In this document: in pieces, positions 1 through 64,000 of the stretch
Numbering within the stretch: position 1 is the stretch's first letter
Layout: each line of letters opens with the position of its first letter
NCBI GenBank assembly: GCA_947652115.1
Contig: OX393568.1
Location: 4,897,641-4,961,640 of the forward strand
Direction of reading: 5' to 3'
DNA from: Blastomussa wellsi
Taxonomy: Eukaryota > Cnidaria > Anthozoa > Scleractinia > Plerogyridae
Length of the DNA stretch: 64,000 nucleotides
Made by a program: the position numbers and the translations under genes
Notes under the pieces: generated by a model
The model's input: the letters and a program-made list of their open reading frames with translations, nothing else
Databases searched by the model: none
Told to the model about the DNA's origin: nothing

Positions 1-2256
1 GGGTTTCTGCCGCCATCAAGATAAGAAACACTTTTCCGAGAGGTCAGTCGGCGTTTCTGAGAAATGATACCCTTGGATGAAACATATATCTACGCACACA
101 TTTACGCGTATTCTATAGCAAAAATTTAACACCGCGACAGAAAATATTTGTTGTGTATACGTTGTCAAGGCAGTACAATGATTGAGAGAGAGAGAGAGAT
201 GCTCTGTGAAACTATTCACCTACCGCTAGCGGAAAAGCGTAAAATTTCCTTTACAAAATCTATACCACTAAATCCACTCCATATCAAGCGGTCAGTTCTT
301 TATGAAAAGCACATCACTAGAACACATCCAAAGTTTTCGGGCAAAATATAATTAATAAATAACAATAACTGAAAGACATCAGTAACTGTCATTGTTTTGG
401 ACGCAATCCAATTCTCCTGCCCTTCAACTTTAGGCCTTCAAGAAAACATTCGCATAAAGTCATACTTGAAGTTCATGCTGGTTATTAAAACTTTAAAATA
501 AATTCAATTTAATTAAAGCTCTTATGTTGATCATGTGTTGGTAACTGCATGCATCACACTCGTTACGCCATTGCAAATTTATTAACCGAGCCATCAGCCA
601 TCCATGTGACACAGATCGTTTTGTTTGAAATTGCCTAAAACTAAGTCTATGCAAACGCTGAAGAGACACGCAGCTTCAATTCTTTTTTTTTTCTCCTTAG
701 GTATTGACGCGTATTACAAGGAGAATGTTAGGACACAAGAAAGAAACTCCATTTCTTAGTAAAAGCAGTGATGTTATCCGACTGCATCGCTATATATTTC
801 TCAAGGTCAATTTTTTTCCTGTACCAGGGCAGTGAAATTACGCTGTTAGAAATTAACTGAGCCCTCCATCAGCTTTGAGCCATTAATTATTATGTGGTAA
901 ATATCGTTACATCATATGCGCAATACTTTGGTTGCTAAAGGAAATGCTGAGTTGAGGTCTTGAGGTCAATACTGAGTGTTTTATACATTACATAACCAAT
1001 ATACACCAAAATGTAACGCCCTGTTAGTAAAATCTGTTGATAGCCACATCAATAGGCATTTTTGTCTTAAATAGGTTTTGCTCCTAGGTTACAGACTATT
1101 TAACCGCACTCTCTTGGTAATGAATCTCTGAAAATTTCACGCTGATGGATTCGTCTGTTAGTGATTTGGCTGTTTTAAAATTTGTTTTTCTCGAGATATG
1201 TTTTTCTCTGGATCAGGTTCTTCTCGTGATTCTGACAGGGACTTTTTTTAACAAATTTTGGTTCTTGCATGGATATATCAGGATAATTCCGAAGGGGAAT
1301 AAATTGCTGGGAAAAAAATATTTTGAGACTTGTTTCTTGGTCGTTTATACAGTAGTGTAGAGGGGTGCTATTTCCACTGATCGCTGCAGACTTGATGGTG
1401 GAATTTTATTCAGTGACGTGTAGCGCATAATGTAAGCTTTTTCAAATTATACATGTACCATATTTAAAGTTGCCATGTCGTAATCACCGGGTTTTCCCCT
1501 GTTAGCAAGACCAGTCTGTCGCTATCAAAAAGGGAAACTCTTTTCCGAGAATCATTCGGCGTTTCTTAGAAGTGGGGCGTTTGGGAGGAGTAGAACCGCA
1601 CACATATAAACGGATTCTGATCATGAGCAAAATTTCACACCACCGTATTTATTGTATACAGGCTATGGACGCAGCATATCCTGAGAAAAATATGACCTCT
1701 GAGCAACCGCGAAACAATTAAATTACGGTTAAGCAGTCGACAGTTCTCGATAAAAAGCACCTCAGAAAAACGCATCAAAAGTTTTCGGGCAAATTTTTTG
1801 GGCCTAAAATAGAATGCGAAACATGCAGTCTTAATTTTCTTTTTTGATATCGAAGCGCCATGAACAAGAAAATTCTGCATTTTATTTTTTGACAAATTCG
1901 AATATCTTTTTAGTCTTCGTTAGTTCTATATCTGCTGTTTAAATGAGACCTCTGATGCCGTAGTAGCAAGATTTCCAGCCCGTAATTAAATACTTTCAAA
2001 TAAACGTCTTTATGTCATTAGTAGAAATTAACTGACTGTGAGTCCTTTAATTATATAATCTATGGTAAATAGTTGCTGCATATGCGCAATACTTTGGTTG
2101 CTGAAGGAAATGCTGAGTTGAGGCCTTGAGGTCAGTTTGATGAATTTATAACCAACATACACCAAAATGTAACGCACTGCTAGAAAAATCTTTTTGGAAC
2201 TCATGTAGATAGATTCATCGATAGGCAATTTTGTCTATACCAGGATTTACCCTAGT
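1..2256. repeat. Diverged tandem duplication of non-coding DNA
   Basis: Segments 1-1090 and about 1510-2256 are diverged copies of one another. Both start with a run containing cttttccgag and a cggcgtttct core. Both end with a block (915-1090 and 2079-2255) sharing gcatatgcgcaatactttgg, an aaatgctgagttgagg run and caccaaaatgtaacgc. No convincing exon was seen in either copy; the open frames are short and not conserved between copies. The pair lies directly upstream of the BRICHOS gene BRI-1, so it may be duplicated 5' flank or the remains of a lost paralogue. Confidence 0.6.
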
Positions 2257-2532
2257 CTATGCACCAAATTTAACTGTCATGAACGATTGTTCCACGTCCA
2301 CCATAAACTGCCATTTCTCCTGTTTTCAGAAAGTATCTTGAGTGGGGTAGGGTGAGTCCAAAAACTGGACTTCTGCGTTATCGGGCATGTGCAGTTGGGT
2401 CATAACTGAAGGAAGTGCTAAGGTGGAGTAGTAGCGCTGAAACAGTTAAAATTGGTCAAATGCAGTGTAATATACTATTATATATCCGTGATATCAAATT
2501 AAAAATGAGGAAACATTTGACAGCCTCCAGAT

Positions 2533-2540
2533 GATATAAA
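2533..2540 (+). promoter_or_regulatory. Possible TATA-like element of BRI-1
   Basis: A gatataaat run lies about 115 bases before the BRI-1 start codon. The position suits a TATA box with a short 5' leader. AT-rich words are common in this DNA, so the call is weak. Confidence 0.2.
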
Positions 2541-2653
2541 TTAAGAAGGTTCATTCGTAGATTTGTATTCATTCTCAGTGGATGAAGGTGTAGTCTCTGC
2601 TCGGCACACTAAAAAAAAGAACGAAGAATTGTCGCTTTCCTGTTACAAGAAAA

Positions 2654-5600
2654 ATGGTGAGTTTTGTTTGAAAACATTTTTTTATTATTTTAGTGCTGTA
2701 CGTAACAAGGAGGACGTTCCTTGACCAATTTAATGCAAAAAGAAAACTTTCTAAAATAATCCAGAGAGCGCTGTTGGTCTGTTTTTGCAGCAGAGTGAGA
2801 CTATCTAACAATTTTTTTTTTTCGTCAACAGGAGTTCAAGGTGTTTCTGTTGTGTCTTTCTGTAATATTTGTTGCCACATCTGCAGCCACTGTATGTAAA
2901 TGTGAAGACAAAAAGGTACAAAATAAAGAAATGTCAATTATTTTGAGTACAGTAACTCCGCCGTTATTGAGCTATCCGGATACAAAAGTACCACCCGTCA
3001 ATTTCCATTTAACTCGTGTAGCCAGACTGCCATCTTCATTAAGCATCGTAACGTCCAAAACTGCAAGGAGGTATATATGCATCCAATATTTTAATTTTTC
3101 AGGGTCATTTGAAGAACTTGTAATTGTTCGCACGTGAAAAACTGACTCAGTAGACAACATGATAGATACCATAACTTCTTAGGCCTTTTGTCCTGCATGT
3201 CCAACCTAATGCCTTCTGATGCCTTTAGTTTTGATATTTGATAGAATATCATGTTGAAAAGATCTCAATTTTTTTCTTCTTCTAAATTTGATTAGTCTTA
3301 CGATGCATGATCACGTAAAACATTTTTTTTTCTGATAACTGGTTACAGAAATATCAAACAACTATGGTGATTATCTTTGCAGGAAACCGTGTCCAAGTAC
3401 AAGGTGAAAATAAACGATGGAGATAAAGAGATTGACGAAGAAGTTGAGGTCGACGCTGAGAAGCAAACAGAAACCTTACGTGTTCCAAAGACGGATTCAT
3501 CAACTGCGGGAGAAGTCGACATTGTTTACGACTTTAAAAAGGTAATCAAAATAAGGGAGGCGTGTGCAGAAAGGGCTGTTCGTTTAGGGTCTCGGCTTAT
3601 CGTGTAATCATAAGTATGTTCGGAAGCTGGCTTTCGGTTATGAACTTGTTTTATTTGTCTTTAAATTTAAAGAAAGGAAACACCCAAATAGGTGAATGAA
3701 AACAAAAATCAGCCACGAAAGTTACGTCTATGAAAAAAGGTTAAAACTTTCACCAGATCGCAACTTTTGAATCGATTGATTATTTGCCATCTAGCTGTCG
3801 AATACAGCCGTGACTACCGGAAACGATGAGACAAGTTCTGTATTCGCAGTCCACTTGACACCCAGCGGTCAAAAAAGTCATCATCGAGATCAGTTGCCTG
3901 TTCTGTACCCACTTCGAATTCTTCCTTAACGGAATAATTGTTCTGTTTTGCTCTGTAGAATCTGTTTGAGTAAGCTGATGAAACAATCCATTTGTGAACT
4001 ACGGATGTAGAATATATTTTAGCCCTGAATTTATTATAATATATATTTTGGAAATTAGGAAAGAGAATCTTCAATAATCCAGCGGTCTGAATACTTAACC
4101 CCTTTAATTTTGAATGTTGTTGCGAGCCATGCTACAGTAACAACTTTGTTTATGTTATCCGGTTTTGTTTTAGAACTTGACAATGCAACGACTTTCTGCT
4201 GCAAAAGCTTGTTTTCTGAGTGAATCCACTGACAATATGCCCAAACCTGACGAACTCGTCAAATTGCTCGACCAGGTACGTAATACATTATTAAGATTCT
4301 TTTCAATTATCTGGTAATCATGGAATGGAATTTTAGTATTGCATTGGACCAAGAAGTTCACTTAATAATGTAAGGCTGATCAAACAGCTGGAAACTGATG
4401 GTATATTTAATTTGGCCCAATATTTCGGGTGGACAAAACCAACCTTCAGCAGGGGCATAAAATACAGTAAAAACCCGCATGTAAGAACCTATTGGTTTAA
4501 GAACCTGCTGGCAGAAATTTGCCATTTTAATACCCCAAAATATAAGAACCTTTGTAGCCAAGCAAATATGAGCAGGTTCTTATATGAGGGTTCTAGTACA
4601 TTTTCATATGCAGCTCTTGTTGAAAAGATTCTTTTGCGGGTAATACTGTACTACATATACATTGTTTAGTCAGTTTTGTTAGACTTATGCCAATTCAGTT
4701 ATGAATAAATGTTGTATAGTGAAGGAACAAACCCCAATTTTATTATTTTTTCTGGTAATCAACAACTTTGTCTCCCCCATATAAATTAAGAACCTACTCA
4801 GCCTAAATTGTCAATAACAACCCCAAAATACAAGAACCTATTTTGCCATACTGTAAAAAATGTAGGTTCTTACATGCGGGTTTTTACTGTATAACCTAAG
4901 TATCAGGCCTTCCTAAGGGGAATGGGGAGGTGGAGGGGAAAATAAAATGCTAAGCGGTCCACATAAGTCCACTCTCCAGCGGGTATTTAATTTGGCTAAT
5001 ACTTTTGTTCTTGGGATTCATTACAGCAAGGCACTATGAAAACAAGGAAGGGAACAAACAGTGCATACGAAGTGGTTTCGACCGTCACTGATCGCTCAGA
5101 GTTAAGTGATGAAATGGCTTCTCTGTGTGCAAAGCTGCCTATTTATCGCGCCAAGAAGGCAACTTCAATGTCTCGACGTAAGTTGTATATGTACTAGTTA
5201 ATATTGGGATGAAAGAAGGCAATTCTAGAGTTGTTTATTCCGTGATTGTTGAGAAATCCACCCTAAGTACAAAGATGGCGACTGGTACATTTACCTATAA
5301 TTCTTTGCGCGCGAACATTCTAAAAACGCGAAGAAAAGCCCCTAAACTTTCAAACTCGGCAAGAACAATTTTGTTACTACAGGAACGAATTTCGTTAAAC
5401 TTTAATTTTCTATATACTCTGTGGGCTGTGTCAGGGTTGCAAGGTATTGTGGTAAAATGTACAGCCGCCATCTTTTTTCCTACGTTGGATTGCCAAACAA
5501 AAGTTAAGTTATGACAGCCGAGAAACGAGACGCATATTCCTGAGATGAATATACTTGAGAATGTTTGTACGTGTCGGTGACCAACACGAAAGCCTATGCT

Positions 5601-6916
5601 ACTTTGGTCACTAATTAAGCACACTTTATGTTGGCAATTTATTATTATATTTCATTTAAAATACTGTTAAAGTTATAATTTCTGTAAATAGTGTAAAACA
5701 ATAAAAAAAATCTGAAAAATCTGAAATCTGAAAGAAGAAATTAGGCCAAATGAAAACGCTTATCAGTAGCCAATAGGGAAATAGATGAAGTAACTTACAA
5801 CTACGATAACTGCCCATCTCTTTGTTAACTTAGCGCGACAGTAAGGGACACGACGCTAATTCTTTCAGCAAAGTTAGACTCGCGTACAAATTAACCCCCG
5901 TCTGACAGTCCTTCAGTCAGCCAGTGATCCATAGCTTCAAACCCTTGAAAAGACTCAAAGTAAAATATTTTAAGGTCTTACGTACTGGCATGGATCGGGC
6001 ATGAGTTAATGCAAGAGTTGTTATTTACAGTCGGTTCAAGTTTCGATTGATGTAGGATTAGTTCAAGTGTGGCGTTTTCTCAGTTTAGCTTTGAAACTTA
6101 AAATTAAGTTGCAATGTTACGCTGTAGATAAACGAACCATTTGTTGAGTATCGTATCATGTGTTACTGTTGTGATAATTTTAATTCACTTTTATTTTATT
6201 GGAAGTGCTCCCATCTAGTTGTTATAAAGCTAAGTTAAAGTGCACCTAGCATCAAAATATTTTTTCTGTAAAAATACACCTTTGTACCAGTTCGAAACGC
6301 ATTGCACCTTTCGTTTCTCCTTTTCACCAAATTCTGGTTATTTGTAGCATTAGGAAAACTGTTTATCATTTGTTCCACGACTGAGCCAGAAGGGGCGTGG
6401 GTCTATTCTTGATTTCACATCAAAAATTGATTTGTATCGCATCAAGTCTTTGTAAACATGCATGGAAATCATCTTGTGACGTCAAATCAAGAATCGACCC
6501 ACGCCCCTTCTGACTCGGTCATGGAACGAATAATGCATGGACAGTTTTTCTTAAATACTATAAATGGCCAGAATTTGATGAAAAGGAGAAAAGGAAGGTG
6601 AAATTCGTTTTGAACTGGTGCGAAGGTGTATTTTAGCGCAAAGAATATTTTGGTGTTAGGTGTACTTAATAAATACCTTTCCTTCATTCCTTACCTACCT
6701 ACCCACCTAATTACTTACCTACCTACCACTAAACCAACCACCCTACCTACCTACCAAATTACCCAACATACTTAGTATATATTTACTTATATTGCAGGTT
6801 CGAAGCGGTGGCCGCGTTGCTATAGTTACTGCTACCTGTATAGTACTTGGTGCTATGACGCATATGGTTGGTGCTATTCTTGCTACAAGTGGTGTTGTCA
6901 CTGGATATGTCAGTAA
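2654..6916 (+). CDS. BRI-1: secreted BRICHOS-domain precursor with C-terminal Cys/Tyr/Trp-rich peptide
   Basis: Six-exon model: 2654-2656 (ATG only), 2832-2891, 3383-3541, 4174-4275, 5027-5177, 6798-6916. All introns are GT-AG; the first four are phase 0 and the last is phase 1. The product is 197 residues. Residues 1-21 form a signal peptide (MEFKVFLLCLSVIFV core). Residues 22-74 are the linker typical of BRICHOS proteins, ending in VYDFKK. The BRICHOS domain follows, with its two hallmark cysteines at about 87 (KACFLSE) and 142 (SLCAKLPIY). Residues 159-162 are R-S-K-R, a furin-type site. The last 35 residues contain 8 Cys (positions 4, 8, 15, 22, 25, 29, 30, 34 of the peptide), 8 Tyr and 5 Trp. 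BRICHOS propieces chaperone hydrophobic or beta-hairpin C-terminal peptides, as in the arenicin-type antimicrobial precursors of annelids. The antimicrobial role here is inference; the architecture is read directly. Confidence 0.85.
4463..4891. mobile_element. Mariner-like MITE in BRI-1 intron 4
   Basis: Terminal inverted repeats of about 27 bp (CAGTAAAAACCCGCATG at the left end and its complement at the right) bound 4465-4889, with the dinucleotide TA on both sides. A TA target and a CAGT start fit the Tc1/mariner superfamily. The 425-bp length and absence of an ORF mark it as non-autonomous. It lies wholly inside the intron 4276-5026. Confidence 0.7.
6236..6672. mobile_element. Long fold-back MITE in BRI-1 intron 5
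   Basis: The left arm (from AGTGCACCTAGCATC) and right arm (ending GTTAGGTGTACT) are inverted copies of about 190 bases each, separated by a short spacer near 6430-6475. The inner arms share the word ggggcgtgggtc. No ORF belongs to it. I could not define a target duplication. It lies about 130 bases before the terminal peptide exon of BRI-1. Confidence 0.6.
6690..6770. repeat. CCTA/CTAC microsatellite-like tract
   Basis: Imperfect cctacctac tetranucleotide repeats run up to the branch and acceptor region of the last BRI-1 intron. Confidence 0.6.
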
Positions 6917-9017
6917 AAGAGCCAGTAGTATAGCGAGGCTCATCTTAAATGAAGATCAAGTCGTCAGAAATTATTATCATGATTTTTGTCTTCATTTGAA
7001 TGATTAAACTTCTGATTTAAAATTGATTTGTAACGGTTGCTTATAAAAATTATAACGCCGTATTTTAAAGCAAAATATAAAAAACGTCAAGAACAACAGT
7101 TGTATTGGAACCTGTTGGTTATATGTAGATTAGATTGTAAAAGTTGGGAAAGATTAATTTTGAGTTTCTTTTATTAGAAAGGAAAATCATAACAAGCTGT
7201 TTTAAGTTTCCAAATCAGGCAGAGAAGCTCTGCCAAATAGTGCTAATGGTAAAAATTAAGTTTGGTGCAAAATAAACCGCAATTGAGAGAGAAATCAAGT
7301 AAAGTTGGTTGTGCTTGAATAGAAACTTGTAGCCTTTGATTAAGTAAACGCTGGGGTAAGCGCTTTCGTTTTAATAGCCTCCCTTCCCCATCCCCCACCC
7401 AGACCTCAGAAATCTTTTGTTTTTCTCAATAATCTTAGCAACTGTTTCCCGCGCCAACACATCACGCAAAAATTTATTCCCCCTGAGGGGGAATAAACTG
7501 GGTGTTTTGTTTGTTTTTCTAAGATCTATTCGGGGATGGGAGGTGCGGGTCAATTGGACGGGTACTGCAAAAAAGACATCAGAACTACTTCAAGATTATT
7601 GTACTGTTTTCTGAGGGATAGTTGAGGGGAAACAGGCTTATTAGAAAGAGTAAGTCAAGTAAGGGTTTATGAAAGTTCAAGATCTAAACGATTTTGATCA
7701 AAATATTTACCAGTAAATACAAAGACGTTTAGGGGAAACGTATTTTCTTGAAATTTGTTTGCATTCATCCTCGGCTAGACACCGTTCTTTCCATATATCT
7801 ATTTAATTCTTTCTCAATCTAGTCATTAAGGACGTTCGCGTTAATTGTTTGTGTGCATCGTTACTGAGCACGGAATTCGTCACGCCACGTCATCCATCGA
7901 GCGCGCGCGCTGAGGAAAAACAAAGGGCCAGAAGCCGTTTCGTAGCTTTGCTGGTATTTTACTCTCTTAAATGGTCGGTGATCCCTACTTTTTTTCCATG
8001 AACTGATTTTATTTACAACTCTTGGCAGATTGTCAAAACATGAACAAAAAATCAATGTGGGAAGTTTAAAAATATTAAGGTTTTCTGCCTACAGGACATC
8101 GAATCCTGCCATCTTGCGGCTGTTAGGCGAGTGCAAATGTGGTCGCTAAATGCGAATTTTGTCTTTAAGGAACCACACAAATTGAATAAATTCACTTTGT
8201 GGGCCCATTTAAACAACATTTGACAGAGATACGTTCATTTCAAAGATTTATTTGCAATATTTTTGTGCTTACAGACACGGTAGCCTATTCCGTTGACGAA
8301 GCGCGAGTTTTCAGAGTTAGGGTGTTCTTCTGTGCATGTTATCTCCAAAACGGAGTGGCTGACCCCCATTTTTTTGCATTTCTGACATCTGTTACTCATT
8401 ATCTTACAGTGGTGAGATTTTCAGAAAAAATCAATGGTAGAAACTTTTTGCGCGAACGTCCTTAAATCAACCCATATTGCTCGGGAACGTTCTAGGAGAA
8501 TCCCCCCTCCCCCGTGGGATCTTTTATGTACTGTCAAGACCTTGGATTACTGTTCTCTGAGTTCGGCCCTTGAGCTTGGCTAATAAGATTTATTATTAAT
8601 TATTGAAGAGAAACAAGCCAGGACTGGTACACCAAGTGGCTTTAATTTATTTACTATTGATTTTAAATTATTCATTCGTAATAAACTAAAAGTTTGGATT
8701 AACCATATACCTTTCTGCTTTTTTGGTATAAATGCAGTTACAATTAAAAGGAAACGCTGTAAAGAATACGCTAAATTTTCGTTTGACTTAAGTCAACGGC
8801 TATTAATTTATTTTTCTTTAACCTTCGTTGCTACCAAGCGAACAATTTACCTTACGGAAAGCAAAGCTTTCTTAAACATGTTAAACGTGACTTAAATGTA
8901 ATCTGCAAGCTTAAGATTAGATGACTAATTAGTTAATTAAAGAAAATTGGCTGGTTGACTGAATGACATCTGTCACTCATTCTCCTAAGATGCCGCTTGG
9001 TTAATGAAGACTGTCCT
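6917..9017. other. Convergent intergenic region between BRI-1 and BRI-2
   Basis: This is 2.1 kb between the stop codons of two tail-to-tail genes. A candidate poly(A) signal AATAAA for BRI-1 lies at 7271-7276. The rest is AT-rich with a few short open frames lacking any recognised domain, and includes a short palindrome around ccccctgaggggg near 7480. I see no RNA gene or conserved exon. Confidence 0.5.
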
Positions 9018-11922
9018 TTATCCCATACTGACTACGGCCCAGCGACAAGCCTCGCCGCATCCATAAGTACATACAGTACGGCAGAACCAACCATTGCAAA
9101 CCTTTCTGCATTGAGGCCGACACACCCAGCGGCAAACCCATCGTACCACGCCCCGCTTGGAACCTATACGGACAAAAAACGAAGGTTATACCATACGATG
9201 CATAGAGTAGAGATGGGGGAAGCACTTTGTTCTCTTTTATGCAGTTATTTATTGGCGCAGTACAGTGGTGAGAGCGCTCACCTTCCACCAATGTGGCCCG
9301 GGTTCGATTCCCGGCCCCGGCGTCATATGTGGGCAACAATTGCGCTGGGGAACAGATAAACTGAGGTACAGACTCGTTGGATGCCCCTGTATTTGCCATC
9401 ACCGTGACATATAGCTAGGGAATTGAGTTCAAGTTACAGCATCATCAGTTCTGGATATGCAAATAGGCTTTTTAAGACTTCTAACTCAGTGTCCCAAGAG
9501 TTTTACTTACGTTTTGCGGTCGCCTTTTTAATTGGCTGGATCATGGCAGTAGGCTCCAGTTCTCCCTCGACAACGACATAAATGGGAAGCTTTTCACACA
9601 GATCCGCCATTATGCGACTCAGATGGGAACGATCTTCAAGGGTCCCAACGACCTTCAACCTCACTTCAGTTTGCTTTGCTGCTATAGCAACACCATCTTT
9701 GCTTTCCTAATCAACACAATAGTTTTATAAGATTCATTAGATTTGACCCAAAATTAAATTTCTTGAACGATGATTGCTGGCTGGGCACTCAAAAGGCTAC
9801 ACGGCATAAAAACGAACAACGATGTTCCTTAGCTAAGAAAGTTCGTAAGCATGGTATCCAGAGAGAACTAAGATTTCTGTGCGTTCCAAGAAACGCCAAA
9901 GTTCGTCAGTCCTAATATATTAGATGTAGTTTATGTTCTTGTGTGAGCTTAGGTATAAAGTATCAGCTAGAGAGATCAAGTTCGTTAACTGATTTTTACT
10001 TCACTTCACTTCACTTTTCTTTACTTTTATTTAAAGTGCTACTGTGATCAAATTTTTACACCTTGCTTTTTGAAGGGAATCGTGCAGCGCTTCATGTGAG
10101 ATTAAAAATGCCGTTTTCCGTTTTTAAATATCTGTAGTAGTTCTAGAGATATTCAAGTTTAAAAAATTGGTAAAATATGCAAATTAGGAGACTGATGACG
10201 TCATCTACTTAACCCATTTTATATCAAGTAAGAAAATAGGGCTATCTCGGTCAGGTTTCTACAGAGACAGTTGAAACTTGGCACAGTAATAGTTCTTCAA
10301 GCGACACACCTATGGTTGTAACTTAATCTTGTTTCCATGGCAACACACTCTCTTCCAGTCCCCTTGGATCTGTTTTCAATATTTGAGTGATTTATAGCCC
10401 AGAAAAATTAAACCAGGCCAACGAACCTACCTAACACATAAATATGCTTGCGAAATCATGTAGATCTGGAGTCATTGAGAAATATCAAAATTGACGGCCA
10501 AAAATGGTCAGAATAGCCTTTAACATTGGAAGGCTGAAACAACGTGATATATTTTGAACAATATTTCGGCTGGCCAGACCAGCCTTCTTCAGCCTTCTTC
10601 TAAACCTGAAGAAGGCTGGTCTGGCCAGCAGAAATATTGTTCAAAATATATCACGTTGTTTCAGCCTTGTAGTAGTCTTTGACTTATCATCGTTTATTAA
10701 TTTTTCAAGTTTGGCTGTTAGATCTGCTGAGAGATCCAACGTTCAATCAAGCAGGATCTTCGTACACGGTTTTTGCAGTCTATTTAGTCTAACATTGGAG
10801 AGGTCTGGGACCCAGCATGTTGCCATGGTAACATAACTGTTAATCGCATTTTGTACAACTCAGCTAGTAGAGTCATGATGCAAAGAATCAAACATTCCTG
10901 ATACAAACTGGGTGAGATATTTTTACTTCATTTAATTACTTGATTAAAATTTGGCTGAGTCTATGACGTCATCATTTAGCTAATTTGCATATCTTAAAAA
11001 CTTGAATATCTCTGTAACAAAAAAAGATATTTCAAAAACGTATGGGGCAATCTTCTTCTCGTGCAGACTACTGTTGCTTCGATCTATTTACTTTATTTTA
11101 TTAAAATCCAAACTCACCAGGAGTTTCACTAGGTCGGCTGGTTTAGGAATATCATCGGTGTCGTCACTCAGAAAACGAGATTTAGTCTCTGGCAGACGGA
11201 TCATCGTCAAATTCTGCAAACGAAGTCATAACAATGATGAAGATTTTTCATTGGTTTTGAGCGAACATAAGCAAGGATTTCCTAACTGATAATTGCTAAT
11301 TAAGAAGCAGTAACCAAGAAAAATATTACTGGTTAAGTCCGTCTGGGTCAAACTAGGCTTGATTTTCTTGACGTAAAGCATTTCGAATACTAAGCAATCA
11401 AATTTGTTCTCACACTTTCTCAATGTTAAAATGACTTTCATTAAGTAGGTGGTTACTCCCGTGAGCTTCAAGAAAATGTTTCCCCATTGCCGAGTTTTTG
11501 TGTTCAACAACGCGTTGAAAAAGATGTCTCGCTGTGTAGCCGACAAAATCCGCATCGTACAGATCACATGAAAAATGGTATACAACGCATTACTGAATTT
11601 TTTATCCTGTTTTTTAGGAATATTATATCTCATTTTTTTACAAAAGGGGCTAATTAGAAATCTTTTGTTCCTACAAACCAAGAATGCCGAAAATAATCTT
11701 AAGATATAACAGAAATTTAAAAGAAAATCACATGAACAGTTTCACGTTAATAACCTTTTTAAAATCGTAGACGAAATCTCCTGCTTCTTCATCGATCGCA
11801 GTCTTTGGCACATGGAACGTTTCTGTTTGTTTCTCAGTGTCAACATCAATCTTTTCCTCATAATCCTTGCCGTCTTTGTTTATCTTTAGTGCGTATTTTG
11901 TAACTGAATCACTACCGGAATC
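9018..11922 (-). CDS. BRI-2: BRICHOS-domain precursor (5' end missing) with Arg-rich 8-Cys C-terminal peptide
   Basis: Minus-strand exons, in transcript order: 11755-11922, 11118-11213, 9511-9706, 9018-9163. Phases 0, 0 and 1 match BRI-1 exactly. The first exon found carries the linker (EKQTETFHVPKT, ending VYDFKK). The next starts NLTMIRL, and the third holds DLCEKLPIY. The last exon begins, as in BRI-1, by completing R-S-K-R; it then encodes a 44-residue peptide with 8 Cys at 7, 11, 15, 19, 24, 28, 32 and 36 and many Arg/Trp, so it is clearly cationic. Oddity: the first BRICHOS cysteine is Arg (KSRFLSD against KACFLSE in BRI-1), leaving the domain disulfide unpaired. No signal-peptide exon was found within 1.4 kb upstream; beyond that lie the Penelope-like element and the Polinton. 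It could be a functional gene with a distant first exon, or a decaying copy. Confidence 0.75.
9254..9375 (+). mobile_element. tRNA-derived SINE, copy 1
   Basis: An A-box-like TGGTGAGAGCG and a perfect B box GGTTCGATTCC lie about 45 bases apart, in a GCGCAGT...GGTGAGAGCG context shared with the copy at 40361. The sequence does not fold into a full tRNA cloverleaf, so it is a pol III-derived repeat. It sits in the last intron of BRI-2. Confidence 0.65.
10110..11045. mobile_element. Fold-back repeat in BRI-2 intron
   Basis: Blocks near 10115-10212 and 10955-11040 are inverted relative to each other. They share gatattcaagttt, atgcaaatta and atgacgtcat words. The unit lies between the BRI-2 exons at 9511-9706 and 11118-11213 and has no ORF, so a non-autonomous element is likely. 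Its ends are approximate. Confidence 0.5.
10530..10668. repeat. Near-perfect hairpin (about 60-bp arms)
   Basis: The arm starting aggctgaaacaacgtgatat and the arm ending atatcacgttgtttcagcct are near-perfect inverted copies. Both contain the palindromic word ctggccag next to cagccttctt. The repeat lies inside the larger fold-back element. Transcribed within the BRI-2 intron it would form a long stem. Confidence 0.75.
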
Positions 11923-12503
11923 CTGCAAAGTCTAAAAAATAAATACAAAATTAGGGTACGAATCACTCTCGCTCCCTGCTTTCGCGCCAGGGGAATTTCG
12001 AATACACTCTTTTTCATAACAACATTGCTTTTGCGACCCAGGCTGCATATTCATATTTTTGGCCGATTTTAGGTTGAAAATGTTCTGGAAATATTCTTAA
12101 TTATAGCTTTTGACGTTTCCGGTTTTAGAATGAGTTGGGTTATCAGTTACAAGTGTTCGGAGATCTGTTCGTGTCATTTGCATTGTACGTACTTTGTACT
12201 ACTCATATACTAGTACATTACATGTACATCACTGCACATTTGGTTATAGCTTGGAAGATTTTTTTCGTTTTGTTGGCTAGTTTTGCCGTTTAGATACAGG
12301 GACATAGCATTGTATTGTATTCACAGATTTTGAACACACGGAATTATATTTATATATGATGATAATGATGATGATGATGATGTTAAAAAGATTGAAACTC
12401 AAAGCCACTGAGAAGGGAAGGGAATTTTTGGCATATCTTTTAATTCTTACACGGCATGTCTGAAAACCAGCTTGCTGAGCCATTTACCGTGTTTTAAATA
12501 AAG

Positions 12504-12563
<60 letters not shown>
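12504..12563. repeat. (TTGA)n microsatellite
   Basis: About 15 uninterrupted units of a tetranucleotide repeat, directly readable. Confidence 0.95.
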
Positions 12564-12564
<1 letters not shown>

Positions 12565-12579
12565 GTTATTTGCATCAAA

Positions 12580-12715
12580 AATAACAAACAAACAAAAGAC
12601 CTGGAATGCACCACGGAACTTTCTATGTGATTTGTTATTCGGTTGGTAAACTTTTTTGCAATTTTAAACCAAAAATATAAATTTTCTATACACTGTCTTA
12701 GACTGTTGCGATGTG
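12580..12715. repeat. Dispersed duplicate, copy A (copy B near 31480-32005)
   Basis: The block shares agttatttgcatcaaa, aaaataacaaaca, the word ccacggaactttctatg and tgcaattttaaacc with DNA just right of the Polinton. In copy B the block is split by about 350 bases of other DNA. The two copies now flank the Penelope-like element and the Polinton. Confidence 0.6.
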
Positions 12716-13284
12716 TATTCCTTTAAATGGTACATTGCCCCTTTTTAAGCTCTCTTGGAGGATGTGATCATTTAAACTGATACGCGCTGAAGCGCGATCA
12801 CCTTTCATATACACCTGTTTCAATTTACCTTTTCGGATCAAAGATTCAAGCTAAGAGACGAGACCGTAAGGTAGTATGGGTCAGAGTAGAAGGCTGGTGC
12901 ACGCGCTGCATACTACTAATAATAATTTAGTCATTTCTAGTGCGCATGCGCATTCCTAAATTATAAATACGAGAAATAATAAACTGCCAGCTTGCGAAAA
13001 TGAGCTTCTGCTAGGCTAGTATGTAATGTGTATGTAATGTTGGTAATCAGTATAAAAGAAATCTACATGTACAAGCTTGTATTTTTGTGCGGGGTTATGT
13101 TTTTGCTCTCACTGATATACGAGACTTTATTCGTAGCTTTTCTCTTACTGCATAGCTTCGAGTTAGTTCAATATTCATTGCGACTAAAAATATCTTTTAT
13201 TCCGCACATCTAAAACGACAACACGTTTGCGAGTAACACAGACCCACGCAGTCCATTTTTCATGGATCGCGGGCGCACGACAGC

Positions 13285-15211
13285 GTGCGACGCCGCTTAT
13301 GGCGGCCATGCTTCAAAATTGAATCGATATTAACTCGAACCTTTAACTCCAACCTTTCTTCGGAAGAGAGGACGGCGCTAAAAAACCTTAGTAAGCGCAA
13401 AGACATAATTATCAAAGCGGCCGACAAAGGCGGCGCTTTAGTTGTTTGGCGGGCCGACCTCTACCAAAAAGAAGCTTTGCGGCAACTTTCTGACACCTCT
13501 TTTTATGCTAAAGTCGACAAAGATCTCACCTCCACTAACCAACAAATTGTCAAGAGCACTATATATTAACGACCTTATAGTCAAACAAGAATTACCGGCT
13601 ACTGCTACCAATCTCATCATTACCACTCCCAGAACCTCGTGTATTTACTTTTTACCTAAAATTCACAAACCTAACAACCCAGGTCGACCTATCGTCTCTG
13701 CCTGTAGTTGCCCTACCGAACTCATTTCCAGCTATTTAGACAAAATTATGGCACCTATTGTCAGATCTTTACCGTCATACGTTAAAGACAGTCAACACGC
13801 ACTTCAAATTTTTCGCGATTTCAATTTCCTGGGCGAAGACAAACTGATTTTCACTATGGATATTACATCTCTTTACACCGTCATCCCAAATGGCGAAGGT
13901 CTTCTAGCCCTCAAACATTTTTTTGATTTACGCACTGTTAAGGAACCAAGCTCGGAAACACTACTCCGCCTGGCTGAGTTAGTGTTAACACCCAACTGTT
14001 TTTCATTCGCGAACAATTATTACAAACAAATCAATGGCGTGGCCATGGGTACCAAAATGGGACCCAGCTACGCCAATCTTTTCGTAGGCTACATTGAACA
14101 CCAATTTTTCAATCAATACAACGGCCCAAAACCTGAACTCTATCGTCGCTACATTGACGACTGTATCGGCGCTACCTCTTCTACCAGAGAAGATCTTAAT
14201 CAATTTATAACCGCTGTTAATTCGTTTCATCCTGCCCTTAAATATACCTGGGAAATTTCCGATACTTCCTTAGCATTCCTGGATATCAAAGTTTCTATCG
14301 AAGGCAACAGTTTATGCACCAGTGTGCACTACAAACCCACAGATTCTCATAGCTATTTGTTGTATTCATCTTCACATCCATCACATGTCAAGAATTCCAT
14401 TCCTTATTCTCAGTTTCTTAGACTTCGCCGTCTTTGTAGTGACGACTCTGATTTTTCCTTAAAATCAGAGGAAATGTGCAATTTCTTCGACAAACGCGGC
14501 TATCCTGCTTCTGTTGTTCAAGCGGGCCATCATCGCGCCCAGCAAATTGATCGACAGTCAGCACTACAAACGTCACAGAGAGAAAACAACGATAGGATTC
14601 CATTCACCCTCACATTCCACCCTCACAACCACGCAGTTAAATCCATCATTCTCAAAAACTTTAAATTACTTCAAAATGATCCCGACACTGGTAGAATCTT
14701 TTCGCAACCTCCATTAATTTCATTTAAACGCGACAAAAACATAGGTAACTTTTTAGTCAGAAGTGCATTCCAAACTAGTGATCAACCCGGAACTTTTAAA
14801 TGCGCTCGCGCACGATGCAAAACATGCCCTTTCATTCACAACGTTGACAAAATATCGGGACCCAAGCGATCTATCAAAATCACTGATCATTTCACCTGTA
14901 CCTCAGCCAATGCCATCTACTGTATAACTTGCACTCTTTGCAAAAAGTTATACATCGGCGAAACAGGGAGACGACTTGGCGACCGATTCCGAGAACACCT
15001 TCGTGACGTAGAGAAAGACGACAAAAATGCATCGAAACCGGTCGCGAGACACTTCAATCTCCCAAATCATTCTAAGCAACATATGGCAGTCTGCGGCCTT
15101 TCCCTTCACCAAGGAAACACGGAAAGCCGTAAAACTCTAGAACAAAAATTTATTTTTCAAATCGGCACTCTTAATCCTCACGGTATCAACGAACGCTTTT
15201 CATTCAACTAA
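13285..15211 (+). pseudogene. Penelope-like reverse transcriptase with C-terminal GIY-YIG endonuclease (one frameshift)
   Basis: Frame 1 (13285-13569) carries the N-terminal segment with ADKGGALVVW. Homologous reading continues in frame 2 from about 13565 to 15211, so one frameshift lies near 13563. RT landmarks are the YFLPKIHKP block, FTMDITSLYT, GVAMGTKMGPSYANLF and the catalytic RRYIDDC. The C-terminal 100 residues carry a Cys-rich segment and the GIY-YIG-type pair AIYCITC / KLYIGETGRR with RFREH. Such proteins nick DNA and copy Penelope RNA at the target. The long frame (about 550 residues) is otherwise uninterrupted, so the copy is fairly young but lacks the usual N-terminus. Confidence 0.85.
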
Positions 15212-15300
15212 TTTATTCCGACGTTTTCACGTTACCAGGCACCAGCCAATAGCGAAGCTCCATCTTTCTGTATATAAAGACACACGACGCACAATTCCTT

Positions 15301-15348
15301 GATTCGCTCCGACGAAGGGCTAACGCTCGAAACGTCAGCACTTGAATC
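15301..15348 (+). ncRNA. Hammerhead-ribozyme-like motif in Penelope tail
   Basis: Stem I arms (GATTC and GCT against AGC and GAATC) enclose a CCGACGA core. A four-pair stem II (GGGC/GCTC) closed by TAAC follows, then GAAAC directly joined to GTC, i.e. a two-pair stem III without loop. Penelope-like elements are known to carry such minimal hammerheads. The core has C where CUGANGA needs U at its second base, which would be expected to weaken cleavage. Confidence 0.55.
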
Positions 15349-15410
15349 TCTTTACGGTGGCCAATTGACATTATCAACCCAGTTGATAAAACCAAATTAT
15401 ATTGTTATAC

Positions 15411-15455
<45 letters not shown>

Positions 15456-15906
15456 CTATTCGAGAGCTGTGGAGTTTCGTCATGGTTCATGCATTTTGAA
15501 AATCGTCATTTGTAATCTCACTCAATCTTCTTCATCTTTGACCATCCTTGTTCCTTTTTGTTTTTCTTCCTTAGTAAACATGTCAAATTTATGACGAAAG
15601 AAACCATCAATTGATAAACTGGGTGAGAGCGACGGAAATCGAGCCTAGCTCAGGTGCACAGCTCATCAAGGTCTAAATTGAGCTGTCGGGTTTAAATTCG
15701 CTCGAGGAGCGAAAAATAACCGCTTTGGTGGTCCGGTTGGCCCGGTTGGAGCTAATTTTTATTTTTATGATTATGTTGTTGCTGAAAAAAATTAAAAACG
15801 ATTGTTTTTGTTTTCTCAGAGCAAAAGAATTACTCAGGACATTCGTCCGGGCTTCAACTCTGCAACCTCCTAAGGAAATTTCTAATCGCGTGGCAAGTGC
15901 CTACCC
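15456..15906. other. Spacer between Penelope-like element and Polinton
   Basis: About 450 bases with no recognised gene. An acceptor-like tttgttttctcag lies near 15819, followed by an open stretch that runs across the Polinton insertion site; I could not tie it to any exon. Confidence 0.4.
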
Positions 15907-15912
15907 AACTGA
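15907..15912. repeat. Polinton target-site duplication, left (AACTGA)
   Basis: The six bases AACTGA just outside the left terminus are repeated exactly at 31271-31276 just outside the right terminus. Six-base duplications are the rule for Polinton integrases. Confidence 0.95.
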
Positions 15913-16318
15913 ACACCCCTCTGTAACAGACCCAGTAGAATCTTTATCGTCACTGGGTTTTCGGGAAAAATGTCATCGGGTTGGCTAATTTCCTACTTGG
16001 TCCGCTCGTTTTCTGTTTTATTTTTCTTATTTATTATTATTTTTTTGCAAACAAAATACGCTGGGTCACACCGCAACACACAATAACCGTGGTGGTTCTG
16101 GGCCAGCTGTTGGGGGGCGAGTTGGGGGGTGGGAGGTGGGTGGTGGATGGGTGCTGGGGGGCGAGTTGGGGGGTGGGAGGTGGGTGGTGGATGGGTGCTG
16201 GGGGGCGAGTTGGGGGGGTGGCAGGCGGGTGGTTGGGTGGCATGCCTTCAAATGGAAAACTTTCCTCTCAGCGCGGTTTTTCATCAAAAAAGGCAACTTG
16301 TGAGGTAAAAGAAATTTG
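15913..16318. repeat. Polinton left terminal inverted repeat
   Basis: Matches the right end (30899-31270) over the outer 22 bases. It matches again over about 250 bases from acacaataaccgtggtgg to gaggtaaaagaaatttg. The portion between (about 15936-16068) has diverged from its partner. It contains 2.5-3 copies of a 44-bp G-rich unit. Confidence 0.9.
16105..16245. repeat. 44-bp G-rich tandem repeats, left TIR
   Basis: The word TGGGGGGCGAGTTGGGGG recurs at 16111, 16155 and 16199, a period of exactly 44. The strand has many runs of three to six G, so G-quadruplex folding is possible. The mirror array lies at 30977-31125 in the right TIR. Confidence 0.9.
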
Positions 16319-16369
16319 CAAAGTGACAAGATTTTTTAATTGAATTCAAAAAAAAATTCATAATATATC

Positions 16370-17041
16370 ATGGTTGTGCTCACAATAACCACGACAAAGA
16401 ACCCGATCACTGTGTTTTTTGAAAAAACAATTCCAGAAGCGAAAAGTGTTTCATTGCTGTCATGCACGCTTCCAAATTCGTGGTATAATTTGAAAAATAA
16501 AGGTGAAATAATTTTAAAAAAAGATAGAAAAGCAGATTTTAAAATTGAATTTCCTCCTGGGCACTATTCAGCAGAAAATCTGAAGAAAATAATTGATAAA
16601 AAGTTTGAAAAAACAGTTGAAAAATTACCGATTGGATTTGATTCACCTTTGGGCCAAATGGAAATAAATAAAGAACAATTTCAAACTCTTGAATTTAATG
16701 AACATATGGTCAATTTTCTCGGGCTTCCAAAGTCAAGTTTTGATTTTCCAAATATTATTGTCAAGAAGTTTGCTTATCCAGACAAATATTTTGTTTACTG
16801 TGATTTGGTTGACTCTGAAAACAACCTGGAAAACGGGAAACGGTCAAAGTTGATTTCATTTTTTGATATAAAGGGGAATCCTTTTGAAAATGTTTATTAT
16901 AAAAATGATGCTATTTTCAGACGCCGTGAAGCAAGCACTGGACAACATGTAAACAGTGTCACGCTTGAGGTTAAAGACGAAAATGGAAAATTGTTCGATT
17001 TCCGCGGGGAAAAAATAAATTTTGTTTTGCGGATAGATTAG
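16370..17041 (+). CDS. Probable Polinton penton / minor capsid protein
   Basis: 223 residues, about the length of single-jelly-roll minor capsid proteins. Residues 30-40 carry LPNSWYNLKNK, followed by a PPGHYSAENLKK segment; this order (short strand, Pro-aromatic turn, then a G-x-Y helix start) is what I associate with Polinton minor capsid/penton proteins. The C-terminus ends in alternating strand-like sequence (SVTLEVKDENGKLFDF, then NFVLRID). There are no membrane segments. It is the leftmost gene, reading inward from the TIR, with TAATATATC just before the ATG. The assignment rests on pattern memory; a structure comparison would decide it. Confidence 0.55.
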   Translation: MVVLTITTTKNPITVFFEKTIPEAKSVSLLSCTLPNSWYNLKNKGEIILKKDRKADFKIEFPPGHYSAENLKKIIDKKFEKTVEKLPIGFDSPLGQMEINKEQFQTLEFNEHMVNFLGLPKSSFDFPNIIVKKFAYPDKYFVYCDLVDSENNLENGKRSKLISFFDIKGNPFENVYYKNDAIFRRREASTGQHVNSVTLEVKDENGKLFDFRGEKINFVLRID

Positions 17042-17259
17042 TCATCGATTGTGACAAGTTTATTTTTTTTCTGCTTCAAGAATCGCCTCAACAAATTGTT
17101 GAGTTATCTGTCTGACTTCATTCAGCCAAACGGGTGAAGAAAATTCCGCATAAATGACGAAAATCATGTGAAATATCGTGATCATTTTTGAATATTCAGT
17201 AAACATTTAATTGCGTTTTTCAAAAATCAGAGAGAATTTTTTGTTTTTTCCTTCAAAGT
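17042..17259. other. Convergent spacer in Polinton
   Basis: 218 AT-rich bases between the stop codons of the penton-like and the leftward hydrophobic gene. A TTTTTTTT run near 17063 could serve 3'-end formation. No ORF of note. Confidence 0.4.
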
Positions 17260-17916
17260 TTATTTCAAATTGGGATCTGCAAGTTTTCTCAGAAGCTCGT
17301 CTTGAATCTCTTTTTTTATTTTTTCAATATCAGGATATGGTGGAGATGAGTCGGACTGTTTTTTGACGAACTTTGAGCGCAAAGTCTCTTTAAGTTGCCG
17401 ATATTTTTGAATTTCACTTGAAATTTTTTGGAATTCCGAGTCTGAAACACTGTTGTCATTCAGAGCTTTTGACACATAACTGTTTATCGTGTCATGTTTT
17501 GCAAGGGCAAGAGCATGAATTTTAGTATGTTTGTCGGCTTTTCTTTCAAGCTTTTTGTTCAAGACAGCCAGACCTGTGGAAGCAAAACCTGAAATTCCCG
17601 CAATTGCCGCAATTGGAGCACCAATCACAATGCCGACCCCAGTGAGAGAAGTTGCAAAGGCTGTGGAAGACAGGCCGGCTGACAAAACCCCGAGACATGC
17701 TGCGGAATAGTGAATCACTTTCCGAGCTTTTTTGTATTTTTTCAAAACAAGCTTGTAATGTTCGGCCTGATCGGAAATTTCTTTTTCAATTTTGCTTATA
17801 GCAGTAAGCCGGAAATTCTCGGCATTTGTTGTTTCTGCAGAGAGGTTTGGATATAATCTGCTTTGTGTTTCAACATCATCCTGAGGAGCGCTCGCCAAAA
17901 CAGGTGATGAATACAT
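17260..17916 (-). CDS. Polinton protein with central hydrophobic segment, unknown function
   Basis: 218 residues from the ATG at 17916. That start is preferred because the frame upstream lacks an ATG and overlaps the divergent gene. The N-terminal 80 residues are polar and helical (KIEKEISDQAEHYK). Residues about 82-130 are rich in Gly, Ala and Ser with hydrophobics (VLSAGLSSTAFATSLTGVG, IVIGAPIAAIAGISGFASTG), enough for one or two membrane passes or a membrane-active segment. The C-terminal third is a charged helix. A membrane-lytic or membrane-lining virion protein would fit, but this is inference. Confidence 0.6.
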   Translation of the reverse strand: MYSSPVLASAPQDDVETQSRLYPNLSAETTNAENFRLTAISKIEKEISDQAEHYKLVLKKYKKARKVIHYSAACLGVLSAGLSSTAFATSLTGVGIVIGAPIAAIAGISGFASTGLAVLNKKLERKADKHTKIHALALAKHDTINSYVSKALNDNSVSDSEFQKISSEIQKYRQLKETLRSKFVKKQSDSSPPYPDIEKIKKEIQDELLRKLADPNLK

Positions 17917-18002
17917 TTTGTATTGAACACAAAAATAATGGAAAACGATTTTATTTTGTTCCGTGCAACTTTTCAATTGAAAAATAACAGGGAAAAAAGA
18001 AA
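17917..18002. promoter_or_regulatory. Divergent promoter region
   Basis: 86 AT-rich bases separate two head-to-head start codons (17916 minus, 18003 plus) and must hold the promoters of both Polinton genes. It contains gattttattttg and tttcaattgaaaa, the latter a small palindrome. Confidence 0.5.
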
Positions 18003-19700
18003 ATGAACATCTGGAAAACCGCAAACAAACAAGCTTCTGTTGCGTATGACTATCTCGAAAAACTTGCGCAGGCTGGCAGCTCCACAAATGCAAAGCTTGC
18101 GCAAGCCAAGGCGTGGGCGACTTTTTCTGCACGTTTCCCGAGGGCTGACAAAAGCAAATTTGAAGCCCAGGTATTTTTTGCACCAGACCACACAGCAACA
18201 GCCGAAATATTTTTCAAAGAGGGACCCGACAGTCTACAAAGCGTATTCGGATCAGATCGCGAATATTGGAGCGCAGAAATGAAAAGAGCTCTGGGTTTGG
18301 TTGAAGTTGGCGGTTTTCCTTTCCAACTGACGCCACGCCCAGAAAAAAGTTCACTGGCGGTTCCAGCAGTTCCATTCGAAGAAGCTGCACCGAGTTTGAA
18401 AAAAATATTCAACAAAGCAATCAAAATTTATGTCACCCCTGACCAGTATTTTACAACAAAGTTTAGAGAGATATTAACCAAGGAACAACTGAAATTCGAA
18501 ACGTCAAAGCCCGCGAAAAAATGGCTGGCGAGGCCAGATATGTCTTTCTGGGAACAGCAGCTGAACTTTGCAGTGTGGTGCGCGACAACAGGCTGCGGAA
18601 TATCTCGAGAAGTATTTGACAAAGACAGCACGCTGAAGCTGCCGCCACAGGTACGAGCGTTTTACATCTTTCACGTGTACTTTACGTTTCGACGCATCCT
18701 ATTTCAGCTCGGAGGTATCCAAAGCTTTAGCGCATTGCCGGGTGATCCAACATGGAGCCAGTTTAACAACAAATATGACGAAGCTTCTTATAAAAGATTA
18801 TGTGAAGATTTCAACGTTCCTCCATCAACAGATTTTCGGTTTACAATAGGCCCGAACCACGGGCTAGGAAAAGTTTATATTTATTGCCACGATCCTTTCC
18901 CCCTGAACGTACCCTATCCATCAGCAAAAGCAAAATTTGATGATGAAGATCCAAGGGCGTCAGAAAAGGGAATATCAGTTTGTTTCATAAGAAATGATGC
19001 AGCTGAAGAGCAATTCAACTGGTTCGCACCAAAAACCACAACAGGTTTGACAAAGGAGGGTTTGGCAAGAATTAACGCATCGATAGAGGCTTTTGTTTAC
19101 TGCATTTTGGGCGCGCAGGTTAACGTGAGGTCCAGCATTCTGGGAATCGGAGGAAGGGCGCAGGAGGCGCAAAATGAGTTTTTGGTTCTGATTGAAGACG
19201 CGGTGAGGCAGCCCGACCTGGCAAAAAGCGTGCAGCGTTATCAGCTGGCTGTGGACGAGGCAAAAGTCAGACTCAATCTGGCTGTGTGCCCGGGTGCATG
19301 GCTGATGCCAGGTAACACGTTGATAAACACAGAAAGCGTTGTGGGCTACAACAACCAGCTCAAACAAGCGGTGCCAGGCATGCGACTGGGAATTAACAAC
19401 GAAGTTAACACAAGCACAAAAAAAGCGGGCCTTCGGAACATGGATGGTGGTCCAACAAAAGTTAACCCACCAAACAGCCATCCTTCCAATCCTATTCACA
19501 AAGCAGCCACAGCTGAAAGCAAAAAAGAACCAAAGCCTGCTATCAAAACTCCGGCAACAAAAGAGCCAACACAAACTGTGCAGACAGAAGAGCCAGTGCC
19601 CACGGCCGGCTCAGGCAGTGAGTCTCATGATGTAAACAAAATAATTGTGGTAGTCGGCGCGGTGGCGTTTGCTGGATTAGCATTTTGGAAATTCCGTTAA
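18003..19700 (+). CDS. Large Polinton protein with C-terminal membrane anchor, unknown function
   Basis: 565 residues. Residues 1-450 look globular, with aromatic-rich segments (FYIFHVYFTFRRILFQLGG near 220-240) and a helical block with RAQEAQNEFLVLIEDA. Residues about 470-540 are a Pro/Thr/Lys/Glu-rich linker. Residues about 547-563 are a single hydrophobic span (IIVVVGAVAFAGLAFW) followed by K-F-R, a tail-anchored arrangement. No protease, helicase or polymerase motifs were seen. The neighbour on the minus strand overlaps its 3' end. A spike or membrane-associated virion protein is possible but unproven. Confidence 0.65.
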   Translation: MNIWKTANKQASVAYDYLEKLAQAGSSTNAKLAQAKAWATFSARFPRADKSKFEAQVFFAPDHTATAEIFFKEGPDSLQSVFGSDREYWSAEMKRALGLVEVGGFPFQLTPRPEKSSLAVPAVPFEEAAPSLKKIFNKAIKIYVTPDQYFTTKFREILTKEQLKFETSKPAKKWLARPDMSFWEQQLNFAVWCATTGCGISREVFDKDSTLKLPPQVRAFYIFHVYFTFRRILFQLGGIQSFSALPGDPTWSQFNNKYDEASYKRLCEDFNVPPSTDFRFTIGPNHGLGKVYIYCHDPFPLNVPYPSAKAKFDDEDPRASEKGISVCFIRNDAAEEQFNWFAPKTTTGLTKEGLARINASIEAFVYCILGAQVNVRSSILGIGGRAQEAQNEFLVLIEDAVRQPDLAKSVQRYQLAVDEAKVRLNLAVCPGAWLMPGNTLINTESVVGYNNQLKQAVPGMRLGINNEVNTSTKKAGLRNMDGGPTKVNPPNSHPSNPIHKAATAESKKEPKPAIKTPATKEPTQTVQTEEPVPTAGSGSESHDVNKIIVVVGAVAFAGLAFWKFR

Positions 19701-21198
19701 CGCTGCTTTTTGACATAGCTCTCAACCAAAAAGGCACAACAGCCAAAATTAAAAGCCATGTGTGTTTTGCCAGAAAACCAATTACCTGGCCAGCTGTTTT
19801 GAAAAGAAAAGAAACAATCGAGCCGAGCAGTCCCGGAAGGATGGAGGCTGTTTTTTTCGCAATAGCTTTTAGCCCGTTTCCCAAAGCTTTGCCCATTGAT
19901 TTCAAAGCGTTGGTAATGGTGCCAATGACAGCACCAATCGTTACACCAGCGGTGAGAAGTATTGATGTCACCGTCACACCGTATTTTTTGAAAATCTCTT
20001 TTACACGCTCACGAAGCGGCATGGCTCTTTCTCTTTCTTCAATTTGTGTTGCCAACCTGGCAAGCTCCTCTTGTCTTTCTGCAATTCTATCCTCGGCAGC
20101 TTCTTTTTCAGAAGGTGAAGCGTTTTCATCATCGATAATTGCTTTGTCTTCTTTATTTTTGTTTTCAAGTTCTGCTTTTTGTTCATTCAATTCATCAAAA
20201 GTTTTTGTGGTGTTGAGTCTTTCTTCCATGGTGTTTCTTTTTTCTTCTTCCTCAGCAAGGCGTTTACTGAGTTTATCGACCCGGGTTTGTTTCTTTTCTT
20301 TATCTTTCACTTGTTTCTCAAGGGCTGCCACCTCCTTTTTGTTATTTTGTAAATCTTTTTTATAATTATTTTCCAGTTGCTGCAGTCGTTTCAATTCTGC
20401 TTCATTTTCAACATCTGAACCAAGTTGTTCTTTTTTAGCCTTTGTTTGCTCGATTTTATTTAATAAATCTTTTTCTTTTTGTTTGGCTTCAACTAATCCT
20501 GAAAAGATCTTTTCAGCCATTTGAGCTTCTTTTTGAGCTTCTCTTAATGTCTGTTTGCTTGCTTTTATTTTAACATTTTCTTCCTCCAGTAAAGTTGCAG
20601 CTGACTTGCCAAGAACATTTTTTAAGTAAGTTTTGTTTAAGAAATCTTGACGTAAACCGCTGCCATCATCTAAAGCTATCTTAGTTTCACCACCCCTGGG
20701 GCCAATGGCAACAATATCCATAAATTTTTTACTGGAAAACTTAATTGTAAATTTAGTTAAGTCAGCATTTGGATATATTTTTTTGATGAAATCTTTTATC
20801 TTTTCGATTTCAATTTTTTGATCATCTTCTCTAAAAATTTGTTCAATTTTATTATATTTGCTTAAAAAAATTTCATCAAATTTTGATGTGTTAAGTAAAC
20901 CTGTTGTTGAGTTTCTTCTTAAAACTGTCAATCTTCTTTCAATATCCTCAATACTATCTTTTTCTACATATCTTCCACCAAAATTGGTCTCGGTATAAGA
21001 AGTTTGTGGCAGCCCGCTTTTCTCGTGAGACATTGTCTGCATCTCAATCTGTTGACCTTGAGGCCCAGGTGTGGATGCCCCGTTAGGCTGAAACGGAAAT
21101 GTTGTTTCACCATCATCATTGTCGTCATCACGATCGTCGTCACGATCGTCTGTATGTTCCAAGAGAGGGTCTCTGTCATCAAAGCCACCTTCAGCCAT
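19543..21198 (-). CDS. Polinton coiled-coil/membrane protein, probable 3' frameshift
   Basis: 551 residues in the open frame. The N-terminus is very acidic with Asp-Arg repeats (DDRDDDRDDD). Residues about 205-420 are one long charged coiled coil (Lys/Glu/Gln heptads). Residues about 425-500 are hydrophobic (VTSILLTAGVTIGAVIGTI, later SIVSFLFKTAGQVIGFLA). After residue 487 the sequence changes abruptly to unrelated composition. In the neighbouring frame a stop codon lies at 19698-19700, exactly abutting the stop of the convergent gene. A single missing base near 19734 is therefore the likely cause, and the last 155 bases of the open frame are probably not native. The head-to-head partner is the major capsid gene. 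Function unknown. Confidence 0.65.
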   Translation of the reverse strand: MAEGGFDDRDPLLEHTDDRDDDRDDDNDDGETTFPFQPNGASTPGPQGQQIEMQTMSHEKSGLPQTSYTETNFGGRYVEKDSIEDIERRLTVLRRNSTTGLLNTSKFDEIFLSKYNKIEQIFREDDQKIEIEKIKDFIKKIYPNADLTKFTIKFSSKKFMDIVAIGPRGGETKIALDDGSGLRQDFLNKTYLKNVLGKSAATLLEEENVKIKASKQTLREAQKEAQMAEKIFSGLVEAKQKEKDLLNKIEQTKAKKEQLGSDVENEAELKRLQQLENNYKKDLQNNKKEVAALEKQVKDKEKKQTRVDKLSKRLAEEEEKRNTMEERLNTTKTFDELNEQKAELENKNKEDKAIIDDENASPSEKEAAEDRIAERQEELARLATQIEERERAMPLRERVKEIFKKYGVTVTSILLTAGVTIGAVIGTITNALKSMGKALGNGLKAIAKKTASILPGLLGSIVSFLFKTAGQVIGFLAKHTWLLILAVVPFWLRAMSKSSVNGISKMLIQQTPPRRLPQLFCLHHETHCLSRPWALALLSAQFVLALLLPEF

Positions 21199-21259
21199 CG
21201 CGAAATTATATTTTGAAATTATTTTTTATTTAAATATAAACTCCCGGCGTTGTATAAAC
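21199..21259. promoter_or_regulatory. Divergent promoter of coiled-coil and major capsid genes
   Basis: 61 bases between two divergent ATGs, containing TTTTATTTAAATATAAA at 21224-21240, 19 bases before the capsid ATG. Close relatives of this motif precede several other genes in the element. Confidence 0.55.
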
Positions 21260-22510
21260 ATGTCTGTGCAAGCAAACCTTCGACCAACGAACGAAGAAAA
21301 AATTATAGGCGGAATGAAAGCCGAGCGCACGGTCAAGCGCATCACTTTTAATCCCAGCGAAGCCAACCCCGGCGAGATGTTAAACGTTTACGTGCCCAAG
21401 CTGAATGAGAACGAGGTCCTCGTGCCAGGCTCGATCTCACTTCTCTTTGACATCGACCTGGCTGGAGGGCACGCCAACAACTTCCTCGTACAAAACGTCA
21501 CCCGTGCTCTGGTCGACAAGATGGTTTTGAAGTACGCTGGCACCAAACTTCAGGACACGGTGGGGTATGACATTTTCAAGATCTGGGAGGACCTTTTCCT
21601 CTCGCAGGAGGAGCGGGACAACATGCTGCTCGAGGGTATTCAGACTGAGGACCTCTGCAAGATCCGCTCAAATGCGGGAGACAAGAAAACCTCAGGCGTC
21701 GCCGCTGAAACGGCGCTTAACAATGTTTTCGGAACAAAATACCGAATACGACTGGACCACCAGATCCTGACCGACCACGGCGTTTTCTACCCCCAAGCTC
21801 TCTACCACGACCTCATGTTTGAGCTTACCCTTGCGCCGGCCTCGCAAGTTGTAAAAGGCTCTGACGAAACAAAACTGAAATACAAGCTGACAAACATCCA
21901 GCTCGAGTACGAAATGATGAGGAGCAAGACCTTGGCGGAAGACGCGCGCAGTGTTTACTCCTCGGGGAAGGAATTCCTTTACGATCATGTTGAGCGGCCA
22001 TTTGTGCGCACCTTCTCAAAAGGCACTGACACAAGGATAAACCTCAGAGTAAACTCGCAGAGAAGGTCCCTGAAAGGTCTTCTTCTCCTTTTCGTTGAGC
22101 CCTATTTAGCCGGCACCAGGGATTCAGAAAAGTACTTCAACCCAGACCTGACAAAAGTCACCGTTACGGTGAACGGCAAGCCCAACATGATTTACAATAA
22201 CGGCATCGAAGGAAAGGATATCTGGGGTGAAGTTGACCGCTTCTTTGGTAAGTCAAAAAACAAAACACCGCACATGAATCTGAAAAAGTTTTACACCGAA
22301 AACAAGTTCGGGCTTCTGATAGATCTTCGCTCAATGAAAAGTCATCAAATGCACGGAAGCGACACGCGGCTTGTAAACACACAAGATGGAGTCCAGCTTG
22401 AACTCGAGCGGAATGCCAAAAACTCAGGCAACGTGAACTGCCACGTCTATGTTATCAGTGACTCGCAGATGAACATTATGGGGCAGCAATTAGAATCTGT
22501 GCAGTACTGA
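21260..22510 (+). CDS. Polinton major capsid protein (double jelly roll)
   Basis: 416 residues from the ATG at 21260. The frame extends 5' without a better start, and this ATG follows the AT-rich motif. No membrane or coiled-coil segments; the sequence alternates predicted strands with polar turns throughout, as in double-jelly-roll proteins that form pseudo-hexameric capsomers. Family-typical stretches are VPKLNENEVLVPGSISLLFD near 50, DHQILTDHGVFYPQALYHDL near 180, SSGKEFLYDHV near 240 and the C-terminal SDSQMNIMGQQLESVQY. GC content is visibly higher than in neighbouring genes. The packaging ATPase follows after 10 bases, so the two form a virion-morphogenesis unit. The frame is intact. 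Confidence 0.88.
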   Translation: MSVQANLRPTNEEKIIGGMKAERTVKRITFNPSEANPGEMLNVYVPKLNENEVLVPGSISLLFDIDLAGGHANNFLVQNVTRALVDKMVLKYAGTKLQDTVGYDIFKIWEDLFLSQEERDNMLLEGIQTEDLCKIRSNAGDKKTSGVAAETALNNVFGTKYRIRLDHQILTDHGVFYPQALYHDLMFELTLAPASQVVKGSDETKLKYKLTNIQLEYEMMRSKTLAEDARSVYSSGKEFLYDHVERPFVRTFSKGTDTRINLRVNSQRRSLKGLLLLFVEPYLAGTRDSEKYFNPDLTKVTVTVNGKPNMIYNNGIEGKDIWGEVDRFFGKSKNKTPHMNLKKFYTENKFGLLIDLRSMKSHQMHGSDTRLVNTQDGVQLELERNAKNSGNVNCHVYVISDSQMNIMGQQLESVQY

Positions 22511-22520
22511 TATAGAAAAA

Positions 22521-23129
22521 ATGGAACCCGGCAACATACCGTTTAACGCTCTCGTAATTGGACCGACGAATTCAGGCAAATCAAAGTTTGTGGTTGATCA
22601 GCTCCGCGGCCCTTTCCGTGGCAAGTTCGACTTCATCGTGCTCATCTGCCCGACATTTGCGTACAACAAGACTTTTCATCGATTCGCCGAGGCGGACCCG
22701 CGTTTTTTTGTTATCATTTGCGAACAGGAATGGGTTGAGGGCTGGTTGAAGCTTGTTTCCTGGCTTTTCGAGGGCACCAACACGCTAATTATCCTTGATG
22801 ACTGCGCAGCCTCGAAAGATGTAAAAAAGCGAACAGGCGAGCTGGTCAAACTTGCTTTCAGCGCTCGCCACACAGGGCTAAGCGTGTGGGTGGTCACCCA
22901 AAAGATGACCAGCATAACGGCTTCTTTCCGCGAAAACATTGGGGCAGTTGTGCTTTTTTACACTCCCGCAGGGAAGACTTTGAAAGCGATTTTTGAAGAT
23001 TACGCCGGCGAACTTTCTCAAGATGAGTACAAAGATTTCATTTCATGGATGAAAAAAAATAAGTTTTCCTACCTTGTGTTCTTACTTCGGCACCCTTACG
23101 GAATAAAAAAATCTCAATTAAAAAATTAG
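22521..23129 (+). CDS. Packaging ATPase (A32/FtsK-HerA type)
   Basis: 202 residues. Walker A is GPTNSGKS at residues 14-21 and Walker B is TLIILDDC at about 88-95. A sensor-like VWVVTQ motif lies near 133. This is the compact ATPase that pumps DNA into double-jelly-roll capsids in Polintons, virophages and large DNA viruses. It starts 10 bases after the capsid stop codon and ends 13 bases before the next gene. No frame breaks. Confidence 0.92.
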   Translation: MEPGNIPFNALVIGPTNSGKSKFVVDQLRGPFRGKFDFIVLICPTFAYNKTFHRFAEADPRFFVIICEQEWVEGWLKLVSWLFEGTNTLIILDDCAASKDVKKRTGELVKLAFSARHTGLSVWVVTQKMTSITASFRENIGAVVLFYTPAGKTLKAIFEDYAGELSQDEYKDFISWMKKNKFSYLVFLLRHPYGIKKSQLKN

Positions 23130-23142
23130 CAATAAATATAAA

Positions 23143-23688
23143 ATGGCAAATCCAATCGAATTAACCCCAGAAATTGAAGAAGCTCAAACGACTGAAGTTA
23201 TGAAATTGCTTCAAGCTGAGCCAACGAGCGCGCCCGGCAATACATTTTCAACGCAGCCTGATATTCCTGCACTTCGTGAGCAGCTAGCCGTGCTGGTGTC
23301 TACAGGGAAAGCAAAAGAAGCAATCGGTGTGCAGTTAACACACGAGCAGGTGAAGCGCCTTACCGACAAAGAGGTTGAGAAATACACCAAACGGTATGAG
23401 ACATACGTGGGCTCAAAGACAACTGACAGCTTGATCGACAGCTTTATTTTTCTTGTAACAAAAGCGGTCGGAATGGCCGTCGACGTTAAAGACATCGATG
23501 TTTATCAAAAAGAACTCAAAAACGACTACATCATCAACAAAGAGTTGTCAAACCTGGCCGGCAACATGGCTTTAAAGTGCGGCCGTTTTCTCGCTGTGGC
23601 CAATGCGGCGCTTATCACAACAAAACACATTGATTTGAAAGCAAAATCGGAAGAAATTATTGAGCAAAGCCCACCAACCGCTGAATAA
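23143..23688 (+). CDS. Polinton helical protein, unknown function
   Basis: 181 residues, mostly helical and charged. Residues 60-90 are amphipathic (QLTHEQVKRLTDKEVEKYTK). A moderately hydrophobic stretch (SFIFLVTKAVGMAVDV) lies near 104-119 and another (FLAVANAALITT) near 150-161. Preceded by AATAAATATAAA directly before the ATG, like other genes of this cluster. I recognise no family domain. Its position next to the ATPase and capsid gene suggests a virion role. Confidence 0.6.
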   Translation: MANPIELTPEIEEAQTTEVMKLLQAEPTSAPGNTFSTQPDIPALREQLAVLVSTGKAKEAIGVQLTHEQVKRLTDKEVEKYTKRYETYVGSKTTDSLIDSFIFLVTKAVGMAVDVKDIDVYQKELKNDYIINKELSNLAGNMALKCGRFLAVANAALITTKHIDLKAKSEEIIEQSPPTAE

Positions 23689-23780
23689 TTACTTAGCATT
23701 CTTAAATAATTACTCGGAAAGTCAGCAATTCCTCACAAAAATATTTTTTTAATTAAATATAAATTTGTTTCAAAGTAACA
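23689..23780 (+). promoter_or_regulatory. AT-rich promoter motif before 23781 gene
   Basis: TTTTTTTAATTAAATATAAA at 23744-23763, 17 bases before the ATG, is a close match to the motif before the capsid gene. Confidence 0.45.
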
Positions 23781-24272
23781 ATGGCTGAAGAACAGAAGCA
23801 ACCGACCGCTCAAGAAATCTCTGAACCGCAGCAACCGGCCGCTCAACCAATGGAAAGTCAAGTAACTTCACAAACTCCGGCAACAAAGACTGCCAAAAAT
23901 CCCAAGCGAGTGGCTGCTGGGAAAATGGTTGCCGAAAGAACACGGCTGGCCCGCGAAGCGCAGAAAAAAGCCGCAGCTGAGGCGGCTATCATTATTGCAA
24001 ACAAAAAGCAGGCAAAAAAAGCAACCGCTCCCCCTGATCCTGCTCCTGAGCCGGAAACCGAACCAAAGCCTGCTGCAGCTGATTCAAATGGTTTCACCAC
24101 AAACCAATGGATCTCTATCATCACAATTTGCGCAACGCTCGCTACGACTTATATCAAGCGTGATGACATAAAAGCCTTTTTCGCAAAAAAACAGGCACCT
24201 CCCCCAGAACCCGCGCCAGTTGTAAAAGAATCTCCACCGCAGCCCAAAAAAGGAATTCGCAAAATGGATTGA
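23781..24272 (+). CDS. Ala/Pro/Lys-rich Polinton protein with one membrane segment
   Basis: 163 residues. The first 100 are low-complexity (Gln, Pro, Ala, Lys) with a basic helical block (RTRLAREAQKKAAAEAA) and a Pro-Glu run. A single hydrophobic span (WISIITICATLATTYI) lies near 112-127. The tail is again Pro/Lys-rich. The composition resembles basic core or membrane-linked virion proteins, but I recognise no domain. Confidence 0.55.
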   Translation: MAEEQKQPTAQEISEPQQPAAQPMESQVTSQTPATKTAKNPKRVAAGKMVAERTRLAREAQKKAAAEAAIIIANKKQAKKATAPPDPAPEPETEPKPAAADSNGFTTNQWISIITICATLATTYIKRDDIKAFFAKKQAPPPEPAPVVKESPPQPKKGIRKMD

Positions 24273-24312
24273 ATTTTTCATTTAAATATATTTTCGATGT
24301 TGGTATAACAAA

Positions 24313-24513
24313 ATGAAAGTTGACGTTATCCAGATTTTAATATCGCAAGCTGCAATTGTTGGGATAGGACTTTTGTGGTTCAATTTTAACCAAACAGCTT
24401 TTTATACAGTCCGCGATATAATCGAAAAAACCTTCAATGAAATGAAAGACCCACCTGTGGAACCTGAAAGATACCCGGCTGAGGAGCCCGGATATGACGA
24501 GGATGCTGAATAA
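24313..24513 (+). CDS. Small single-pass membrane protein of Polinton
   Basis: 66 residues: an N-terminal hydrophobic helix (IQILISQAAIVGIGLLWF) then an acidic, Pro/Glu-rich tail. The motif TTTTTCATTTAAATATA ends 22 bases before the ATG. The short but clean frame, consistent spacing with neighbours and the same promoter motif support it as a real gene. Confidence 0.55.
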   Translation: MKVDVIQILISQAAIVGIGLLWFNFNQTAFYTVRDIIEKTFNEMKDPPVEPERYPAEEPGYDEDAE

Positions 24514-24553
24514 TTTTTTATTTAACCATTATTTTTGCTCTACATAAACAACA

Positions 24554-24775
24554 ATGTCTGACAACAAGCTCGTTAAAACCGTGATAGATGCCGCGACTCT
24601 CGTTGGCCTCACTGCAGGCATTGGGTGGGTTGCCAAAAAAGCGTTCAGGAGAAGTTTTACAGATGACCCTTCAGATTCTGTCGAAAACTTCGCAATGTTC
24701 ACTGGTGTGATGGCGGGCAGCATCTGGCTCAAGAAGTACCTGGAGGACCAGAAAATCTTACCCGACAAACTTTGA
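24554..24775 (+). CDS. Small hydrophobic Polinton protein
   Basis: 73 residues with two weak hydrophobic stretches (AATLVGLTAGIGWVAKKAF near 13-31 and FAMFTGVMAGSIWL near 46-59), resembling a small two-helix membrane protein. TTTTTATTTAAC lies about 29 bases upstream. No family recognised. Confidence 0.5.
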   Translation: MSDNKLVKTVIDAATLVGLTAGIGWVAKKAFRRSFTDDPSDSVENFAMFTGVMAGSIWLKKYLEDQKILPDKL

Positions 24776-24812
24776 GAAAATCATTTGAAAAAATGTCGCC
24801 GATTTTATAATC

Positions 24813-25238
24813 ATGGCAAGTATCGCAATTATGGTTGGCGGGGCTGTGTTGAACGCAGCGGCTTTCATCGGCGGCAATTATCTGGCGAAGGCTTTTGGAG
24901 GCAGTGACAAGGCCGCTCTTGAAGAAAAAGAGCGCCACGACCGAGCTCTCGAGGCGTATCAAGCTGCGTACGCAAAATATTCGCGCGACCGCACCAAACT
25001 TCTCGACTGGATTGCAACAAACGAGCACATAAAAGCGGAAGCCAAGCAGAACTTCACCAACACTGACTACGCTTTCAAACTTTATAACAAGGCGCATCCT
25101 GAAGAGCAAATGGCTCCTCCCAAAGAGCCCAAATTTTCTGATTTTTATCAACCAAGCCAGCAGCAAAAAAATGGTGAACTCATGTTTGTCGGGGCCGGGG
25201 CTCTCGCTTTGGGCTACGCTGCTTTCCGGTTCTTTTAA
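24813..25238 (+). CDS. Small Polinton protein with hydrophobic ends
   Basis: 141 residues. The N-terminus is Gly/Ala-rich and hydrophobic (IAIMVGGAVLNAAAFIGG). The middle is a charged helix with many Lys, Glu and Tyr. The C-terminus is another hydrophobic span (LMFVGAGALALGYAAFRFF). It lies between a small membrane gene and the integrase, with 37- and 21-base gaps. Function unknown; the hairpin-like double hydrophobic layout suggests membrane association. Confidence 0.55.
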   Translation: MASIAIMVGGAVLNAAAFIGGNYLAKAFGGSDKAALEEKERHDRALEAYQAAYAKYSRDRTKLLDWIATNEHIKAEAKQNFTNTDYAFKLYNKAHPEEQMAPPKEPKFSDFYQPSQQQKNGELMFVGAGALALGYAAFRFF

Positions 25239-25259
25239 ACTTTTTTTAACCTCTTTTAT

Positions 25260-26258
25260 ATGGACACCAAACTCGCGAAGATATACTACAGCCCTGGCGG
25301 TTATTGGAAAGGCATTGCCGCCATCAAAAAACTGGCCTCGGCTGCAAAAGTCCCGGAAGACACCGCAAAAAAGTGGTTGATCAAGCAAGCCCTCTGGCAG
25401 ATATTCCTGCCGGCGCCGAAGCATATACCTCGACCGAAATTCGACGTGTCCTTACCCAACAAGGTCCACCAGGCGGACCTTCTTTTTTTGCCTCACGATA
25501 AACTGCCTCGCGGTCGCAAAGTATGGAAATACGCGCTGAACGTTGTCGACGTGGCCAGCCGTTTCAAAGAGTCCGAACCCTTGACCTCGAAAAATTCCGA
25601 TGAGGTTGCTCAGGCTTTTCAGAAAATTTACAAGCGAGGCCCTTTGAAATGGCCTGAAATGTTGCAAGTTGACCCTGGGCGCGAATTCATGGGCGCCGTG
25701 ACGAAAGTCATGGAAAATCACAAAACTTTCATCCGGCGCGGGCGCGTCAACATTCACCGCGATCAGGCCATTGTTGAACGTTACAACCGCACCCTTGCCG
25801 AACGCCTGTTCGGTCACCAGTATGCCGTGGAAATGCGGCTGCCTGAGGGTCAGAGGTCCAGGGCATGGGTGAAAAGACTTCCTGAAGTTGTTTCGGCTTT
25901 GAACAACGAGGTGACCAGCCTCATCGGAAAGAAACCCGCTGTTGCAATCAAAGAGAAATCTGTTTATTCGAAACCTTCGACTGCTTATCACAGACCTGTT
26001 GGGAAGGATGAAAAAATCCTGCCATATCTTGTTCAGGTTCGTCATCTTTACGAACCTGGTGAGCTTGAAGGGGGGGAAAAAAGAGCCACGGATCCGATTT
26101 GGTCTTTGAAAGTTTTCACCATTGAAAAGGTTTTACAAAAACCGGATCAGCCCTTTCTTTACTATTTGCATGATGGACCCAAGCGCGGCTTTGTGCGTGA
26201 AGAGCTGATGGTTATTCCTAAAAACACTGTTCTCCCGCCATCCAGCGTGGACAGTTGA
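25260..26258 (+). CDS. Polinton integrase (DDE, retroviral type)
   Basis: 332 residues. Residues 5-45 form a helix-turn-helix-like N-terminal region. The rve-type catalytic core follows: first Asp in HQADLLFLP (about 73), second Asp in LQVDPGREF (138), Glu in AIVERYNRTLAERL (173), a DD35E spacing. The C-terminal part (GPKRGFVREELMV) is a small strand-rich domain, in the place of the chromo- or SH3-like tail. It joins the linear element to host DNA and makes 6-base target duplications, as seen here. The frame is intact. The initiator ATG overlaps TTTTATATGG, leaving almost no leader. Confidence 0.93.
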   Translation: MDTKLAKIYYSPGGYWKGIAAIKKLASAAKVPEDTAKKWLIKQALWQIFLPAPKHIPRPKFDVSLPNKVHQADLLFLPHDKLPRGRKVWKYALNVVDVASRFKESEPLTSKNSDEVAQAFQKIYKRGPLKWPEMLQVDPGREFMGAVTKVMENHKTFIRRGRVNIHRDQAIVERYNRTLAERLFGHQYAVEMRLPEGQRSRAWVKRLPEVVSALNNEVTSLIGKKPAVAIKEKSVYSKPSTAYHRPVGKDEKILPYLVQVRHLYEPGELEGGEKRATDPIWSLKVFTIEKVLQKPDQPFLYYLHDGPKRGFVREELMVIPKNTVLPPSSVDS

Positions 26259-26279
26259 ATAAACAAATGAAATTTCAAA

Positions 26280-26504
26280 ATGGGCCGTGGACGCAATGGT
26301 CTTCTCATTCAAGCTTCAATCGTTGGAAAAAGAAGAACAAGAAGTGACAAAAACCATGAATATTCTGAAATTATTTGCAGAAACAACACCGTTCAAAATC
26401 CAGAAGAAATTTTTATTGACCCTGAAGTTTTGAAATATTTGCGCGGTTTGCGCCCGAGAGAGATTGTTAAAACTGTTCTTCCAGCCACTCCTCGAGCGCT
26501 GTGA
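26280..26504 (+). CDS. Small basic Polinton ORF after integrase
   Basis: 74 residues starting MGRGRNGLL, with a basic patch (GKRRTRSDK) and a C-terminal stretch ILRP-like in charge (KYLRGLRPREIV). The 3' end overlaps the last 38 bases of the polymerase gene on the other strand, which is a convergent arrangement. No domain recognised; a DNA-binding role is only a guess. Confidence 0.4.
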   Translation: MGRGRNGLLIQASIVGKRRTRSDKNHEYSEIICRNNTVQNPEEIFIDPEVLKYLRGLRPREIVKTVLPATPRAL

Positions 26505-29500
26505 TCAATTCCGTGTCCAACAGTTCTGCAAAGTCTTCTTCTGTGAGTGGGGTTTCACAGTGGGGTTTCACCCCACACCCCGCAACATTCTTTTTTTCTT
26601 TGAAACCATATGCTTTGGTGTGGATCCCGTCTTCCGCGATCCAGCGTTTTGAGTCAAACGCGCACAGTGAAATCTTGTTCACGTGCATGCCGTAAATTTC
26701 ATGCCCCTCGCTCCGCAGAATGTTCATTCCATGTCTCAGCTGTTTCTTCTCGCCAAAAATCATTCCACGGTACTGCTCGTGGGAAATATTTTTCTTGACA
26801 ACACACTTTTTGACCCCCTTTGCCTTTTTTATATTTTTTTCGTCCACTCGGAGGATGGAATACATTTTTGACCTGAGACAGATGACTTCCTCGATTGGCG
26901 TCCCCGCGCATTCATCTTTCATTTTGCCCAAGACTTTTTTGTTCTCGTCTGAGTGAAGTGGATTCTCTGGCGGGTAATCACTCAGATCATACATTTCCAT
27001 CGTTTTTGCGATGTCTTTGTAAACGTCTTCTGTTTCGATCTCGAGCAGAAGACTGTCCGTGTCCGTGTACACGAGTTCACATTTTGATCCGTACCGCTTT
27101 TTCAGGTGGTTATAGAAAAAGTCGTACATGAGGATCTTGCTGTTGTCCAGGATCGTCATGCCCGTGTACACCGGTTTGTTCAGCACCAGCTTCCCTTTGT
27201 GCATGTGGATCCCCGCCATGTTGTTTGTGAATTGGGTGAACCTTGAGAACAGTGGACTGGCAACAAATTTTCTCACTTTTTCTTTTTCTTCACTTTTCAC
27301 GATTTTGATGTCCGTGCGCTTCCGCAGGTTCTCCATCGTTTTCCCGAAGACCGAGTTGTTCATCAGTTTGTAAAAGTCTTTTTCAAAAGCGCTTTTTGCT
27401 CTTTTGCGGAAATTGGTGTTCATCATGATGTAATCTTTCATCCACGGCGATTGCTCGAACTCCAGAACTTTGTGGACCTTTTTCAATTTCATCCCCTGTT
27501 TCAGGTAAAACTGCAAGTTCCTGTAGTGCACAACATAGTTGTTTTTGTCTTGCAGTGTCAGCAGCAGTTTCTCTTCTTTTGGTGTTTTGATTTCCAGTTC
27601 GTCCATCAGACGGTGCTGGTAGTCTGACATGTCCTCTTTTTTTACCGCCTTTTTTTCCGGCGCCAGCGGATAACTGTTGTGCTCTTCATGCAACTCCTCC
27701 GGATATTCGAGGTCAACCTCAAGAATCCAACCGGTTTTTGCGTCTTCTTTTTTCTTCAAAATTTCTTCTTCCGTGGGCAGCACGCTTCTCCATTTGAATC
27801 CTCTCACGGGCATTGGCTGGCACATGGCCCAGCCGTAAAGGTTGTTCGCGTCAAGATACATGATCCATTTTTTCGGTTTGCTGGGGTCATAACCTTCCAC
27901 TTCCGGATTGTTGGCTCTGGCATACCTTTTGCTTACCGTTGAGATCCCACCGCGCAGCCCCCTTTCCACGAACAGATGCTTGTCAATGTCCGTCAAGAGC
28001 TCCAGCTCAATTCCTGTCTTTTTCAAAAGCGCGTCCCAGCTCAATCCTGGTGATGTGAAATAATTCGCCGGATCCAGCCCGTACTGCTCTTGATACAAGT
28101 CCCTGAAATTTTCAAAAACATCCGCCAGCAATGCCACATCCGTTTTCACATACAAGTCATGATAATCCCCCAGATTTTTGCAGTCAAAGGCTTCCCACAC
28201 TTTCTGCGCGTGCGCATATTCAGCATCTGAAATATCTTCGTCGTTCAGTTTGCTGTAAAACAGTTTTTTGTGTGGCAGTTTTGTCTCGTCGAATCTTTCC
28301 CATGAGTCCATGTACTCATACGGGTAGATTCCTTTTTGAAATAACAAATCAACCTTGTTGTTTTGGTGATTTTCAACTTTTCTTGGGGTGTTGCTTTCAC
28401 AAGCGCGTCGAGGCTTCCTTGCGTGAAATTCAGACTGTCAATGAACTGCAAATTCCCCATGGAAAATGTGATGTACTTTTCCATGTTGTTGGCCACACAT
28501 TTCACGCCTTTTTCTTGCTGCGCCATCGCTTGCATCAGGTGGTGCGCATCATAACCCCGCAGGTTGTGAAAGACAACTGGTATTTTGAAAAATTTGGGGT
28601 TCAGTTTCAGTTTGAAATTGCACTCGTTGTGCGCTGCCCCACGGAACTTGCCTGTCACATGGCAATGGTCTTTCACAGCGTCTCTGAAAGTTGGTTGAAT
28701 CAATGGTTTTTTGCAGAATTGACAGTTTTCTTGTTTTTCCGCTTCCTCTTTTTGTTCTTTTCCCAACCTTTTCATGCAAAGAAACCCAACCCTTTTTTGC
28801 ACAAACCAGAAACATTTTTTGTGAACCTGTCCCAAATATTCGTCTTTGTTTTTGTTCCATGCTGGCAATGAGTCGAGAAAATTTTCTTTCATCAAACTTT
28901 TGTTACAAATGTGGCAATCTTTTGCAGTTTTGAAATTTTCCCAATCTTCCGGTTCCATAACAATTGGTTTTGGTTCTTCCACACTTTCTCTCAGTTTTTG
29001 CTCCTCTTCCTGAATGCCTCTCAAAAAGTTGGCCACCGCATTTTTCCCTCTGAAAACTTTTGAATTCATTATTTTTCCATCACTTCTCACACATATCCAG
29101 GAAAACCCACACGCTTCGTGCCTTTCAGTTTTTACTGTGAAACTTTGTTCAAGATTTCCACACTCGCGGTGTTCAATCTTTTTTACAAGCGCCTCAAAAT
29201 CTGCATAAATCACGAAAGGCGCCTTCATCTGTTTTTGGAGATTTTTATATTTCAAGGTGTTTTTTCCTTTTTCCGGCATTTCGATCACTGTTGGTCTACC
29301 ATCCAAACCTTCGCAGTGGTTCTGATGCTCCTCCAACTTTTCCGCTGTTGTGAAATGTGTTATACACAAATTGCAAAAGTGCTTTTTTCCACAATGTTTT
29401 GTCTGATCATAAACCAATGCGCTCATTCGTTTTACCCAGCAGTAATGATTTTTCTCCCCATCCACAATCATTATCAGGTTTATCCTTGGCACTTCTTGAC

Positions 29501-30839
29501 TTTTCTCGCTGAAACATAAACCTCCCATGAAGCTGTCTTTTTCTTTGTCCCAACCATATAAATTGATTGCCAGTTTTGGGTTTTGTGCCTCAAGCTTTTT
29601 TATCTGTTTAATCGGTGTGGGGAAATCGATTCCCTTCCAATTGATTTTGTCATCAACATTTTTGTATCTGCTCGGTCTTTCTGCATGAGCCTTTACTGGG
29701 AAAAGTGCTGATTTCAAAGCCCACTTCAGACATTCATTGTCTTCGTTTTGCACGTTGATAATGGCTTTCTTTACTGCAAGTTTTGGTGGAAGTGGCATCC
29801 ATGTTCCTCCTTTCAGTGGTTCATATTTTGCAACATGCACATACACTTTTTTTATTCTTTCAAACACCAATCCTGATTTTTTTACTGAAACTTCTGTTTT
29901 GCCTTTTGATTCTTCAATAAATTCATTGAATTTCTCCGTGATCTCTTCTTCATCAAATTTTTGTAAAAGATACTGTTTACTTTTATAATACTGTTTGATT
30001 TGTCTCTTGTCATCTTTTGTTGAAAACTTTGTATCAAAAGAAAATAAGACTTTCACCATCCCCATCTCTTTCATCTCCTTTTTGAGCAGTTCAATGTACT
30101 TTTCACGGTACTCTTTTGCAAAAACTAAAATATCCTTTGCTGCAGGGTTATAAAAATATTTTGATCTGGGATTCCAACGATCCTTGTTTTTTAAGTTAAG
30201 TTCTGCTACCTGCATTAACCACACGTGAAGCCATCCTTGGAAATTTGTTTGTTTCAAAACAAATCTGTCATGAATTTCTTTTCTCTGAAATTTACTTTTC
30301 AGTCCTTGCAGTAAAATTTCCACATTTTGCCATGAAAGTCCTGGTTCTGTTAAATTTCTTGCTATCTTTCCATATTCAACAGGGTCATAATGGGCTTGGA
30401 AAGTTTTTACTAATTCTCCAAAAATTTTAAACTTTTCTCTTATTAATAAATTTTTTTCATATTGATTTTCAAGATTTTCGATAAATCTTTCCAATCTTTC
30501 TTGCGTCAACCGACCTGCTGCTCTCTCTCTTACAGCAACATCTAATGCTCTTCCAATGACTTCAATATCTTCTTTTTGTTCTTTTCTGTTTTCTTCATTA
30601 AGGTTTCTTAAAGCTTTAATCATCTCTTCCTCATTTAAAGGGAGTTTATTCACCCTTTGCCTGTGCAAATTTTCATTTTCAACTTGAAGCCTTCTGATTG
30701 CTTCATCAAGAATAACATCTTCGCGTGCTGCTGCCATGTTCTCTAAAGGTTCTTCAACCCCCCTTTGCAAATTTTGTAGACTTCTGATTGCTGCATCATA
30801 AGCAAGGACATCATCATCTTCTTCACGTGCTGCGGCCAT
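26467..30839 (-). CDS. Protein-primed family-B DNA polymerase of Polinton, one frameshift
   Basis: The gene reads from the ATG at 30839 to the stop at 26467, about 1,450 residues in two overlapping frames; homology passes from one to the other near 28350-28365. N-terminal half: a tandem repeat of MAAARE-containing sequence, a long helical region, a C2H2 finger (CNLCITHF...HQNHC, about 490-510), the Exo I motif YADFEA (about 546), a Cys/His cluster (CQFCKKPL...DHCHVTGKFRGAAH, about 706-741) and Exo II NLRGYDAHHL. Second frame: Exo III YVKTDVALLADV, PolA DANNLYGWAM, the B motif KLMNNSVFGKTMENLRKR and the metal-binding YTDTDSLL. All catalytic motifs are present, so only the frameshift argues against function. 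It is the element's replicase, expected to start on a terminal protein at the TIR ends. Confidence 0.93.
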
Positions 30840-30976
30840 GTTCTCTATAATGTGGAAGCATTTCTTCAAAAGAAAAAAATCATTCCTAAGCCAAAATCCA
30901 AATTTCTTTTACCTCACAAGTTGCCTTTTTTGATGAAAAACCGCGCTGAGAGGAAAGTTTTCCATTTGAAGGCATG

Positions 30977-31125
30977 CCACCCAACCACCCCCACCACCCG
31001 CCTGCCACCCCCCCAACTCGCCCCCCAGCACCCATCCACCACCCACCTCCCACCCCCCAACTCGCCCCCCAGCACCCATCCACCACCCACCTCCCACCCC
31101 CCAACTCGCCCCCCAGCAGCTGGCC
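30977..31125. repeat. 44-bp C-rich tandem repeats, right TIR
   Basis: Mirror of the left G-rich array, with the same 44-base period; the proline-rich open frames across it are artefacts of composition. Confidence 0.9.
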
Positions 31126-31157
31126 CAGAACCACCACGGTTATTGTGTGTCCGCACA

Positions 31158-31252
31158 GTCACTGGGTAAAATCAAAATATTCACTGGGTACTGGGGAGAG
31201 TAAATTTCCACTGGGTAGGGGAAAATAAGCCACTGGGTAGGGTTTCAGTGGG
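31158..31252. repeat. CACTGGGT short repeats near right terminus
   Basis: CACTGGGT occurs at 31160, 31182, about 31209 and 31231, with CAGTGGGT at about 31245. Spacing is 22, 27, 22 and 14 bases. The left terminus has only one clear copy (15951). They could be binding sites for the integrase or replication proteins. Confidence 0.55.
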
Positions 31253-31270
31253 TCTGTTACAGAGGGGTGT

Positions 31271-31276
31271 AACTGA
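31271..31276. repeat. Polinton target-site duplication, right (AACTGA)
   Basis: Identical to 15907-15912. Confidence 0.95.
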
Positions 31277-33193
31277 GCTAATACAGCAAGCTTTTCCTTT
31301 TCTCATTTTGCTTGTTTTTTTTTGAAAAAGTGTTATCACAAAATCTTCATGAACTTCGAACCAGCAACAAATGTGGAGTTAATTGACCTAATGACCTGCT
31401 CTCAGCTGCAACCCAAACTATATTTAGTAATCGTAGGAATGCAGATATGTATAAATAAGAACAACAAGATTACAAGTTATTTGCATCAAATGAATCAAAA
31501 ATAACAAACAACAATTATCTCCCTTGAAATCTGACAATGATGGCACCGTGGGGTATAAATAGCTCAATATCCTCGCTACATGCATATCTCACATATTTAT
31601 CGAAAAAAGAACTATAGCCATCAAACGTGAACCTAAATTTTATTTGCTAGTCGATGAGTGCTCTGCACCTTTGTAGTAGAGACCAGTAGAGATTGGTAGA
31701 GCGTTCGACCGCTGAATAATAGTCTGGTATTTCAAAGTGACGTACTATCTAGAGGGGGAAGTTGATGATTCTGTACTTTACTGAGTTCAGTTGATCTCGT
31801 CCAGTATCCACGTTTGATAAAGTGACAAAATGATACGTTTATTTTGGAATTGATAAATTTTCAATTCATGAAATTGAAAGACCTGGCCTGGATTGCGCCA
31901 CGGAACTTTCTATGCGATTTGTTATTCGCGTGGTAAACTTTTTTTTGCAATTTTAAACCAAAATATAAATTTTCTATACCCTCTCTCAAACTATTGCGAT
32001 GTCATAATGCTAAGCTCTAAAAGAGCGTTTTCACTCACGTGGCAAAGCGGCCATATTACTGAAACAAATTGTTCGTTTGTTTGTTTGTATATTTATTTAT
32101 CATTTCATATTTTTACACACACTGCGCTCTGTGTTTACGGAAAAGCGGAAAATAGAAAGGCAAAGAGAAAATCAGGTTAAGTCAACAAAAGATGGAGGAT
32201 TAAATGTGATGCCTGGAAGTTAACACTACCCACCCTTCCCTCTTCTATCCTGTACTGGACCCCGCCCTTTACATGTAAGAAAAGAAAACGTTAATTATTT
32301 ACAAATGGTTTATTTTGGGTTAATCAAGCTATTTTAGATGAAGTAACGAAATAATGACGTAATTACAATGTCAGTGAAATATTTTAATGAATTATCACCC
32401 GTACTCACTCGTGGTCATACGTGGTCTCTCGTGGTCATTCGCGGTCATTCGTGGTCACTCGTGGTCACTCGTGTGTACTTTTAGACAAGATCAGGTTAAA
32501 CCACGCAGAAATGTAGTATAAAATAAACCTAACTCGGTTAAAAGATCTTTTGTTTTCCAATTGATTTCCATGGTAATCGTTAACCCAGTTAAAGTTCAAT
32601 GAACAGTCGAAATAAGCAGCAGCATCAGGATTTTTCGGTAACCCGGTTAATTTTAATTGATTAATTTTTTACAAATAACCTGGTTAACTCTCATAATGCG
32701 GCCGGGGCCAATGAAAAATTGTTTGTAACCCACAACAAAGCACAGAAACTTAAGCTGAGCATAAGTAGCCTAAAAAAACTTTTTCCCCAAAGAAACATGG
32801 TGTAATTGGCATCATCGTTAATGATGAAATATTGTTCTTACTTCGTAAATTTTACATGTAAAGTAAAATTTTTTGGCTTTTGGCAACCAAAAAATTTGTG
32901 CTGATGACAAAATCTAAAAACTTAGGAGCCAGCTGGCCCCGAGGTTTTTTTTCTAAAGTTGAGCCCTGAACTGTGTTCTGCCACCTGAACACACTTCGCA
33001 CTTTTCTGACTGGGGAGTGAAGCAAAACAAGAACAGAAAAATGAGACTGATTTCTCTTTTGAAAACAGAATTCAGACCACACCCCCAACAAGTCTGGGAA
33101 GCCAAGTTCCCCATCAACTTATCCCTCGGTTCATTTGCCCATTGGCTTGTTGTTGCCCACTCAAAAGGGACAGCTTGCAGCTTATTACATCTT
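31277..33193. other. Non-coding stretch right of the Polinton
   Basis: No gene recognised. Contains copy B of the dispersed duplicate (about 31480-32005). A short tandem run of ACTCGTGGTC-like 11-mers lies at 32400-32475. A repeated GGTTAA/TTAACC motif set lies between 32520 and 32690. Confidence 0.5.
32400..32475. repeat. Short tandem repeat of CGTGGTCA-type units
   Basis: Seven or so imperfect copies of an approximately 11-base unit with the core cgtggtca, directly readable. Confidence 0.8.
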
Positions 33194-36037
33194 CTACTGG
33201 CTACCAGATTCTACTTCACACAAGTTATCAAATTCTAATTCTCTTCCACTTCTCCCCTTTGCATCTTGTTTCTTTGTCTCCACCAAATCTTGAATTCTTT
33301 TCTTAGCATCGTCATACTCCTCCTTCCTAAAGTGGTGCTTCAACATCGGTGCTCCACCCAAAAATAACGAGTCTGCAAAGCGAGCCAGCTTCAGGAGTGT
33401 CCAGGTAAAGCCATCTGTGGCATGCCCGGCAAGTGCTATCATCTGTATTTCCTTGACAAGTTCATTCTGCGGTCCTGCAAAACAATCCAGTTCCCATGAA
33501 ATTTAGCTACTAAGTTCCATGAGGCAGCCCCGATTTTTGAAACTGAAGTGTAAAATGGATATCAAATACTGTATCTCTACCTAACTCTTTACTTTAAAGG
33601 GAAGTCATAACTTAAATATTTCTCAATTGTATTAATAATTCAACAAGTTTAAACAAACAAGTTCAGGACATTGACAGTGGTTTAGACACAGGTTCTCCCT
33701 CCTGCCTCCCCCAACTACCCCCCCCCCCCCACCCCCCTCCAAAAAAAGAGACATCGTGAAGGCTGCTCATATCCAAATCATTTGAAATCACTACATAGCT
33801 GCATGAAAAGTTAACTCTGATCAAATGTATGATCAAATATCCATACTCCCCCCACAGAGAGCATTGGAATTTCCTGAGGGTGGGAAGTTCTGTAAGACCA
33901 AAAAAATTGAAAGAAATGCATGAAGCTTAAATTGAAATTTACAGAAGGATGGGGCAGGGGATCTTAGTCCTTTCTGTGCCTTCAATAGACATTGCAACTA
34001 AAATTTTTGTTGGCTCAGAGTCACATTGGCATAATTGTTGTGGGGTTCTACACTCCCAAGTCTGGGGTCATTGTGTTGTGTTCTTGAGGATTCAGAAACC
34101 CTGCTCTCATAGTGCCTCAGTAACATATAAATTTAGCCAAGCCTAAAAGCAGAGCTCCACATTTTTTGCTGGTTCCAAGGCTGGTTATTAATAATTTGAG
34201 AAAATAATCTAAATGAAAATATAAGCATACGCAACTCCTCAAGAAATAATTTGTTATCAAAAAACATCAGAATCGTCAACTCTAATTACAGAAATCAAAT
34301 TTGAGCCTGTGATACAATGGGAAACCATTACCTAGTCAGCAGTCAACTTCCAAAAACCATGTGACCTAGATGAGCCCTAAAGCTGAGCCTGTGATATAGT
34401 CATGTGATACTGGTCAGCAAATACCTTGTTTTTACAGCTGTCAATTGACCATATCATTGATGTCCAATATCAGAGATATCATCAACCAGGTCAGCCTGTT
34501 TCTGGAGTATCGACGCCATGTTCAGCAATGCTGTTATACGTACGTGCTTCGCACTCGCCCAGTTAACAACGAATTTATATTTTATGTAAGAATCTCGCAC
34601 TGGCTTTGATGAATTTGGTGCATCTTACTCTTTCAAATGCAGCTCTTGTAGAAAATATAAGGACAGTGTTGAATTTCAAGCAGAAAAACAGAAATTTAGC
34701 CATCATAGTTCACATTCTTCAAAGAACTCAGAATTTGGTCATGTTGTTTTGCAGAGGACGGCAAAGAAATGTACAAAGAATTACCGGTATATGACGCAAG
34801 TGCAGAGCTACCGTACTGCTCATTAAATCTTTTATTTATAGTGATGTTCTCGTTGACATTGCCGTTGTGGTTTGCTTATACATGTAGCGCCCTTCAATAT
34901 CACATGAACTCTGCTCATGTCGACGTTTACGTTTTTCACTGCCATCAATCATCATCATCTCACTTCAACAAGGTCAAAAGGTCATGTCTGTCAGTAGACT
35001 TCCATCTGGCATATTTTTTGTTTCTTATTTTCGAGGTTCATTGTCTGCCACCATAATTATGATTGACAGCAGCAAAAACCGCAATTGTTGGTTAGGCTTT
35101 GAACTTCAGAGTTTGCATGTTATTGAAAAGTACAGTAACGTCCCTATATAGGCTAACAGGCTTGAACACAGACGTTACCTCTTCTATGAAAGGAACCTGA
35201 TAAAAAACACAATAAAGATAGTATAATTATGAAAGTAAAGGCTACCTGAATTTAGAGTAGGGAACTTTAAACAAGTTCCCAACAACTTGGGCTGTTTTCC
35301 GACTAATCCGAGTTTGACAAGGCTGTCAAATGTGGCCGACACACAGGAGGGTTTGTGGTAATTGGATCCCTTTGAAATCCATTCCTCAATACTTCTGGGT
35401 TTGTCAGAATGTTTTTCATTATATTCCAACATCTGTTTGAACATACAGTCATCTAGATAAGAGCCTGTCAGTGTGAAATCAATAACCTGATGAAAATAAA
35501 GAAATGTATACATAAGTTGCATGTGGTTTAAGTTTATCTCTGGTTTAAATTTTTCAAACCAGATCAAACAAAAGGAAATAAAAATCAAACCGGTTTGAAA
35601 AAAAGATATATTAAACCACAACAGCAACTGAAAAAAAAACCAAGCACACCAGATTAATATTTTAAGACAATTGATCCCTGGAAGCCAAACTATACGATTG
35701 ATACATACATGTATGAACAGATGTAGTACTTTCTCACCTCGATCACCATCTTCGTGTATTTAATGCCCAGACACGACTTGTGCACTTCTTTAATGTTGAA
35801 TTTGCCAAGAACAAACAAATCGACAAGTACAGCCGCCGTGACGTTTCCGTACAATGGCGCGCTCGTCTTCCTTCCTGGGACATCACCAGAAGCTTGATCG
35901 TGCCACAAAAGGCACAACGCTTGAGAAAGCTTTAGAGTTCTCTTCTGGAAACATTCTGTCACGAATCGGTCCGATTGCAGTATTTCTTGTAGATTTCGTG
36001 CTATTTGGGGTGAATAATCCGCCTCGCCATCAGCCAT
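33194..36037 (-). CDS. GPP34/GOLPH3-like protein
   Basis: Three minus-strand exons: 35738-36037 (ATG MADGEADYSPQ), 35246-35486, 33194-33474. Introns are GT-AG with phases 0 and 1. The product is 273 residues. The first exon holds LKLSQALCLLWHD followed by a short insert and TAAVLVDLFVLGKFNI, which fits the conserved helical start of the GPP34 fold. The second has the DDCMFKQMLEYNEK...SIEEWIS block and a winged-helix-like FDSLVKLGLVGK. The third has MIALAGHATD, FADSLF and a charged C-terminus. Golgi phosphoprotein 3 binds PI4P at the trans-Golgi and retains glycosyltransferases; whether this divergent member does so is unknown. The pieces and phases join cleanly, so the gene model is firmer than the family name. 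Confidence 0.65.
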
Positions 36038-38191
36038 TTCGATCGCGATCGAAGATTCTTTACTCCAGCTTTTGCTGGTCCCATTGTTATTATACCATTT
36101 CTGCCTGCCATCATTACGTCATTTTTCACAGACCAAGTTATACAAGTTGTGTGGGATGAAAACTGGTTCAGCCATGACAACAATAGAGCTATTTTCGAAA
36201 TAAAACTAATTTGCACACTGACACATCCGCCATACTGGAGTTTTTTATGGGGCCCAGGCCACTACTGTTTTTGCGTTCTTTGCGTTATGAAGCGTTATGG
36301 GCGTAATTTGAGTAAGACACAACCTTCTTTATAAGACCTTATAGAGCTAAAATGAAAATGAAATCATACGCTACAACTAACAAGGCTGCAATTTGCCAGT
36401 ACGGAAATTGACGCTTGTATTCCGCAGGCTATAAAAAAATGTAGCTAGCTATTGAAAACGGTTTCCGGAGAACTCAGTTTTCTAAAACCGGTTTGACTAC
36501 TTTTACATGTCACGAGTCCACTTATGACTGTCAAAAAATATGTTTAAAACGTCTCACATGCTCCTGTAGGAAGCCTAAAAATGCACTGGGGCACGGGCCT
36601 GGTTTTTACTAGCGACGGAGTCGGAGCCGGAGTCGTAAGCGGAGTTGTAAGAAAGCTTACGACCGAGTGAAAATCGAAAATAGGGGTCGTAAGCGGAGTC
36701 ATAATTAAGCACGACGGAATCGGAGTCGGAAGATTCAGAACGTTTCCATTTTCTTCCGATTCCGCTTATGACTCCGTCGATTACGATCTAGTGAAAACTG
36801 GATTGTCGGAGTCACAAGCAGAAACGGAAGAATATACCAATCACACTGCTTGTTTCAGGCACTCCGAGTACTTCCTTTCTGCTTGCAATCTCCGACAATT
36901 AGATCGTAACCGACGGAGCCATAAGCGGAATCGGAACTCTGCTTCCGACTACGTTGATTTGATTATCACTGGATCATATATATAAACGGTCATAGCTTGA
37001 TAGCTTGTTGATAGCTTGTTTCCATTGCTTCTTTTTTGAAGAGGAAATCGATAAAAGTTTCCCTCTTGGCCAAAGAAAAACATGAAACAATTATTAGTGA
37101 TCAATTTCGTGGACATAAGTTTAAATAGAAGATTTTCCTTTCCGGCGCTCTCTGAGGTCGAGTTGCTCAGTCATGATCGAAGATGACAATTCGCTTGAAA
37201 GAACCAAACAAAAATGAAACAAAATAAAAAAAGCACTTTCTTTTCTTGAACAAACTAGTAACTTTTATGTTCACAAACAACGTTTCTTTTACAGCTAACC
37301 TGCAATATTAATCAGGTAGCGCCCGGCGAGACCGTCAGTGCAATAGCTCAAGAATTGCTTTTCTTTTAACCGGGAGCAAGCTTAAAGTTAAGTGGCCTTC
37401 AATTTCCTGTGTTGAAACAAAATAAAACAGGAAAGCGGAAGAACTTTTGTGTGTTTTAATAAAATTAATGAAAAAATACCCACCCCGCTCAAGTGTATCT
37501 TAAAATAAGAGGTAATTTAAGTAATACGACCTGCATGAGAACCGGAACAAATCTCGAGGACATAAAAGGTTCCTATTTGAGAAGCCTTCTTTTCGGTGGA
37601 TTATTAATTTCTTTCAATTTCAGTTAAGTGTTCTGCAATGTTTCAAAGAGTTTTATTCCTTTTCAACCATGTGTCAACTGATAGATCCAAAATATCATTG
37701 ATTCTTCGCTCTCGGAAATTCTAACTGATTACCCATGATATTACCACTGCGGCGATAACTCGGCTACGCGAATTTTCACTGATAAAAATTACGGCTGTTT
37801 GGAAAATATAATTATTTCTTTTACTAAGCACTTTTTTTCTGCTAAAACTGCATGGTGTTTTCTTTAGGCCAGAACAATACCTCAGTGGGCAATTTTCTAT
37901 ATCCAAGAGTCATCTCCCGTCTATACGACCATCCGGTTATATACAGCAAACTTTGGAGGACTCGCCACGTTGGTTGGTGGTCGTATTTAACGGGCTACCA
38001 TTGTACAAGCAAACATATGTTTGATATATTGATTCAGTTAAGTAATAAATAGGCTTATTAAAAGAAAGAATGATCGTATAAAAAGCCTGACCAATTTGCA
38101 GATCGTCGCTATAAGGCAGTGGACGAGTTGACAACTCTGTGGTGGGAAGAAAGGGTCCAAACTTTCAGTATCGTATTTTGTAAAACTGAAA
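36038..38191. other. Intergenic region with MITE
   Basis: Between the GPP34-like gene (leftward) and BRI-3 (rightward), so it should include both promoters. It holds the palindromic MITE at 36605-36975. No other gene was recognised. Confidence 0.45.
36605..36975. mobile_element. Palindromic MITE with GGAGTCGGA repeats
   Basis: Words such as cggagtcgga, gtcgtaagcggagt and their complements (tccgattccgctta, actccgtcg) recur in both orientations over about 370 bases, bounded by tttttactag and a degenerate partner. No ORF. Resembles hAT-type MITEs, but the target duplication was not resolved. Confidence 0.55.
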
Positions 38192-41100
38192 ATGCAAGGA
38201 AAACGTATTTTGGGGGCCATCATAGTGTTGTATCTGGCAATGGCTTTACAGGTGACTATTCTTAACAGTTTAGCAGTAATTCTGTAAATTTCTAGAGGAG
38301 AAAATAGATTTTAAGGAATATAGTTGACGACAAAAGATTCTTCGCAGACAAAGTCGGATTACGTCTTTCGCCCTGCCGCCTGAAATCGCAAAACTATTCA
38401 AAAAATCAAAGGCCAATCCTATTCAGAATCAGGTTAAAAATTAGACTCAGGTTTCGTATACTACTCTGTGTTATTCCGAGTCTGATAGTTTATGAGTGAA
38501 CGGCGCAGTCGTTTCTAGCCGTTCCTAGCTGTTTCTAGGAGTATAATCGGTCACAAGTTTTCAAGCTTTGATTCAGAACCATTTATTAAGATCTTTAATA
38601 ATTATTTCAGTTAAATCCGCTGGGAAAAACAGCGACATTCAAAGTTCAAGTAGAGAATGAAGGGAGAGTGTTAAATGAGGTGGTAAAGATTAATGTGGTG
38701 AGAAAGACAGAAATATTTGAAGTCCCATCACAAGAAGACTTTGAAGCAGCGCAGATTATCCACGATTTCCGAAAGGTAAACCGCGAATTTCGATAGAAAT
38801 ATATATTTTTAAAGTTACAATAGCCACAAATAGCCTCAGAATAGATCGGGAAAAGTGATTCTAACCGGGCAATTAGTTGCATAACAGGGACGTCAGCGCT
38901 GATGGGCAGGAGAGTGGATCAAAAACTGAAAGAAGTTCTACCAGACGTCTAATTTTTCTAGGTAACTGACTTCTACTGTCCAGATTTTCCTTGAGCAAAA
39001 CATTTTCTGGAAATACTATATGGACCTATATTATGCCGCTTAGATTCTTGCTGTTAGCTAGCAATACTGGTGATTCGTGTGAGTATTCATAATGCAGTCT
39101 TAAAGAAAAAGAAACTTTCGGGTTATACGTGACATGTGTAGTGAAAAGCGGCTCATAATTGAACTTATACAAATGGCAGCGATGATTTTATGTATGTTTA
39201 TAATGGAGAAGAATGGGGATGTGCGATTAGTCATTCCATTGCTTGCAATTAATTTATACTGGACAACCTTTTTTAGAAATAATGAAATTAAGTGCTTGGC
39301 TTCCCAAGGAGAAAACAACGGACAACCAAGCCAAGTTTAATTTAAAGAAAACATTTTTTTTACGGCCTGCTCTGGGACAACATAAACTCACCTGTCCACC
39401 AGTGATTTTCGTTCGGGCAACTTGCTTTTTTAGTTCTTAAAGTTTTAACTAATATTGTTAAAAGGATTCAGTGGGGCAACTAAATAGGCCATTTCCGAGT
39501 TTTCGTTTGCCTCAGCGTCAAAAAACTCTATGTGCGAAATCATTGATATGAAAATGTCTTATACCTGTGCACAACAAGCTTATTTGCATATGAATAGTTT
39601 TCCTCCACTTTGAAACTGAGGGGAAAGGGAACTCGGCATTTGCCCGGCATTTGATAAAGGAACAGCCTGGATAACCTTGCGTTTTTGATTTTCAATTTTG
39701 AGTATTGTAAAATTCACGGGCTAAATATCCGGTCGATTTTCAGTATTAAAATCAATTTTACGCCCATGGTTTCTACAAATTTTGCAATTTCTATAATGCC
39801 GTACACACAATTTTTTGTTTTAGAATTTGACGATGATCAGCTTGACGGAGAAGAAAGTGTGCTATCTGTCAAAGCTCATCAGTAACAATCTGCCAAGCCC
39901 TTCAAAACTAATGAAAGCCTTTAAGGTATGTCTTAAAAGTAGCGTAAAAAGGGGTGTCGGGAATTCGGTCTAAATGAGTAGACACCATCGCCACCGTCAT
40001 GGCCCCTAACGCAGATGTCCTCTTTTTACAGAAATCTGAATTAAATAATTTCCAGAGCTGTTTGTTATATTTTACATTGTAAAAAGTACGCTTGACCTAC
40101 ATGCAAACCTAATCTAAAAATGTTGTTATGATAACCAAATTTGTTCCTTTTATGCCCACTAACCGCTGGATGGGGTCTACTGCTATTGAGGAAATTACAG
40201 TTAATTGTTGCAGTGCATGCTAAATACTAAATAAAGCAATAAAAATTGATTAAAGTGTTCTACAGATGAGAAGTTATTGATTAAATGTTCCCATTAAACA
40301 AGCAAATTCTCTAACAGACTCTGGAGGCATGTTCTGTGCTTCACATCACACTTCAGAGGAGCGACTGGGGCGCAGTGGTGAGAGCGGTCGCCTCCCAAGT
40401 ATATGACCCGGGTTCAATTCCGACCCGGCGTTATATGTGAGTTGAGTTTGTTGTTGGTTCTCTCCTCGCTCCGAGGCTTCTCTAGTTTTCCTCCCTCCTC
40501 AAAAACCAACATTTCTAAATTCCAGTTCCACCGGTAGAGGACCCGCATGAAAACCAGCTGAACCTGATGTGGCTTCCTTTTTAAATATCGTTATTATATG
40601 AATCAGGGCCAAATGAACTTTATTGTTAACTAGTGAGAAAATCTCAGATAGTTTCTATACCTACTCTTTTTAGTTAACTTCAAGATTTTTGGTTTCTGTA
40701 AACTTGTATACGTACTCTCTCTGGTTAATTTCCTGATTTCTGTTAACTTCTATACTTACCTTTTTCTTTTTAGTTAAAACATGACCCACCTAGATTAGCT
40801 AGCTACCTGTGGGCATGTCCAATTTGTTAAAATAATTATTAGAAAATAAAAGAATGTATGTTACCTACAGCTGGACATGTATAACACTTAAAGGAGCAGT
40901 GTCACGGCATTTGAAGTCATTTTCCCATTTACTTTCAAATTGAAGGAAATCTAAAAGAAAGAGTTTTCTAATGTCGAAAAACACCAACGGGATAATATGC
41001 TGAAATTATAAAAGGATTGTTTCGAATGACAACGATATAGACCGATTACAAACGACAAACTTGAAAAAAATTGCCAATTTTTTCAAGACGTAGCTCCTTT

Positions 41101-41547
41101 AAGGCCGTGGCAAACGAGGACACACTGTTGCAGACACAATATTGCTCCTTTCGAGCAAACTGGGAAACATTTTTTGCATACACAAAATGTTTCTGAAACA
41201 AAAAACAGAAACATTTTTGTGTTGTCGGGCAAACAGGGAAACAATTTTGCCCGAAAAACGTTTCTTCATTTGCCACGGCCTTTAGGATGGTCATTTGCAT
41301 AGGTGACAGTTCTCATTCAGGTCAAATGGCCAAAATTTTTAATGGTAAAAAGTGTCATGCAGCCACCCAACCACCACCCCCCCTCCCAAATCAAGGTCCT
41401 TCTTGCAAAGATCGACAATCATCCACGAAAAGAGTCCGACAATGGAACAGACCAGGGAAGGAACCTCTATGAATGTCGCATAAAAGTTAAATAAAGTATC
41501 CTCATTTTATCGCCTTTGGGTAAGCATTCCAACTATAAGCTTTTGTC

Positions 41548-41602
<55 letters not shown>

Positions 41603-41842
41603 CTTTGACTGTCTACGGTCGAAGCTACGTAGCCCAATTAATCCTTTTTTTAGGCAGCAACTGGTGATAAACACTCTAATCTTGAGAGAGTAAAAACTAC
41701 AATGGAGGTCAAAGAGCTGCTACAGGACAACAAGGATCTCAGCGAGGCCATGAAAAAACGCTGCCGAGGCTTTCCGATTTACAGTATTGAACCGAGCGAA
41801 GAACCAATCTCCATCATAACGATTTCTGACGAAGGCAAGTAA
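38192..41842 (+). CDS. BRI-3: BRICHOS-domain secreted precursor, terminal peptide exon lost or unrecognised
   Basis: Exons: 38192-38251, 38611-38775, 39824-39925, 41654 to 41834 or 41842. The first encodes a signal peptide (MQGKRILGAIIVLYLAMALQ). The second is the linker ending IHDFRK. The third starts NLTMISL with the first BRICHOS cysteine (KKVCYLS), and the fourth has the second (KRCRGFPIY). Phases 0, 0, 0 equal those of BRI-1 and BRI-2. At the end of exon 4 a GC donor (G|GCAAGT) would give the family's phase-1 junction, while reading straight on stops after Glu-Gly-Lys at 41842. A strong acceptor lies at 41957-41958, but the frame beyond enters a repeat and shows only one Cys. So BRI-3 is either a BRICHOS-only protein or a copy whose peptide exon was destroyed. 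Confidence 0.7.
40361..40605 (+). mobile_element. tRNA-derived SINE, copy 2
   Basis: GCGCAGTGGTGAGAGCGG with B box GGTTCAATTCC, then a tRNA-unrelated body including ctcctcgctccgaggcttc. The head matches the copy at 9254. It sits in the last BRI-3 intron. Confidence 0.65.
41548..41602. repeat. (AAT)n microsatellite
   Basis: About 18 uninterrupted trinucleotide units, directly readable. Confidence 0.95.
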
Positions 41843-42013
41843 AAAAGGAGGAAAAACGTTACAAATCAAGTGAAACTAATAACTTTTGATAAGTGACCGA
41901 TCGATTGAACCAAAGGATGCTAAGCCTTTGCCTAGTTCTTGTACGGTTTTTTCCCCAGGCCTTCACGGTATAGTATGGCGTCAGTACCAACGTGAGCCAA
42001 AACGGGTTGACGA

Positions 42014-42358
42014 ACCTGGGGTGGGGGGGGGGCTCACATATGAAAGGGACGGGATCCTCGTTGTCTCGCTTTGGGGAGTAAAGTTTGGATTTTGGTCTCA
42101 CTTAGGGTGTTCTGGACAAAACGCCATTATATTTAGCCGTGAAGGTCTCGTTTAGGGTTACACGCGAAGAAATTTATATTTAATATGTATATTTTAAATT
42201 CGTTTTATTTACTCGATTCATATAATCAAAGATTTCATGGTCTCTTTCAGGGGTCAAAAAAGCTTCGGCGAAGCGCACATAGGATCCTTTAGGGGTTTAA
42301 TTCAAAATTTCCTTCCAGCATCCCCACCCCTTTCATATGCGAGTCCCTCCCCGGACCC
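42014..42358. mobile_element. MITE-like inverted repeat downstream of BRI-3
   Basis: The left end (a G run then ctcacatatgaaaggg) and right end (cccctttcatatgcgag then a C-rich run) are imperfect inverted copies, with ggatcct near the inner edge of both. It covers the place where a BRI-3 terminal exon would be expected. Confidence 0.45.
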
Positions 42359-43419
42359 CTGCACAAGGCCCAAGAAAGAAATTCTGAAGTCGACCAAGGA
42401 CATACGCGCGCAGAAAATGGGGAAAAGCGGTCCGAATCGGTTAGCTGGGTCAAACGAGTGTTCGTCAACACGTGTTAACTATCATCAAGTCGGCGCAAAC
42501 GAAAGAAAACTCACACTGAACTCTCCGGCACAGATTATATCATGAAAATTTGAGCGCGTTCAAAGTATGATGAGAGTTTCAAGCCTAAGGAACTATTATT
42601 AGCTAAAGAGAATCTGAACTCTCGTAATACAGCAAATAATTGTTTCCTGCCCAAAGAATTGTCATTTTGTTGTTTCTCCCTGATTACTTCGCCCGTCATC
42701 ATTATACGGTGTTGTTTTATCGCACATTTTCCCGACAAAATACAACCTTCCCAAGGTGGGGCGTACTCAAAACGAATAAAGTTTGTAAACCGTAAACCGA
42801 TGAGTTTCATATAAAGCCGGGGAAGCTATTAACTAAACTTCTCATGGTAAGCCCAGTTTATTAGCCTGGAGTGCAGCTCTTAATCTGCCTTCCTTTTTTT
42901 TTTGCTACATTAAAGGTGAGGATCTGGACCATGGTCGTTTTCGTCGAAGTCATTGTTCCAGCTCTGCTTGCATCAAAACTATTGAATGTTATCTGTTCCC
43001 GTGTGGCTCTTCGACATGCTTCAAATGTCGAGAAGTGAAAATCTGCCGTCCAATCGAATGCTAGATGTATATCGCTTGTTACCGGAACTGTCAAGCTAGA
43101 ATGTTCATAAGTTAAAGGAAATACTGTAATTCTTAAATTGTTTAGTTTCAATATTAAACATAAAAGAAATAGTTGGACCAATAAATAACTTATTTGAAGG
43201 AAAAATGAAGTGTAAAAAAATTTTCTTTGAAATCACCACTACAGTAACGAGAAGAAAACTGGGACAAGTCTCCTCCGCAACCGTTTTCTTGGCGTGTCAC
43301 GCAGGGGGTGGGGAGGGGAGTATTCATGTCAGTGCAAAAACGGTCTGCGAAGGACACTGGGGGGACCATTCCTGGAGCATTACTGGAGATAATGCCCAAG
43401 ATTTTCAAGTGGCAATACA

Positions 43420-43745
43420 TTCTCGTCCCCATACCCCTTTTCGTTTCTCTTAGCCAGCAGGGCCTTGGCACGAAAACGAAGGGCTCTGGGGACATACGAT
43501 TTTCAATTTCAATTTTTTATTGGCTGTTGAGAACAAAGAAATCTTAAAACGGAAGCCAAAATGTTCGCCGGCCGCCTTAATACAACACACAACATGTAGA
43601 AACATCAATGCTATAAACATGAAGTCCGGAAGTCCTAGAATCTCGGACTGGAAATCGTACATGTCTCCAGAGTCCTTCGTTTTTCGTGCCAAGGCCCTGC
43701 CGGCTAAGAGAAACGAAAAGGGCTATGGGGACGAGAATGGTGGCA
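43420..43745. mobile_element. Fold-back MITE
   Basis: Arms 43423-43505 and 43661-43740 are inverted copies sharing ccttttcgtttctcttagcc, gggccttggcacgaaaa and tctggggacata words. About 155 bases lie between. No ORF; target duplication not resolved. Confidence 0.6.
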
Positions 43746-44422
43746 ATATGGCCAGGGGTTCTGAGGGTGGGAGGCACCATGACGTACTGTGAAGCAGTAT
43801 AGTTTTAGATTGCAAAAAGCTTTCGTGCCACTTCATTAACATTAGTGTTCGGACTAAAGTGCTAAATGGAGACCATTGCTTCAATTCACTCGGTATGCTG
43901 TTTTGGTTTGTTGTATTTTTTCTAAATTTCATCCAGGGGGGGGGGGGGGATGCATTGTTTTCTAACTTCATTTATTCCTGTAGTGAAATTATATATACAT
44001 TTATTTAATAATATGGACAAAAGAAGGTATTTTCTACATGTAAAAGCATTGTCAAACTAAGAGCATAAAAAACAAATTATACTACAAAGAGAATGTTGCA
44101 GAGGCTTGAGTAAGGCCTTGACGCCTGAAAAGGAAAAAAAATATATACATCAGATTGGGTGCTATTATCAAATCAAGAAATGGCTGCAAACTGTTCAGCT
44201 TGGGCAACTTGATGCCGAATGAAGCAGCAGCAAGCTTGCAAACAGAGTGCCTAGTGCAGTATAGGGTAAAAAATGGTAATTAATATAAGCAGTGCAAGCC
44301 AGAAAACTAGAATTCCAGAATGTAAATGACTCAGGTGCTCAACATACTGTACAGTGTACACTGTAGTAAGAATTAGGCTGGAGGGGGGGGGGGAGTTCCT
44401 CAACTACATGTATATGGGCTAT

Positions 44423-44575
44423 ATAATTTGGTTTTATCAACTGGGTTGATAATGTGAATTGGCCACCGTAAAGAGATCTGAGAGCTGACGTTTCAAGCGT
44501 TAGCCCAAATTATATTGTTATACTTCCCACCGACGCAGCACCACATTTTATTTAGAAACTTAACCTCTCTATATG
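44423..44575. mobile_element. Rearranged Penelope tail fragment
   Basis: 44423-44507 is the inverted tail of the Penelope-like element (ggttttatcaactgggttga, then gacgtttcaagcgttagccc). It is fused at 44508 to a direct-orientation piece (aaattatattgttatacttc and the gacgcagcaccac block). The two halves come from adjacent parts of the same tail in opposite orientation. Confidence 0.7.
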
Positions 44576-45122
44576 GGCTATACAGGGACATGCCAGTAGA
44601 TAGGGTGTGGTTTTTGACTCCTCAGTCCCGAACATGTAGGCCCGATTACCAGCCGCTGTTCTGGAACCGGAGCCCACGCTCCTCCCTGAACAGACTGGAC
44701 TCGAGAGAGCGGCAGAAATTGAGCCTTTTCCGAACAGGGTATACGAATGTGTCTTAAAGAGGGTCTGGAGCCGTCCTAGACAGAGAATGGCTAATCAAGA
44801 CTTTCGTTGAGAAATCAGCAACATTGATCAGTGTTTATTTAGCCAGTCACCAGTAGCCTGTGTTACAGCCGGACGTGTCACACAATCCTCGGCGGTTTTG
44901 TCCGTCTGCAACGCAGTCTAGTCATCAGTCAACATGAGATCGTTTTCAGGACTAGATATTAGCGCTATGGTATAAAATATATTTTCCTTTGTCATAAACA
45001 GGGTACAAGTAGGTGTTTGACATTATTTTTGTTACAGCAGCACCCCAATACCTAAACAATACATGGGTCACCCCCCTCTCCCCTCTGGGGAGAATAGAAA
45101 GTCACTGTTAGGAGAAATTTAC

Positions 45123-48100
45123 TTACGCCTCCTTTAAAAATACTTCTGCACTTATTCTGTCCATATCTCCACCAGGAGGATCTCTGTCAAACTTTTTTAC
45201 ACCCAATGTTTCAAGACCTGTCCAAAATATACACATAAGGTTACAATAATAAAGGCCCAATTTACATGGAAAAAGTAAAATCAACCAATCAGCACAGAGC
45301 ATCGTGCGTTATAAGGTTAAGTGTAACCTTATCAACTTACAAATATTAGCAGTTGAAATGTCGCAATTCACATCACACGCGACTACATCATGATGCAAAT
45401 ACAAACCATGATGAATAACAGCAATGTACTCGCTTCCTTAAACCCTTTTTATGACAATTTTGTACTAGCTAGGATCACCCAAGTGCATATGTTTTCAGTT
45501 CACATGTCAAAGGTTGCATTTGGTCCTAGCACAAGGATCAACTTTATTCTGATAGTTAGGATGATCACCAAACGCAACCATTTGCTTGGATGATTGTAGT
45601 ACTAGGATCACCCTCACCTGGACAATAGTACCACTAACCAGGAACACAGAGGTGTCAACTCTAAGAAGGGATGTTGCGGGAGAAAAACAAAATTCTTCTG
45701 GGAATCTGAAAATTTTACCAGGAATCGGGAGACTTGGAAAATTTTCCGGGAAACACAAAGTAATGAACTTAAAATTTCGGGTATTTTGAGATATTTGGGG
45801 GAATTTATCCCAAATATTTGGGACGATATTCCAGATTCTTGGGAGGACTTTTATTTACACACGGTACTGCTAAAACAGCATTTGTTAGAGCTGTCACCCC
45901 CCATCAGAAACAGCGGAGCCTAAGGTGCTATAGTCTGCATCGCAGACGTAATCTAAACCTGGTTATATACGTCTGTGAAGAAGCGCCAAAATCCTTGTTC
46001 TGGACCCCCAACAGACTTAATGAATTACCGGAAGTGCAATTCAAATTGCACTTTAATCTGATTGGCTTACCAATGCCGGTGTGAACTGCCGGGAATTCCT
46101 TCAGCCAACCATAGCAAATCTCAGCTAATTAAACAATGGCTTTTCTTAACAGACCAATCATGGTGCGTACTCAAATCCTGGTACACAAGAACAAGGATTT
46201 CAGCTCTGGTTCACAGACATTAATAACCGGGATTTAAAAATTAAGTCTTAGACGCAGGCTAATGGTGCTGATCCATTTTCAGTCTTATCAGTCAGACCAA
46301 CATTCTCCCCCCAGATGCTGCAATCTTTTTGGTCAGCACTTAAAGAATTGAGCACTACGCAAAAAGTCAAATATTCGGGCCCGAATTCACTCGAATACAA
46401 GTCGGTGCATGTCTCGTATACTGTAATATTCTTACGTATTCTAGGACACCTGATTCGAAATACACCTGGGATGTCAATCCAACCTGTTTTTCTGTATTCA
46501 AATTAAACATTCCAGATGTGCATCACGTACGTATTCAAATTGAATAGTCGCGAATACTCCAGGTGTACTTCCTGTATTGTGTATGCCTTGAACACTCTAG
46601 GATTCTATGGCACCACAATGAAATAATCGAGGCTAGAATATTCAAGAACATTTTCATTTTGCACAGTGGAGATCTCTGACTGCGCTCAGTATGCAATTAT
46701 CAGCCAGTCAGATTTGTGAATCGATCGTGGACATCTGGTGTTGGAGGTGACTATTTCTCAATCCTTGCATAGTGCTGACTACAAGACTTTTGTAAAATGG
46801 AACAAAATTTTCCAATTAAACTGGGCCAACAAGGTGGAAAGGTCCTTTCCATTTTGTGCCCCAGAAGGCTGCATATTATATGAGAGAGCCTACTGAACCG
46901 ATGTACATGTAATTATAAGGCAACTAACCAGTTTATGAAAATGGAATGGTAAGTTTGGATCTGACTGGAATAGCTGGTCAAATGTTCTTGAACAAATATT
47001 GAGGACGAATCAATTTGCATTCTGCCTGAATTCAACTTTTGGGGTAAAATATGGAATTAAGCACCCCTAATTTATAGTAGGGTGCTACAGAGCTCAATGT
47101 CCATTAGGGGAGATGGTCAAATGAGGGTGCTCATGAATTGAATTTTTCTTGGAGAATTCACCTTGTTTGTACTGTTCATATGTTATGAAGCCTTTGCCGG
47201 TGACATCTAGCATTCCAAACAAGGATCTTACATTGCTGTCATCAAAAATGCACGGGTAGTTTCTTTGTACTGTTCTCGAGTCTTTTAATTTTTCCAGGAA
47301 CTGTTTCATGTATGCTTTTGGATCCTCTGTCAAATGGCACATAAACATTCAAATAAGTAACGGCAAAATAAGGCAAACTTGACATACTGTATTTGTTTTG
47401 TAAAGCGTTCTCCTTATAATAAATGTTCCGAATTGCTGGTTTGCAACCACTCCTGAAAGATTCAAATTACAATAAGCGTGGCGGCCATGTTGGATGACCA
47501 AACAAAAGAGGCTAATCTTTTGTTTGTGTTATCCAACATGGCGTCGATGACATCATGTGCAAACCAATAAGCATGCCGTTAGGGGCAGCGCATCTCCCAG
47601 ACACTTAGATTAATTTCTATCAAAGTGAAAGAATGAAAAAATGACAAGTATATTAAAAGCGTACAGGGACGTCGAACCTGGGTCAAATGCACGACAAGCA
47701 TGTCAAATGGCCTCCAGTGCTTGGCTGCCGGTTAACCAAATTTTTTAAGTATATATCGTGTTAACCTTAATAACAGGCTAACCCTAACCCTAAGATGTAG
47801 GCTAACCGGAGTGCTCAGTAGGCTAACCCAGGGGTTTCAAAACAAGGCGGCGACTGCCGGAGTTCCACCAGCTACTTGACTATTATGCCACCAGCTACTC
47901 TGGTCACAGCAATCAGCTCTTGAACCAAAAGCTAACCTATAACAGCCGCCAACTCTTCCAGTCGATGGCACCTACTTCAAAACATTTCCAAACCCCTGCT
48001 AACCGGAGTGCTTAGTAGGCTAACCAAAGCGCACAGTAGGCTAACCGAAGCTCTACTACTAACTTGTTCCCAGTGCCTTTGGAGCTTGGGAGATGCGCTG

Positions 48101-48438
48101 TCCCTAATGGCAAATGACCAATATTAACATTGCAATTTCTGTGGATTTGAATTTTCAAGGCATTAGCATTAGTTAAGTTACCTGTAATGTATATTTGATG
48201 GTACTCATGGCATACAAAATGTGGACCCCCTAACTGGACCCCCATCTAGCTTATTTCAGTTCTGTGTAAAGTCTCGGCGGTTTTAAAAACACCTAAAGAG
48301 AATAATAACAATAAGCGAGTGTTTTCTTTACTATCTACCTGGCCTTTCGTAGATCAACTGTGCCGTTAAGTTTTCAAATAATTCCATTATCTTGTGTTTT
48401 TTCAGATACTCTTGAGCACCGCTTTCCTTGTTCGCCAT
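45123..48438 (-). CDS. EFCAB10: EF-hand protein, EFCAB10-like
   Basis: Three minus-strand exons: 48339-48438 (ATG MANKESGAQEYLKKHK), 47162-47326, 45123-45217. Both introns are GT-AG phase 1. The product is 119 residues, close to vertebrate EFCAB10. The N-terminus has the ELFENLTAQLIYERPEDP segment typical of dimerisation/docking (RIIa-like) domains of cilia proteins. The middle has CIFDDSNVRSLFGMLDVTGKGFITYEQYK, one degenerate EF hand with Thr/Gly in the loop. The last exon gives LETLGVKKFDRDPPGGDMDR and a short helix. Its start codon faces that of the SET-domain gene 169 bases away. The first intron spans a fold-back repeat. Confidence 0.8.
45218..47161. other. EFCAB10-like intron 2
   Basis: 1.9 kb intron with no further gene seen. 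Confidence 0.5.
47575..48112. mobile_element. Fold-back repeat in EFCAB10-like intron 1
   Basis: The left end gccgttaggggcagcgcatctcccaga and right end (complement of cttgggagatgcgctgtccc) are inverted copies about 540 bases apart. The interior carries several ggctaacc/gctaaccggagtgct words. No ORF. Confidence 0.55.
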
Positions 48439-48607
48439 TTTGATTAGTGAAAGATTGGTGGTGTTTGTTTCCTTAACAACAGCACCTTGTCAGCGGCTTG
48501 CCGCTTCAGTCCCAGTGCTTTCGCATTTAGCACCTTTGAACGCCTGACTGTCTTTGAAAGTGTGTTTCGATGGCTAAGAATTTTTCATCAAACATGCTTT
48601 GGATGAA
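48439..48607. promoter_or_regulatory. Bidirectional promoter, EFCAB10-like / SETMAR-like
   Basis: 169 bases separate two divergent start codons, so both promoters and leaders must lie here or overlap. No TATA box is evident, as usual for housekeeping-type head-to-head pairs. Confidence 0.55.
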
Positions 48608-51600
48608 ATGATAGCAGAAGATATATCACAAGGAAAGGAAAGAGTCAAGGTTCCAGTAGTGAATGAACTCAATGATGAGAGGCCTACTGAATTTGGGGTA
48701 ATATTTTGCATGTTGTCGCGGATGAATTCTCGTGAGTTCATTCACAGAATACTCCCAGGAAAACGTAAGCTTATAAAGCTTACATGCATGTACATTTGTT
48801 AACGTATTAACAACCTCTCCCCGTATTTTTTCTACTTGCATATATTCATGAGGAAGGTTTCGGGCGTCTAAATAATTCTGTGTGATATTGATATTATATT
48901 GATGTCACATCTGCCTACTCTTTGAGTTAATTTTGGGGGCTACTTTAAAACATTTTTAAATCCTTGCATGTAGTTTTCGTAAAATTATCAATATAATATA
49001 ATGTATATTTTAACATGACATACTTTTAGGTTTGACTGTAGAAGTGATTCAGATTTGCTTTCTTTGCAGTACACACCAGTCTGCATTGGAGGCCCAAACG
49101 TTAGTGATTCATTTAATTCCCCATTCTATCCTGGCTGTGGCTGTCTTCAGTTCTCATGTACAACAAATGTCTGCTCTTGCCTAGAAAGATTTGGGCCATT
49201 TTATGATGAAGATGGGCATCTTCAAATCTATGACCAACCAACTGGCAAGTGCAGTTTATTATGGTATCACATGTACGTGTACATGAAGCCTCCTACGCAG
49301 GCGTTATTAGGGGATTGCATTACCACTTGTCCCCACTAACGCCTGCTTAACCGCGACCAACATTCCTTTCCCATTGTCTCTCGCCAGACAAACAAACCAA
49401 TCAGCATTGTCTGTAGGCATTAAAAACGATCGTCATAAAATTTCCCGCGAATCCGTTCTTCGGGATGCCAGTGCTGTTGGATACAATACTCTGGTGTATT
49501 TCGATGGTTGAAACACCAAAATATTATTTATTGTGAAATTATACAAGAGGTAAGCGTGCGAGTCTGTTTCGGTCATAAATTGGAAGGGTTAATATTTTGG
49601 GAAAGATGATCTCTCTCCCATGAACACAACACTGGATCAGAAATATTTATTTTTCAACGCCATAAAATGATACAAAAGGCTGCGCCAACTCGAAAATGCA
49701 AAGCGGAATTAATTTTGAAGTCATCAAAGAGGTCCACATCCGTGGTATTTACAAGCGAACAAATTGAAGGGTAAAATTGGAAAGAGCCAGTCAAGGCGAA
49801 TACAACTTCACAGCGCTGAATCATTCATTCGACAAACTTGCCACAGAAAGATTAAAAACGTCCAGTGCTGCTGGGTTAAAAGGCTGGCTTGAAAATATGT
49901 TCAACTTCTCCTTTCGATAGTTCATTGGCCCTTTGATTTGAGGCCTCCATTTGCATTTAAAATTGGGTTTGAACAACCGACGATTAATGAACGGCGCACA
50001 CACTTGAAATAATATTTTTTACGAACACCAAAATCGCTACACAGTCATTTGGAGTCTGAAACGTGGAAACTTTGACCCATAGGCTAGCTTTTCATTTGAC
50101 TGAACTTCAGTAATTCGTTGCTGGATTGTACGTCTTTTTGCAGAGCTGTGGGGAAAAATATGAAACTGAAAATCAATGAGACTGTCGAACACACTGAAGG
50201 CAAAGCTTGATAACAAACGACTTACCGTAGCCAGTTGATAAATTAAGGAGTAAATAAGTTTCCCTTCGCAAATTCAGAACTTGCTTTCATCTAAAATGAA
50301 TTTACCAAAGAAATCTCTGACTTGGAGCAAAATCAATCATCCCTGGTAGGTTTCATCTCATCGCGTGTCTCGCGGCGGGAGAGGCGTCGTGGGGATTTTA
50401 GTTGGTAAAATCTGATTGGCTAAGCGGCAGTCAAGGTGAAGGTTGGCTTTCCGGATTTTAGTAGGTATTTTAGAGGAGGGATTCATGTACCATTGAGCAA
50501 AATTTCACTCTTCTACGATGAATTCTGATATGCAAACTAGCCGCTCAAAGATGACAAACTTTTGCCGAGAAATACAGCAAAGAAAGTTTCGTAAACATGG
50601 TACTCCTACGGGGAGTGGTTTTCCGGTTTATCGCCTTAATGTACCAATCAGGTTCAATCTTGCGAAACTCGCGGGAAAGTGGTGGTAGATATTATTTCAA
50701 GATCAAAGTATCCTTTGCCGACAATTCTGAGGCAGAATTTTATAATGTGGTAATTTCTTGCGGGTTTTGACCGCAATGGGGAAAACACTGAACAATTTCC
50801 GGCCCATTGAGAGAAAAAAGATCACCAAAGAGTACGAGGGCTTCAAAAAAGGCGAACGAAAATCGCGAGCAAGCCGCCAATCGGGAAAGCGTGCTCTCCA
50901 AAATGCGGGAAGCAGGGTACGTATGTAGCACGCATCTATAAAATATTTGTTTGTTATGATTGCTTTTCCTTCTTTTCTGTCCGTGTACTGGTGCATGCAG
51001 TAAGAACCTTCTAATATTCTTGGGTTAAGAGTCATTGGATAGCAGAACCATATTGTTTAGCATATCGGCTCATCAGTATTGTGTTCCTTTATAATAGTAT
51101 GAATTTGCCGCTGTTGTCGTGCGACATTTCAACAGATTCGTCCGATATAGAACGCCTAGAATTCACGATTCCAGAATCCAAACCTTCGCCTGGTTCAATA
51201 GAATTCTTTGACGTTTTTTGTTTTTTTCTGTTTGCGGAAGCCCAGGAAAGTATCTGAATTAGTAGCAATATTTAGTGTTTCGTTCGGTCATTGTGACAAT
51301 TTGTCGCTTTCCGCCAGCATTTCTATGTTTCGCAAAAATTCCCTGGTTACTTTTTACGGTACCACCGATCAGCCTTTGGAACACAAGGACTTTTTTTTCG
51401 CTTTTTTCTGTTCTTTTCTCTCTCCATCCAAAAACTCCAGCCAAAACTGTACTTCAACGACAGAAGTTAGCGATGCGAGCAAAGGAAATTCCCTCTGTTG
51501 GAAGCCAATTTCCCACATTTGATCTAGCAGTGTTGACAGCTCGACACCTTTAAAGTGTGACGTAATGAGTCACGCACAAAAGGAAATTTGCAATAACTCC

Positions 51601-53145
51601 GGAGTGAAAAAATATTTTGGATTTCTGTTTTTTGTAAAAGAAAGAAAAATACGCACAGTCTATGGACAATAAAAATCACAATTTTGAACAAATTTGACCT
51701 GTGAACCTGTTCAGTATCCTTAAGCAGACGTTAGTGGGGACAAGTGTAACACAATCCCCTAATAACGCCTGCGTAGGAGGCTAATGTACATGTTGATTAA
51801 GGTAAAGCGATGAGGGTTCTGTGGTCTCTCTCCCTTTGTCTGGGAAACTTAAAACCTGTAATTTGAAGCTTTACCGTAATTTTTTGTCACAAATGGGCCT
51901 AAATCACACGGTGGTCGTGTTTAGTCCTGAGGGAGTGAAAACTTTTGTTTTGCCACGCCGAAACTAATTCATGTAGGTGTGTTCCTTTTGGATGACAACA
52001 ATCAAGTTCAAAGATCCAAGATCAGTCGGATCATGGTGCATCAACAAAACCGATGAATTCCTTTCTGGGTAAAGATGCACCATCTACTGATTGATCTTGT
52101 ATTATTGATCCGGTAGTGCATCTTCCCAAAGGAACACACCCTTAGTTGACTGATTCTATTTTTTATTTTTTTTATTTATTTTTTATTTGCCACACTAATT
52201 ACAAAAATATAGGAAAAGAAGAGAAAAAAAAAAAAAAGAAGTGGCGAGGAGACCTAACAGAAACTATAGGAGCTTATGAGAGGTTAGGCCTCCTCGAACT
52301 ATGAGCTAGAGCTATTTCACATTAATAGAAGAAAAGAAGGCGAAAAGTCGAAGATGGAAAGATTTATAAACTGTTTTCATACTTACTCAATAATTTAATC
52401 TTCAGTTTTTTTTTAAAAGAGGAGAGGGATTGAGAGTTGATGATCTTGTTGTCAAGTGAATTAAAAAACTTAGGCCCTTGAAAAAATATGACTGAATATG
52501 TACCATAATACCACACTCTCTGTTGTAGATTATTGCCAACCAGTGTTTGAATGTAACACTCATTGTGCTTGCCCAGGATCATGTCCAAACAGGGTGGTGC
52601 AAAACGGACAACATTTTCGACTTCAGGTATTCAAAACTAAACATAAAGGATGGGGGTTAAGGACTCTTGAAAACATTAGGAAATTTACCTTTGTGTGTGA
52701 ATATGCTGGTGAACTCATTTCAATCCGAGAATCCAAAAGGCGTGCACAGGAATTGACTCATGAGACTGGGAACTATCTCATAGTTCTCAGGGAACACAGT
52801 TCCAAAGACCAGGTCTTGAGAACCCACGTAGATGCTCGCTTCCATGGAAATGCATCAAGATTTATAAATCACTCATGCAACCCTAATCTTGTTATGGTGC
52901 CAGTGAGAGTGGACTCCATTGTTCCTAGACTGGCCCTTTTTGCAGCTAGAAACATTGACATTGGTGAAGAACTATCGTTCGATTACTCGGGGCAATTTAC
53001 TGTTTGGCCTTTGAGTGAAACAGATGGGAAACATCCAGGACTGGAGTTTATAGGAGACTTTGGTAAGGAACCGAAAAGTTGTTGCTGTGGCTCCCAGAAT
53101 TGCAAAGGTGTCCTTCCTTTTGAATCTTCGTTGTATTCCTCATAA
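48608..53145 (+). CDS. SETMAR: SET-domain histone-lysine methyltransferase, SETMAR-type
   Basis: Exons: 48608-48697, 49070-49244, 52529-53145; 293 residues. Exon 2 holds the pre-SET region (GCGCLQFSC, NVCSCLERF, a Zn-binding Cys cluster), continued by CNTHCACPGSCPNRVVQ in exon 3. The SET domain has GWGLRTLENI, VCEYAGELI, the cofactor/active-site RFINHSCNPNL and EELSFDYSG. The post-SET CCCGSQNC precedes the end. The order and length equal the methyltransferase half of vertebrate SETMAR; there is no transposase fusion, as expected outside primates. It methylates histone H3 (H3K36 reported for the human protein) in the nucleus. The second intron uses a GC donor (ACTG|GCAAGT) and is enlarged by a 2.5-kb transposon. 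The start codon is the first ATG in an open frame after an in-frame TTG; a farther 5' exon cannot be excluded. Confidence 0.88.
49278..51792. mobile_element. 2.5-kb TIR transposon with 8-bp TSD in SETMAR-like intron
   Basis: Inverted ends of about 62 bases (agcctcctacgcaggcgtta and complement) at 49286-49352 and 51720-51784 are flanked by TGTACATG on both sides (49278-49285 and 51785-51792). An 8-bp target duplication suggests hAT or P superfamily. The interior has no transposase-like frame, so the copy is non-autonomous. Confidence 0.75.
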
Positions 53146-53735
53146 ATTTTTCAGCAAACTCAGCAGGTTCCACCTTGCTGGTCATGCCAGTGCACATGGA
53201 TGGTACTCAACTGGAAAACATAAAGAGCCACTCAGGCCTGTGCTCTGAGGGTGCCCAGGTGCCTCAGGCGACTAACTTTTGCCTTTGGGCGACCAGATAA
53301 ACTTAATGTTTACATATACAGTAAGCTTTAGTGTTGGGCATCATGGATCTCAGTGTTTGGAACCTTCAGGCTCCTTGCAATTTTTCTTAGAGCAGGCATC
53401 CTTGGCCACTTATATGTTAACAGGAGTGTGTTCCACTAACAGCTTCAGCCAAGCTGGATCTTTGCATGGATCATTGCAAGATGTTAGATCTGTTATTCAA
53501 AGGATTTTTAACAGGTCATTGAAGATCTTATTTTTTAATAAGACTATCTACAGGCCACATAGTATAATGAATAGACTAATAACTGGAACTAGGCAAATTC
53601 TGAGTCAGTATTATGAACCAAAAACAGAGACTCCTGCTGTCATAACAAATTCCTGGGCAATTTGAACAGCTGATAAAAATCATAAAAAGATTCATTCGGA
53701 TTTTTTACTAAATACAACTACTGATAAAAGCATAG

Positions 53736-53780
<45 letters not shown>

Positions 53781-54335
53781 GTATAACAATATAATTTGGT
53801 TTTATCAACTGGGTTGATAATGTCAATTGGCCACTGTAAAGAGAATGATTCGAAAGCTGACGTTTCAAGCATTAGCCTTCATCGGAGCAAGTGTTAGCCC
53901 TTCGTCCAACGAAACGTCAGCTTTCGAATCTCTTTACAGTGGCCAATTCACATTATAAACCCAGTAGATAAAACCAAATTATATACTTATAAAGGCAACT
54001 TTTTAAAAAGAAAAATGGGAATTTTCAGTGGCATATCCACACATTGGCCATATTGGCAGGAGATGTAGTGTTCTCACTGCTGTGCCACTCCTCTTAAGGT
54101 ACTTGCCCAGGCAAAAATTGAGGGTTTTTAATTTCTCCAAATTTTTTCTTAACGTGTTCCTTGGACCTCTTATTTTATAAAAATATCGGCTTTGGTTCTG
54201 AAAACGCACGAGGAGACGAGAACGATGAAGCTGAAATTCATGCTTTTACCGGAAGTCAATGGCTTTTCCGTGCCAGGAACTGGGTCGGTTGTTAGGGTCT
54301 TCGGCCCTTGATCTGTTTTTCCAGGTGATATTTCC
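53146..54335. other. Intergenic region between SETMAR-like gene and BEL element
   Basis: Contains the 3' end of the SETMAR-like transcript and the palindromic Penelope tail at 53738-53984. The 128-codon frame at 53279-53665 has no recognised domain. Confidence 0.45.
53738..53984. mobile_element. Palindromic (inverted-dimer) Penelope tail
   Basis: 53790-53865 and 53910-53983 are inverted copies of the same Penelope tail segment (atttggttttatcaac ... aaagctgacgttt and complement), with the remaining tail (ggtgctgcgtcggtgggaag) to the left. Each arm carries a hammerhead-like motif. It looks like two tails joined head to head. Confidence 0.75.
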
Positions 54336-54340
54336 ATCTG

Positions 54341-54767
54341 TGTCCGGGCCGGACATGTAAGCGGCGATGAAGACTCCAACACAATTAAAACACAACGTAT
54401 TTATTCCAAAACCAGCGGCAATTTGCACCTCTCAAATGGGATTAACAGGTCGAAACCTAGCGAAACCTTGCGAAACCTTGAAAAACCTTGAAAAACCTGT
54501 AATAACCTACGGAAGCGAAAATTATGCGACAAATTACTTGAGAAACAAAACGGTGAATTACACAAAGACGTTTACAACTTACCATATGAAAGGGCAACCT
54601 AAAAAGCGAAATTTCACAAGCGGGAAAATCACAAAATGCGTTGGTTTACACGAGCGTTTCTTTTCACAAGCGAATCTTCCACGTGCGAGCAACAAGGCAT
54701 CACGGTATGCTTACGTCATTTAAGAACTGGAACGGACTGGACTACTTGTTGAGGATCAGCCTCAACA
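54341..54767 (-). repeat. BEL 3' LTR
   Basis: Begins at the plus-strand TGTCCGGGCCGGACA, a terminal palindrome, and ends CAACA. Same length and sequence as the partner LTR as far as I can see. A 118-codon open frame on the plus strand is present in both LTRs only because they are copies. Confidence 0.92.
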
Positions 54768-54916
54768 TCCCGGGGGGTAGGGCTGAACTGACGATAACTA
54801 AGAAATTTAAACATAGCTTCAGTGTTCAACGTTCAACGGTCCATAATGCGGACTTATTCAATGTTTAGTGTTCAGGAATGTCAATGTTCACAGTGTTCAC
54901 ATCTCCTTTCTCTTTA

Positions 54917-57900
54917 TTATGTCGCTTCCTCAAGAAGGCACAACTTTGTCACGGGCCGAAGAAGTCTTGAACTCTTTGTCCTCACTTCAGCAGTGCGCAC
55001 ATGCAAATCTTCACCCGGGAACACCTTCGTCACACGACCCAACAACCAACGGCACCTAGGCACGGTGTTGTCCACAACAAGAACTAGATCGTTCACTGCC
55101 AAGTTCTGTTTGTTCAGTAGCCACTTGTGGCGTTGCTGCAATGTAGGAACGGTCTCGAATCCATCGAGACCAAAAGCAATTAGCAATGAACTGGGCATGT
55201 CTCCATTGTTTGCGCGAGTACAGATCTTCTTTAGCGAAGACTCCGGGCGGTACAAAAAGGTTTCGCCGTTGTAGAAGAAGATGGTTCGGGGTGAGTGGCT
55301 CTAAGTCATTTGGGTCTTCACTAGAGGGACAAATGGGACGACTGTTCAAGATTGAGGTAACTTCAGCAAACACTGTACGCAACGTCTCCAAACCAACCAG
55401 CGCGTTCTGACTACCGAGAACAGCCTTCATAGCTTTCCTGACACTTCTAATGAGCCTTTCCCACACTCCTGACATGTGACTGGCGGCTGGTGGCTGAAAG
55501 CGCCACTCAGGCAGTGGGCAACTGTACCATTCTACTTCACGAGAATGTAACTCATTCTTGATACGTTCCTCGTTCAAATCTTGAACTGCCAGGCGAAGTT
55601 CCTTCTCAGCACCAGTAAAATTCGTGCCGTTATCTGACCATATCTCCTTTGGACAGCCACGAACTGAGATGAATCGAACCAAGGCTTGGATAAATGTGTC
55701 CGTTTCAAGTGAACTGACATCTTCAATGTGTAGAGCTCGGCTATTGAAACAAACAAATATGCAGCCATACACTTTCACTGTACTGCGACCTCGCTTCACG
55801 TAAAACGGTCCAAAGAAATCCAGACCCGTGTATGTGAAAGGGGGCTGATAAGGTACCAGCCTCTCTTTGGGAAGATCAGCCATAATTTGTTGCAGAGGAG
55901 GCGCGTTGCGTCTACGGCAGCTCACACAACTGCTTAAGACTTGACGTACGAGAGACCTTCCCCTCAAGATCCAGAAGTACTGACGGATTGTGGACAGGAC
56001 ATGTTCATGACCTGCATGACCCAGTACATGGTGGTAGTAGCGAACTATTAACTCGGACACGTGATGAGACTTTGGAAGAATCATCGGGTGTGCAGCTTCG
56101 AAGGCAATTGGCGCTCGGTGAATTCTACCTCCCACACGCATGACATCATCAACCAAGACTGGACTGAGATTAGCCAACTTGCTCTGACGTTTCACTTGTT
56201 TGCCTTCCTTTAAACACAAGTACTCTTCCTGGAAGTGTTGGCGCTGGACTAACCGTACGATTTCTTGACTTGCTCGATGCAGCTCTACCAGCTTGAGCGT
56301 AGTCGACTTAAGATACTCTGGAACCCTCTTCGCAAAACGCAGCACCCATGACATCACTCTTAGTAAACGAGACCACGATGAATAGCGTTGCAACAAAGGG
56401 TCATTTGAGGCGGACATAACAGTTTGCGTTTTCCTTATCTCCATCTCGTCATCTTGGAGATCTTCAACAGGTACATTCGGCCATGTTTGTTCAGGTTCCC
56501 AGAGGAATTTTGGACCTGACCACCAGCGACATTCAGTGTGAAAATACTGAGCACCGACACCTCGTGAACCATCATCAGCAGGGTTCAGAACACCGGGGAT
56601 GTGATGCCACTGTTCTGGGGAACTTGTTTCATGGATTTCGGTCACGCGATTGGCGACAAAGGTTTGAAAGCGCCTTGTTTCGTTTTTGATGTACTGCAAG
56701 GATGTCATCGAGTCAGACCAGAAGAAGGTTTGATCGACATTCAGATCAAGTTCCTGTAATATTAGCTTGCTCAGACGGGCTGCTAATACCGCAGCTTGAA
56801 GCTCAAGGCGAGGGATAGTCCACTCCCTGATGGGTGCATTGCGAGTTTTTCCCATGACAAAGCAACAATGAATCACTCCTTTCTCATCCACAAAGCGCAA
56901 GTATGATACAGCTGCGTAACCACGTCTGGATGCATCAGCAAAGTTGTGAAGCTGGATGGTAAAAGGATTCTCTAGCGACTTGACCTTGTAACACCTCGGG
57001 ATGCCAATAGTGATGACATGTGGTAACTCTTCCAACCAACGTTGCCATTGTGAAAGGTATGGTTCTTGGATTTCTTGATCCCAAGGCAGTTTGTCTCTCC
57101 AGAGCTCTTGCAGCAGAATCTTGGCGGAGAACACAAATGGCGAAAGGAATCCTAGCGAGTCAAACAGGGAGCTTACGACGGAGAGTACTCCTCGTTTGGT
57201 GGGCGGTTTTGCTGCTTGTACGGCTTTAAACTTGAAGACATCAGACTGGGCATCCCAGTACACGCCCAACGCTCTTTCCAATGGTAACTGGTCTAGATCC
57301 AAGTCAAGCAATGGATTTGCTCTCAACTCTGGCGGAATGGATTGCAATACCTCTCGGCTATTGCTAGCGAACTTTGTGAGACGGAAGCCTCCTTCCTTTA
57401 GCAACTTGGTTAGTTCAGATGCCAAATGGACAGCCTGTTCTGTACTCGAAACAGACTTTAACACGTCGTCAACATAAAAGTTCCTACGAACCGTCTTGAT
57501 GACTTCAGGTGAGTATTTTTCTTCGTTTTCTTGTGCTGTCATGCTCAATGCTTTGTTGGCGCAACAGGGCGAAGACTTGGCACCAAAGATGTGGACCAAC
57601 ATTTTGTAGTCTTCTGGTGGGTCATTGATACTACCAGGCCACCACAAGAATCTCAGCGCATCGGTGTCACTTTGCGTTACATTAGTCTGATAGAACATAC
57701 CCTCAATGTCTGCGGAAAAGGCAATTTCTTCTTCACGGAAACGGATTAAGACACCAGTCAGGTCATTTGTAAGACAAGGTCCTTGTAACAGCTGATCATT
57801 TAAAGAGGTCCCATTGAACCTCGCGGCTGCATCAAACACTACCCTCACTTTACCCGGCTTGTTTGGGTTGGTTACCGGATGGTGGGGAATGTACCAGGTG

Positions 57901-58421
57901 ATATCGCTGACGGTGGCAGCTTCTTCTTTGCTCAGCTTTCTAGCGTACCCTTTAACCACACAATCTTGGATCACGGTTCTGTATTTAAACTCCAGCTCCG
58001 GGTCACGACGGAAGCGCTTCCTCAAGCACTGTAATCTTGCTTCAGCTAAAGCTCGATTGTAAGGAAGTACAGGACTTTCATCCCTCCACAGCAGGCCCAT
58101 CTGGTAATGACCATCTAGCAGGTTGATTGAGTTGTCGATAAGCTTTAGGGCTCTTCGATCTTCCACGGACAATGGTTTGGTTTCGGTCCTTGCGGTACCA
58201 TATGATTCAATCTTCCAGAATTCCTCGAGCTGGTTGTCAAGTGAGACATCTTCACCACTGATCAGATTAACTTGTCCCTTCTTGTAGGACTGAACATTTG
58301 AGGAGCCACCGAGTATGCTCCAACCAAGACACGACTTGATAGCAAGCGGTTCATTGCGGTTCCCCTTTCTTACATCAAGAGGAACGAACACTTCTTGAAT
58401 GTTAGTACCGAGTACTAACAT
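54917..58421 (-). pseudogene. BEL/Pao pol polyprotein (RT, RNase H, integrase, DUF5641), frameshifted
   Basis: The main frame runs 58421 to 55056 (1,121 residues); homology then continues in another frame to 54917, so one frameshift lies near 55150. Domain order: linker after the protease; RT with [12 protein letters not shown] and catalytic [10 protein letters not shown]; RNase H with [27 protein letters not shown] and [11 protein letters not shown]; the integrase zinc finger (H..H..C..C around [10 protein letters not shown] and SSCVSCRRR); the rve core with [18 protein letters not shown] and [14 protein letters not shown]; then the C-terminal DUF5641-like segment that is split by the frameshift. 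It copies the element RNA and integrates the cDNA. It is separated from gag-protease by an in-frame TAA at 58428-58430. Confidence 0.9.
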
Positions 58422-58440
58422 TGAATGTTAGTACTTCTTC
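58416..58440 (-). other. Perfect palindrome over the gag-pol stop codon
   Basis: An 11-base arm (GTACTAACATT) and its exact complement flank a single C, with the TAA stop inside the 5' arm. It can fold as a tight RNA hairpin at the gag/pol junction. Confidence 0.85.
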
Positions 58441-61049
58441 CTTTCCACTTCTGGGAAAGACACTTCCTGTAAATGTGGCCATTGTTCTACAGATCTTGTC
58501 ACCTTCGTATGTTTCAAGGGGATGGTGAGTTCCTTTACTGCCCATGCAGAGTTGACAGTGATCACATGGTTATCACCTTGATTGTCTAATGACGCGATTT
58601 TAAAGTCTACCTTCATTCCCTCTTCTTCAACATCAGTATTGTTCACTGTCGTAAGTGAAAGCTTGCTAGCTGACCCAGTAATGTTCAAGAGTTTCACGAG
58701 AGATGGGTCAATCATGGTGATATCAGACCCTGAATCAATTAGGCCATATGTGGTAATTTCGCAGCCAGCATCGCTCATTACTCTCACTGGAATCACTTGA
58801 AGTAACACATCTGAGGAGTCAGCAGGTGCACTGATGGGGCAAGTAGAAGTGTTGCAAGATGTACCTTGGTCAGGCGTCAAGTCCTGATTGACTTCATTGT
58901 TTTGGTTTACAGCTCCTTGAGCAACCTCTTGCTTAGGCTCAATAAAGTGCAACAATGTGTGGTGTGCCTTTCCACAGCCTTCCACTTTACAGCGTGTTAC
59001 CGACTTGCACTTTCTCGAGTTGTGTAAAGATGAACTGATGCAGTTAAAACATATCTTGTGCTGCTTGACAAAGTCATTGCGTTCCTTGGGAGATTTAGAT
59101 TTGAATGCCCCACACTGGTACAGGCGATGGGGCTGACGACACAATGGGCAAAGCTCACTCTTGGCCGATGTCATGTTGACAAAGAAGGGGGGTTTAGGAG
59201 AGACAGGCGGCTTGCCCTTAGGCTTGACCTTGGTGACTGCGTTCTCACGACTTCCTCCACTAAAGAAAGGATGGTTCAAGACATATGCTCGTTCTTTGAG
59301 GAAGTCCACCACATCCTTGAAGGTTGGCATGGCATGACCTTGACCCTCTAGACGCTTCAATCGTTCAGCAAATTTGGCTTGCATCCACTTAGGGAGTCGC
59401 ATGACAACTTTCTCGAGGTTGCTTGCATTCATTTCATTTAAGTAGCCCATTGACTCTAGGGTATCATAGGTAACTTGAGCCATATCTGCATATTGCTGCA
59501 AGCTGTCCTTGTCATTAGGTTGAATGACAAGTCCCTTGGTGAGGGACTCCACAGATGCTCTCACGACTTGAAATGGTTGACCAAATCGGTCCTCTAATGT
59601 CTTTAGGGCCTTTGCCAAACCACCTGGCAAAGGCTCATACCTCTGGACTGCAAGAAGTGCAGGTCCTTCAAGAAACTGTAACAGGCGGGTCATTTTGACA
59701 GTATCTTCTAGCGGTTTTGTCTCTACCAGTTGCTTGAACCTCTGGCGAAAGGCTGGGTACTGTTGTGGTGATCCATCGAACCTTTGGACTTGAACATGAG
59801 GGAGATCATGGGAAGCACTCATTCTTTCCATTGACGACATTATAGCTACAAGACTTTCATTCACAGTTGCACTAGACACATTACTCGTGATAGTAGGGGT
59901 CGTATTGTCACAGATTACAGAAATCGACGGTCGTGACTTGCATTCATTTTGGCGATCAACTTTGTTAGGATTAGACACACAACTCTCATCAACAGCTGGC
60001 TTGAATTGCAGTTTTGGAACCACAATGGGATTACTAAAACAGATTCCTCCAGTAGCACGCACAGAGTTAGTAGTTGCAGGATTTTCTACAGCAGGTGTAG
60101 ATGTGAGAGGTGGATTTGTAACTGGCATAGACACAGGAGTAAAGCTACTAGTAACTGCTGAAGACGAGGAAACAACTGGCACTTCATTACATTGCATCAG
60201 ATTACCTTTCATACAAGATTCTTTAACTTTGGGAGACCACTTAATACCTTCTTGTTCAGGGGTCTGTTCAGACATTTCTTGTTCTGCCAGGTAGACTTCA
60301 AGTTTGGCCAGTTCTGCCTGATCTCTTGCGGCCACAACCTCCTTCTCAGCTTCCAATTTGGTTAGTTCTAGTCTCTGATGCAGTTCCAACTGTGTTCGTT
60401 GTATTTCCATCTCAACCCTTCTCACCTCTAGTTCAACTGTTCTTCTGCCTCTTTCTTCAGCTTGTTGTTGCAGTAATGCTGCCCTTGCAGCGAGGACTTT
60501 AGCTTCACGGGCTTTAGAACTTGATACACTCACTCTCGAGGCATTACTCTTTCCAGTTCTCACGGATTCCGGAGGGGAATGCTTCTCTTTCTCTTTTAAT
60601 TCCTCCGTCACTTGTTGATTAAAGAATTCGGCGGCCTTAATTACGAATTGTTCAATCTTCTCATCAAAAGATTGTACCCTCACGCGTTGAGACTCACGGT
60701 CGCTCAAAACACTCTGATATTTTTCGCATGAACTGTCAAGCAATTCATCATATTTGTCACAACATGCACAGTATTGATCCCAGGCCGTATTGAGCTGCGT
60801 TTGCTGAGATCGTACTTTAACAACATTTGCAAAATCCTTAAGAGTTTCGTCTAGCGAGTTGCATACCTTTGTAATGGACGATAAATGTCCCCGACGAGAT
60901 CTGTCCAGCGATTCCAATCTTTCGTATAGAACTCCACACTGCGACATGACACAAATAAGCGACGGCGGTTTGATCGGCGACTCTCGCGTTGAGATTCCAA
61001 ACAGCGTTAGTAAACACAAAATATTCCACAGAAGAATGCGATAACTCAT
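58428..61049 (-). CDS. BEL/Pao gag-protease
   Basis: The frame is open from inside the LTR; the first ATG outside it is at 61049 and another is at 60947. The 61049 ATG lies only 16 bases from the LTR, where the primer-binding site should be, so 60947 may be the real start. The N-terminal half has a long coiled coil ([22 protein letters not shown] helices). A gag-like DUF1759 region follows ([18 protein letters not shown]...[13 protein letters not shown]). Zinc-knuckle-like Cys/His clusters come next ([28 protein letters not shown]), then the aspartic protease motif [12 protein letters not shown]. The frame ends at TAA 58428-58430, only three codons before the pol ATG in the same frame. Confidence 0.88.
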
Positions 61050-61065
61050 ATGGTTATTACTCCAA

Positions 61066-61492
61066 TGTCCGGGCCGGACATGTAAGCGGCGATGAAGACT
61101 CCAACACAATTAAAACACAACGTATTTATTCCAAAACCAGCGGCAATTTGCACCTCTCAAATGGGATTAACAGGTCGAAACCTAGCGAAACCTTGCGAAA
61201 CCTTGAAAAACCTTGAAAAACCTGTAATAACCTACGGAAGCGAAAATTATGCGACAAATTACTTGAGAAACAAAACGGTGAATTACACAAAGACGTTTAC
61301 AACTTACCATATGAAAGGGCAACCTAAAAAGCGAAATTTCACAAGCGGGAAAATCACAAAATGCGTTGGTTTACACGAGCGTTTCTTTTCACAAGCGAAT
61401 CTTCCACGTGCGAGCAACAAGGCATCACGGTATGCTTACGTCATTTAAGAACTGGAACGGACTGGACTACTTGTTGAGGATCAGCCTCAACA
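61066..61492 (-). repeat. BEL 5' LTR
   Basis: Partner of 54341-54767. The internal sequence just inside begins TTGGAGTAATAACC on the minus strand, a possible primer-binding site (TGG start); the tRNA was not identified. Confidence 0.92.
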
Positions 61493-61497
61493 ATCTG

Positions 61498-64000
61498 GGA
61501 AGGTGTTTTCAGAGGCTGTTGTGATTGTTTGAACTCTGCTTACTTCGTGGGAGCCATATTTGATTTGAAACTTGGTTCCAGTGCTCAAAATTCAACATTC
61601 GAGAAACCGGAAGTCTGGGACGAGTGCCGCACCTAGCAACGCATAAACAAACACAAGTTTTGGGGTCTGCAGGCATTTTAAACAGCGGAAATCAATTCAA
61701 AATGGCGGCCCGAAGCATTTGATCGAGTGTTACAGCGAATTTTCCTTGTATTGGGGATGTCAGGGTGCCTTTTATGCAAAATATAACAGACTCTGGAGGA
61801 TAGGCACTTACCGAATTTTGTTTTCTGAGAAAACCAAAAGTCCTTTTGGTACAAAACTTGGCAGGCTTTTTCGTAACGAAATTTCAAACAAACGCTTGTT
61901 TGGGGATGGAGACTGGAGCAGATGATAAAAAGTTCTGAGTCAGAAAAGTTCCCGTTCAGTCTCATTGCAATAATTTATTTTCTATTAACATTATGACTTT
62001 CCCCAAACACAGAAAAATTACTTTTATTTACCGTTACATTACATTAGTTTTACATTTGGATTTCTTTGGGCAGTTGTTGCAAAAAACGAATATTTCTTTC
62101 TGAGACATGGGTTAATATTTAACCGAATTTTCCCATTGGGGGGCCTGAGGCACAAAAAACAGGGGAATTTTGGGGTTGGTTACATTCAGTGATCAATATT
62201 CTGAACTGTTTTGGACTATTTTGACAGAATGTGTAGACAGTTTTTAACAATAAAAATGACCCAAAATAGCCTGGGCAGGTACCTTAAACAATATCAACAC
62301 CAACAATCTTTAATTTTATTCTTTAAAATATGAGTCATTAATTAATATAGGCTTTTGTTATACATAATTGCACTGAATGGTAACTATTAACTGTCAGTAA
62401 TATAACTTAAACTCCAAAAAAAAAATAAACTAAATTAAATATATTGGTACAAGTACCTGCCATTGAAAAATGTTATTAACTTTCAACAGGCATAAATATG
62501 AAATGGATTTTCTCCAAATGTGGAACAATAAATTAATCCAATGTAATGCTTTATCTAATATGAGGGAATTAAATACAAGTACACTATATGGAAAACACAT
62601 TTTTTGTAACCTTGACTTTTTACACTGTACATCCCCTCAAACAATATGGAAAATGTATGTAACATGGAAAGAAACTGAGCTAAAATATAGGATATTTGCT
62701 AGAAATTTACAGCGCGATGCTCCTAAGATGCTACTAAGGCGCTTCACGCTGTAAGAATTGTGTTATTTTTCATATATACACATACTTTACTAGTAAAATC
62801 ATTTCCGGATTGCAGTGATTGCTGCCAAATGCAAAGTTACAATTCATACATGTAATGCGGATTGTGATTAATCTTTCAAAATGCTCTATTATTTACAGTA
62901 AGTTGTAGAAGTCGTTAAAAAATAAAAGTATAAATTAAAAGAGATATTTTAAAAATATGGTTAACATACATGTATTTATATCTTTTGACTTTGATACGAA
63001 AACACTTTATTTACAGGGTCCAACTAACGTCCACGTAAAGGAGTTTTGCATGTATTTTTGTGATAGTTAACAGAGGTTGCCGTGGTGTAATGAAATAGTC
63101 ATTTCATTGCAGACAGCCTGAGATGAAAGTGAAAAGCTGAGATTATCATTTGTTGTAACGTAACTTGACTGTGAGGCGTAAATTGGTGTGACGATTAACG
63201 GATTCTAATGTTGCACGTGCGTTATTTTGCGTGATTTTCTCCTCTCCATATGTTCAAGCGTTTATCTGTAAATCAAAAAAAAAACATTGAACATCAAAGT
63301 AGATCATTTCCTAAATTCCGGCTTAGGCAAGCTGCCTTCAAAAATGTAATTTGGGCCTTGAATTCGCATGTCGGAGTGCAACAATTAATTAGAATCAATT
63401 AATATCTGTCCCTCTCAAACTTTATACCCTCAGGGACTGGCGCCTATCTCTCTTCGAACTTACATGTTTATGACATCTGTTTGCCACCTCAAAGTTGTTA
63501 TCTGAAGTCATTTTATTCACGGCAGCCACCTTGTGGAAGCATACAGAAAACGTAGCTTAAATGATCCATGGAGGTTTAAATGAATAATAAGTTTTGAACA
63601 AAAACAAAATTGTGTAACCTACGACAGAGTGAACAGGTTTCTCACGTTGCCTGCTTATTAATATTCCAAGGAAAAGGCGGCTCAGACTCGACCCTCAAAT
63701 TCCATACTGATGTCGTAGGTTAGCAGAGATCCGTGTAGTGTTATCGATTAATATTTCCTAGTTAGTTACTTTGGTCACTATTTTTTCGCGCGACAGTAAC
63801 GGCCAATCAGAGACGCTACAAGGATCTCTGTAGAGCTACATGTACGTCGAGTCAGCGATAAGATGCGACCCTTTGAATCAAAACTTGAGCGAGCAGTTCG
63901 CAAAAGGCTTGTGTCAATCAAAAACTTATTATTACCTTATAAAGAAGAAGTTGATTACATAAACAACTTCGAAGGGTTTGATTAAACAAACACCATCCAT
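61498..64000. other. Terminal stretch without a recognised gene
   Basis: AT-rich DNA. The longest open frames (95 and 94 codons at 61678-61965 and 62470-62754) have no domain or splice partner I can recognise. No repeats of note beyond short AT tracts. Confidence 0.45.

What the first reader, a model, noticed from the sequence alone, without database searches (positions are those of the whole stretch)
5027..6916. BRI-1: BRICHOS precursor releasing an unusual Cys/Tyr/Trp-rich peptide
The last exon, joined in phase 1 to the end of the BRICHOS domain, starts with R-S-K-R and encodes 35 residues with 8 Cys, 8 Tyr and 5 Trp, i.e. 60% from three residues, with spacing CX3CX6CX6CX2CX3CCX3C. BRICHOS propieces are known to chaperone aggregation-prone C-terminal peptides, and annelid arenicin-type precursors have this order (signal, BRICHOS, peptide). 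The peptide matches no family I know. An antimicrobial or structural cross-linking role is inference.
Basis: partly seen in the sequence, partly recalled or inferred. Interest (0 to 1): 0.88.

Follow-up and report, generated by a model that had tools for sequence, protein, structure and literature searches.

The report
Coral BRICHOS precursor of stapled hairpins
A gene from what is likely a stony coral encodes a chaperone-type (BRICHOS) precursor ending in a 35-residue Cys/Tyr/Trp-rich peptide, and it belongs to a large family whose end-peptides differ far more than their precursors and are predicted to be cut free as disulfide-stapled hairpins that likely act on microbes, as similar worm peptides do.

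Summary
BRI-1 is a six-exon gene (2654-6916, +), gt-ag throughout, with a Pfam BRICHOS domain (E 4.7e-14); the last exon joins in phase 1 and gives R-S-K-R plus 35 residues with 8 Cys, 8 Tyr, 5 Trp. The peptide is not an orphan. Two more BRICHOS genes in the window end in other 8-Cys peptides behind the same phase-1 intron, and protein searches gave a large family whose named sources are all stony corals. Propieces are conserved, the peptides are not (22 BRI-1-type pairs: 86% versus 42% at non-Cys sites). Over 53 peptides Cys spacing is mirror-symmetric beyond shuffles, as nested disulfides of a hairpin would be; AlphaFold2 folds one relative's peptide as a beta-hairpin. Arenicin-3 and alvinellacin share the outer CX3C...CX3C rungs, and alvinellacin the five-intron plan with the peptide in the last exon. 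Against: BRI-1's own eight Cys are only partly mirrored, its charge is +1, a BRI-2-type relative is modelled as helices, and no transcript of BRI-1 was seen. Best reading: a coral counterpart of the worm BRICHOS antimicrobial precursors with multi-rung ladders and varying cargo; activity is untested.

The parts
2654..2656 (+). BRI-1 exon 1 coding part (ATG only)
   Evidence: gt donor, frame into exon 2; a TATAAA motif lies at 2535
2832..2915 (+). BRI-1 exon 2: hydrophobic start, read as signal peptide (EFKVFLLCLSVIFVATSAA...)
   Evidence: same N-terminus in relatives; no signal-peptide program was run
3383..3541 (+). BRI-1 exon 3: acidic linker and start of BRICHOS (VYDF)
4174..4275 (+). BRI-1 exon 4: BRICHOS with first conserved Cys (KACFL)
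5027..5177 (+). BRI-1 exon 5: end of BRICHOS with second conserved Cys (SLCAKLPIY), phase-1 donor CGTAAGT
6798..6916 (+). BRI-1 exon 6: R-S-K-R site, 35-residue Cys/Tyr/Trp peptide, stop TAA
11755..11922 (-). BRI-2 exon 3-equivalent
   Evidence: BRICHOS E 3.5e-9 for the joined exons
11118..11213 (-). BRI-2 exon 4-equivalent; first BRICHOS Cys is Arg (CGT)
   Evidence: Cys in 33 of 33 aligned relatives
9511..9706 (-). BRI-2 exon 5-equivalent, phase-1 donor CGTAAGT
9018..9163 (-). BRI-2 last exon: R-S-K-R, 44-residue peptide with eight Cys in CX3C steps, all four mirror sums equal (43)
38192..38251 (+). BRI-3 exon 1: start codon and hydrophobic start
38611..38775 (+). BRI-3 exon 2
   Evidence: BRICHOS E 3.3e-15 for the whole protein
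39824..39925 (+). BRI-3 exon 3
41654..41834 (+). BRI-3 exon 4, GC donor (gcaagt), phase 1
42916..43064 (+). BRI-3 last exon: R-F-R-R and 38-residue 8-Cys peptide

Best explanation
BRI-1 encodes a BRICHOS precursor whose last exon carries, behind an R-S-K-R site, a 35-residue Cys/Tyr/Trp-rich peptide that is predicted to be released by a furin-type protease as a disulfide-stapled beta-hairpin and likely acts on microbes at the surface of a coral. Shown: gene structure, BRICHOS domain, site, membership of a large family with conserved propieces and divergent end-peptides, mirror-symmetric Cys spacing over the family. Predicted: secretion, cleavage, hairpin fold (AlphaFold2 of a relative), pairing 4-34, 8-30 and probably 15-25 in BRI-1 with Cys22 and Cys29 left over. 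Inferred: the BRICHOS domain shields the aggregation-prone strands until release; the free hairpin disturbs bacterial membranes, as arenicin and alvinellacin do; paralogues differ so that one animal makes many such peptides.
For: Gene and site. Family: 54 hits at E<=1 for BRI-1, 3 for BRI-3, 125 at E<=0.01 for the profile, 120 of them listed; sources with names are all stony corals. Divergence: BRI-1-type pairs with propieces >=80% identical (n=22) average 0.86 in the propiece and 0.42 at non-Cys sites of the end-peptide; BRI-2-type 0.87 and 0.41 (n=15); BRI-3-type 0.85 and 0.67 (n=4). Mirror symmetry of nested Cys pairs: BRI-1-type 31 peptides, summed spread 62 against 155 (interval shuffle) and 184 (residue shuffle), 0 of 2000 as low in either; BRI-2-type 15 peptides, 1 against 20.8 and 168.5, 0 of 2000; BRI-3-type 7 peptides, 12 against 19.0 (20 of 2000) and 62.7 (0 of 2000). 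AlphaFold2 of P0003 (propiece 75% identical to BRI-1): strands 176-189 and 194-207, block pLDDT 92, 92, 86 for residues 181-208, so its Cys pairs 175-208, 179-204 and 189-194 share one strand register. Arenicin-3 and alvinellacin have nested sums 23,23 and 24,24 with the same CX3C ends; P0012 against arenicin-3 has 15 identities (p 0.001, Cys fixed), P0013 against alvinellacin 13 (p 0.005). Preproalvinellacin has five introns with the AMP in the last exon (PMC5431198, passages), as BRI-1 has.
Against: BRI-1's own eight Cys do not mirror as a set: spread 9, p 0.90 by interval and 0.67 by residue shuffle; only 4-34 and 8-30 share a sum, 15-25 is off by two. Its net charge is +1. Three of four BRI-3-type or BRI-2-type outliers are anionic, e.g. 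P0069-P0071 at -4 to -5, and BRI-3-type median -2, so the family is not uniformly cationic. The model of P0036 (BRI-2-type) shows two helices, not strands. BRI-1 itself was not modelled. BRI-1 is not among the four peptides nearest to any worm AMP, and those p values are uncorrected for 55 peptides times 4 references. Relatives are not independent, so shuffle counts overstate significance. No expression or activity data for BRI-1.
Confidence: 0.6

Rival explanations
1. The BRICHOS domain, not the end-peptide, is the working part: a secreted heat- and stress-induced chaperone, with the tail as a client-like appendage under weak constraint.
For: Coral BRICHOS genes rise with heat and low pH, up to 380-fold in Stylophora pistillata (PMC5299404, passages), and early in heat stress in Montipora capitata (PMC8590396, one passage). 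The propiece is the conserved part.
Against: A tail under no constraint should not keep a basic site, an open frame, 4-10 Cys and mirror-symmetric spacing in 53 peptides.
Confidence: 0.15
2. The Tyr/Cys/Trp-rich peptide is structural: it cross-links by disulfide or tyrosine chemistry in mucus, mesoglea or skeletal matrix.
For: 21 of 35 residues are C, Y or W; two Cys are left unpaired in the family register, which could link molecules.
Against: End-peptides differ strongly between paralogues with near-identical propieces; several resemble known membrane-active peptides. No matrix proteome was consulted.
Confidence: 0.12
3. The peptide is a secreted toxin or signalling ligand rather than an antimicrobial; Cys-rich variable peptides are also typical of venoms.
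For: Disulfide-rich and variable between paralogues; corals carry other variable Cys-rich families, the SCRiPs (PMC10892658, search listing only).
Against: No Pfam, NCBIfam or convincing PDB sequence match for the peptide; hairpin signature and arenicin-like relatives. Expression in stinging cells was not testable.
Confidence: 0.08
4. The last exon is not translated in this frame: the true transcript skips or reframes it, and the Cys-rich frame is a by-product of TGY/TAY-rich DNA.
For: 24 of 35 codons start pyrimidine-purine; another frame is also open for 98 codons across the exon (6711-7007); no transcript of BRI-1 was seen.
Against: BRI-2 shows the same phase-1 join to R-S-K-R plus 8 Cys; relatives have the same join as one protein on short contigs.
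Confidence: 0.03

Closest known systems
Arenicin-3 and alvinellacin (annelid BRICHOS antimicrobial peptides)
   Same: Precursor order signal, BRICHOS, C-terminal Cys peptide (PMC6780910 section 11); nested Cys with CX3C at both ends; alvinellacin gene with five introns and the AMP in the last exon (PMC5431198 passages).
   Different: Two disulfides and 21-22 residues there; 4-10 Cys and 24-58 residues in the coral set. In Alvinella the chaperone diversifies and the AMP does not (PMC5431198 abstract); here the propiece is the conserved part, though that is a protein-level comparison among paralogues and species, not a selection test.
Two Pocillopora acuta BRICHOS proteins called predicted antimicrobial peptides (PMC12960093)
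   Same: Stony coral, BRICHOS domain, proposed antimicrobial role; found in larval settlers by proteomics (passages).
   Different: The passages I saw describe neither a hairpin or Cys ladder nor the variable last exon; I did not compare the sequences.
Coral BRICHOS domain set of PMC5299404
   Same: 238 BRICHOS sequences from 15 coral species, with the conserved Cys pair, read as stress-related chaperones (passages).
   Different: The passages deal with the domain, not with the end-peptides.
Theta-defensins, hepcidins and AmBRI-44a (multi-disulfide comparators)
   Same: Theta-defensins: single hairpin with three disulfides; hepcidins: four disulfides (PMC13001179 passages). AmBRI-44a: BRICHOS-related, four disulfides, called defensin-like (PMC11767717 passage).
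   Different: Theta-defensins are head-to-tail cyclic; hepcidin connectivity is not a plain nested ladder (recalled); AmBRI-44a sequence was not seen. BRI-2-type peptides would have four or five nested rungs in a linear chain.

Membership tests
BRICHOS domain family (PF04089) | Pfam BRICHOS match above the curated cut-off | tested here: met
   BRI-1 52.8, BRI-2 37.2, BRI-3 56.5 bits against cut-off 25
BRICHOS domain family (PF04089) | Two conserved Cys and one Asp (named so in PMC6265681, passage) | tested here: met
   D, C, C invariant in 33 of 33 aligned relatives and present in BRI-1 and BRI-3. BRI-2 of the window lacks the first Cys.
BRICHOS domain family (PF04089) | BRICHOS fold | tested here: inconclusive
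BRICHOS antimicrobial peptide precursors (arenicin/alvinellacin type) | Order hydrophobic start, proregion with BRICHOS, C-terminal Cys-rich peptide | tested here: met
   definition from PMC6780910 section 11
BRICHOS antimicrobial peptide precursors (arenicin/alvinellacin type) | Basic convertase site before the peptide | tested here: met
   R-S-K-R in BRI-1 and BRI-2, R-F-R-R in BRI-3; cleavage itself untested
BRICHOS antimicrobial peptide precursors (arenicin/alvinellacin type) | Peptide forms a two-stranded sheet closed by nested disulfides | tested here: inconclusive
   Hairpin in the model of relative P0003 and family-wide mirror symmetry; BRI-1 alone not symmetric (p 0.90 and 0.67) and not modelled; P0036 modelled as helices
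BRICHOS antimicrobial peptide precursors (arenicin/alvinellacin type) | Cationic peptide | tested here: inconclusive
   BRI-1 +1, BRI-2 +6, BRI-3 +2; net charge +2 or more in 30 of 33 BRI-1-type, 11 of 15 BRI-2-type, 1 of 7 BRI-3-type
BRICHOS antimicrobial peptide precursors (arenicin/alvinellacin type) | Kills or inhibits microbes | not testable with these tools
   needs synthetic or recombinant peptide
Alpha-hairpinin-like helical hairpins (considered for BRI-2-type only; family recalled) | Two antiparallel helices joined by nested CX3C disulfides | tested here: inconclusive
   P0036 model has helices 187-206 and 215-231, block pLDDT 73-76; Pro lies two after Cys in 10 of 13 cases among 94 CX3C segments, which suits a strand better than the middle of a helix

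The most novel reading that the evidence does not exclude
Stony corals run a cassette defence system: one frozen BRICHOS chaperone propiece delivers a diversifying set of last-exon peptides, each a linear hairpin closed by a mirror-symmetric ladder of two to five nested disulfides, the reverse of Alvinella, where the chaperone varies and the peptide is fixed; and the gene plan of five introns with the peptide alone in the last exon would predate the split of cnidarians and bilaterians.
Probability: 0.4. Interest if true: 0.78.

Novelty: new variant of a known kind. Interest (0 to 1): 0.62.

Why it matters
A 2019 review states that BRICHOS antimicrobial peptides had been identified in polychaetes only (PMC6780910 section 11); a 2026 paper calls two coral BRICHOS proteins predicted antimicrobials (PMC12960093 passages). 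If the reading here is right, corals have a much larger and more varied set of such peptides, and the strongly heat-induced coral BRICHOS genes (PMC5299404 passages) would be a defence response and not only a chaperone response. The nested-ladder rule gives a testable prediction of disulfide pairing from sequence alone, and linear hairpins with four or five rungs would be useful scaffolds for stable peptides.

Tried and rejected
Whole-genome search for further paralogues (genome search, own, PF04089) did not complete in 8 tries, so paralogue number, dN/dS and neighbours beyond the window are unknown. First and second exon of BRI-2: no candidate on the gene strand up to 24,000 (best E 0.062, against 0.022 on the wrong strand). 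More cassette-like last exons in the window: only the two at 6798 (+) and 9163 (-) fit the R-X-[KR]-R phase-1 pattern with 4 or more Cys; the pattern does not cover BRI-3. Known family for the peptides alone: none in Pfam at E<=1 for the three window peptides, none in NCBIfam for BRI-1's (P0036 has a chance-level E 0.13 to a Cys-Xaa-Xaa-Xaa repeat model), none in the PDB for BRI-2's, and for BRI-1's only a lectin stretch of 15 residues at E 0.037. First symmetry statistic (exact mirror pairs): 95 of 122 possible pairs against 67.5 by residue and 80.8 by interval shuffle; BRI-1 itself p 0.999; interval shuffles of single BRI-2-type peptides were not significant (0.07 to 1.0) because their spacing is periodic. 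Paired Tyr in place of a Cys pair (P0031 Y18/Y32, P0019 Y7/Y20) was picked by eye and is only suggestive. In one search, 250 of 315 Cys lie in strict mirror pairs, but the axis was chosen to maximise them. Print: searches showed no listing on a variable end-peptide family or Cys ladder in coral BRICHOS proteins; the library lacks most subscription papers. Papers: section 11 of PMC6780910 was read; PMC5431198 abstract and passages; PMC5299404, PMC12960093, PMC8590396, PMC9714404, PMC6265681, PMC11820242 (BRICHOS not mentioned), PMC13001179 and PMC11767717 passages only; the rest listings.

Rows dropped: 2 of 55 end-peptides have under 4 Cys and were not tested (P0014, P0059); P0026 was dropped as having the same end-peptide as P0013, and P0076, same end-peptide as P0012, was not added. 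Proteins without a recognisable site or tail were left out (listed; some were cut by hand later: P0011, P0022-P0025, P0038, P0055, P0057 and 18 more). Groups were assigned by hand.
Full report
What is there. Six exons between 2654 and 6916 on the + strand, each flanked by ag and gt, read through as 205 residues; the last intron (5178-6797) is in phase 1, so that C|GT forms the first Arg of R-S-K-R, and the last exon gives 35 residues with 8 Cys, 8 Tyr and 5 Trp and then TAA. Pfam finds BRICHOS at E 4.7e-14. The composition is not chance: no other of 29,410 stop-free 35-codon windows in the six frames comes near 21 C+Y+W, the second (13) being the end-peptide of another BRICHOS gene, and 20 Markov sequences of the same length peak at 9-12.

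A search with the exons found two more BRICHOS genes. BRI-2 on the - strand (11922 to 9018) has exons equivalent to 3-6, the same CGTAAGT phase-1 donor and the same R-S-K-R at the start of the last exon, followed by 44 residues with eight Cys in CX3C steps. BRI-3 on the + strand (38192-43064) has a GC donor before its last exon, which gives R-F-R-R and 38 residues with eight Cys. Pfam BRICHOS: 3.5e-9 and 3.3e-15. BRI-2 may be failing: no first exons were found, and its first BRICHOS Cys is Arg, while 33 of 33 aligned relatives have Cys.

The family. BRI-1 finds 54 proteins at E<=1, BRI-3 finds 3, and a profile of 33 relatives finds 125 at E<=0.01, of which 120 were listed. The sources that carry names are Oculina, Porites, Pocillopora, Montipora, Acropora, Orbicella, Desmophyllum and Stylophora species, all stony corals; many entries carry no name. 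In the tree of 61 propieces BRI-1 sits with four Oculina patagonica proteins (support 95/96), BRI-2 with seven unnamed BRI-2-type proteins (97/89) and BRI-3 with an Oculina protein (88/83), so the window likely comes from a stony coral. Of 34 relatives with an end-peptide in the first set, 24 lie on contigs of 922-2053 bases, shorter than the 4,263-base gene here; I infer spliced transcripts. In 36 other proteins holding the end of exon 5 without being in the peptide set, 27 run on as R-K (26) or R-E (1) at the place where BRI-1 exon 5 ends in CGTAAG, as a genomic read-through would; the other 9 end early, carry a cassette or have another tail. In 32 exon-3 fragments 31 run on as D-F/I-K/E-K/R-V, as a gt donor there would give.

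Conserved carrier, variable cargo. For BRI-1-type pairs with propieces at least 80% identical (n=22) the mean is 0.86 in the propiece, 0.49 in the end-peptide and 0.42 at its non-Cys sites; for BRI-2-type (n=15) 0.87, 0.51, 0.41; for BRI-3-type (n=4) 0.85, 0.74, 0.67. So BRI-1 and BRI-2 types vary much more in the cargo, BRI-3 less so. This is a protein-level contrast; short peptides align poorly and no codon test was possible.

Mirror-symmetric cysteines. Numbering the Cys of each end-peptide and pairing first with last, second with second last and so on, the sums of positions are constant or nearly so: BRI-2 43,43,43,43; BRI-3 41,41,41,43; P0040 five times 54; P0067 35,35,35; P0003 35,35,37,35. 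Over the 53 of 55 peptides with at least 4 Cys, the summed spread is far below shuffles of the intervals between Cys (BRI-1-type 62 against a mean of 155 and BRI-2-type 1 against 20.8, 0 of 2000 as low in each; BRI-3-type 12 against 19.0, 20 of 2000) and below residue shuffles (0 of 2000 in each group). Peptides with odd Cys numbers were allowed to drop one Cys, in the data and in the shuffles. Relatives are not independent, so these are not probabilities. This is what nested disulfides of a hairpin would leave. BRI-1 itself is a poor example: 4-34 and 8-30 share the sum 38, 15-25 is at 40, the same +2 step as in P0003, P0005 and P0017, and Cys22 and Cys29 remain; where P0017 has a partner for Cys22, BRI-1 has Tyr16. 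Its own symmetry is not significant (p 0.90 and 0.67).

Comparison with the known. Annelid BRICHOS antimicrobial peptides have the same precursor order, and a 2019 review calls them polychaete-only (PMC6780910 section 11). Arenicin-3 and alvinellacin show nested sums 23,23 and 24,24 with CX3C at both ends, which BRI-1 shares in its outer two rungs. P0012 of Oculina has 15 identities with arenicin-3 and P0013 13 with alvinellacin, p 0.001 and 0.005 with Cys held fixed but uncorrected for 55 by 4 comparisons; BRI-1 is not among the nearest four for any of the four references. The alvinellacin gene has five introns and carries the peptide in its last exon (PMC5431198 passages); intron positions and phases were not compared. 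There the chaperone diversifies and the peptide does not (abstract). In corals, BRICHOS proteins as such are known: 238 domain sequences in 15 species and strong induction by heat and low pH (PMC5299404 passages), and two predicted antimicrobials in Pocillopora settlers (PMC12960093 passages).

Mechanism. Most likely the precursor enters the secretory pathway, the BRICHOS domain holds the strongly strand-forming, Tyr/Trp-rich tail while disulfides close, a furin-type protease cuts after R-S-K-R, and the hairpin acts on microbes at the coral surface. The gene, domain, site and family patterns are shown; secretion, cutting and fold are predicted; the chaperone step and the antimicrobial act are inferred from annelid and mammalian relatives. 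BRI-1's low charge and spare Cys leave room for a different use, such as cross-linking or dimer formation.

Verdict. A true observation, with an interpretation that is right in outline but too narrow: a new variant of a known kind.

Noticed in passing
16076-31150: Inverted terminal repeats (162 nt, 99%, and 92 nt, 100%) enclose frames with matches to Pox_A32 (packaging ATPase type, E 1.2e-7), an integrase core (E 3.3e-7, just under the Pfam cut-off) and Endonuclease_7 (E 2.2e-6): a Polinton/Maverick-like element between BRI-2 and BRI-3.
   Followed up: partly
13442-15211 (+): 589-codon frame with reverse transcriptase (E 8.7e-7) and GIY-YIG (E 1.4e-4), both just under the Pfam cut-offs: Penelope-like element upstream of BRI-2, where its missing first exons would lie.
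   Followed up: partly
11410-11589 (-): Short frame in a BRI-2 intron that by eye resembles a GIY-YIG piece; Pfam found nothing at E<=0.01.
   Followed up: partly
54341-61365: BEL/Pao-type retrotransposon on the - strand (Peptidase_A17 E 1.1e-48, integrase) between identical direct repeats of at least 300 nt at 54341-54640 and 61066-61365.
   Followed up: partly
52492-53142 (+): Frame with a SET domain (E 1.1e-22) and a Pre-SET remnant, histone methyltransferase type.
   Followed up: no
6238-6667 (+): Two nested imperfect inverted repeats (114 nt, 82%; 69 nt, 84%) in the last intron of BRI-1, just before the peptide exon.
   Followed up: partly
41834-41840 (+): BRI-3 uses a GC splice donor (gcaagt); Oculina P0056 reads on as D-E-G-K at the same place, as if the donor were conserved.
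   Followed up: partly
12504-12563 and 41548-41602: Perfect TTGA x15 and TAA x18 microsatellites near BRI-2 and in a BRI-3 intron.
   Followed up: no
P0069-P0071 (relatives): End-peptides with ten Cys in perfect five-rung mirror spacing but net charge -4 to -5, unlike cationic antimicrobials.
   Followed up: partly
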